DNA from: Naegleria lovaniensis
Lineage: Eukaryota > Heterolobosea > Eutetramitea > Acrasida > Naegleriidae
Direction: 5' to 3'
Assembly: GCF_003324165.1 (NCBI RefSeq)
Contig: NW_025407898.1
Location: 1 to 49,706 of the forward strand
DNA: 49,706 nucleotides
Shown here: positions 1-49,706 of the stretch, one piece after another
Numbering within the stretch: position 1 is the stretch's first letter
Layout: every line of letters begins with the position of its first letter
The notes under the pieces: generated by a model
Seen by the model: the letters and a program-made list of their open reading frames with translations, nothing else
What the model was told of the DNA's origin: nothing
Database searches by the model: none
Position numbers and translations under genes: made by a program

Positions 1-64
1 TTGCTTTTCACCTTTCCAACAAATTTTCAAACAAGAACAACACAAAAAAATTGACAACAACATC

Positions 65-914
65 ATGACTCAAGATATTCTTGCCCGTCTCGAGAAGTGT
101 GTCTCTCGATTAGAGAAGATTAACTTTTCATCGAAAGGTGGCCAAACGAGTGGTGGCAGTGTTGGATCTTCAACAGCTCCACAAGTCGTTGCCTATGATG
201 AGTATTATAAATCTCAGGTGGTTCCATTATTGGAAACTTGTGAAAAGATCGGAGGTGATCTTGCAAAAGCTGTACGTGTTTTTTTGAAGCAAATCTGATG
301 ATATTCATCAATTTCTGTTATTTTCATTCATTGATGATGATGATTTTGTGGGATTCGGATCCGATGTGAAACTGTATCATTCACTTCACATTGGTCGCAT
401 GAATGACCACTCATTCAAACACATCAACAACAACAACAACAAAATTCACACACAGAAATCCTTTATTGAAGCTGGCTTCCATGGTTTGAGTCGTGTCATT
501 CAACTCTCCTCCACTCACAGTAAACCTGCCAGTGATGCCGTTTTGGGAGAAATTTTAGAAAAGAGTGGAATTGGTTCAGCACTTTCTCAATCTGCAGATT
601 TTCGTTTTAAAAACTTTAAGAGTTCACTTGCCAATCATTTATATGTGGTTGAGGAAGGTTTGAAAGTGGTCTTGTGGCCCACTTCTACAACTGCAGTGAG
701 TTATGTGAAGGAAATGGTGAATGCTGTTCAATTTTACACAAACAAAATTCTAACTTCTACAAAAGGAAACAATGATGCCGAGTTGCACAAGGCATTTGTG
801 ACTCAATGGAAGAATGCTATTGAGGAACTGGCTGTCTATGTGAAAGAGTATCACATGAGTGGATTGAATTGGAGTAAGAGTGGAGAAAAGGCTTCAGCCA
901 ATGCCTTGCCATAA
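65..914 (+). CDS. Cyclase-associated protein, N-terminal domain only
   Basis: Two exons, 65-271 and 456-914, separated by a 184-bp phase-0 intron (donor GTACGT, acceptor CACAG), give 221 residues. Residues 1-25 form a short helix typical of CAP oligomerisation segments (QDILARLEKCVSRLEKI). The CAP-N helical bundle follows, with the family signatures LSSTHSKPAS, VVEEGLKVVLWP, FYTNKIL and VKEYHMSGLNWSKSGEKA. In the known family this domain binds adenylyl cyclase in yeast and works with cofilin to sever and depolymerise actin filaments. Family members are usually about 460-530 residues, with a proline-rich linker, a WH2 segment and a C-terminal beta-helix domain that recycles actin monomers. Here the frame stops right after the N domain, and no proline-rich or CAP-C coding is seen in the next 400 bp. 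The ATG at 65 follows an A-rich leader. Identification is strong; the missing C-terminal half is the oddity. Confidence 0.88.
272..455 (+). other. Intron of the CAP-N gene
   Basis: The donor GTACGT follows codon 69 and the acceptor CACAG precedes the KSFIEAG exon. Removing it joins two parts of the CAP-N domain in phase 0. Reading through the intron meets a TGA within 30 bases of the donor. Confidence 0.85.
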
Positions 915-1338
915 TTTATCAAGTACTTCTCGATCAGGAAGTGTTTAAGCCATGTGTTTTTTGAAACTAAAAACACTTGTGAATTATTGTGTGTGAATTG
1001 TATAATAGTTCAACAACAAACATTTTGACCCAACCGTTCTGGCGTCAAGACAGTGCATGTTAAATTTGGAATTTTTTTATTGTTGAAAAAAAATTCGTTA
1101 CTCAATTTTTTAAGAGATGGTACGTTCCGTGCTTGCTTCATCATACACAAGCCTTTAACAACACATATTTTGTTATTGCTTTCCCAAATTCTGTGTTGCT
1201 ACTCACGACAATTTTGAATCCAAATTCTATGGTTGTATCATCATTCATTTCAATTATATTTCCCTGATATGCTTGAATCAACATGTCTTGACTTTGTTGT
1301 ATTAATACCATTGCTTCCCACCCATTCCATCCTTTTCC
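915..1338 (+). other. Intergenic region between CAP-N and the SR/RRM gene
   Basis: This is AT-rich sequence with poly-T and poly-A runs and no convincing coding frame. It holds the CAP-N 3' end and the 5' region of the next gene. No CAP C-terminal domain is encoded here in any frame that I could see. Confidence 0.6.
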
Positions 1339-2560
1339 ATGAAATCATCAAACCAGTCTGAATCCCCACAAAGAAGTCCACACAGAAGCCCACCTCATCA
1401 TCAAGGCAGCCCACATTCACCTGGCCGTCGTGATGATAGATATGAAGAGAGAAGATACGACGAACGCCGTGATGATAGGTACGATAGCAGAAGATCCTAT
1501 GATGATCGTCGTGAGAGAAGATATGAAGGCGGCGGCGGTAGAAGATATGATGACGAGCCTCGTGGAGGAAGATATGAAGGTGGAGGTAGAAGATATGACG
1601 ATAGAAGAGAAAGAGAAGATGATTTGTAAGTTGTTGTTTTTGTAGAGCATGTGTTATGACATATCATCATGTACACCACCAAAATCTGCGAAACCTGGCA
1701 CTCCACAGATTGCAAGCCGAAAAGTCCAAAGCTACATCCCTCTTTGTGGGTAGTTTGGATCATAACATTACTGAGAATGACTTGCGCGATACCTTCTCCA
1801 AGTTCGGTGTTGTTGAAAGCGTCAAACTCGGAGTTACAAAGCAAGGACGCCCTCTAGGTTATGCTTTTGTTGCTTTCTCCAACAGAGATGATTGCGAGAA
1901 GGCTTACAACGCTGTCAAGGACGGTGAAGTTGGAGGTCAAAACCACAAATGGGCCGTTGACTATGATGTTGGTAAGGAAAAGAAAATTCAATTAGGTATT
2001 CCACCAGCAGGACCAAGAAGAAGATATGGTGGTTCCTCAAGAGGCGGCGGAAGAAGATATGACGATGATCGTTATGGAGGTGGCTACAGAAGAGATCAAG
2101 GTAGCAGATATCATCCATACAGCAGAAGATCTCCACCATACAGAGGTGATAGAGGTGACAGAGGTGATAGACCATCTCCTCATGGTGGCTATCCAAGATA
2201 TGGAAGCCCAAGAAGATCTCCAATGTATGATAGACCTAGAAGAGACCGTAAGTTATTGTGTTGACTATGCTTGTGAGGCATTATTTTGAATTAACCATTT
2301 GTCATGCACACCCTTATTGGGTTAATCGGACAATTTCGCCCACCCATTACGAATTCATGCATGTTTCTGAAATGATGCCGCTCCAACCTGATTGTATCAC
2401 CGTGGTAATCGGTTGTGACCCTACCATGATCTGTGGACGACTTTTTTGGACAATGTGAACATTTCCCCACAATCTTGGATGAACAAAATGAATTCCTTGC
2501 ATGAACTTTTCACTCCATTGTCACAACACTGCAGGTGGAAGTCCAAGAGGCAATTATTAG
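1339..2560 (+). CDS. SR-type RNA-binding protein with one RRM (Tra2-like layout)
   Basis: Three exons fit: 1339-1625, 1709-2247 and 2535-2560. The introns are 83 and 287 bp, and the product is 283 residues. Residues 1-95 are rich in RS/SP, DDRY and RGG-like repeats. Residues about 103-185 form an RRM with RNP2 LFVGSL and RNP1 GYAFVAF. A second R/G/Y/S-rich tail follows. The tiny last exon encodes only the final few residues (GSPRGNY) and the stop. An RRM flanked by two arginine-rich arms resembles Tra2 and related splicing regulators, which act in the nucleus on pre-mRNA. The first intron has an alternative in-frame AG at 1645, which would leave an implausible 20-bp intron, so 1708 is preferred. 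Without the second intron the frame ends at KLLC, so the last exon rests on splice logic. The RNA target cannot be told from sequence. Confidence 0.82.
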
Positions 2561-3012
2561 ACATTCATTCCAAATATACCACAGAGACTTAAATTCTCAA
2601 CAGCAAGCTAGTTAGAGAAATGTCTGAGAGAATATTGAAATAAAACAGATGTAGACTAACAAGAGAGAAGAATAAGAGAAGAACACATATTTTGCGTGAA
2701 GTGTTGAACAATTCCAAAGAATATCAACATGATCTTGATCGAGATTTTGATTGCGAACAACAATCAAATAGAACATCTTTATCATATCGAACGTCTTAGA
2801 CCGAGTTGATTTGTGAACATGACCATATTGACATGAAATTTAGAATTTTTTAAGGCATGTCAATACGCGTTGATTCGAATCGAGAACAGTAATACTTGAT
2901 ATTGCTACAATCGTCATACAGAATGTCATTTTAATTCTGGGATGTCATGAACAGCATGATACAACAAGGAATTAAAATGATCATTTGGGCATGTCGATTC
3001 ACAATATTGAGC
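2561..3012. other. Intergenic region, nothing recognised
   Basis: AT-rich sequence with many in-frame stops on both strands. It contains the 3' end of the SR/RRM gene and several GAACA-type short repeats. I see no gene or structured element. Confidence 0.5.
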
Positions 3013-3566
3013 ATGAACGCTTCTCGAAGGTGCCTTATCATTGGCCATTCTTGCATTAAGGCAGCTAGCTCTGTTAAGGTAAGTACACTTCTTCATTCCA
3101 ACACAGTCATGTACCTGTGACCGCTCGCTGTGTTCAACAAATAAACAACACGCTAATTAATTCGCTATTCACGCATGAATTGTTTTGTCACAAATGAGCA
3201 TGAACAACCTCTTGGAGGAATATGGAGAATTCAACGGGATTTTTTAAAATAATTGAGCGGACTGGTATCAAGGTTTACAACAAAAATTCGCGAAACCACA
3301 CCCAAAACGTTTTTGGCCTTGATCAAGCTGGTGCCATCATCAACATTTCAAAAAAAAATCAACGAACGAGTGCTTGGGGTGAGGTAAGCATATTATTGGT
3401 GACCTTTGACCTAATGGTTCACTTGCTGCAACAACGACTCTTTTTGTAGATCAGCATTCTCTTTTGTGAACCAGATCATCATATTGTGTCATCTTGCGAC
3501 AGCATCATCAAATTCTGTACAAACTCCTTCACGTGTGGTATTTTGACAAGCCAATATTATTGTTGA
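3013..3566 (+). CDS. Doubtful small three-exon gene, function unknown
   Basis: Exons 3013-3078, 3228-3383 and 3450-3566 would give 112 residues, all joined in phase 0. Both donors are good (GTAAGT at 3079, GTAAGC at 3384). The last acceptor, after a T-run ending TTTTTGTAG, is also good. The middle acceptor (ATATGGAG) is weak, with no pyrimidine tract. The product is rich in basic residues, Ser and Cys and matches no family I recognise. It may instead be spliced 5' leader sequence of the pyruvate carboxylase gene that begins at 3676. The support is splice-site quality plus three open segments ending in a stop, which is modest. Confidence 0.25.
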
Positions 3567-3591
3567 GATTATATTGTATCACTGCACGACG

Positions 3592-3663
3592 GTAAGTATT
3601 TTCATTTTAATACCCGACTCTGAGCAAAATATTTGAAAATTCTTTTTCCTCCAACGGTTGCAG
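3592..3663 (+). other. Probable 5'-UTR intron of pyruvate carboxylase
   Basis: GTAAGT at 3592 and a T-rich acceptor ending TTGCAG at 3663 define a 72-bp intron just upstream of the ATG at 3676. There is no coding across it, so it would lie in the 5' leader. Confidence 0.5.
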
Positions 3664-3675
3664 CTATTCAATACA

Positions 3676-6600
3676 ATGAAAAAGCTTTGTATTCAACAAG
3701 CACAACGTCACTCTGCAAGCAAAAGCAGCCAGAGTAGCACTAAATCTGCTGCTGCACAGATCCTTGCTCAGCACAAGGTGAAAAAGAGTCATTCCCTTGC
3801 TTCGTATCAGGACTCTCTCACTAACACATCAAAGGCCAATTTTAGTTCTTCCAAATTCAGCTTGAGAGAATTTGAAAAGTTACTTGTGGCAAACAGAGGT
3901 GAAATTGCAACAAGAATTTTGAGAACTGGTCACGAAATGGGTATCAGAACTGTTTCAATCTATGCCAAACAGGATTCTTCCTCTATGCATCGTTATAAAG
4001 CAGATGGTAAGTCACTTGTTTTAGAAATTACTGGTTTTTGATACAATGACATTTGTATTGGAATATTGCATTTCTGTGTCTACATTCATCAATTTTCATT
4101 CATTCTACCGTTTGAACCAATCGCTACTCCATTCAATGGTCACTTTGATTAGAGAGTTATGTGATCGCAAAGGACAGAACTGAACCATTAGGTCCTGTGG
4201 ACGCCTATCTTTGCATTCCTGAGATTGTCAAGATTGCAAAGGATAATGGTGTTGATGCCATTCACCCTGGTTATGGTTTCTTGTCAGGTATGTGTTTGAT
4301 TGAATTGTTGAATGAATCTCAAATTTTGATTGTAAAATGATCAAACAATTTTGATCACTTTTGGTTTGCTCGGAATTTATAGAGAGAGCCGATTTTGCAA
4401 GAGCTTGCAAGGAGAGTGGAATTACTTTTATTGGACCAGTAAGTTTTCAATTTCATCAACGTTTTAATCTCAACTTTTCGAAATATTGTCAATTACTTGC
4501 ATTACTGACCTAATCATTTATCATACAGACTGATGATGTCGTAGAGGCACTCGGAGATAAAACCACTGCTAGAAAACTGGCTCAACAAATTGGTATTCCT
4601 GTTGTTCCAGGTACTGAAAGTGTAAGTTGTGAATCTTTAATTGTCATCATTGAGTTCTGATTTGGGATGATAAAAATTGACAAAACTTAATCGACTAGGC
4701 CGTGACAAGCATTTCCGAAGCCAAGAAATTCTGTGCAGACATCAACTTCCCTGTCATTCTCAAAGCAGCCCATGGAGGAGGTGGTAGAGGAATGCGTATC
4801 GTTCGTCGTATGGATGATCTTGAAGAAGCTTTCCAAAGAGCATCTTCCGAAGCTTTGAATGCATTCGGAAGTTCAGCAGTTTTCATTGAAAAGTATGTGG
4901 AGAATCCTCGTCACATTGAAGTACAAGTATTGGCTGATAAGTATGGAAATGTGGTTCACTTGTATGAAAGAGATTGTTCCGTTCAAAGAAGACATCAGGT
5001 ATGTGAAAAAGTTGAAATTTGTGTACATGTTGTTATGAACATATTGTTGCTTACTTTCATGGATTGACTCTACCTTAATTTAACAGAAAGTTGTTGAGAT
5101 TGCTCCAGCTCCACATTTAGATCCTCAAGTCAGACAAAAAATCCTCAACGATGCCACTCGTTTGGCACGTCATGTGAAATATGTCAATGCTGGTACTTTT
5201 GAATTTCTAGTAGACTCCAATGGTAAAGATTATTACTTTATCGAAGTCAATCCAAGACTTCAAGTCGAACATACAGTCACTGAGGAAATTACTGGCATTG
5301 ACATTGTTCGTAGTCAAATTCTCATTGCAGAAGGAAAGAGTCTTGAAGAAATTGGTCTCAAACAAGAGCTCATTCACGTGAGAGGAGCTGCTATTCAATG
5401 TCGTGTCACTACTGAAGATCCTTTGAATGGTTTCCAACCCGATACTGGTGTCATTGAAGCATTCAGAACCGGAGAAGGAATGGGTATTCGTTTGGATATT
5501 GGTTCAGGATATGTTGGCTCAAAGATTTCACCATTCTATGATTCTTTACTCGTTAAGGTTATTGGTAAAGGTCTCACCCATGAAGAAGCAAGCAACAAAT
5601 TGAGAAGAGCTTTGGCAGAATTTAGAATTCGTGGAGTGAAACATAACATTCCATTTTTACAAAAAGTATTGTCACACGAAAAGTTCTTGCATGGATATGT
5701 TGACACTTCATTCATTGATACCACTCCAGAATTGTTTCAATTCTCATCGAGTGGAAACCGAGCTCAGAAAGTTCTTGCATTCCTCGGAGAAACAGTGGTC
5801 AATGGGCCAACAACTCCATTGGCTACCAATTTGGAACCTTCTCGAAGAGATCCAATTATCCCTGAAACACCAAAAACTGCACTTCCAAAGGGATGGAAAC
5901 AAATTTTGGACGAACAAGGTCCTGAGGCATTTGCTAAGGCCATTCGCGAGAGCAAACCTTTGTTGATTACTGACACAACGATGCGTGACGCTCACCAATC
6001 ATTGTTGGCCACTCGTGTCAGAACCAAAGATTTATTAGCAATTGCACCTTACACTGCACATGCCATGTCCAAGTGTCTCTCATTGGAAATGGGAGGAGGT
6101 GCCACATTCGATGTCTGTTTGAATTTCCTTAGAGAATGTCCATTTGACAGATTGGCAAGATTAAGAGAAGCCATTCCTAACATTCCATTCCAAATGTTGT
6201 TCCGTGGCAGTAATGCTGTGGGATACACCGCTTACCCAGACAATGTTGTTTACAAGTATTGTAAAGAGACTGTCAAGTATGGAATGGACATTTTTAGAAT
6301 TTTCGACTCGTTGAATTATTTACCAAACAGTATGTACACTTGTGAACTTGTTGAATGACGAACTATTTTAATTATTATTTAATTCATTATTATTTATTTA
6401 CTGATCACATATGTTATTTGTGAATCGTTCAACACTATTTGTTAAAATTACAAAATATTTTCTCAAATCAGTGGAATTGGGTATTGATGCTGTTGGTAAT
6501 GCTGGAGGAGTCATTGAAGCTGCCATCTCGTACACTGGCGACGTGAGTGATCCAAAAAAGACCAAATACAATCTCGAATATTATCTCAAACTTGCTCGAG

Positions 6601-7955
6601 CTCTGATCGAAAAAGGCGTTCACATTCTGTGTATTAAGGACATGGCCGGATTATTGAAACCAGAAGCAGCTACAATGCTTATTGGAGCTCTTCGTAAGGA
6701 ATTCCCCAACACTCCCATTCATTTACACACTCATGATACTGCTGGAACTGGTGTTGCTACTGCACTAGCTGCAGCTCAAGCTGGCGCTGATATTATTGAC
6801 GCTGCCATTGACAGCATGTCAGGAATGACCTCTCAACCAAGTTTGGGAGCTATTGTAGCTTCCTTGCAAAACACTCCTCTCGATACAGAACTTGATTTGA
6901 AACAACTTTCGACAGTTTCGAATTATTGGGAACAGGCTCGAGGACTTTATGCTCCATTCGAATGTACTACCACCTTGAGAAGTGGTTCCAGTGATGTCTA
7001 TACTCATGAAATTCCAGGAGGACAATACACCAATTTACAATTCCAAGCATTTAGTTTGGGATTGGCAGATCAATTCCCAAAGATTAAGAAAGATTATGAA
7101 ATTGCGAATCGACTTTTGGGAGATATTGTCAAAGTCACTCCAAGTAGTAAGGTTGTTGGAGATTTGGCTCAATTCATGGTTCAAAATAATCTCAGTGAAA
7201 AAGATGTCATTGAGAAGGCCGATCAATTGTCATTCCCTAATTCGGTTATTGAATATTTCGAAGGAAAATTGGGAATTCCATATGGTGGATTCCCAGAACC
7301 TCTCCGAACCAAAGTCATGAGAGGACAACAATCTATTGAAGGAAGACCAGGAGCATCCATGCCATCTCTCGATTTTGACAAGTTGAAACAAAAATTGTTG
7401 CATGATTTTGATTTCAACGCCTCAGAAGCTGATTTGTTGTCATATGCCTTATTCCCTAAAGTTTTTGAAGATTACTTGCTTTTCAAACAACAATTTGGTG
7501 ACGTTTCCAATTTGGGAACTCGTGAATATTTCAAGGGAATTAAGGTCGGTGAAGAAATTGAAATTGAATTGGAGAAGGGTAAAATCTTGCACATCAAATT
7601 GAAAGCTATTGGTGAAGTTGGAAGTGACGGAAAGAGAGAAGTCTATTTTGAAGTGAACGGACATCCAAGATTGGTTCTCGTTCAAGATAAGAAATTATCG
7701 AAGGAACTCAAGATTCGACCAAAAGCAAGTAAGAAGGATCCTAATGAAATTGGAGCACCAATGCCTGGTAAGGTTATTGACGTGAAGGTGAAGGAAGGAG
7801 ATAGAGTGAAGAAGGGAGACACATTGATTGTACAAAGTGCCATGAAGATGGAAACTCAAATCAAGTGCAATACCGATGGTGTGATTAAGACATTGGCTGT
7901 GAAGGTTGGTGATGAATTGACAGGTGGAGATTTGGTGTGTGTCATTGCACCTTAA
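3676..7955 (+). CDS. PYC: Pyruvate carboxylase, probably mitochondrial
   Basis: Seven exons (3676-4006, 4153-4287, 4383-4438, 4529-4621, 4699-4998, 5087-6329, 6472-7955) give 1213 residues, close to the usual 1150-1180 plus a leader. The enzyme carboxylates pyruvate to oxaloacetate using ATP, bicarbonate and biotin. Residues about 1-70 are basic and Ser/Ala/Gln-rich, consistent with a mitochondrial presequence. The biotin carboxylase domain starts at [13 protein letters not shown] and contains the glycine-rich ATP-grasp loop HGGGGRGMR and [14 protein letters not shown]. The carboxyltransferase domain has [27 protein letters not shown] and KDMAGLLKP. The C-terminal biotinyl domain carries the lysine in QSAMKMETQ, followed by a complete lipoyl-like fold. 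The ATG at 3676 is the first in frame after the probable leader intron. All seven exons join in frame with no damage. The gene is convergent with the next one, 71 bp away. Confidence 0.96.
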
Positions 7956-8026
7956 TGATTGAAAGTTGTGACGTCAATAAAATTAATTATCGAATAACAA
8001 TTTTCGCTACATTGGGATCATTCGGT

Positions 8027-9067
8027 TTATTCATTGTCCATCTGAGGTCTGTCAAATTCAAAGATAGCAAACACAGGAAGATGGTCTGATATTGTTGCAC
8101 CTTCTTCGTCAATGTTGCATTCTGTCAAAGATGACTTCAATTCTTCGTTACAAATAATATAGTCAATTCTTGTATTAAGCCTCGAGGAACCAATGACCCT
8201 GTCGTCATCCAATAAATCATTGGGATGACATTGTTTCCAACAATCCACTTTCGATACAAGATTCCTTTGTTTGTACTTGTCATCATCATCTTGATCATAA
8301 AATTCATCATAGTCATCATTCTGACAATATTTTCCTTCAAATAAATACTCAGCAATCATGGTATGAGCAGGTTCCCAACCCCATTCTATTCTTTGATTCT
8401 TGATCTTGTTCCAGAACTCGGGTGTATAATCGTCATCTCTCATGGAATTAAAGTCACCCATTAAAATATAGTTTGCTGTCGTCTTGGTATTGACACTTTC
8501 ATCATTTTTGTGATGCGTGGCAGCATGGCTTTTATGTTGTGTCTTGTTCATTTGATGGTTTGGTTTTTTATTGCTTTCCTCCTCGTCATCATGTTCCTCC
8601 ATAAACTCTTCCATAAATTTCACTCCTCGTTTCATTTGTTTCATTCGCTTCTTTTCTTGAACATGATCCAAATGAGTTAAAAACACAAATGGCACATGAA
8701 CATTGTCAATTTTCACTCCAACTATACATCGATCGTCAGCAATTTGTTCCGAAGCACCCTCAAGAATTTTAAATTTACTCAACACTGCATTGGATTCATA
8801 ATAACCATTGGCATTGCCTTCAAAATATTCATATTGAGATTTTCCTTGTTGAATTTGTTTTTCATTCAATTCCGATAGGAAATATTGAAATTGCGAAGTG
8901 GAGACTTCATTCAAGCCAATAATGTCATAATCTTTTATCGTTAAATATTTGAGTAATCGATTGAGATTACTTTTGCCTTTGGCTGTGCAGAAATGATGAA
9001 TATTAAAAGTACAGCAGGTGAGTGAGTCTTGCTCGTGATGGTCTGTGTGTATTGGTTCTTGGGACAT
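8027..9067 (-). CDS. Endonuclease/exonuclease/phosphatase (EEP) superfamily protein
   Basis: A single exon of 346 residues. The EEP fold signatures appear in order: TFNIHHF near the N-terminus, the metal-binding glutamate in IGLNEVS, GDFNSM, a late RIDYI segment and the catalytic C-terminal SDHLPV. In the family these motifs place one or two divalent metal ions to hydrolyse phosphodiester or phosphomonoester bonds. Substrates range from DNA and RNA to inositol phosphates and sphingomyelin, and this sequence does not settle which. There is no clear signal peptide. A long acidic and His/Asn-rich insert (about residues 145-200) separates the front motifs from GDFNSM and looks disordered. The ATG at 9067 is chosen because no earlier in-frame ATG precedes it. 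The gene ends 71 bp from the pyruvate carboxylase stop. It lies 74 bp downstream of the end of the beta-helix gene on the same strand. Confidence 0.82.
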   Translation of the reverse strand: MSQEPIHTDHHEQDSLTCCTFNIHHFCTAKGKSNLNRLLKYLTIKDYDIIGLNEVSTSQFQYFLSELNEKQIQQGKSQYEYFEGNANGYYESNAVLSKFKILEGASEQIADDRCIVGVKIDNVHVPFVFLTHLDHVQEKKRMKQMKRGVKFMEEFMEEHDDEEESNKKPNHQMNKTQHKSHAATHHKNDESVNTKTTANYILMGDFNSMRDDDYTPEFWNKIKNQRIEWGWEPAHTMIAEYLFEGKYCQNDDYDEFYDQDDDDKYKQRNLVSKVDCWKQCHPNDLLDDDRVIGSSRLNTRIDYIICNEELKSSLTECNIDEEGATISDHLPVFAIFEFDRPQMDNE

Positions 9068-9141
9068 TTTTTTTTGTGCTTGAACTTCCAAATTCGAGTT
9101 CCGAGTGCATTCTTTACAAAATTCAACCAAGTTTTGGTTTA

Positions 9142-11609
9142 TTAATTATTTAAACTGAAGACATGGAATGTAGCAATCAACAAGAACAAGATCCATTCCA
9201 ATTTCATGGACAGTGCAGCAATTGAAATGGAGGCTCTTGGTTTTCCAGACACACCGTTCGACTTGCTTGAAGGAGAAGGCCGAATCATGGAAGAACTTGG
9301 TTTCTTACTAGGTTCGACCACTGGTCTCGTTGAATCTGATTTTTCATATTTAAGCAAACCAATTTCTTCAACTGGAATTTTTGTAAAGTTATATTTTCCA
9401 AAATTGGTCTCATATTCATTGCCTGCAATCATGGTGAAATTCAATTGAGATGGATTACCAAAGACACTATATGGAACATCGAATGTGTTGTTGGCATAGG
9501 TTGAATACGTACTGACAGCTGGTTGTGAAATGGCAGTTTTGGTCGAAGCTGAAATTAAATTGAATTGAACTAAATTTCGATAAGGAGCAAAAGGAGTGTC
9601 TTGTAAAATGGTCACCAATTCAGGATACGAGTTGATCCAAACAGAACTTGTGTTGAATGGAGTTTTTAACAAGTTATCCATCAGAGTTTTTGGAATTTCA
9701 GTTTGATGAATCCAATTCAATCCTCTGTCATCAATGTGAATACTAATCGTGTTGTTGATGAATAAATTGTTAAAGACGTGATTATTTCGACCACCTCCAA
9801 GTAAGAAACCTCTATAACAATTATAAAAGATATTTCCAAAGATAAAGGCAGATGAAAAATTGTCATCGAGATACAAACATGATCCACCATGAGTTCCAAG
9901 ACCTTTGACATTGTAAATTAAATTGTGTTTGATGATATTGCCTCGTTGTGTCCAATCACGTCCACTGAAAGGTGAAATATATCAAAAAAAGTTTAAGGTT
10001 TTGAATTGGATTTTGATTAAAGAAATGAATACTCACCTGTAGATGGCTCCAGCATCTCCTGTTGCTTTACAAACATCATGAATCTTGTTGTAAGAAATTT
10101 CATTATTATTTCCTCCCCACTGAATGGCCAAGTGATCAGAATCAAAGAATTCATTATGAGTAATTGTAATTCCAACTCCTGACATGTATACAGCACCTCT
10201 ATAGGTTTTACCAATTCTGGTAAAAGCACTCACAGTATTGTTCATGACCAAAGTATTACTTGGTGTCAATGTCATTCTGTCACCTCCAGAAACTGAAATA
10301 CCTCCTTGTCCTGTATTAGAAATTGTGTTATTCAATACAGTATTGTTATATCCTTGAAGAGAAACCGCTCCTCCTCCAAATCCATTAAAATTACAATTCC
10401 TAATGGTCACATTTCGAAGTTGATTTGCAGAACCAATGGCACCTCCTCGAGCAATTCCAAAATCCAAACTGTCAAATACTTGTGCATTGGCAGCTATGGA
10501 AAATAAGGCAGAAGCGACAGAAATATGTACATCAGTGTCTTGTTGAATAGGAGCAGGAGGCCAATAATAAACCATTTCATCATGTATGACATATTCTCCA
10601 GCTTGATCGAGTTCACTCAAAAAGTTGACCAGGAAAAAAGGTTGTCCAGTTTTGATGCCGTACATCACGCTGGATGTTTTAAAAGTGATGGAGCCTTCGC
10701 TGGTAATATCGGAGAGTGGTTCATTGGCATCTGAATTTGGGTGTCCATTGTAAAATGTGAACGAAAAGATTATTCCATTGTTAACTTACCTGCCCAATCG
10801 TAATAGTAAAATCCAAAAGCAAATGGATACTTTTCAAGAGGCCATTTGGGTCTATTCACTGCCAAAGAAGCATTAAAATTCATCCAATTCGTTCCATTGG
10901 TTTTTCCAACTTTTAAATATTGATCCACGACAATTCCTGGATCAGCAACTGGCATGGTCGTGAGTTTGTTTGGATAACGAGCCACTGTTTGAGGAAATTC
11001 CTTAAAAAACAATTCATTACCTGACGCCACTGAACCATACGCAAATCCACTCGTACGAAAAGGAGCGAGTTGTGAAGATTTGAATCCAGCTTGTGTTAAA
11101 TTGCATTGCAATACATTTCCCTTTGCCTTTTCAGGAAGCATGTTAAATGCAGATGGATTGTTGGAAGCAGTCACGACATGCCATAATTTTGCAGGAAGAG
11201 GAACACCTCCTCTGATTTTCACATCTCCCAATTTACTTCCATTCACTGGTTTCCAAATCACTGGAGAGTTTTCATCATTCAACAAGTTTGACTTTGAAAT
11301 GGTCGTTGTTGAATTCACATAATACGTTCCAGGGTAAAAATTCACAATGAAGGTAGTATTGCTAGTGTAGCGTCCACTGTTTTTCATTGAATTTAATGTC
11401 GTGACTACCTTGTTGAAGGTTAGAAATGGTGAAGTGGAATTACCAGAATTAGTATCACTTCCGTTTGGCGAAAGAAACAAATGAATGGTGTTTGGAAATA
11501 TCTGAGCAAAGGACCAGTGGTTTGATTCAAGTAGTAACACGGTGCATGTCGTCACGAGTAACAACATTATGATTCGAAGTGAAGAGGTCATGTTGAGGCT
11601 TTTTGACAT
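9142..11609 (-). CDS. Secreted right-handed beta-helix protein, probably GPI-anchored
   Basis: Three exons read on the minus strand (11609-10790, 10730-10037, 9964-9142) give 778 residues. Residues 1-36 are a signal peptide, with hydrophobic core IIMLLLVTTCTVLLL. Next comes LFLSPNGSDTNSGNSTSPF, the N-terminal cap motif common in parallel beta-helix proteins (DUF1565-like). Exons 2 and 3 carry repeating N/V/I-rich rungs such as NNTISNTGQGGISVSGG and NNEISYNKIHDV, typical of PbH1 repeats. A Ser/Pro-rich stretch precedes a C-terminal hydrophobic tail (ILFLLIATFHVFSL), suggesting a GPI signal. Many N-glycosylation sites fit an outer-surface location. Beta-helix folds often bind or cleave polysaccharides, but no catalytic set can be assigned here. 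Introns are 59 and 72 bp, in phases 1 and 2. The ATG at 11609 is chosen because it starts the signal peptide; upstream in-frame codons lack an ATG. Confidence 0.85.
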
Positions 11610-12082
11610 TTTTTTGATGCCGTCAAATTGGTGTTGATTCGGATGTTGTTTCTTGTTCACAGGTTATATAAACCTGACGTAAAGTTGATTAGGAAGGTAA
11701 AATGAGGCAAGAATGAACCAATCAAATGGTGAGGTCGTTCAAAACAGAGAAAACCATGTCAAGAATCATTGATTTTCAACAACATCTTTCACGACCTGTT
11801 TCACTTGTTTACTATTCCTGTGAGGAAAGGTAAACAAAATCATCCACTAAATGAAAAAGGTGGGAATACGCATTTCGTCCTTTTACGAACAATGAACTCA
11901 ACTACCCTTCTCATAACGCGGTTCATGTAGCCTCAGTGAAGATCAAGTGCAGGAAGGACCATTCTCCATTTCAAGAACAGCTGCGTCTCTATCATGAAAA
12001 GAAAGCTGCCGCTCTTCCATTCATCCGCAGTTTCAATTCGTGAGCTTGACATTTTCGGAATAGCAATTCAGGATACACTCGA
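11610..12082. other. Shared upstream region of divergent genes
   Basis: This 470-bp stretch lies between the starts of the beta-helix gene (minus) and the FAD oxidase gene (plus), so it should contain both promoters. I see no recognisable TATA box or repeated operator, and no convincing ORF. Confidence 0.5.
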
Positions 12083-13677
12083 ATGTTGTTTCAAAACACT
12101 TGTAAAAAATTGATACATCATCCAACAATGATCGACTCATTCATGCCTTCGGAATCCATTATTCTTCACTCAATAGCAACAACAAATGACAACCAATGTC
12201 AGAGTGGTTGCAACCCTACCATAGATGATGCAATCTTTCGAGAATTAATGACTGATCCAACATTATGTTGTGATGAAATTGTTTCCGATTCAAATCTTCT
12301 TTTACAACACAAGTACGAGGAGTGCAGAAAGAGTTGGAATCGAGCCATTGACAAGTATCCCTCTCTCATCTTGTATTGCAACAGCCAATCTCAAGTTATT
12401 TCATGTATTCAATGGATTAGGAGGAAGAATATCAATATACTTCAACATCCCATTCGTATTCGTTCTGGTTCACACAGTTACGAAGGATTTTCAACTGACA
12501 ATAAGGCAATTGTGATTGATGTTTCTCGAATTAAAAACATTTCCTTAAATGAACACCAGTCCACTGTGACCATTGGTGCCGGTGTGCAAAATGCAGAATT
12601 GAAAAGGCCCTACAAGAGGCAGGAGGTCAGTTTGTATTTCCTGGAGGTGCCTGTCCCAGTGTAGGAGTGGTTGGATATTCATTGGGAGGAGGTTGGAGTT
12701 TTGTTTCGAGAGCCTTTGGTTTAGGATGTGACAATATCATGGAATTGGAAATGATTGATTTCAATGGAAATATTCTCCAAGTCAATGAACATGAACATGC
12801 AGATTTGTTTTGGGCTTGTCGTGGAGCAGGAAATGGAAATTTTGGCGTCATTACATCCATGACCTTGCGAGTGCATCGAGTAGTACCTTCACATCCAATG
12901 GCCTCCTTAATCATGCTCAATTATTCTCATTGCTGTCCTGTGAAAATGGCTTCCATGGTGAATTCTTGGCAAGACATTATGAATCAAGCACCTTCGAGAT
13001 TTAATGGAAAAATTAACATGTACCATTGTGGAAAGGATGGTATAGGTTTCAATTTGATTGCCGTTCTATTGGGAGAGAAACAAGAAGCTGTGAATTGTTT
13101 ACAGGATTTCTTGAGTAAATGTCCGGATGAACCAGGATGGGACACAGGTGGACAATCGTCGTGTGTAGCCACTGTGGAGTACATGCCTATTCATGAAGTG
13201 TTTAAAGCCATTGGAGATATTCATCCGGAATATGAAACCTTTAAATCATCTGGAAGATTTGCGTCGAGAGATTTCACACTTGAGGAAATTCAAAATTTCA
13301 TCAACATTGTCCAACACAAGCCACAGAGCTCCATCTATGCTGCCATTTCTCTGTATGGATTGGGAGGTGTCATTCATGAGGTACCAAAAGAACACACTGC
13401 ATTTGCGTATAGGGATGCCAAATCAATAATTGGAATTCAAACTCAATGGAAAGATTCAAAGCTTCATGCCAACGAGAATTCAGAATGGGTAGTAGAGATG
13501 ATGAAAAACGAAATAATTCCTCTCACCTGTGGATCTTTCATTAACTTTCCATTGCTTGAATTGGAGGATTACAAGAAAGAATATTTTGGTAGTGATAGAG
13601 AGACGTTGCAACGATTGGAACGAGTCAAGAACAAGTATGATCCATTGAGGGTTTTCACCTTCCCACAAAGTTTGTAG
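12083..13677 (+). CDS. Berberine-bridge-like FAD-linked oxidase with a one-base frame break
   Basis: The ATG at 12083 opens a frame that runs into a stop at about 12662. The same protein continues in the next frame through 13677; with the break ignored the product would be about 531 residues. The PCMH-type FAD domain shows RSGSHSYEG, whose histidine is the covalent flavin ligand in the BBE family. Beyond the break it shows PGGACPSVGVVGYSLGGG, whose cysteine is the second flavin ligand, so a bicovalent FAD is likely. GNGNFGVIT is typical of the flavin domain, and the C-terminal BBE motif KYDPLRVFTFPQSL is present. Family members oxidise sugars, alcohols or alkaloid precursors with oxygen; the substrate here is unknown. 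The break lies near 12600-12606, in a run of four A where a one-base length change accounts for it. There is no signal peptide. Confidence 0.8.
12600..12606 (+). other. Frame break in the FAD oxidase at an A-run
   Basis: The upstream frame reads GVQNAEL and then loses similarity. The downstream frame begins KALQEAGGQF, which is the expected continuation of the flavin domain. The change sits at AAAA. It may be an assembly error at a homopolymer or a true frameshift. Confidence 0.7.
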
Positions 13678-13884
13678 ATGTTATTGATAACTTGAACATG
13701 GTTTCTTAGAGAATGTAAATTTGGCAGAAATGAAACCCATTGAAATTTTGAATATAGAACAAAGGCATCAACTACACAACGGGGAATATTGCTGTAAAAC
13801 ATAGCCATCAATTCGAAATTTACCTTAATGGTGAACATATCATGACTTAATGATTCATGTTTAGAAATGAGCGACCAATTATTA

Positions 13885-14820
13885 TTACCACCTAATTTTG
13901 AGCCCTTTGTTGGCCGCTTTCACATTAAACTTTCCAGAAACATCACCCTCTTCTTCATCAATTTCTCCTCCGCGTCCATCCACACAGTAAATAAATTGTG
14001 ACAAGTTTTCTGGAACTGTTAGACCTAGCTCCAGAGCTCCGCGCCTCATTGTATTCTCGTCAATAATCTTTTTCAGCTCGATATCGATTTCCCACTCACT
14101 GGAAAAATCATACACATAGGACATGTATCGATATTCATTGTTAAGTACATCATCGAGACGAACCTTACGTTCTTCCTTTCCTTTTTCACTCATGGTCGTG
14201 TCAGAATAAGTACCACGGTGTGTTTGAAATTTGTGCAAGTGGCAATCTGACCACGAGAATGCATTCATGATAATATCGTGGAAATGATGTAAAGTAGTGT
14301 TGAGAGTAGGAATACGAATCACTCGATGGAACTTGTGTGCAGGTAAGGCAATTTTCACTTCATAGAAATTGTTACTTGTTGAAGGAGATGCTTTGGCAGA
14401 ACTGCTACTACTTCCGACAGAAGAATTTGCTTTGCCGGATTTTGTGGTTTGACCAGCAACCAACTTGGGAGCTTTTTTACTTGGTGGTTCAGCAAAGTCT
14501 TCATCTTCTTCTTCCTCTTCATCTTCGTCATACTCACTGTTCCATTCTTCGTCGTACGAGCTGTCATCACTATTTTCATAATCGCTCAAATCATAAAGAT
14601 CTTTGGACACTTGTTCCATTTGACACCTGAACAACAAGGCGGAAAACCTATCCAATTGCCGAAAGGTTAATGGGCTTGTTCTGATCGTTTCACAAATTTC
14701 CTTCTTGTATTTTTCAATGAATTTTTGATCCGAGGATGGCAAAGGAGGGTCCTTTCGTTTTTTTTGTGCAGCCTTAGACTGTGATGATGATGAGCTTCCT
14801 GTTGTTTGCTTTTTTCTCAT
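13885..14820 (-). CDS. pRiA4b ORF-3-like domain protein
   Basis: A single exon of 311 residues. The N-terminus is very basic (KKQTTGSSSS, KAAQKKRKD), followed by a helical segment and an acidic stretch (about residues 85-105, EEEEEDEDF), then a Ser-rich linker. From about residue 153 to 255 the sequence fits the plasmid pRiA4b ORF-3-like family: YEVKIALPAHKFHRVIRIP, a central FHDIIMNAFSWSDCHLHKF, RKVRLDDVL, and YMSYVYDFSSEWEIDIEL. The domain is widespread in bacteria, often beside mobile elements, and also occurs in some protists. Its biochemical role is not established. The long low-complexity N-terminal extension looks eukaryotic. The ATG at 14820 is the first real ATG in frame. The gene converges with the FAD oxidase. 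There is no signal peptide or membrane segment, so it is probably nuclear or cytosolic. Confidence 0.75.
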   Translation of the reverse strand: MRKKQTTGSSSSSQSKAAQKKRKDPPLPSSDQKFIEKYKKEICETIRTSPLTFRQLDRFSALLFRCQMEQVSKDLYDLSDYENSDDSSYDEEWNSEYDEDEEEEEDEDFAEPPSKKAPKLVAGQTTKSGKANSSVGSSSSSAKASPSTSNNFYEVKIALPAHKFHRVIRIPTLNTTLHHFHDIIMNAFSWSDCHLHKFQTHRGTYSDTTMSEKGKEERKVRLDDVLNNEYRYMSYVYDFSSEWEIDIELKKIIDENTMRRGALELGLTVPENLSQFIYCVDGRGGEIDEEEGDVSGKFNVKAANKGLKIRW

Positions 14821-14968
14821 TTTTTTCAAAATAAAAATTGAATTTTTTTTACAATTTGATTTTCAAACTCCATCGTATAGTGTCACCCCTAATGTTGCTT
14901 CTTTGAGTTATCTATCGACGATTGAGCTCGTCATGGTTTTAATTAATTATGAATTGTTGTCAAAAAAA

Positions 14969-15139
14969 ATGTCTACGTACTATGGCCGAGGTGGTTTCAT
15001 GATTATAATTTTCATCACGTTGACATTATGGTCATTGGTTTGCAAACCAAATACGAACACTGCCAACTGCCATGATCTACTCTCCAACCTCCATTACCAC
15101 CAACCAATCACTACCTTCGCTTTTCGTACAACCAAATGA
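14969..15139 (+). other. Short frame with a signal peptide just before the receptor kinase
   Basis: The ATG at 14969 opens MSTYYGRGG, followed by a hydrophobic core (MIIIFITLTLWSLVC) that looks like a cleavable signal peptide. This frame ends at 15139. The kinase ectodomain is read in another frame, from 15072 or slightly upstream. A one-base frame change between about 15024 and 15100 would join the two, giving the ectodomain the signal it needs. No intron with matching phase was found. Confidence 0.5.
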
Positions 15140-18100
15140 TACTCCATCACTACACCGGATCGAGCATAATTTTTCAATATTTAATGATGCACGGAATAAT
15201 TCTCAAAATTTTACAAATTGCATGAACATAGAGACTCCCTGTCGGTCCATTGGCGAGGCTTTGAACGCCATTATTTATTTATATGAAAATGATTTAATTG
15301 AACGACTCGCTGCTCGTATCATCTTGTTAAGAGATGTTTCGGGAAGTTTAGTCTATTCCTATCAACAATGTCATAATTTCGATATCTACAGCAAGAACAT
15401 TATATTTGAAGAGGTAGTAATATCTTCTTTAAATGACACTGAAACAATTTCAATAGATTGTTTTCATGCTATTTTTATAATAGGAACATCTGGAGTTACA
15501 AATGGATTTAGAAAATTAACATTTTCACACATCCACATGAAAAGAATGAGGTTTTATTGGAATGAAAACCCTCTACAGCAAGTGTCATTTCAACATGTGA
15601 CGTTAGTTGATAGTAGATTTGAAGAAGAGTATATTTTTATGCCCGATATCATAAAGAAAGCACTGATTATTGAAGCTAGTACCATTCAAAAATCTAGTAT
15701 CCAGTTACGAAATAATTTCTCCTTAGAAATAGCAAACTCTACCATGATGATGGCAAATATTTCTATTGTTTTTGGAGCCAATATAGTTATTTCTTCGTGC
15801 CACATTTCAAATTTTGAATTTAAAGTGCTCACCAAAGACGTATTTCTATCCTCACCACCTGCAAAGATTCAGAATTATGGATTCATTGTTGAGAATAGTT
15901 ATATTGAAAATTCTAACTTTAGATTATATGGTTTTAACGAAATCAAGTTTAAAAACACACATCTCTATGCAACAAATTCTATATATCAATTATTTTCATT
16001 TTATAGCATGTTCTCCAACGTTGTTGCTCGATCAGGAAGACTACACATGTGGCTGGACAGAGTTAATGACGTCTCAATGTCAAATTGTAATTTTGATTCG
16101 TTGAGTGCGATCAATAGTGGCTCCCCATTGTTGAAAATTTCCTCCTGCTCGTCACTGACTCTTATTGGCATTATTAGCTCTAATAATATGGCCCCTCTTA
16201 TAAGTGTTTCAACGGGTCAAGTGGTATATATTAACCACTTTACAGCATATAACAACCAAGATGGACCGTGCTTGAAAGCTGAATTGGGTCAAATAATTGG
16301 AGGCACTCTCTTTCGGATTAACGATTTTAATTTTACGAACAACAAGTGCTCTTCGAATGGTTGTGCCATCTATGTGGAGGCTGATGAAATACAAATGGAT
16401 AATGGTCAATTGATGGGAAATCAGGGGAAAAACGGCGGTGCGTTGTTTGTTAGGAGCAAAGAACTACGCTCTATTATAATCAATTTCTTTAACAATGTTG
16501 CATTGTCGAAAGGAGGAGCCGTATTCGTTGATTCTCCTACAGTATCATTTGTGGCTTGCAGATGTGACGGTAATATGGCATACTTCAGCGGAGGGTGTGT
16601 TTATTCTCAACAACCAATTCCACGAACAGAGTTATATATTTTTTTCAATAACAATGTTGCAAAATCGTATGGAAATAATGTTGGAACAGAAATACAAGTA
16701 ACAAAATATCAGATGAAAGTACATTATGGCCAATTCAAGGTGATCACATTTAAAAGCAATTATACCAGTGTTCCTGAAATATTTCTTTATCCAGGACAAG
16801 AACTTCCCTCTATAGACCTTGAAATTTGGGACGTTAGCAATACAAAGATTTTGTTTTTGGAGTCACCTTTAAGGTTGAAACTTAATGATACCTCCCAAGG
16901 TTTTTCCATTTACAATCAAAATAATTCCAACACTCTTTCATTAGAGTCACTACAAGTAACAATCAATAATGCGAGTCAACAAGTTCTAAATACGAACATC
17001 TTCATTGATGATCACACTAGTATAAGCATTCCAATTAACATTTTACCATGTCCTGAAAATAAGACACTCGAAAAGACTCTCAACGGATTTGTTTGCATGG
17101 ATCGTCCACACATTCCCTATGAAATTGTCGTTCCAACAGTTTCTATATTGACATTAATATTAGCTGGCATAATTATTATTGGAACATATGGTATTACTCG
17201 AATTGTGAACTCGATAGCTTCCAGGCTGAGAACGTTAAAGGAAAAAGAGCAGGCTGAGAAAAGAATGGAAACTAAACTTATTGAAAAGAGAGTGGTTTTA
17301 ATGAGCCACAATGAAGACCATGAAATTCACACAGAATATCATACAATGGAAAACGCACCATTGTTGATCAATAGCACCAGCGATGGCGGGTCTTCGAATT
17401 CAAAACCAAAAACAACTCCACGATATACCAATTGGATTATCTCAATCAATGAAATTGAAATCATTAAGCGGATTGCTGAGGGAGGAAATGGTACAGTCTA
17501 TTTAGCAAGCTGGAACGGAAACAAGGTTGCTCTCAAGTCACTGAAAAGTACGGGTCTTGCAGGCGACGAAGGAAATGGAGATTTATCAGAAGATGATGAG
17601 TTTGAAAAAGAAGCTGCAGTATTGGGAAGTATGCGTCATCCGAATATTGTTCAATTTTTTGGAGTGATTCTGGCAGGAAAAAACAAGTACATGGTTGTCG
17701 AATATTTAGAAAAGGGAAGCTTGGATAAATTGATCCATGCCTCTAAAACAAAAGTTGAACCATTGGATATGTACAGAAAAATTGATATATTACTTGGAGT
17801 TGCAAAAGGAATGCATTATTTACATTCATTGAAACCGAAAGGAATAATTCATCGTGATTTAAAACCAGCGAATATTTTATTGGGTAAGTTGCGAAATGCT
17901 CTTCGAATTATATGTTGTGTGAGATTTATTGGAACGTCCATGATTTTGCCATACATAGATAATAATTTCACAGCCAAGATTTGTGATTTTGGTCTAAGCA
18001 AAGCATGGAGTGATAGTTGCACGAATTCTGTCACCACAAATATTGGAACCTTATTTTATATGGCAAATGTAAGTTAGTGTAATGAAGGTCTATGGTACTG

Positions 18101-18571
18101 TAATTATTGAATTATTCACGGAAATGAATTACTTAATAATTTTGTACCGAAAAGGAAATGATTGGAGGCGACTCTTCATATAACCACAAAGTAGACGTAT
18201 TTAGTTTTGCAATCATTATGTGGGAATTGTTTTTCGAGGAGAATCCTTATTTAAACTCGCAATCAGAAAAGCTTTTCAAATTCATGGAGAGACAAGATGG
18301 ATCTGCCGACACCTTAGGTGTCAATGTGTTGTTCAGAGTGATGCAAGGTGCCCGACCAATAATTCCATTTCAAACTGAGGATCAAATGAAACAATGGGTA
18401 CAAGAATATATGCATGATGATCACACTAATTCGAAAACTTCATTGGAGACCTTATATCTCATAATTCCTCAATACATTGAGCTCATGAAGGAATGTTGGA
18501 ATTCAAACTATCATGAAAGGCCCGAGTTTGGTGAGATTTGTACAAGATTAACTCGGCTCATGACCTCTTAA
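15072..18571 (+). CDS. Receptor-like protein kinase with beta-helix ectodomain (TKL type)
   Basis: Exons 15072-17883, 17959-18068 and 18155-18571 give 1112 residues. The ectodomain (about 1-675) has PTPC-like opening features (NIETPCRSIGEALNAI) and many short N/I/S-rich rungs, as in the polymorphic beta-helix repeats of protist surface proteins. A single membrane span lies near residue 690 (SILTLILAGIIIIGTYG). The kinase domain follows: glycine loop GGNGTV, ATP lysine in VALKSL, HRDLKPANILL and CDFGLS. The usual APE is replaced by ANE (YMANEM). The end of the domain has HKVDVFSFAIIMWEL and ERPEFGEI. The first intron is 75 bp, has no stops and is a multiple of three, so an unspliced message would insert residues in the catalytic loop between HRDLKPANILL and the DFG segment. 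The second is 86 bp. The start is uncertain: the signal peptide lies in another frame at 14969. It probably senses an external ligand and signals by Ser/Thr or Tyr phosphorylation. Confidence 0.85.
17884..17958 (+). other. 75-bp stop-free intron within the kinase catalytic loop
   Basis: The donor GTAAGT follows HRDLKPANILL plus one base, and the acceptor ACATAG restores LDNNFTAKICDFG. The length is 25 codons and no stop occurs, so retention would keep the frame and add a hydrophobic, Cys-containing segment. Confidence 0.85.
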
Positions 18572-18778
18572 TCATGAACCGCACAAGATAAGCGAGTTTG
18601 TCCTCTTCTTATTAGATCTCCGTGTTTCAGAAATCCATGGAATCTGATTCAATGGATTCACATTCTCGTTCAACAAGTGCGTCCTTCCACTCGCGAGAAC
18701 ATTCTTGAATTTGGGTGTTACATGAGAAGCAGGATGGTCTTTCCCAAGTTCACAAAAAATCTGAAACACCCAACAATA

Positions 18779-20289
18779 ATGGCCAACAACACGACTGCCG
18801 AGACCAACTATGTTGAGTTAGATGATTTGAAATCCACACTCTTGAATGACGACGCTGCAGCAGATCCACGTACTGATTATTACGTTTCGCAAGACAAGAC
18901 CATTCATACAACCCTCTCCGAAGTAGCAACAAAGAAACAGAAAAAACGAAAATTACGCATCATTCTCTCAGTGTGTTTGCTTTCTTGCTGTTGTATTGCA
19001 CTGTGGGGTGTGATTATTCTCTTTCTTATTGGTTGGTTTTCAATCGGAGATTATTTATGGCACGTTGCTTTTGGAATCGATCCCGAACATTGTGATCTTT
19101 TCCGAGAGAGTACCATTGCAAATTTTACCATTCTGCATGATTGTCCTCCTCTCACGGAGCCACAGAGTCAATGGAAAGATAAATTATCCAGGTATTGGGT
19201 TCCTCTGAATAAGACTGAAGCTGTGAAATTTAACAGTAGAGATGCTGATTGGTTACCGAATTTTGGTGAGTAGGACTATTTCTCAATTTGTACTGACATT
19301 GTACCATGAACATCTTTCATGAAACAATCATGAACTACTCTAATTTTGAAAATGAATATCATTGATATCAAGGACAAACGGAGATTGTTGGAACACTGTT
19401 AAAACAAGATTTCATTAATTCAACTTCAAAATTTGTAATTGTTGTTCATGGCTATAGAGTGTGTCGTTTTCGGTATGAAAGCATGCTACCTGCGGGAATT
19501 TTGTACCACCTAGGATACAATGTTTTACAAATTGATTTGAGAAATCATGGAGATTCACCAGTGTTCAAAAAAGTACCATATGTCTCATTTGGCAGTTTTG
19601 AACATTTGGATGTGTTGGGAGGAGTTGATTTTCTCACACAACGTTATCCATTTCTTGCAACAACTAATAACATTGGAGTGTTTGGAACATCTATGGTGAG
19701 TAGTAGTTTGTTCATATTTTGCTTGGAAATGTTCTATTTGATTTGCTAATTTTATCTGTATGTGACACATTAGGGAGCTGCAACATCAGTGGTTGCCTTT
19801 GCGAGAGAAACCAATCTTAAAGTCGCCTTTGTGGACTCTCCACCATGTGATGTTTTTGGAACGCTCTCGTTTGCTGCCAAGCAAGTCGTTGGTTCCTCAG
19901 CACTCGTCGACATTGCTCTTGCCGCTGTAAAAAGCGTCTCGATGATTAAGGCACCCTTAATGGGATTTCCTCCATTCCACAATGATCCCAAACAATTATT
20001 GACCAATTTGGATTTATCTGGAAATAGAAAATTATTCTTTTTGCAGGGAGTGGGTGATTTAGTGGTTCCCACGTTCAATCATTATGTCTGCTTGAATGCA
20101 ACGATGGAATCAGTGACAAGGAATGGTTACTCACGAGAAAATGTCGAGTCTTTTCTTGCAGACATTCATTATCCCTTTGAAGTGAAAGATCGAAAAAGAG
20201 ATTATTGTAACAATCATATTGCATTCATGTTTAATCGTTTGAACGAATTTGTGGACATGTTGGGAGGATTCTTTACAAGGAATTTATAA
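18779..20289 (+). CDS. Membrane-anchored alpha/beta-hydrolase
   Basis: Three exons, 18779-19265, 19373-19695 and 19774-20289, give 441 residues with introns of 107 and 78 bp. A hydrophilic N-terminus with a KKQKKRK stretch is followed by one strong membrane span (about residues 63-88, LSVCLLSCCCIALWGVIILF), suggesting a type II anchor. The hydrolase fold follows: VVHGY is the HG oxyanion strand, LRNHGDS is typical, and GTSMG is the nucleophile elbow, split by the second intron just after its Met. GVGDLVVP supplies the acid and NNHIAF the likely histidine. Fold members cleave esters, lipids or peptides; the layout resembles ABHD12/ABHD13- or BEM46-like membrane hydrolases, but the substrate is unknown. 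In-frame ATGs also occur at 18722 and 18734. 18779 is chosen as the start of the more typical N-terminus, with moderate certainty. Confidence 0.82.
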
Positions 20290-20451
20290 ATTCACTCTCA
20301 AATGAACACCTTACATTATTTTCGCGTGAAAATAGATGGCAAGAGAAAATAACATGGAAATTCTTTAAACTCAACAATGCAGCGTAGGTAATCTTTGACT
20401 TCGCCACTATGACTGTTGACATTTTCAACTGAACTTGACAAAGCAAAAAAA

Positions 20452-23400
20452 ATGTTCAAGAGCACATCAGCAGATGCCAGCAAGAACATTTGGCAAGAGA
20501 TCATAACACCATCAATCTCACAGTCATCTTCTGCTCCAAATTGTGTCGTCGAAAATTTAATAGCAAACGATCCCAAAGAACCCGAAGACAAAGATCTTCA
20601 TGTAGTGCCAATTCCACTCACACAATTCACTCTTTCACCACAACATTCGGAAGATTGTATTTTTAAAGGAAAACTCGCACCAGGAGTTTATAAATTATGT
20701 TTGGAGAGATTGATCAACGGTGATGAAGAAGGATCGAACCTTGAATTAATGGTTGATGCGGGCGATGCTGCACCAAGTAGTTTACACATCGTTCAAATGT
20801 CAAAGAGGCAGGCAACATGGTTGTCTTCGGAAGTTCAATTGTTCAACATGAATGGAGATGTTCAACGGGTAAGTAACAAATTGCCATTCAGATTTGATGT
20901 CATCATCACAATAACGACACTGGAAATCGTAACATGAATATATTCATGATGGTTCAAAATATTATTTCAAATTCATTTCCAATTTGGCCAAATTTTTATG
21001 TGCTCAGGATGACTTTATCCGTGTTGTTGTCAAAGTGAAAGCAACCACTCTAGTGACCTCGTGTACCTTCAAATTTAAACTGTTTGTCAAGAAGGTCAAA
21101 TTATTCGAAGAATCTGACATTCAATTGTCATTTAACGACAAGAAGAAAATTCAAATTCCGAATGTGAGTCCTGGAATTTACGAAGTCATCATTTCTCCTG
21201 CAGCTCTCACAACGCGCGTAGCTCCACTTCACGTTAAAGTATGTGCTTTCATCAAGAACGCAAAACGAAAATCATTCTTCCATAATCAAGTGGCAAAAGG
21301 AGTGGTACAAACCGATGGATGGATTTCTGATCGATTTATTGTGTATAACAATGTTGAACAACAGGAGGGAAATAGTGCAACTATTGATGTAAAATTGGTG
21401 TCACCAGAACCAAAGAGATCATCTGTTGCTGGATCGCCAGGAGCCAAGAAAGGATCCTCGCCAAATCTGTTAAATTCTGCACCAATGGTGTATTCCATTA
21501 CTGTTTTTCGTATTAGCACTGCAACTCGTAAGTACCAATGCTCGTTATATTCATCATTTTCATCAACCTTCTACATTGGTGACGAATTCGTTTTCACAGC
21601 AAGTACGGCTTCCATTTCACAAACTGAACTTCACTCTTTGTGTGGCCACTTGTTGACAAGAATTTACTATTCTCAATACATGAAAAGAAATGTCAGAGAG
21701 TTGGATTGTGTCATTAAACAATGTGAATACTATTGCAACGTGTTGCAACCAAGGTGTTCAGAAGAGCAATTATTCTATTTTCAACGAATTAAGGAAATTG
21801 CCATCATGAGAAAACAATATGTGAGAGAAGAAATTGAAAGTGAACGATCAGTGGGAATCACTCTTGCCAATTCGTCATTCCAACAAGAATTGGAGGAAAA
21901 GAAGCAGTTTAATGCTCACATTTACAATGCTCTTCATTCCTTTTCTCAATTGTCCACTCAACCCATTCACACTTTGTTACATGACCAGGTATTGGAGCAA
22001 CCATACGAACTCATTGTTGTGGAAGAGAAATTCCATGCAGGAAAGAAATGCGGCCCATTGTCCAATTTACTTAAACTATTATATGAAACAATTAAGAAGG
22101 TCAGAGAGGGAATTGAAAATCAACAACATGTAGACGTATCAAAGAACGCTCTTCTCATCCAGAAAATGAGATGGCAAAAAATTGTGGACTCTGACGATGA
22201 AGAAAACTGGAATTCTCGACTTGATCCAAACCAAGATGAAATGTTTTTCTTACAAGAACAAACGGAGAGTATTTTAAAAGCTTCCGAAGATGTGAATTCT
22301 GACAACAAGCAAGACAACGCTAGAGATGGTGAACATGTAGAAAGCAAGCGTAGTATTAATTTAGGTTTGAATGCATTGATGGGAATTGCATTGTTCACAC
22401 ACAATGACATTGTGCTCGCTCCGCAAGAGCCAAATTATTTATTTGAAAAAGTTTCAAGTGAGCACTTCCAAACCATCTACAAGCTGGCACAATTCTTAAT
22501 CGTTCAAGGTTTGAAGCATGTCAAGAAGAGTGAAATCATTCAACAAGCTCTCTCCAATGCAATCATAACCCACCAAATTGATCGATTGAATTCCATTACT
22601 CAAGAATTTAACAAATATATTTCTGAGGATGAAATTAAAAGAGTGGACCAAATAATTGATGCGATTCGATCTGAAAATGTAAAGGGATTTGGATTCTTGC
22701 TGAATCAACAAGAGTTGACTGCATGGAATGCATCCATGATGTCCTTCCAACTCACACAATTCAACTATGATCATCTAGTCCGCTCAGCTAAGCATGAAGG
22801 CTCTCACATTTTTGAGATTCAAGTGGACACCAATGGTTTTGACACGATGCGATCATTCTTCCAAAACTATAACGATGACAATTCCGCTGAATGTTCCGCT
22901 GGAGTCATTTCATTTATGGGTGACACTCACAGTGGAAAGTCAATGCTGATTAAGGAGGTTATTTATTCAGAATCAAAATTGGGAAAAAACAATCCAGTAC
23001 CTAAAGAAGCTGATGAATCAAGTTCCAGTCATTCTCCTACATCAGCGAATGTCACAGGATTTGCATGCAAAAATCGAACAAATCTTGAAACCATGCTCTT
23101 GTTGGACATGGAAGGAAGCAATGGAGGAGAAAAATTGCCGGAAGAGGAAGCGAATCAACCAAAGTTCAATAATGTAGAAGAATTAGAAGAATTTATGAAA
23201 CGACGAAGACTTTCTGCAAAAGAACACCTGTCACGACTGGCTTACACATGCTCTGATGTTTTTGTGTACGTTGCTGCTCTTGACATTGCAAACAATGCAG
23301 CAAAACAGCATTTGTTGGAATGTGTTGCTGAAGAAGCTCCAAAAGGTGTGCGTGATATTTTGGAGCCATCTCTTTGTCTAGTGTTCAACAAGTGCAGACA

Positions 23401-24541
23401 AGTCTATGACTCTGTGGAAGATTCAACTCGTATATTTTTTGAAAATCATGATCCACAACGGACATTGTTAAAATTCTATAAGAAAGTGACCGTAGTAACC
23501 ATTCCTGATAAGTATGCAAGCCCAACCTATTTTGAGAAGTCACAAACGAAAGGTATTCGAATGAGTGGAGAGAAATTATTCAAGAAACAAGTTGTCACGT
23601 TCACCTCCACCATACTCGACATGCTTTTTGAACAAAAACAACGAAAAAAGGAGCATGGAGCTTTGTTGAAATTTAACTCGTTTAGCGCATTTTTTGGATG
23701 CTGTGTAGATCGTTTGAATCATATAGAGCCCTTCATGCTTTCCTCTTTGATTACGCAAGTCTTGATTGATTCCCAAGATTCTGAACTGTACACTATTCAC
23801 AAGTTCTTTTCCAAAATTTATTTATTTTCTCCATTGAATAGAGAAAATTTTGTAACAGCTGTGAAAAAAGCTCTGACACTTTTACCATTAGTGTTTTTCA
23901 GAGATTTATATTCCAAAAATTTAGTTAGTACTATTGGGTTTGAGAATGTGATGAAAAGAAGAGATGAGTATTTGAACAAGTTAATAGATCAAGCCAAAAG
24001 GTTCCTTCAAATGGTTGACAAATCTAAACCATGTGATTATGTGTTTGGGGTGCATGGAAACAAACATTGTTGCAAGACAAAGAATACACATGGAGACTGT
24101 CATGTATGTGAAAAATCGGAACCGATGACTGTCAAAGGGTTATTCGAGTTCAAGGAATTGAATGAGCGTGAATTGGTAGCAATAGTGGAAAGTAATTTCA
24201 CAACATTAATGCACTTCTATGATACACAAAAGCCAACATCGTCAGAATTTGAGAAGATTATATATCGGTGTCAACATTTTGTAGTATTTACAACAGTTTC
24301 ATGGTTAAATGAGAAGAAGTATTGTAACGAACAGTTGTGCTGGTCCACAAAAGTAGAATGTCCAATTTGCTTACAATTTCCCATTGGCGGAATGAAAGAA
24401 TTATCTTGTCAGCATCACAATTGTCAATCATGCTTCAAGTTGCAGCAACTGACAACAAAGTTTGATAATGAGAATATTTTATTCTCTGAGGAAACACAAG
24501 TCAAGTTGAGCTGTATTGGATGCACTTTAAACAGACAGTAA
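20452..24541 (+). CDS. Large GTPase-like protein with C-terminal RING-like zinc module
   Basis: Two exons, 20452-20868 and 21008-24541, give 1316 residues. The first 300 or so residues look like two beta-sandwich domains (IPLTQFTLSP, GKLAPGVYKLCLERL, then PNVSPGIYEVIISPAAL). A long helical part follows. Near residue 775 a P-loop, GDTHSGKS, is followed about 60 residues on by LLLDMEGSNG, a G3-type DxxG, and by a possible G4 at VFNKC near 930. This order resembles large GTPases of the GBP/atlastin/VLIG kind, though G4 lacks the usual aspartate. A Cys/His cluster (KHCCKTKNTHGDCHVCEK) lies near 1150. The C-terminus has CPICLQF, SCQHHNCQSC and SCIGCTLNR, a RING-like zinc ligand pattern. The combination suggests a GTP-controlled ubiquitin ligase or scaffold, which is inference. 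There is no membrane span. The ATG at 20452 is the first in this frame. Confidence 0.75.
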
Positions 24542-25128
24542 TGAAATGAATTTAATTTTTTCAGGAAATGAAAGTGTTGAGATTTTCACATTCAAGCTTT
24601 GGCATCTAATGTGCCAAACTTGATCATTTATTACACCAAACGCATATTTATTTTGTGCCTCCAAAAGTTTCCGTTACGCTTTTTTTTAAACAACAAAAAA
24701 TAACAAAAACAAACAGCAGTTTGTCCTTCTGCAGTAAATTTATCAAAATTCCGACTATGAAGAAAAGCATTGTTGAAGCTGGTAATCAGACATTGTTATA
24801 ACATTGTCTTCATCATGTTCCTAATTGGATCTTGGCTGAAATAATTTGTAGTCCCACTCCACCCCTCTTCGATGCAATTACGGACTCATTTGATTGGTCG
24901 AAAAGTGAAGGCAATTTTTGATTTCTTTTTGATCAGCATCATCAATTCATTCCATGTCCATAATTCCAAAACGGTATTCACGCGGTGTTCATCTTTTCAA
25001 GGTTTCACCAAGCCATGTCGTTTTTCCTAAAATGTTTGAAACACCAAAATTTCCTGCTAACAAATATCGGCAAGCATGAGATCCGCTCTCCTTTCATCTT
25101 TTGAAAAAAACAATTAACCAAGCTCAGA
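24542..25128. other. Intergenic region between GTPase-like and G8 genes
   Basis: About 590 bp, AT-rich, with A- and T-runs. No coding frame or structured repeat stands out. It should carry the 3' end of one gene and the promoter of the next. Confidence 0.5.
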
Positions 25129-28100
25129 ATGACAGCAGCAAGTAGATTTCTCGCTACATGCTGCGAAAGAGGCCTGGCTCGTTTTGTTGGCTTCCATCGT
25201 GCATGCAGCGGTTTGTTTCTGACCATCATGATACTAACACTGATGATCGTACATGATCCATTTGTGAATGCACAAACGAATTGTCCTCACTTGCAAGCTG
25301 GGCTGACATCATTTTCGTCTCTTCCCAAGTGGAACTTGGCTGGGTCAGATATTGTCATCTCTTCCAAGGTCAAGATGGATCAATCTCCTCAAGTAATTTT
25401 ACGCTCCATTACTATTGAGAATGGTGGTGAATTAATATTTGACAATACCGTTTTGAATGTGGATGTTGAGTTTATTGTAGTGAAAGCTGGTGGTAAATTC
25501 ATTGCTGGCTCTGAAACATGCCCAATTACTAACAAGATTATTGTGACCTTCTTTGGAAATCGAACCACTGCCAATGTGATTGGATCTGATCCCCATGATA
25601 ACACTGCTGCAGGTTACAAGGGTCTGGCATGCCTGAGCGGTTCGTATTTGCAATTGTATGGGGATGTGAATAGACCTACTTGGACTAATCTGGGAGAAAC
25701 AGCTGTCAAAGGAAGTTCAACCATCAAGGTTATTGATAACACTCAATGGAAAGTTGGAGATGAGATTGTGGTTACCAGTACTGGTAAGTTGAACAGTCAG
25801 CTTATTTCATTCTTGAACTTCATTCTTTCGATATAACGTGAACATGTTGTGAAAAAACATTGTACAGATTATGGTGAATTGATTGACAGTCGTAAGGCCT
25901 CCGGTCCTTCTTGGATGTATGTCTATGGCAATTATTTTCCAGATCAAAACGAAGTTCGAACGATCGCACAAGTAGTCAACTCGAAAACCTTTGTCTTGGA
26001 TCGTCCATTAAATTTCACTCATTGGGGTAAAGACCATGCACGTGCAGAGGTTGGAATTTTGAACAGAAACATCGTTTTGCAAGGAGATGCCTCATCTGTG
26101 AATTCACAATTTGGTGGACATTGGATGATTCGAGTGGTGGAACAAGCTGAAATCCAAGGAGTAGAAGTGACACGTATGGGTCAGAAGGGTTTGTTAGGAA
26201 GATATGCTGTTCACTTTCATGTGGTAAGTTGGGAGTAGATAATTTCATCTTGTGTCAATACATACTCGACGGAAATATAATGCACTTATTACACATACTC
26301 ACAGCTTGGAGAACAGTCGTTCTTGAAGCCAAAAAGATTCTTCATTAAGGAATCATCGATTCATCATAGTTTTCAACGATGTGTCGTTGTACATGATTCC
26401 AATGGATTACTCATTCACGACAATGTTTGTTTTGATTCCTTTGGTCATCAATATTTCCTTGAAGATGGTAGTGAAATGGGCAATGAATTTATTCATAATT
26501 TAGGAATTCGAGCCAAACCAGTGGCAAATGGCGATCCCATGCAAATTATTCCATCCGATCATGATGTCTCTATTTTTTGGATTACCAATGCGAACAATAC
26601 CTGGATTAGGGTAAGTGTTACTTGTTGTTTTTGAACCATGTAGATAGATTACAAGATAACAGAATGCTGCAGTTGGAGGAAAATTTCCTTTCTGGTTTAC
26701 CATGCCTCTGAATGTTGGTGGATTATCAAGTGCAAAATATGGAGTGAATAATATCTATGTGAGACCTCGAAATCAACCTCTTGGAGCATTTAAAAACAAT
26801 GTAGCTCACTCGTCAAATGGTAACGGAGTGCATGTTGATGACATGTTGACACCAACTGGAACATTTGAAGAAGCTTCTTTTCTTCCAAGACTTGGTCCAT
26901 ACAATGGTCCATCGATCGTTGTGGAAGCTGTTTTTGAAGGAATTATTGCATACAAAAATCGTGGTTATGGTATGTTGGTTATACTGAAAATATTTTGAGT
27001 TGACGAGTGTTGTTCATTGAAAAATAGGTATTTGGGCTCGTGGCGGTCCCTTACTTTTTAGAAATTTAATATTAACAGACAATCGAATTCAAATGATTAC
27101 GTAAGTGCTTCCTGCTTGTATTGATATTTATTAATTGTCCAACATTATTACACGTTCTTGTAGCCCTCCTGGTCCATCCGTTGTTGTGGACAGTTTATTC
27201 ATTGGTGAGAGCGACAATGTTGGAGATAGTTCTTTCAGACCATCCGTCGATCTCGGTGGTAGATCAAGACCTGATCCCAATGCAGCCTCCAAATATCCTG
27301 TGAAAGGTTTTGAAACCTATGACAATGGAGGTCCACAATTGTTGAAGAACATTGTGTTCAAGAATTTCATGCCAGACCAATTTCGTCAAGCAGCAGCATT
27401 GGGACAAATGTCTGATGCCCCATTCAAACATCAAAGTAAGTGTTTGTATTTAAAACCATAATTCACATCGTACTGTTTTATTTTCAATCCCTGAGGAACA
27501 GCCCTAAATAGATACCTTAATTTAACATTTGAAAATAGTAATCGAGTCTATGTTTCTGAAAGATTCCTTGATGGCAACAAAGGTCTCTGCGTTCTTGATA
27601 TTGATGGGTCAACAACTGGTTTCACTCCTGGAGGATGGCTTGTGGCCAATGATTCTCTCATGGCTCACTCCAAATGTATTAAAAGAAACGATTGGAAAGG
27701 ATACAATTGTCCAATAACTCTCGAAGGTTATGGTCAATTATGGGTTCAAAACGTTGGAGGTAACTTTGAAACATCCTCTCCATATGGTTCAGATCCAAGT
27801 CTCAATAATCCAGGAGCCAAAGTAGCACGGATGATCGTTCACGATCTCTCTCGTCGTGTGAATAGTTCTGTCATTGGTGGAGTATTGGGAGGCACGTTTA
27901 CCATGCAGAGTAATGTCATTTTGAGGAATTTTTATGCCATTCGTTGGATTTTAAACATTCCTTCACCTCCGATTTTGAAGTTTTTACTGACCTCCTCTGC
28001 AAATAATGATTGGGTAGTAGTGTCGGTTCAGTATCCGAGAAGTGCCGAATTGAATGTCTATTTCAATAGCCCGCAAGGAAAGAAAGTGTTGACCCGTGTG

Positions 28101-29581
28101 AATTCTCTGGGGGCCCTTGTACAAGATCCAATGCATTATTATTATGACTCGAGCGGTGAGCACTTGTATCTGTATTTGAGAAATAGAGCTGGACGAAGTG
28201 CTTTCAGTGAACGATGGGGTTTCTCAGCCTTCAGCAATGATGGATTTCATGTGGTAGTGAACGCTTCCTGTCCCAATGATCGTTGTCAAGTCGATAATCA
28301 TAATTTGCCAGCACATTCTCAACATTTTGTAAAATTGTATCATAAGGAAGAACGTTATGCAGGATATTTAAAACCATTAGTGAAGAATGGAGCCAACAGA
28401 GGAAACGGAGTAGTTTTTGCCACCTTATTGTCCAATAAGAGAACACTCGATGTAGCCGTTCATCACGATTTAACTTTGACAGCTACAAAAATGGAAGTTG
28501 GTGTTGGTGATCCGGTCACTGATCAGGAAGATCGAATCATTACTCCACCCACTAATGTGAAATTTACTCCGTATTCAGTGTCAAGATTTTCATGGGAATT
28601 ATCTGTGGATGATATGGTCGCATTGTTGAAAGGTCGTTTATTTGTCAAACTTTCGACCACGACACACCCGAATGGACATTTGAAAGGTCATCTGTATTGC
28701 AACATGGGCCGTAATTCTACTAACAATCTATACATGTGTTCTCTTCCAGATCCAATTCCCAAAGCTCAACCTTGCGATGCGGCACCATTGGATGCCATTT
28801 CCTTCTATGACGAGTTTGACACTGTAGACGCTAGAACCAAATGGTTTTTATTGTACTACAACAGCACGGCCGATGTTAAGGAAGGAATTTATAGTATTGC
28901 TTCAAGAAATTACACGAGTAATCCTATATGTGGAGCCTCCTCTATTTATGCTGGAATTCGAAATGGTGGTGTCATTATTGGCAAAACCTATTCACCTTCA
29001 ACACTCAATTTTGTAGACCTTGGTGTGTACAAATATTTTGAATTTTTCGTTCGATCATTGACACCAGGTGAATTGAAGTTGAATGTGCATTTCACAGAAG
29101 TCGAGAATGGTATTGCTAGAGACATTCCAAGTTTATCAGTCGACACTAAATACATTCAATACTATACTATTGATGACAGTCGTGTTACACGAGTGAGAAT
29201 TCCAGTTTCTGATTTGGCTTTCACAAACAAGACTTCCCTTAATGTCATTCAAAGAGTTGTGTTTACCATTAGCAATGGCGTTTTCAAGGAATTCTTGATA
29301 ATTTAAGATTTGTTAAGGAAGCTGCAGATCCTGTAGGAGTTTATGATGGAGTGACTCAATCTGACATTGTTGGATTGAAAGGAGTTCCAGATCCTGATAT
29401 TGATCCTCTCTCTGTTAGAGGTGAGATTGTCATACCCATTGTCGAACCCTCACAAAGCATTGTAAAACCAAAACCAAGCAATAGCACTCCCAAAAGAACA
29501 ACCACCGTTAGCTCAGGGGCGAAGGGAAAAGCTCTTCATTGGTGTATATGTTTGGTATTGTTGCTTGTACTATTGTGTTAA
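25129..29581 (+). CDS. G8/CEMIP-like beta-helix surface protein with CHRD domain and GPI-type tail
   Basis: Seven exons (25129-25783, 25868-26223, 26305-26610, 26663-26969, 27028-27100, 27164-27435, 27502-29581) would give about 1349 residues if one frame break is ignored. A signal peptide (LFLTIMILTLMIV) precedes a G8 domain (residues about 50-205: WNLAGSDIVISSKVKMD, ENGGELIFDN). The segments GRYAVHFHVLGE, SSIHHSFQRCVVVHD and NVCFDSFGHQYFLEDG match the beta-helix of CEMIP/TMEM2 and fibrocystin-like proteins; some animal relatives act on hyaluronan. A CHRD domain follows (GVVFATLLSNKRTLDV to HPNGHLKGHLYC), then a carbohydrate-binding-like sandwich. The Ser/Pro/Thr-rich tail ends in a hydrophobic stretch (CICLVLLLVLL). 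Near 29288 the frame shifts by one base: without the shift the protein ends at 29306, while the next frame gives the expected ILDNLRFVKEAADP continuation. Hyaluronan is not expected in an amoeba, so the ligand is unknown. Confidence 0.85.
29286..29291 (+). other. Frame break in the G8 gene
   Basis: The frame reads NGVFKEFLII then stop. The neighbouring frame reads ILDNLRFVKEAADP and runs to the GPI-type tail. The shift is one base at the AAGGA stretch. It is an assembly error or a true truncation that removes the anchor. Confidence 0.65.
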
Positions 29582-29608
29582 ACACCAAATTCATTTTCTT
29601 CAGGTTAA

Positions 29609-30145
29609 TTACATGGAATACAGATCTAAAGCCTTGTGCAAACAATCACTAATAATTTCAATACCAACGGCACACAAGTTCCCAATTTGTCGCTCTTCAA
29701 AAGTGTCTGATTTTCCTTTCTTGACGTAACGAATTGCCAACAAGGTGGCACAACAAATAAGACAAACTCCAACACAACATCCAACGACAATACCTGCGAT
29801 GGTTCCTGCGTCCAGTCCAGAATTGGTCGGAAGTTTGTCCACACACACTAAACGAGTATTGTCCCAAGCTTGAGTGAGTGAGTTGCAGTGATCATTGATG
29901 GTAGCACAAACATAATTCGATGAAATACTTGATGATGAATTTGAAATTTTACAGCACATGGCTTCTGAATTTGCAAACGATTCACAACAACATTCGAGAG
30001 GTTTCCGTTGATGATATCCGTAGATTCGCAACAAATGGATGATGAGCTCAATAATGCATAAGTTTCGGTAAAGGAATATTTGGAGGGGGTGCGTAAATGC
30101 ATGGCTCTCACCGCCTTGATACTGTGCAAGAATGTGGTAGTTCAT
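29609..30145 (-). CDS. Small cysteine-rich single-span membrane protein, possibly broken
   Basis: An ATG at 30145 opens 178 residues. The middle is cysteine-rich (ECCCESFANSEAMCCKI, NYVCATINDHCNSL, RLVCVDK), then comes one membrane span with unusual CC pairs (TIAGIVVGCCVGVCLICCA) and a basic stop-transfer segment (IRYVKKGK). The cytoplasmic tail is short. The N-terminal 50 residues look poor for an ectodomain and lack a signal peptide. An overlapping minus frame (30129-29848) has a better Ser/Thr-rich, Cys-containing sequence (YSFTETYALLSSSSICCEST) that could join the Cys-rich part through a one-base shift near 30010. It may therefore be a 5'-truncated, frame-broken copy of a larger surface protein. 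I recognise no family. Immediately upstream lies a 120-bp dispersed repeat. Confidence 0.4.
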   Translation of the reverse strand: MNYHILAQYQGGESHAFTHPLQIFLYRNLCIIELIIHLLRIYGYHQRKPLECCCESFANSEAMCCKISNSSSSISSNYVCATINDHCNSLTQAWDNTRLVCVDKLPTNSGLDAGTIAGIVVGCCVGVCLICCATLLAIRYVKKGKSDTFEERQIGNLCAVGIEIISDCLHKALDLYSM

Positions 30146-30190
30146 GTGTGAATACCGTCGAACTTTGACTACATCATTCCGGGTCCGAGA

Positions 30191-30313
30191 AAGAATTCAA
30201 TGTTCTGTTACTTAGTGGTCGATACGGTTGTTTAAATGTTGCTTTCAAATTTACGTTCAAACCGGTGTTGGCTCATTCCTATCATTAAAAACAGAGAACA
30301 CAAGAAGAAGCAA
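30191..30313 (+). repeat. Dispersed 120-bp repeat, copy 1
   Basis: This segment, starting AAGAATTCAATGTTCTGTTA, recurs in the same orientation at 36598-36722 with a few substitutions and short indels. It ends in AACACAAGAAGAAGCAA. It contains no coding. Copy 2 sits 25 bp past the end of the 842-bp subtelomeric repeat. Confidence 0.85.
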
Positions 30314-30582
30314 CGGACCTGGAGTTAAGAAGGAGTTGTTCGCGAATGTTGTGAATGAGGCGTGAAGGAAAATAAGGAATGACAGGGAGAGGAAACATTA
30401 TCAGGTGGGACGGGAGGGTGTTTGGTTGATGGACATGGTTGACACTACACACTGTGTTGTTGAGGCAATTTTTCTAGCGATGTAAGGTATTCGACACCAA
30501 CAACAAGGAAAAGAGGAAGAGAATGCAAAATTAAAGTTGTTGAAGGAATTTAAAGCTAATGCAGTTGAAAACCCATTAGTAC

Positions 30583-33435
30583 TTATTTTTCAAAGTAAAT
30601 CTTCATATCGGCTTCAATTTCTTGTCTATTCCTAAAAAGTATACCATTTTCCTTTACCTTCTTTACGGATTGTTCTTCCACACCAGATTCATAAATGTAA
30701 TGCCAAGTGAATTGAATACCACCATATGTTACTGAGTTTTCAAGCTTTCCATCTTTGATGAACTTTAGATCGTCCTTGCGGGCTTGTAACAACTTTCCAG
30801 CTTTTGCTTCTTCAGTTCCAACAATTCCATGAAGTATCAATTCGAGTAATGAGAAATGATATTGCTTTGGAGCGTTTTGTGTACTTTTCATTGCCTTTCC
30901 TTTTCTATCTAAAACATAAAAACGTTTCAATAAATTATCCATATCTGTAGTGCCATTACTATGACAATAATGAGAATCAACAGTAGAAATTGTGGTTTGT
31001 TTCAGAAAGATTTCAACTGTCTTCTCTTTGTACATAACAATAGCATAATCAAAGCTTGGGAAAGTTTCGGATTCTGGAATGAATAATACTCCCGTTCCTT
31101 TCAAGAAATTCCTTCGATCGAGAGAGCTTAAATCCTTTAGATCCAAACTTTCTTGTACGTTAATTTCATATGATAACGTGGATGTTGTGGGGTTTGAGCT
31201 CAACTTATTTGTTACATAGAATTTTCTATCTAAATGTTTACCAATTCCATACTCTTGTCTCACCAAGTGTTTTTCAAACATTGTTCCTTTCGCTGAACCA
31301 TAAATATTCTTGGGTATGTTTGGCATGTCTAGTTTTGTGCAGTAGTGATGGAATAAACATCTCTTTGCTGGATCATTAATGATAAAAAGTTTTCCACAAG
31401 AATCTTTGTACAATAAACCCTTATCATATACAACCCCTGAAACACTATCAGGTCTTCCATCTAAAATACCAAGAGCAAAAAGATCTTCGAGTGTCTTTTC
31501 AAACTGTTCCTTCTTATTTTTGTCCAATGTACTAACTAATAAATCCAATCTTCGATCATATACACCACGCATATTCATGACAAATTGGTTGAAATCTTCA
31601 TCAGTACCCTTTTTGCCCTTCAAATAGTTTGCCAAGTATCTCAACTCTCTTGGAATTCTTCCTGTTACATGGGCTATTCTTTTATCCTTTGGATTCAAAC
31701 CGAAGTCTGCTACCAGTGTTTCAAACTCTGTTGTTGTTGGAGGAATTATTCTAACCAATCTTTCTAGGTCTCCTCCTGGTAAATTATCTTCAAAGGAACT
31801 ATGAGCACTTCCACAATAGATGGTAACAGTATACGTCCCTGATGTATCTCCTGTCCATCTGGTAAAATCTTGGAAATAAGCAAGGGAAGCAGGAATCTTG
31901 TTGTAATAGTCAGGTCTGTACAATTCATTATGTTCATCAAACAAATAGAAAATAGGTCCCACATTTCCAATATGTTCGCTCAAATGACGGACCACATTTC
32001 TTGCTTTCTGTAATTCAACAATTTGGGTCGTAGAAAGAATGTCACTATTCAGCGAAAAGAACAATCTACGCAAGTAGTTATTGGCACCAACCTCCTGATC
32101 TGTGTTGTAACTGCTGAGCCATAGTCGACATCTTGGAACATAAAGTACTGGAATTGAATTTACAAATGCGTAGGCAACTATCAAATAAAGTGTATATGAT
32201 TTTGAAACTCCATGAGGACCCGATAAAACCAATCCAGTGGTTTTTCCGTTAACAACTTTGTTAAGTATATCAAATCGTTGCTGAGTTAAAAGATATTTTG
32301 CATTTGGATTAAAGTCTTTTGGAGACATATCACTTTCTCCCGTTCCAAATACAGGAAGATCGATAAATTTTCCAATGAGTGTTTCCAGTTTTTTCATGTT
32401 CGTTGGATCTTGTAAATTACGGAGATGGTCATATCTTGCATTTGTTCTTTCCTTTCGTAAATTTTCAGATATTTCTCCTTCCAACTTGTGCTTCCAAAGA
32501 TCAAACAACTTGGATGGTATATTAATTAAAGAACCTCCTTCGCCAGCCTTTCTCAATTTGGTAGTAATCCACCCAGCAACAGCTTTGCAAGTATATTCTG
32601 ACACTGAAGCAAAGTCCTTGTCGCTTTTCATAATCGTGATGGCATATTGCATACATTTTTCTTCTGTTACACCTTTCACTATTTCCTTCTCTACGGCAGC
32701 AATAACTTTGGTGAGAGTTTTGACATCCAATGAAGAAACTTGATCAAGACTCAACTCAGCACCTCCTTTTGCAATTGGTTCGCACAATTTTTGTATGATT
32801 TGTTTACTCACTGGCTCCAATTGCCATAGTGAATATTGTCTGGTCATTAATTGATCGAGCACCCAAAATACAACAGTTTTGCAAGTGTCGGAGAGTTGAG
32901 GAATGCTATTCTTGTTATAAGTACTTTTAAGTTGATCAAGAGCATAATATTCATCCTTCTTCATGATATCCTCAACAATGTTGTGGAGAGATGAGCCATC
33001 AAAACCAGCCTCATACAAAGGCTTCACCTTTTCAACCGACAAACCAGCACCACCCAAAGATTCATCAGATGTCAATACTGATGCTACCTGTTGCGCGTTC
33101 CATTTCTTGTAATCCATCAAATTGAGAGTGATTGGTTCGGAGAATGAAGGTGCTGAAGTATTTGTACCATCACTATCATTTGTTGGTGCTTCTTTCTCCT
33201 TCCACCAATTTGTGGTGGTGTAAGAACGTATTTGGCCAAATGTGCTTGTTGTTGGATAAAACAACAATTTGTTGTTCGGAACAATTAAATTTGGTTTGTT
33301 CGACAAAGCAAAATTGAAAACACAATTTCTGGGGCAAAAATAATGTCTTGTTGTTTTGGTGAGGTTCGATGTGTGGCTGCTGTTGTTGTGGGTAATTAAC
33401 CGTTGAACGATGCTGTTGGAGCCTGTTCTCTTCAT
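30583..33435 (-). CDS. Crinkler/RHS-like P-loop ATPase with C-terminal nuclease-like domain
   Basis: A single exon of 950 residues from the ATG at 33435. The N-terminus is basic and Ser/Thr/Asn-rich, with GQIRSYTTTNWW, suggesting a mitochondrial presequence. A SAM-like segment follows (YKKWNAQQVASVL, GFDGSSLHNIVEDI). The central NTPase has a Walker A-like GPHGVSKS near residue 405, where Ser replaces the usual second Gly. A Walker B-like FYLFDEHNEL lies near 495. The C-terminal part has FPSFDYAIVMYKE and VEIFLKQTTIS about 20 residues apart, the D...E-x-K/Q-x-T pattern of the restriction-endonuclease-like domain found in Crinkler and trypanosomatid RHS proteins. In those families the ATPase-nuclease pair is thought to act on DNA or in nuclear effector roles. 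This is an endogenous copy and could be host-defence or selfish in origin. There are no introns and no frame damage. The assignment rests on motif order, so confidence is moderate. Confidence 0.65.
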   Translation of the reverse strand: MKRTGSNSIVQRLITHNNSSHTSNLTKTTRHYFCPRNCVFNFALSNKPNLIVPNNKLLFYPTTSTFGQIRSYTTTNWWKEKEAPTNDSDGTNTSAPSFSEPITLNLMDYKKWNAQQVASVLTSDESLGGAGLSVEKVKPLYEAGFDGSSLHNIVEDIMKKDEYYALDQLKSTYNKNSIPQLSDTCKTVVFWVLDQLMTRQYSLWQLEPVSKQIIQKLCEPIAKGGAELSLDQVSSLDVKTLTKVIAAVEKEIVKGVTEEKCMQYAITIMKSDKDFASVSEYTCKAVAGWITTKLRKAGEGGSLINIPSKLFDLWKHKLEGEISENLRKERTNARYDHLRNLQDPTNMKKLETLIGKFIDLPVFGTGESDMSPKDFNPNAKYLLTQQRFDILNKVVNGKTTGLVLSGPHGVSKSYTLYLIVAYAFVNSIPVLYVPRCRLWLSSYNTDQEVGANNYLRRLFFSLNSDILSTTQIVELQKARNVVRHLSEHIGNVGPIFYLFDEHNELYRPDYYNKIPASLAYFQDFTRWTGDTSGTYTVTIYCGSAHSSFEDNLPGGDLERLVRIIPPTTTEFETLVADFGLNPKDKRIAHVTGRIPRELRYLANYLKGKKGTDEDFNQFVMNMRGVYDRRLDLLVSTLDKNKKEQFEKTLEDLFALGILDGRPDSVSGVVYDKGLLYKDSCGKLFIINDPAKRCLFHHYCTKLDMPNIPKNIYGSAKGTMFEKHLVRQEYGIGKHLDRKFYVTNKLSSNPTTSTLSYEINVQESLDLKDLSSLDRRNFLKGTGVLFIPESETFPSFDYAIVMYKEKTVEIFLKQTTISTVDSHYCHSNGTTDMDNLLKRFYVLDRKGKAMKSTQNAPKQYHFSLLELILHGIVGTEEAKAGKLLQARKDDLKFIKDGKLENSVTYGGIQFTWHYIYESGVEEQSVKKVKENGILFRNRQEIEADMKIYFEK

Positions 33436-34484
33436 TTTGGTGCAGAAAGATAGGAATATTTTTTTAATTGATGCTAAAAATAATTTGTGGAGTATTGCAA
33501 GTGAATTGTAGCTACGGTTGAGGACGAAGATAATGACGAAGAGGAAGAACAACAGCTAAGAACACCAAAAAACTTCTCCAAGGCTCTCGCAAGGAAGGAG
33601 AAATGAGAAAATGTGCTATCATAGCTCCATATACTCCACCACAACCACAAAAGAAATCAAAAAGTCGTTAGATCATACCAAATAACTTTTGGGATGTTCT
33701 TAACAAAAATTTGGGATTAAGACAGAAAACTTTTTAAACAATATCGTTTCACTAGAACGTTCCAAAAAAAATGGTATCTCCCAATTCCCACCACCTCATT
33801 CAATTTCATTAAGGAAGACCGATCTCAAAACTCCGTTCCGAGTTAATTGAGCACAGTATCTCCCTCTAAACAACAACAAGAGTTTGGAATTAATTGGAGG
33901 AAAACTAATGGGTTAGTTCCGAGTATTGAAAAAAAATATGGAGGTGAAATAGCTCTCTGCAATACAACATCGTCTAGCGCAACTAGACACATATCTGACA
34001 CCCATCGACCCATAATTTTGTTGACATTAATATTGGTATTCCTTAGAGGAAAATTATTGGTGGATGCACCGAACGCAAGTTATGACCGGAGATCTTCAAT
34101 GTGTTGTCAATTTGTCTATTGTGTTGCAAATTAATTCAAATTAATTCGGATATTTGAGTTGACGTAAGATATTGACTGTCAGGTGGCTAAGATCCGAATA
34201 GGACAAAAGGTGTTGAAACCTTGACCAGGATTAATCATGGCAAGGTTGATCATTAAAGAAAGACGAGGGCCCTTTCAAACCTGCAGCCGCAGCAAACAGC
34301 CATTCAGCCAGGATAGTCCTCGCTGCCGAAATTATTTTCAGATGCAATCAATAGAATCCTTTGGCATCCGGTTGAAACAGGATTTTTGCGGCTGAGATAG
34401 GATTTCGATCAGGTGATCAGTTTATTTTGCTGACTAAAAAACCGTTCTCCACAATGACGGTTCTTAAAATATTGCGTAAAATCT
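33436..34484. other. Gene-poor region upstream of the Crinkler-like gene
   Basis: About 1 kb with no convincing CDS. It holds the likely promoter of the Crinkler/RHS-like gene. At 34265-34301 it holds a GC-rich motif (GAGGGCCCTTTCAAACCTGC...) resembling the inverted pair at 44592 and 45235. Confidence 0.5.
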
Positions 34485-35730
34485 TTAGAAACGTCCATCC
34501 AGGCAAAGGTTTTTGTTCTTCTTATTCCTTTTTGTCCACTGTTTGATTTGCTTAATTTGGCAGATGAAGACATGATTGTTTTCATCTAATTGGAGAACAT
34601 AATCACCAATGCTTAAATATTCGGAATTGAGAGTCATTTGCTTCTGGTTTTTCAATTTGTTGTTTGTGATAGGTAATTCCTCCAATGGTGATATGTGCGT
34701 TGGATTGTTTGTTTTTGAAATTTTGTAGTATGTTGTGTGGTTGATGTGTTCTGTTCCATTGTTGCTCCAATTTATCGAATTCCACAATGTCATTATTCGA
34801 ATATTGTTTCAATTTGAATTCTTTTGTAAGTAAAACTTCAATAACAGGTATATTCAAATTAAACAATAGAGTATGAATGGTTGGATTCATATTCAGTATC
34901 TGAAAGCATGGCAAAAGTGCGACATGCTCTTTCAAATTCACCAATAACAATATAATTAATATGTTCTGGTGATGGGAAGCAACAATAATACTCATATGGT
35001 AATCTTGTGGATTGATCTTTCTCTTTGTTGAATTGTAAGCCAACAATTAAGGCACTTAAAAAATTATTGAGAGCATTCAAGAAATTTTCAGCGTTCAGAT
35101 TGGTGCTGGAGCCACAATGTTGTCGAGCCACTCCATAAAAATTCTCGATCATATATTCTTGCAGTTGAAAAGGCAAAAATACTCTGTTGTTGGGTGATGA
35201 TTGAACTCTATACATTGTCAAACACAAACCGATCATTAATAACAACAATAATGGATAATGACCTTGAAGTCGAACTATAAATTGACTCATCATCATCTTC
35301 GATGTCAGTATTGTTATGATTTGTTTCTTTTTCTTTGAGGAAGATGCGAACGATTCCACAAAGCTCTTTTGTTATGAACATTTGTTTGACATCATCTTCA
35401 GTCATAATCTTGTTTTTACGTGAAATCTTTGGTTTGGATTTATCATTTTCGGATTGCATTCGAAAAGAAATCACTGCTTTGATGATGGATTTTGGAAGTG
35501 CAAATGACATGATCTCTTCATCATCAAATAAATTTAGAACAGCAATGCTTCTGATAGCATTTTCTTCAAAAATACGAATTACTGAATTGATGTCTGATGG
35601 TGTGAATTTTATATCGGTAAGATAGTAATAGAGAAGATGAAGATCAGAATTCGTGGATGTATGTTGATGTGGTTGTTTAGCTCCACATTTGAATTCATTT
35701 CGGTCAAGGATAACATGCCAGGGTTGGGTT
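34485..35730 (-). pseudogene. Truncated transposase-like remnant (P-element/THAP9 type)
   Basis: Minus-strand frames run from about 35728 leftward. The open frame passes VILDRNEFKCGAKQP, then DINSVIRIFEENAIRSIAVL, and an acidic part DIEDDDESIY. After a possible intron (donor AG|GTCATT near 35266, acceptor CAACAG near 35187) comes QEYMIENFYGVARQHCG, with NAENFLNALNNFL just beyond. This resembles the ENFF-x-x-IR-x-x-GG-x-N-x-NP-x-x-x-x-F-x-x-A block near the end of P-element/THAP9-type transposases. A further frame change is needed near 34870 to reach the 34485 end (SIGDYVLQLDENNHVF). No start is seen: the frame runs straight into a GGGTTGGGTTGGG tract where the 842-bp repeat begins, so the 5' part is lost. 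It is probably a dead element. Confidence 0.45.
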
Positions 35731-35734
35731 GGGA
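35721..35734 (+). repeat. Interstitial telomere-like tract at the repeat boundary
   Basis: GGGTTGGGTTGGGA lies exactly where the transposase-like coding frame ends and the 842-bp repeat begins. Copy 2 of the repeat has GGGTTTGGA at the same boundary. Both resemble the terminal TTTGGG array. Confidence 0.6.
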
Positions 35735-36573
35735 TTCCTCTCAGTAGGATTTTTAAAAAGATTCAATATAACAATATATAATTTGTTTTTAATATCAATT
35801 AGTCCCACGCAGAGAGGAAGGAGGTATTAAGCGAAAGATTTCTTGTTGTTATAGTGGATATCGAGATGACCCCTATTTTTGTACTAAAAAATCAGGTCCT
35901 GTGGTGATTGACCATCCTCAAAAATTTTCGTTTAATGATCAAAACTTGAATATTTCCATCAATTAAGATATAAGGAAGTAAGGCGCTGCTGTTTCGTTCG
36001 AGCTGAATGTGAAAATAAGCAAATATTTTGTGCGTCCAAGTTGGTGATATGTAACTCTTGAAGTTGGTCATGATTCAAATATGGATGAGCAAAAGTCGGT
36101 ATTCCCTCGAAATTGGATACCGTTAACGTTGATTGAAGAGTCGTTTCGTGATATGTTGGTCTTGAACAGCTTCCATGATGGATCTCCAAAGTAATTGTTG
36201 CTGTGAACCACACTTTTGATGATTATACACCCTCAATAAAATCAGCCATAATTCATTGATGCTGTTTTCATCATGGATGGAATATTGAATTATCGTTGTT
36301 GAGTCCTATCCCGAAACATTGTTATGGAATCTTAATGCGAGTGAGTCTTTTTGATGACTGAATCATTGAAATTGAGTTGAGTTTCTATTGTAGTTGTGAG
36401 TGATGAAAGTTGCTACTGTTCTACATTATCATCATAAAATGTATACCAGACACAAATGAACATTGAATTCATTTAAGACGATAGAGGGAGGTGTGTTCTT
36501 GTTTTTCTGTGTTTAGCTTCATTCAATGAAAAGGGTTGTATTGATCATGATGAGATTGGATCTAAACAATGCT
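35732..36573 (+). repeat. 842-bp subtelomeric repeat, copy A
   Basis: From GGATTCCTCTCAGTAGGATT to CTAAACAATGCT, this block recurs at 46878-47722 in the same orientation with few substitutions and small indels. It contains no intact gene. A minus-strand frame (about 36213-35959) encodes a short Thr-rich peptide shared by both copies (TATITLEIHHGSCSRPTY), perhaps a relic exon. A 2-bp difference near 36209 changes that frame between copies. Confidence 0.92.
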
Positions 36574-36597
36574 ACAAACATAATTAGATGAAATACA

Positions 36598-36722
36598 AAG
36601 AATTCAATGTTCTGTTACTTAGTGGTCGATACGGTTGATAAATGTTGCTTTCAAATTAACTACGTTCAAACCGGTATTGGCTCATTCCTATCATTAAAAA
36701 CAGAGAACACAAGAAGAAGCAA
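36598..36722 (+). repeat. Dispersed 120-bp repeat, copy 2
   Basis: Same orientation and near-identical to 30191-30313. It differs by a few substitutions and short indels, for example TTGTTTAAATG versus TTGATAAATG. Confidence 0.85.
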
Positions 36723-36790
36723 ATACAACGTTCAAAAAGAGCCACAGTATTTTGGAGTTGATTATTACTAGATTTAAATTTTACTCTGAA

Positions 36791-39700
36791 CTATTGAAAA
36801 ATTGTTAGAATGAGTAAAAAGAACATGGTAATGAAACAAGTAATACCAATTAAAGGCGTCCTTAAAGTAGATGCAACATCGGAACTAGCAGTAATAATTC
36901 TTGGTTCCACTTGAACGACAAACAAACTGCTGGAAACACCGGTGTCTGTTACTGCTCTCACATTTCGAGAAGGATTCAACACGACGTTCAGTCCAGTGTT
37001 TGATTGAACAAAACACGAGCTAGAAGTATTCGAATACTTGTATGGGAACATGGAAGGTATAAGTCGGAATGAAAAGCCATACAACGCATTCACGCCAGGA
37101 AACGGATACAAAATAGTTTCAACTTCAGAATTGGCTGCTCGATTCGTAATGATTGGTTTCCAAACATCCATTGTAGCAGCATTGAATTGAGAACATCCAT
37201 ATTCATGGTTTTCGGGATCATACGAAATGGTGGCTCTGAATTCTTTAAAGCAACACAAATAAGCCTCGTTCACAACGAGACGGTTATTCGGTCCGAGAGT
37301 GGATGAAGTTGTTTGAACTTGAGCAAAGACTCTCTCGCCCGATTTGAATGTTGTTTTGGGCGACCAATCTCCCGAGGCCAGGTACATTGTGGTTTTAAGG
37401 GTGAAATTCTTTTCAGAAGGACCAATAACTAGCATGTAATCGATTTTGAGTGGTATGAACATAGTGGCCTCATCCAACACTCCCTCTCGCTTTAACACTG
37501 CTCGGAAAAAGGTGAGAGCTCTGAAATCACTCACTTTTGTATTGGAGTGCATCTGGATTTGATAAAACCAACTTGGTGCATTTCGATACCAAAAAGTACT
37601 CTCTCTGACTTGATAGATGTAATTAGTATTGGTTGTGTTATGGAAAGAGAATGAGTGGAGAGTGGCATTTGTTGTTTTAAGGACCATTTTGACATTTAAC
37701 ACACCAGTTGAGGAATTGGTTGAAAACTCCTGAGGATACAAATTCACAGAGTAGGGCAACAAGGTGGAAAACTCGTCAAATGAAGAAAAAACGGTGGTTG
37801 TTAGTTTGATAAAGACTATTTGTGAAGTGGTGAATTGGTACGCTCTACAAAATCCGCCATTGTTCAAACCCATTTCATCCAAGTAATAGAGAGATAACGG
37901 AATGGTTAACTTGATCACATCCCCCAACATTTCCTTTTTCACCAATGAGTTCTCAATTAATTGGTCCAAAGTAAATATTGGTGAAGAGTAGGCACGACGA
38001 CATGGTTCCACCATGTCTATTACGGTCAAGTTCATTCGTTGACCACCTTGAACGGAGCAAGAATGAGTGTCAAAAGAAGAATCTCCTAACAATGCTAAAT
38101 GAATGAATTCCACATTGGGATCCAAAGAAAAGTTGTATGAAAATTGAATTCCATCTTCGACGACGTGTGAGGAAATTTGAGGATTGGGTGCTCCAATCGA
38201 ATTGGAATCCCAACATGTTTCTTCACATTGAACACCACGAAATCCATCTTGACACATACAGCTATCTGGACCCACACAAGCACCTCTACCACTACACACA
38301 GATGTTGTATCATTTTGTAAATAGCCCCAACAAACAGCATGCTCACACTGACTTCCGCTATATCCTGAACAGCACAAGCACACGTCCCTGGAGGTACATG
38401 CTCCTCTGGACGAGCATGCATTTGTTCCGCTAAGTCCAAAACAAATGGGCTCGCATCCACTTTTATCACTTTTTAAGGCAAATCCAGGTGAACATGTAGG
38501 GTTCAATCTTCTGATTCTGTTACTACCTGTAAACAATAACGATCCTTGCGGAGTGAAGGTAAAAGCCCAAGGAGAGCCCATGAGAGCATCAGTTGCAAGT
38601 CCTCCATCACCAGAAAATCCAGGCTGACCATTACCTGTGAAACGAAAGAGCCGTTCATGTAGGTTAACTACAAGTTGATTAAGTCAAACTTCAACTTACC
38701 AGCAACAGTTTTGATGATACCTCCTGTGGTAATCTTTCTTATAGCACCAGTAACTCCAAAAAACACTTCTCCTGTGAAAGGAGAAACTACCACATAGGTA
38801 GGATGAGAAATTTGAGCAGATGTGGCTGGTCCATTGTCACCAGTATGTCCTTTGATACCATTACCTGCAATGGTTGAGATGTAACCGTTTCTATCAATTT
38901 TTCGAATTCTATTATTAACACTGTCAGCAATGAATAGCTCACCAACATGATAAAACGCATGCAACGGGTCGGAGAAAAGAGCATCACGAGCTAATCCTCC
39001 ATCACCTCCGTATCCTTGCACGCCGGTACCTGGTTTTGAAAAAAGATTAAGAAAGTCAAGATATATTTCACACAATCTCTTACCTGCAATTGTTTCAATA
39101 ATACCATCCGTTCTAATTCGTCTAATTCGTTGATTACCTGCATCTGCTACATAGGCCTCTCCTGACGCAAAGGTATGAAGTCCCCATGGTGTAGTGAACG
39201 TGGCGCTTATGGCAGGAATGTTGTCACCAGTATAGCCTTGTGCACCAGTTCCTGTAGAATGAATTCAATATATTACATTGTCCAGATCATATCAATAGTA
39301 ACAATTCCACTTACCAGCAATTGTTGAAATGATACCAGAGGCATTGATTTTTCTAACTCTGTGGTTGAGACAATCTGAAAAATAAAGCTCTTGAGTCTCT
39401 TCAACATAGTACGATGTTCTTGCATTTGCTATTTGAGCAAAGGTTGCAGGAATCCCGTCTCCATAAAACCCTTGCACACCGTTGCCTGCATGTACAAAAC
39501 CATGATCATGATAGCATAGAGTTAATATTTGTGATAATATCACTTACCTGCAATGGTTGTAACGATTCCATTTGGAGCTATTTTTCTGATTCTTTGGTTT
39601 CCTAGATCCACCACATAGATGTCTCCAGATTGTGAAACGGAAACACCACGAGGGTCCCAAAAAGAGGTACTTATGGCCAAATTTCCGTCGCCGTTAAACC

Positions 39701-39815
39701 CATCAGCACCTGTACCAGCAATGGTTTCAACAGTGTAGTATACTTCTTGGCCGGATACAAAACTAATTTGAACTAGCCAACTTGTGGCGAGTAAGAATAA
39801 CAAGAGTTCTTTCAT
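36791..39815 (-). CDS. Secreted NHL-repeat and EGF protein with C-terminal anchor
   Basis: Five exons on the minus strand (39815-39548, 39485-39315, 39251-39084, 39029-38700, 38634-36791) give 926 residues. A signal peptide (LLLFLLATSWLVQISFVSG) precedes about six NHL-type propeller blades, each opening with a GTG/GNG-x-Q-G-x-x-GDG or GTGADGFNGDG motif and carrying VDLGNQRIRKI-like strands. Every intron is phase 1 and lies just before a GxG motif, so the blade exons are symmetrical modules. After the propeller come two EGF-like units (CSSRGACTSRDVCLCCSGYSG, CSGRGACVGPDSCMCQDGF), then a long domain with no recognised family. A hydrophobic C-terminus (LIGITCFITMFFLLILTIF) suggests a GPI signal or a tail anchor. 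NHL propellers bind proteins, RNA or sugars; an extracellular one probably binds a ligand or matrix. Introns are 49-65 bp, among the shortest here. Confidence 0.87.
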
Positions 39816-40448
39816 ACGATTAATAACTTATTTTGTTTTTTTTGTCTGTGTCCACAGATGAGATGAACTAGGGAGAACAATTTTATGAGAAATTCACTAC
39901 CTGGTGCCCAAAATATCAGTTGTCGAGGGAGCTACTTTCCAAAAGTAGGACCTGTCACTTGTTATCTTTTAAAACAAGTAAGTGCCTGAAGCTTGGTAAT
40001 AGGTATTTTGTCTGAATAACATCACACTGGAAAGATAATTTTAGGTACCAAAAACCGTAAAGTCTTCCATACATTCACCTCAAATCGCTTGATGACATTC
40101 ACAACAATTTAATAATGGCAACTTTCACAAACTACCAAACGCTCAGTTTCATTCGAATAGTTACCAACGTTTGATTATGATGTAATATTTTTGTTTATCA
40201 TTAGGGCATGAAGAACACGAGACGGTACACAATGAGACGAGGTGACAGATAATGGCATATAAACATACTTTTTTTGGGACTGTCTGATCTCAATAACTAC
40301 TTATCAAAAAAATGTGGATGGGTTTATTTGTTGGGTTGGTAGTTGTGGTTTTGGTTTGGGTTGTTGTCTGGGTTTTGGGTAGGTTTGGTCCATTAAACAA
40401 AATAGGTATGTATGCCATTATGTGTAATCCCGTTTCAGAGGAGAACAA
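39816..40448. other. Intergenic region with a T/G-rich tract
   Basis: About 630 bp without a gene. At 40320-40388 a T/G-rich stretch (GGTTTATTTGTTGGGTTGG...GGGTTTTGGGTAGG) resembles decayed telomeric repeat. The rest is AT-rich and includes the start region of the NHL gene. Confidence 0.55.
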
Positions 40449-43400
40449 TCAAGGTTTAGGCGCTCCTGTACTCCCTGCGTTGCTTGGAGTGCTTTGAGGT
40501 GATTGCGGCACTGAAGAGGTTCCTCCTCCTATTGACGGAGTTGTTGGCAAGCTCGTTGTGGGTTGCAATTCTGTAGTAGATCCTCCTGTGGTTAAGCTCT
40601 TTTGTTTCTTGAAATATTTAACACATCCCCAAATACCACCACCTCCAGCTAGTAAGGCAATGACAGAGACAATAAGACCAGCAATTGGAACAATAATAGC
40701 AACCAAATCAACTACTCCTAAACCTGAGTTAGGAACGACCTTAAATTCAAAAACAGATTCTGCTTCCATATTTCCCTTATCCACAACATAGAACTTGAAT
40801 TTGTTTGTGCTTTGTTCTGAAGCTTTTCCTTTGAGAATATAATTCATTTCATCAAATTTTACCCAACTTGGAAGTGCTTGACCTGTTTCTAAGGCTGCCT
40901 TATAAACCAAGCTCTCACCATCTGGATCTGTGAAAATATCTTTTCCTACTGGAATACTGAATTCCTTATCAACCTGTACTGACTGATCAAGCATCTTACT
41001 TTTAACGTAGGGAGATCTATTGTAAATAATAGTAGAAGGAACGCTTGCTGTTTGAGCGAAACCATTGGAAACGCTGATTTGATAGGATGGTGTCTGTTCT
41101 GCGGTACCAGTATGTACAAATTTCACTATACCTTCCTTCACTTGTAATTGAGAAAAGTTTGTGACCACACTCACTGCAGGGCTATGCACCTCAAATCTTC
41201 CATACCTTAAATTACTTATGGTGAAATATATTTGAGCGTCACTGGCAGATGAATCCGTTGCTAAAAGGTCATTTGAAGTAACTGTTGTGGTTTGTCCTTG
41301 TGATACCAGAATCTTATTGTTAATAATGACAGGGATGGACTTGTCACAAAATTGACCAGAATATCCGGCGTTACAAGTACAGGTGTCAACGTCGGTGCAT
41401 AACCCTCTTCCGTTACAAACTAATGATGTGACATTTTGTGGAATTCCATTACATTTGGGCAATTCACAATATTTACCACCCCAGTTTGTGTCACATCGAC
41501 AAATGTCAACTCCATCACATGACCCATGTCCATTACAAACACTTAATGATCCTTGGATATACCCATTACATTTTGGCATGTCACAATACTGTCCACCATA
41601 ATTGGAATTGCAACTACAGGTATTGACATTATCACATGATCCGTGTCCATTACAAACAAGTGCAGTCATGTTCTGTAAAACTCCATTACATTTAGGAACC
41701 TGACAATATTGTCCACCCCAATTTGTGTCACATCTACATAAATCAACATCATCACACGAGCCATGACCATTGCAAACATTCGCTGCGCCTTGAAGAATGC
41801 CGTTACATTTTGGAATTACACAATTCGATCCTCCATAATTTGCCGTGCACTGACAAACGTTATTGTCAACACAGGTTCCTTTTGAAGGTCCTCCGCATGC
41901 ATTGGAACCGTAATTTCCGAAGCATGTCACTTTAAAATCAATCACAGCAGGCTGAGGGTCCGTGTACAAATCTCCTTCACCAACTCCATCTCTAATGTAG
42001 AAATGAAATGATGGAGCTGATAAGCTTGTAGAAACAAATCGAACTTGTGAAGCATTAATATGATGTTGAGTAAATGAAGTAATTGAAATTCCTGGTGCTG
42101 TGACCATCTCAAAGTATCCATGTTGCAGGTTACTCACAGTATAAGTGATTGTGTCGTTTTCAGAGTCAACAGATAACATATTTAGATTAGACACAATGAC
42201 TGATTGTTTTGCCTTGCTCTCAAGTTGGTTAACGACATTCCATGGTCGTGTGTTCAATGAATATTGCCTTGAATACACTCCCCAGTCATCTCCATCTTGT
42301 CCCATACTGGTCCATAATGCAAGAAAGTTATTATTCCTTGTCTGAACTATGTGATTCACATACTGAGTATCGGCAATGTAAGTATTCATTTTATAAATAG
42401 GTCCTAATGACGTTCCTGAAGTGTCATATCTTCTAAAAAAGCATCCCAATCCATTTCCATCATCTCCAGTCCATGCCACAATAATTTCTCCTGTGCCGTA
42501 AGTGAAAGAAAGTACGGCAAGACCTTCATGACTATATGAAGTTGAATAGGTCGCTATGGTAAAGTCATGTACTAAAATGTTGCCATTGGCATCAAAGATT
42601 TTTCCAATGACTCTGGGACCTCCTTCAGTATCCAAACTCACCCAAACAATGATAAATCCTCCATTCTTTAAGAAACTAATGGCAGGTTTTGATTGCTCGT
42701 TTTGTTGTTGTAGGTTGACTAGTATTTCAGTTCCAAGAGGATTGCCATTAGAATCGAATCGTTGAGCAGCAATACCATAAGAGCTTCCGTCATTCGTGTC
42801 ACTTTGCCATGCTATTACAAAGTTATTATTGAATGGACTTACTGTAACTGACGGACCACAGATACATGGTTTACTTCCAAAGTTTTTAGTATTCACTTTG
42901 AAAGCTGAACCCGAAGTGTTGCCATTGGAATCGAAACGTTGAGCATAAACTTCAAATACGTTTGAGGTTATTCTAAACCAACTGATGACAAAACCTCCAC
43001 CACTCATGGCAGCAACATGAGGAACTTCTCCCACATTGGAATTCACTAGAGTTTCAGAAGAGGATCCAACTTTATCTCCGTTTAAATCGAATCTTTGATA
43101 GTACACATAAGTACTACCAGCAGCATTGTCATATGGTTGACCGTTCAACGAATAACTAGTCCATGTAATCACAAAACCTCCGTTTGTAAGCTTTGCAATC
43201 TCTGGAAATGCTTGATACGATGTTGTTATAGTGTTCACAAGTTGTGGTGTAGAAACATCTCCATTAGGATAATATTTTCGAAGGTAGATATCCCATCCGC
43301 TACCAGTGATTTGTTCAAAACTCATCCAAACAATCACAGTCATGCCGTTGTCTAATTGAACACCTCTAGCTTCAGTCTGCTTGTTGGTAGTATAGGTATT

Positions 43401-43676
43401 CACTCGATATTCACTTCCAACAGGTCTGTAATCGTATTCAAGATTGGATGCGAATGATTTTCGAGTTTCCTTCACAGCCATGGATAAATGAATTTTCTTG
43501 GATACATCATCGTCCTGGTTGGAATGATGAAAAACAGTGGTGCCTTGTAAAACGATCAAAGAAAATGAGAACACTCCAAGCAAGACCAACCACAATTTCG
43601 AAAGAAAGATTTTCTTGTTCAGAAAAACACGATGAGCTTCTTCATCGTAACAAGTATTACCACTCAAAAGAGACAT
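40449..43676 (-). CDS. Cadherin-like/EGF single-span surface protein
   Basis: A single exon of 1075 residues starting at the ATG at 43676. A hydrophobic segment near residues 25-47 (LWLVLLGVFSFSLIVLQG) is a signal anchor or an uncleaved signal. Residues about 90-470 hold repeats of the form NGGFVITW...YYQRFDLNGDKVG and GGGFVISW...YAQRFDSNGNTSG, like those in bacterial adhesins. A CSPG/cadherin-like unit follows (TYTVSNLQHGYFE), then five EGF-like units with near-identical cores (CNGHGSCDDVDLCRCDTNWGG). After them come a second CSPG-like unit, a dystroglycan-type cadherin domain (PWDG-like DPDGESLVYKA, LPSWVKFD), one membrane span near 1000-1025 (VVDLVAIIVPIAGLIVSVIALLAG) and a Ser/Thr/Pro-rich cytoplasmic tail. 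It is probably an adhesion or recognition receptor. The absence of introns in a 3.2-kb gene and the bacterial-looking N-terminal repeats hint at possible lateral origin, which is inference. Confidence 0.85.
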   Translation of the reverse strand: MSLLSGNTCYDEEAHRVFLNKKIFLSKLWLVLLGVFSFSLIVLQGTTVFHHSNQDDDVSKKIHLSMAVKETRKSFASNLEYDYRPVGSEYRVNTYTTNKQTEARGVQLDNGMTVIVWMSFEQITGSGWDIYLRKYYPNGDVSTPQLVNTITTSYQAFPEIAKLTNGGFVITWTSYSLNGQPYDNAAGSTYVYYQRFDLNGDKVGSSSETLVNSNVGEVPHVAAMSGGGFVISWFRITSNVFEVYAQRFDSNGNTSGSAFKVNTKNFGSKPCICGPSVTVSPFNNNFVIAWQSDTNDGSSYGIAAQRFDSNGNPLGTEILVNLQQQNEQSKPAISFLKNGGFIIVWVSLDTEGGPRVIGKIFDANGNILVHDFTIATYSTSYSHEGLAVLSFTYGTGEIIVAWTGDDGNGLGCFFRRYDTSGTSLGPIYKMNTYIADTQYVNHIVQTRNNNFLALWTSMGQDGDDWGVYSRQYSLNTRPWNVVNQLESKAKQSVIVSNLNMLSVDSENDTITYTVSNLQHGYFEMVTAPGISITSFTQHHINASQVRFVSTSLSAPSFHFYIRDGVGEGDLYTDPQPAVIDFKVTCFGNYGSNACGGPSKGTCVDNNVCQCTANYGGSNCVIPKCNGILQGAANVCNGHGSCDDVDLCRCDTNWGGQYCQVPKCNGVLQNMTALVCNGHGSCDNVNTCSCNSNYGGQYCDMPKCNGYIQGSLSVCNGHGSCDGVDICRCDTNWGGKYCELPKCNGIPQNVTSLVCNGRGLCTDVDTCTCNAGYSGQFCDKSIPVIINNKILVSQGQTTTVTSNDLLATDSSASDAQIYFTISNLRYGRFEVHSPAVSVVTNFSQLQVKEGIVKFVHTGTAEQTPSYQISVSNGFAQTASVPSTIIYNRSPYVKSKMLDQSVQVDKEFSIPVGKDIFTDPDGESLVYKAALETGQALPSWVKFDEMNYILKGKASEQSTNKFKFYVVDKGNMEAESVFEFKVVPNSGLGVVDLVAIIVPIAGLIVSVIALLAGGGGIWGCVKYFKKQKSLTTGGSTTELQPTTSLPTTPSIGGGTSSVPQSPQSTPSNAGSTGAPKP
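41360..41880 (-). repeat. Tandem EGF-coding repeats within the cadherin-like gene
   Basis: Units of roughly 110-120 bp recur here with high DNA similarity, each with CATTACA.TTTGG and CCATTACAAAC cores on the plus strand. They encode successive EGF modules. High similarity suggests recent duplication or gene conversion. Confidence 0.75.
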
Positions 43677-44400
43677 AAATGTGTTGCTACCAAGTGCCGT
43701 AAAATCAAAGAGTTTTTTTCTTGTGTCCTATTTATCTCATGTCTCACACACAACAGCGGTTGTTCTTGCTCATTTTGGAATGCATCAAATGTCAGATTAC
43801 ACGTCAGCAAAAAACTTTCCTAATGAATCAATTTATCAAGCTGTCTGCTGAGCAAGATTGAAAGCTCACTACAACCTACACCAAAGAAAATGATAGCTAC
43901 GCTCTCCAACCAATCAGAAAAAACACTGCCTTTGAACAACAGCACACGACCAAGAGTTGTTACACTTTGGCACCTTACACCTTACACTTAGTGTCAGTGC
44001 TGTTTGCATTTGACACTTGAGTGTAAGGTGCGAAATGGATGTTGATTGAAATGGAGGTACTAGTTTGTGAACATAACCATTCTACTTTGTGTTCATATAA
44101 AAAGGTCAATAACGAATCTATCAAACAAAAAAAAGGCATGATTTAATCTCATGCATCTACTTTCCTTACGTATATTAGCTTGGACCTTCGTATGAAAGGA
44201 GCTAGGAGGCACAAAAGATGATATGTTCCTTTCATTCATGATGATAGACTCAGCCGTTAAGAAGTATGACTACGAAACAAAAAGTGATTCCAGTTCCCTT
44301 AATTGTACCCTTCTGATTGCTTCAGCTTGACTTTTGCTGTTACCGTCATTCCCAAATCACTCAAATTCGATTACATCAGCCAACAACAGTGTTGAGCACC
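43677..44400. other. Subtelomeric non-coding region with a hairpin
   Basis: No gene is seen. At 43980-43996 and 44011-44028 the arms CCTTACACTTAGTGTCA and TGACACTTGAGTGTAAGG pair almost fully around a 14-base loop. The region before it includes promoter sequence of the cadherin-like gene. Confidence 0.55.
43980..44028 (+). repeat. Near-perfect inverted repeat (hairpin)
   Basis: Two arms of about 17 bases with one or two mismatches flank a 14-base spacer. A CCTTACAC unit is also duplicated directly before the left arm. No T-run follows, so it is not a simple terminator. Confidence 0.6.
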
Positions 44401-44591
44401 ATTCTCTTGTTCTTCTCACCGTTTTTGTAACAATTGAACAAAAGTACATGTCACTATGAAGAAAAGCTGGCAAGTTTCACTCCCCTGTTGAACCAAATGA
44501 AAATGTTTTCCTGTACTGCAATTGTTTTTCCTCAACATAAATCGTCTCTCAAGTTCATTCAGCAAGCTCTGACATCCTGTTCGACCACTTC

Positions 44592-44627
44592 GAGGGCCCT
44601 GACAAATCCGCAGCCAGAGCCCACGCA
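44592..44627 (+). repeat. GC-rich inverted motif, left copy
   Basis: A 36-base GC-rich segment beginning GAGGGCCCTGACAAATCCGC recurs inverted at 45235-45270 with a single mismatch. The flanks are less similar. Confidence 0.8.
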
Positions 44628-45234
44628 TCCTCAGCCGATCATGCAACTTCAGGATTCGACTGATCCTGATCCAAAAATAAAAATCCAGAAATCGCTGGAG
44701 CGGATCCTCCGCTTTTCCACTGAAAGTTGGAACAAATCGAAGTCGATGTTTTGTTGTCTTTGGAAGAAGACCGTTAGCACATCAATTCATGAGGCCTTGC
44801 AACATCACCAGAAGAGACAGCCAACACCACCCAGCAAGCATAGACCCAGCATTATTTCATCAGCATTGAATTTGTCCCAAAGTCACTTTACACCAGGACT
44901 TGTTCCGGTCCGAAGAAAACAAACAGCAAAAAGACCATCTCTATAATCATTGAAGACAAACAATTTAACAAACGACAGTCTTTGGTCTGTGAATACTTCT
45001 TGAAACTTGTCGCGAGTTCGACCGTTTCTACAAAACAAAACACCATCTGATCATTACTCTTTACTTGAAATCGACGAACAACCAAACCACTTGGTGGAGG
45101 AAGATCAATTCAGTTGTCGAATAACGAATTCATTAAAACGAAAGTTTTTATTGCAAAATCCTGATTTTTGGATTGAATCGGATCCACCGCCCTGCAGCCG
45201 TTTGAAAAATGAGAGCCGCTGGATCCGGTGCCAC

Positions 45235-45270
45235 TGCGTGGGCTCTGGCTGCGGATTTGTCCGGGCCCTC
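45235..45270 (-). repeat. GC-rich inverted motif, right copy
   Basis: This is the reverse complement of 44592-44627 apart from one base. About 610 bp separate the two arms. A weaker third relative lies at 34265-34301. Confidence 0.8.
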
Positions 45271-46877
45271 ACCACTTCATAACAATCTCTTTCAACGCCG
45301 TGTTGTATGGCGCAACATCAACTCAGAAAACAGGTGCTGAACGGTGGAACATTATTTGAACCACTTGCCTCACAACGCTTCACCTTAGAAGTCAGAGCGT
45401 GAGTCAATTCTTGGGTTTGGCTCCACCTACTCTTTTTTTTGAGCCATTTTAACGACTTTACTATCAAAAAAAAATTTTGATTTCAATAAGTCCTGTCCAC
45501 GGTCCGAAGTTAACTGCTGAGGACGAGATATACTCAAATCCTAGGCTAATTTTCATTTGCTTTCTAATGGTGTTGAAATTTCTAAGAGATGTGAAGTGGT
45601 TGTTGGGTTATTTCACTCTGAATTTTGAAGGTAAATTGGCCCAAAAAAAAATTTAATGTTGTAAATGAAGAGAGGATGATTATTTATTATCGGACTGGTA
45701 TTTCAAACTGTAAAACCAGAGAGAAGCAATGAAATTGGAACACAAGGTTTTTGAGGACTTGATTTGTTCTGAACGTAGTGAAGGGCAGGAATGTTTCGAT
45801 TGTAAACAATAAAAGAGTTTGGGTTGAGTATTCGAAATAATTTTCATGCTCAAAAAATTTTCTGCATACTAGTACTTCGTCTCCCTTTGCTTTGCTTACT
45901 GACTTGCTGTCATCATCCGTGGTTCTATTATTCTTTACTCTCATATTCAACCATATCATCTCATCAACGATACCACATATAACATAAAAGCAACTCAAAT
46001 AGCTTTCATCATGTGAAATATGTTCTTGTTGTCTGACACTTCCATTCATCAATTATTCACCACGGAACTCTTTTTTCTCCCGAGCCAACGACAACTGTTC
46101 TCGCATCATTCGAATTTGATTACTTTCAGTTTGTTTTCCACACTTTAGCATCGAACTCCATTAGCTATAGTACCTACAGCATTAACGTAATCTTAGCAAC
46201 GAGATGAATAACTCTTCCATTGGAGTATCAACTTCATTCGTTCTCAGCACTTGCCTGTTTATTTATTTATTGTAATATTAATTCGGAATGGTTGAACGAA
46301 CGTTATAGCATTCTCAACGTGAACTGACCAAGCCATGATATTATCTAATCTCTTCACAGAAATATCGTTATCCTATTCAGAAATTATGAAGAAAGTGTTG
46401 AACGATTGAACTAGTTTGCTGGATCTTGAGACGTATATTTTGTGGAACTACATTAGATTGGATTTCTAACGATATATCAACACCATTCCAGTTTTTTCCT
46501 CAGAGTGAAACAATATCAAAACGATAAGAAGAGCAATGGACAATATCAAGTTGCAACAAGAGTGTACAAGTAATCCACAACATTGGTCAACATGTAATCC
46601 TTCATCACGACACAAGTTGTTGTAGTGATTTTGAAGGGATTGAACAATATTCTTTGGCATCTATTTTAAAAAAGGACTGTATGGATGAGACAAGATTTCA
46701 TCATAGTTTGTTTGTTTCGTTGTGACAACAATTATCACTTGACGAACTTAATTGGGAATACTAATTAATCATTAATGCTTTTGATAATGAGAAGCTTGGC
46801 GTCATCATGGTACTATGAGTCCTTGACACAACCTTGAACAATAATTTTCCTCTTGCAATTGCCACTGATGCGGGTTT
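45271..46877. other. Gene-poor subtelomeric region
   Basis: AT-rich with many stops. Short open frames such as 45687-46052 minus show no family features, codon pattern or splice logic. Nothing further is recognised. Confidence 0.5.
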
Positions 46878-46880
46878 GGA
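46872..46880 (+). repeat. Interstitial telomere-like GGGTTTGGA at repeat copy B
   Basis: This short tract precedes copy B at the same boundary where copy A has GGGTTGGGTTGGGA. Confidence 0.45.
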
Positions 46881-47722
46881 TTCCTCTCAGTAGGATTTTT
46901 AGAAAGATTCAATATAACAATATATAATTTGTTTTTAATACCAATTAGTCCCACGTAGAGAGGAAGGAGGTATTAAGCGAAAGATTTCTTGTTGTTATAG
47001 TGGATATCGAGATAGCCTCTATATTTGTACCAAAAAAATCAGGTCCTGTGGTGGTTGACCATCCTCAAAAATTATCGTTGAATGATCAAAACTTGAATAT
47101 TTCCATCAATTAAGATATAAGGAAGTAAGGCGCTGCTGTTTCGTTCGAGCTGAATGTGAAAATAGTTAAATATTTTGTGCGTCCAAGTAGGTGATGTGTA
47201 ACTCTTGAAGTTGGTCATAATTTAAACATGGACGAGCAAAAGTCGGTATTCCCTCGAAATTGGATACCGTTAACGTTGATTGAAGAGTCGTTTCGTGATA
47301 TGTTGGTCTTGAACAGCTTCCATGATGGATCTCCAAAGTAATTGTTGCTGTGAACCACTTTTGATGATTATACACCCTCAATAAAATCAGCCATAATTCA
47401 TTGATGCTGTTTTCTTCATGGATGGAACATTGAATTATCGTTATTGAGTCCTATCCCGAAACATTGTTATGGAATCTTAATGCGAGTGAGTCTTTTTGAT
47501 GACTGAATCATTGAAATTGAGTTGAGTTCCTATTGGTAGTTGTGAGTGATGAAAGTTGCTACTGTTCTACATTATCATCGTAAAATGTATACCAGACACA
47601 AATGAACATTATTGAATTCATTTAAGACGATAGAGGGAGGTGTGTTCTTGTTTTTCTGTGTTTAACTTTATTCAATGAAAAGACTTGTATTGATCATGAT
47701 GAGATTGGATCTAAACAATGCT
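46878..47722 (+). repeat. Subtelomeric repeat, copy B
   Basis: About 845 bp, direct orientation and closely similar to 35732-36573 over the whole length. The minus frame near 47381-47166 encodes the same relic peptide (TATITLEIHHGSCSRPTY), with small differences downstream. Confidence 0.92.
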
Positions 47723-47960
47723 TTGAATTCGACAACGCTTCATCAAGGGTGGTGATTTATTCACTAAATGTCATGAGTACAAACCAGGAATTGAACAGAA
47801 TAACCTCTGGTTCATACCTGATTGAAATTTGAACAGTTCCTTTTTCATGTATTGATTATTGAGTGACTCCGATTGTTTGGTAGTTGTTGTTATTGTTGAA
47901 CATTGAGTGCCCTCATCTTAATAGTGGTATGAATAGCCGGTGGACATGTCCTGTAATTTT

Positions 47961-48031
47961 GCGCGTCCAAGTAGGTGATGTTAACTCTTGGAGTTTGTTA
48001 TGATTTTAAAATGGACGAGCAAAAATTCGTT
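47961..48031 (+). repeat. Partial, diverged third copy of the subtelomeric repeat
   Basis: GCGTCCAAGTAGGTGATGTT and ATGGACGAGCAAAAATTCG correspond to the middle of copies A and B (47178 onward), with about 20 percent differences. Similarity is lost after about 48031. Confidence 0.7.
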
Positions 48032-48112
48032 AATACATTCCCTCCAAAACGATTACGGATGAACCCTTCACAAACAACAGCAGGAATGGTTCAGTGTTAT
48101 ACTGTTCAGCAA
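48011..48112 (+). other. Possible lone 5' exon ending in a strong splice donor
   Basis: The ATG at 48011 opens MDEQKFVNTFPPKRLRM and continues to VQQ, where GTAAGTG follows. No downstream exon is recognised before the telomere. It may be the first exon of a gene whose rest was lost, or chance. Confidence 0.2.
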
Positions 48113-49148
48113 GTAAGTGATGGAATCATGATCGATACAATTTCACAATTTAAACTTGTATTCGTCCTGGTCTGCAACAATTTTGGATCTTCCATCGAAT
48201 GAATTCAATGTTTAATGATACATTCATCAGTATGTCATGAGATTCTAACTCTGATAGATGTACTTGATCACTGAGTGTTTATTCTTGTGTCATCTGTATC
48301 GAGTTGGTGGAGCGCTCTCATCTGTTGAATGATTCATTGCAAGAAGTGACCTTGTTGTATTTTGCGTTTGGTTGCTGTGATTCATTGTTGAAAACAAATG
48401 TTCAATATGATGATTTTCATGATTTGTGTATGTACTACATGGATGGTGTGCAAGGTGTGTTCATGTTTGTGGTCGTCATCTCATTTATTGAATTTCGTTC
48501 AGCAAGTGATCGTGTCGATAGTTGATGGATTGTATTATTTTGAATAAATTATGATGAACTGTATTGATAGTGATCATCTTTATGTGTGTTTCAAGTGTTT
48601 TGTTTGATTCATTTGACTAATCTCTACATACTGTACTGACCATAACATTTGGCGGATGAAACAAAAGATGAAAATGTGTGTGGTAGATTTCATGTTTTCC
48701 AAATTCTGATATTGGTTGGAGTACATGTTGAACATGATGGTGTCATGATATGGGATTGATTTCGGGGATCCATCTTTTATGTTCATTGTGAATTATGCAA
48801 TAAAATGTTAAATAGTTGATGGAGTTGTGCACCACAGATATGACATGAATTTTGATTATTCTATCATCATCATGAAGTAATCATGGTATATTATATGTTA
48901 CATCAATTTGAAGTGTTGTTCGTTGTTGTGTGCATGATGTGATATGAAGGTTTGAAAAAAATGTGACATGTTCTTTGTATGTTGTGATGATGTTCACCAC
49001 TCCTTATGAAAGTGATACTACATCTTTATAATAGGTAGTACAACATATCTATGAAGTTATATTGAATGTCTATTGATACTTGTGAAGATAATTGATAAAT
49101 GTTGACTTTGAATGTTTTTAATTTGGTCTTGGTCTTGGACATTTCTGA
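48113..49148. other. AT-rich subtelomere adjoining the telomere
   Basis: T- and GATGA-rich sequence with no credible gene. Short words such as GATGA, TGTTG and CATGA recur, but no clean tandem unit is visible. Confidence 0.55.
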
Positions 49149-49706
49149 TTGGGTTTGGGTTTGGGTTTGGGTTTGGTTGGGTTTGGGTTTGGGTTTGGGT
49201 TTGGGTTTGGGTTTGGGTTTGGGTTTGGGTTTGGGTTTGGGTTTGGGTTTGGGTTTGGGTTTGGGTTTGGGTTTGGGTTTGGGTTTGGGTTTGGGTTTGG
49301 GTTTGGGTTTGGGTTTGGGTTTGGGTTTGGGTTTGGGTTTGGGTTTGGGTTTGGGTTTGGGTTTGGGTTTGGGTTTGGGTTTGGTTTGGGTTTGGGTTTG
49401 GGTTTGGGTTTGGGTTTGGGTTTGGGTTTGGGTTTGGGTTTGGGTTTGGGTTTGGGTTTGGGTTTGGGTTTGGGTTTGGGTTTGGGTTTGGTTGGGTTTG
49501 GGTTTGGGTTTGGGTTTGGGTTTGGGTTTGGGTTTGGGTTTGGGTTTGGGTTTGGGTTTGGGTTTGGGTTGGGTTTGGGTTTGGGTTTGGGTTTGGTTTG
49601 GGTTTGGGTTTGGGTTTGGGTTTGGGTTTGGGTTTGGGTTTGGGTTTGGGTTTGGGTTTGGGTTTGGGTTTGGGTTTGGGTTTGGGTTTGGGTTTGGGTT
49701 TGGGTT
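49149..49706 (+). repeat. Telomeric repeat array, (TTTGGG)n
   Basis: About 558 bp of TTTGGG units reach the last base of the window. The G-rich strand runs 5' to 3' toward the end, as at a right-hand telomere. Variant units (TTTGG or TTGGG) occur near 49172, 49382, 49489, 49568 and 49595. The unit contains no A or C, so a telomerase template would read CCCAAA. Confidence 0.92.

Follow-up and report, generated by a model that had tools for sequence, protein, structure and literature searches.

RNF112 (ZNF179, neurolastin) is presented in PMC12012479 as a vertebrate GTPase of the dynamin superfamily whose C3HC4 RING is N-terminal and which has an amphipathic helix as well as a predicted transmembrane helix. 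The same paper reports its GTPase and ligase activities to be unrelated and the arginine-finger position to differ among species, and states that RNF112 remodels membranes when it is given a membrane anchor. In TRIM23 (ARD1), a RING, B-boxes and a coiled coil are followed by a C-terminal ARF GTPase, and ARF GTPases have recurrently been linked with ubiquitin-related domains, according to PMC8358228; PMC5794181 reports connected GTPase and ligase activities for TRIM23 and a role in antiviral autophagy.

We analyzed a gene on a 49,706-nucleotide stretch of Naegleria lovaniensis DNA (contig NW_025407898.1, hereafter the window), whose product resembles RNF112 in that a single chain bears both a RING pattern and G motifs of the large-GTPase type. 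The order of RNF112, with an N-terminal RING, an atlastin-like G domain, a middle domain and a membrane helix, is not that of the window protein, in which the RING is C-terminal, about 690 additional residues precede the G domain and a membrane anchor is not seen; nor does an RNF112 chain occur among the PDB matches listed for the G fragment. With TRIM23 it shares the presence of a RING ligase and a GTPase, both putative here, in a single chain, but the order of parts and the type of GTPase differ, and there is no ARF match among the Pfam results. The P-loop, the DxEG-type G3 motif and the hydrophobic strand after it are shared with the GBP (PF02263) and RHD3/SEY1 (PF05879) families, whose G4 motif, RD, is however not that of the window protein; a scan of the G fragment gave no match to either family, and the window gene is absent from the best candidates (E-value ≤1) of own-genome searches with the two profiles. 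Since at least one tested feature of each of these families is lacking, we do not class the window protein with the RNF112, TRIM23, GBP or SEY1 family. What sets it apart from the animal fusions is the order of its parts, its N-terminal module and the fact that no membrane anchor is visible. The preliminary description had called a GTPase joined to a ligase unusual, which holds in part, RNF112 and TRIM23 being described fusions of this kind. We found no description of the present fusion among the articles listed in our searches, a set with most subscription journals outside its scope.

By inspection of open reading frames, the gene runs on the plus strand from an ATG at 20452 to a stop codon ending at 24541, as originally delimited, and upstream of 20416 a stop codon closes its frame. 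It contains two GT-AG introns, and its features are:

20452 to 20868, plus strand: exon 1, residues 1-139, N-terminal module (open reading frame)
20869 to 21007, plus strand: intron 1, 139 nt, GT...AG, phase 0, placed identically in both paralogues
21008 to 21527, plus strand: exon 2, N-terminal module, continued
21528 to 21599, plus strand: intron 2, 72 nt, GTAAGT...TTTTCACAG (ends ACAG), phase 1, stop-free
21600 to 22732, plus strand: exon 3, remainder of the N-terminal module, to about residue 690, just past ELTAW (paralogue matches and alignment)
22919 to 22942, plus strand: G1/P-loop GDTHSGKS, residues 753-760
23105 to 23116, plus strand: G3 motif DMEG, residues 815-818, after LLL
23387 to 23398, plus strand: candidate G4 motif NKCR, residues 909-912 (VFNKC at 907)
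24032 to 24109, plus strand: Cys/His cluster, C1124-C1149, nine Cys or His in 26 residues
24359 to 24523, plus strand: C3HC4 pattern, C1233-x2-C-x12-C-x1-H-x2-C-x2-C-x26-C-x2-C1287

The reading frame passes through intron 2, since this is stop-free and its length is divisible by three, and the codon score of the read-through (0.179) lies inside the exon range, which counts against the intron call. Codon usage cannot separate intron 2 from exon, and the case for an intron therefore rests on the splice signals and the paralogues: in all three family genes a Pro codon is completed across the junction, in phase 1, and in both paralogues (on contigs C32 and C9) reading through the corresponding second intron meets a stop codon. 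Because intron 2 agrees in place and phase with introns of the two paralogues, the predicted window protein is 1292 residues long and not 1316. The earlier numbering, which reached 1316, fits a model in which intron 1 alone was removed and the 24 codons of intron 2 were kept; residue numbers beyond 312 shift by 24 once intron 2 is taken out.

Between 22874 and 24538 the coding frame has no stop codons, compared to 39, 44, 29, 21 and 29 in the remaining five. For exons 1 and 2, the N-terminal part of exon 3 and each of the three later parts (G, middle and C-terminal), a codon-usage score derived from six further open reading frames of the window takes positive values (0.11 to 0.28) in the coding frame and negative ones in every other frame. 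All of the motifs previously pointed out (GDTHSGKS, DMEG, CPIC, CQHHNCQSC, CIGC) lie within one open exon. As this open exon holds the G and C-terminal parts together with the last stretch of the conserved module, the simplest reading of the sequence is that the gene encodes one polypeptide.

To place the parts of the protein within its own genome, we searched the 30.69-Mb, 97-contig assembly in six frames and scored the best candidates, so that all copy numbers are lower bounds. The N-terminal module was found in at least three genes, namely the window gene and two paralogues, whose exons are:

contig C32: exons 1201-1641, 1798-2320 and 2472-4765
contig C9: exons 651-1199, 1313-1892 and 1995-4045

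Over the approximately 690 residues of the module, the window protein is 34% and 30% identical to the two paralogues, whose genes each contain two introns that coincide in place and phase (0 and 1) with those of the window gene. Directly after ELTAW, at about residue 690, the window protein and its paralogues part ways: the latter continue into a domain of their own of about 210 residues (45% identity to each other), and a pattern scan found neither a P-loop nor a RING pattern in either of them. The shared front half and the different tails are most simply accounted for by a tail swap within the family, in either direction. One of the two paralogue tails was scanned against Pfam, without a match, and a profile search against PDB gave nothing below an E-value of 0.15; by eye, the end of the tail recalls a RUN domain. 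Neither the G region nor the C-terminal region had a further copy among the best own-genome candidates (a match on contig C5, E-value 0.25, was taken as chance). A weak match to the N-terminal module (E-value 0.05) was also seen on contig C38 (141272-141454, minus strand), within an open frame of 4056 residues.

The N-terminal β-sandwich domains of the preliminary description were not confirmed. The sole Pfam match in this part of the window protein is DUF3447, below the cut-off (E-value 0.024); across the three genes, the Pfam scan of the module gave STN1_2 in one (E-value 0.0015) and Por_Secre_tail in one (E-value 0.05), and the best match of a module profile against PDB had an E-value of 0.36. 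The idea of two repeated β-domains within the module was rejected at hhalign probabilities of 0.3 to 1.3%.

Searches with the window protein returned nothing above the Pfam cut-off and no match in PDB sequences below an E-value of 0.36. As single-protein queries, which detect close relatives only, against collections of non-eukaryotic sequences, the G and C-terminal part found no relatives in viral_contigs and the 1177-residue translation of exons 2 and 3 found none in genome_contigs. The sole PADLOC match, mad8 (E-value 0.014), was judged to be chance.

In the central domain, a P-loop by itself occurs in 840 of 20000 shuffles of the protein and a P-loop together with DxxG in 78 of 20000. The stricter pattern observed, in which GxxxxGK[ST] and DxxG both follow hydrophobic strands, occurs in none of 20000, this pattern having been written after seeing the sequence. 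GTPases have [NT]KxD as their G4 motif, or RD in the GBP/RHD3 family. The candidate NKCR fits neither form, alignment to the GBP/SEY1 family does not place it onto the family RD, and a long insert follows G3. The G fragment had no significant match in Pfam (best AAA_22, E-value 0.18) or in PDB sequences (best chain, E-value 0.96); a septin-like assignment was dropped, there being no septin among the matches listed from either. A single-sequence AlphaFold prediction of the G region (22847-23650), made without an alignment, had a pLDDT of 33.3 and carries no usable information.

We compared the domain to a profile built from five GBP and two SEY1 G domains, of which three and one, respectively, came from its own genome. 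It scored 18.5 bits, with a match that spans the P-loop, passes G3 and extends through CSDVFVY. No free shuffle (best 8.3), no shuffle keeping the P-loop (best 12.3) and no shuffle keeping P-loop and DMEG (best 10.7) reached this score in 1000 each, but 41 of 1000 did when each motif retained the six residues before it and the two after, which argues that the match derives mainly from the motif blocks. On a profile of GBP domains alone, the score was 9.8 bits, reached by 0, 0, 0 and 79 of 1000 free, P-loop, both-motif and block shuffles, with a thin margin over the best shuffle keeping P-loop and DMEG (9.7); on a profile of SEY1 domains alone it was 5.8 bits, reached by 3, 4, 5 and 275 of 1000, which is no separation. 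The one control, an unrelated GTPase from the same genome that we take to be of the Era type and that was itself a weak match in the own-genome family search, scored above the window domain on each profile in hmmsearch (22.3, 17.2 and 8.3 bits on joint, GBP and SEY1). The hhalign probabilities follow suit, at 92% for Era and 83% for the window domain on the joint profile, 86% and 28% on GBP, and 68% and 14% on SEY1. These comparisons support a P-loop GTPase-like domain but no particular subfamily, as Era outscores it on the same GBP+SEY1 profile. Of the original proposal, a single polypeptide with G1, G3 and a complete C3HC4 pattern is borne out; the kind of GTPase, tentatively GBP- or septin-like, is not, resting as it does on motif blocks.

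The fourth P-loop residue is His in the window protein and Arg in GBP1 (GLYRTGKS). In Xenopus RNF112, hardly any GTP was turned over once the arginine finger had been exchanged for His or Glu, as stated in section 6 of PMC12012479, and we read that arginine finger as corresponding to the same P-loop position as the His of the window protein. From the His at the arginine-finger position and the degenerate G4, by analogy to the RNF112 mutants, GTP hydrolysis by the window protein would be expected to be slow.

The genome also contains separate genes of GBP type. One on contig C37 (about 1420-2530), with exons assembled by eye, matches nearly the whole G domain of human GBP1 (E-value 1.1e-48), which is close for a seeming protist. 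Another, on contig C16 (minus strand), is an open frame of 909 residues that includes a G domain of GBP type and, as judged by eye, hydrophobic segments; a third, on contig C34 (minus strand), has a divergent GBP-type domain above the PF02263 cut-off.

RING domains follow the consensus C-x2-C-x(9-39)-C-x(1-3)-H-x(2-3)-C-x2-C-x(4-48)-C-x2-C, which supplies eight zinc ligands, with CPxC at Cys7-Cys8 and an Arg right after Cys8. The C3HC4 pattern of the window protein is complete at residues 1233-1287 and arose in none of 20000 shuffles of the protein. It has a long Cys6-Cys7 loop (x26), its Cys7-Cys8 segment is CIGC, lacking the intervening Pro, and no Arg directly follows Cys8; the Ile of CPIC is at what we take to be the usual E2-contact position. 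On a 65-residue fragment, Pfam zf-C3HC4 scored 20.6 bits (E-value 4e-4), short of the curated cut-off of 21, and on a 176-residue fragment 17.5 bits; with the 1177-residue translation as query, no RING family appeared in Pfam at an E-value ≤1. The first five of the seven Pfam matches listed for the 65-residue fragment are RING families. The PDB matches of the RING part are all weak (E-values 0.1 to 8.3); 18 of 25 are RING proteins by name, among them the best ones (TRIM30, RNF123 and TRAF6, E-values 0.1-0.12), and the other seven are HERC2 ZZ (two), KCMF1 (two), GU4 protein (two) and dystrophin (one). The density of the upstream cluster C1124-C1149, reached in 2 of 2000 shuffles, would be compatible with a possible second zinc site. 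For the C-terminal region (24017-24538), AlphaFold run on the single sequence, without an alignment, gave a pLDDT of 34.9 and a model that carries no usable information.

Elsewhere in the window, open frames at 25129-29306 (plus strand) contain a G8 domain and have CEMIP_X-like and CHRD-like matches below the cut-off; they are perhaps one secreted or surface protein. Those at 36791-43676 (minus strand) match EGF, cadherin-like and Ig-like domains. In a frame of 1001 residues at 15072-18077 (plus strand), a kinase match halts at profile position 166 of 263, where the frame ends, and the gene may therefore continue beyond an intron.

Our preferred explanation, which we put forward tentatively and at somewhat less than an even chance, is that the window protein is a lineage-specific RING-type E3 ubiquitin ligase built on a nucleotide-binding assembly module. 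The N-terminal 690 or so residues would act as a targeting or scaffold module; the central P-loop domain would bind guanine nucleotide, self-associate and gather the C-terminal RINGs on a target; and the RING would recruit an E2, so that the target or the window protein itself could be ubiquitylated. Of these steps, the coupling of nucleotide to ligase is the least certain, because RNF112 combines the two activities without mutual control and in TRIM23 they are connected; the unrelated activities of RNF112 weaken the assembly switch in particular. In a bolder version, a protist would have joined a large-GTPase assembly switch and a RING ligase to a targeting module specific to its lineage, so that clustering driven by nucleotide, on the surface of a membrane or a microbe, triggers ubiquitylation; the protein would then match RNF112 and TRIM23 by independent origin, with its parts in reverse order. 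This version appears doubtful to us, and decidedly more so than the plain ligase.

The zinc fingers might instead be structural, or bind proteins or lipids, in a large-GTPase-like scaffold that has no ligase activity. This is unlikely, though far from negligible: the Pfam score of the RING below its cut-off, the long Cys6-Cys7 loop, CIGC in place of the customary CPxC, the upstream Cys/His cluster, which suggests a wider zinc-binding region, and the 7 of 25 weak PDB matches that are not RING proteins by name all speak for it, but the spacing of the ligands agrees with the RING consensus all along, and the Ile that by the E2-contact rule is expected in CPIC is present. We consider it rather unlikely that the protein is a RING ligase whose central part, a pseudo-enzyme similar to P-loop NTPases or a binder of another nucleotide, supplies a fold or interaction surface and nothing more. 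Such a role would suit the NKCR at G4, the His at the arginine-finger position, the long insert after G3 and the identity of the sole Pfam hint for the G fragment, AAA_22; against it, G1 and G3 are intact, and the DxEG motif runs into a hydrophobic strand as in GBP and SEY1. That same GBP/SEY1-style G3 and strand, together with the remodeling of membranes by anchored RNF112 and the part of TRIM23 in antiviral autophagy, could be taken to favor the original proposal that the protist uses this protein, in the manner of GBPs, in immunity or membrane trafficking. We regard this as improbable, since the sequence contains no clear transmembrane segment (best mean hydropathy over 19 residues, 1.33), its C-terminus, ...TLNRQ, does not have a lipidation motif by the usual rule, and the GBP and SEY1 genes of the genome are separate and far closer to the known families.

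Should both domains of the window protein prove active, the joining of a GTPase to a ubiquitin ligase would have happened outside animals as well, and in another order. The family of three genes, in which one front half is followed by the G/RING tail in one case and by a different tail in the others, offers a natural comparison, which could show whether the state of the nucleotide governs the ligase.
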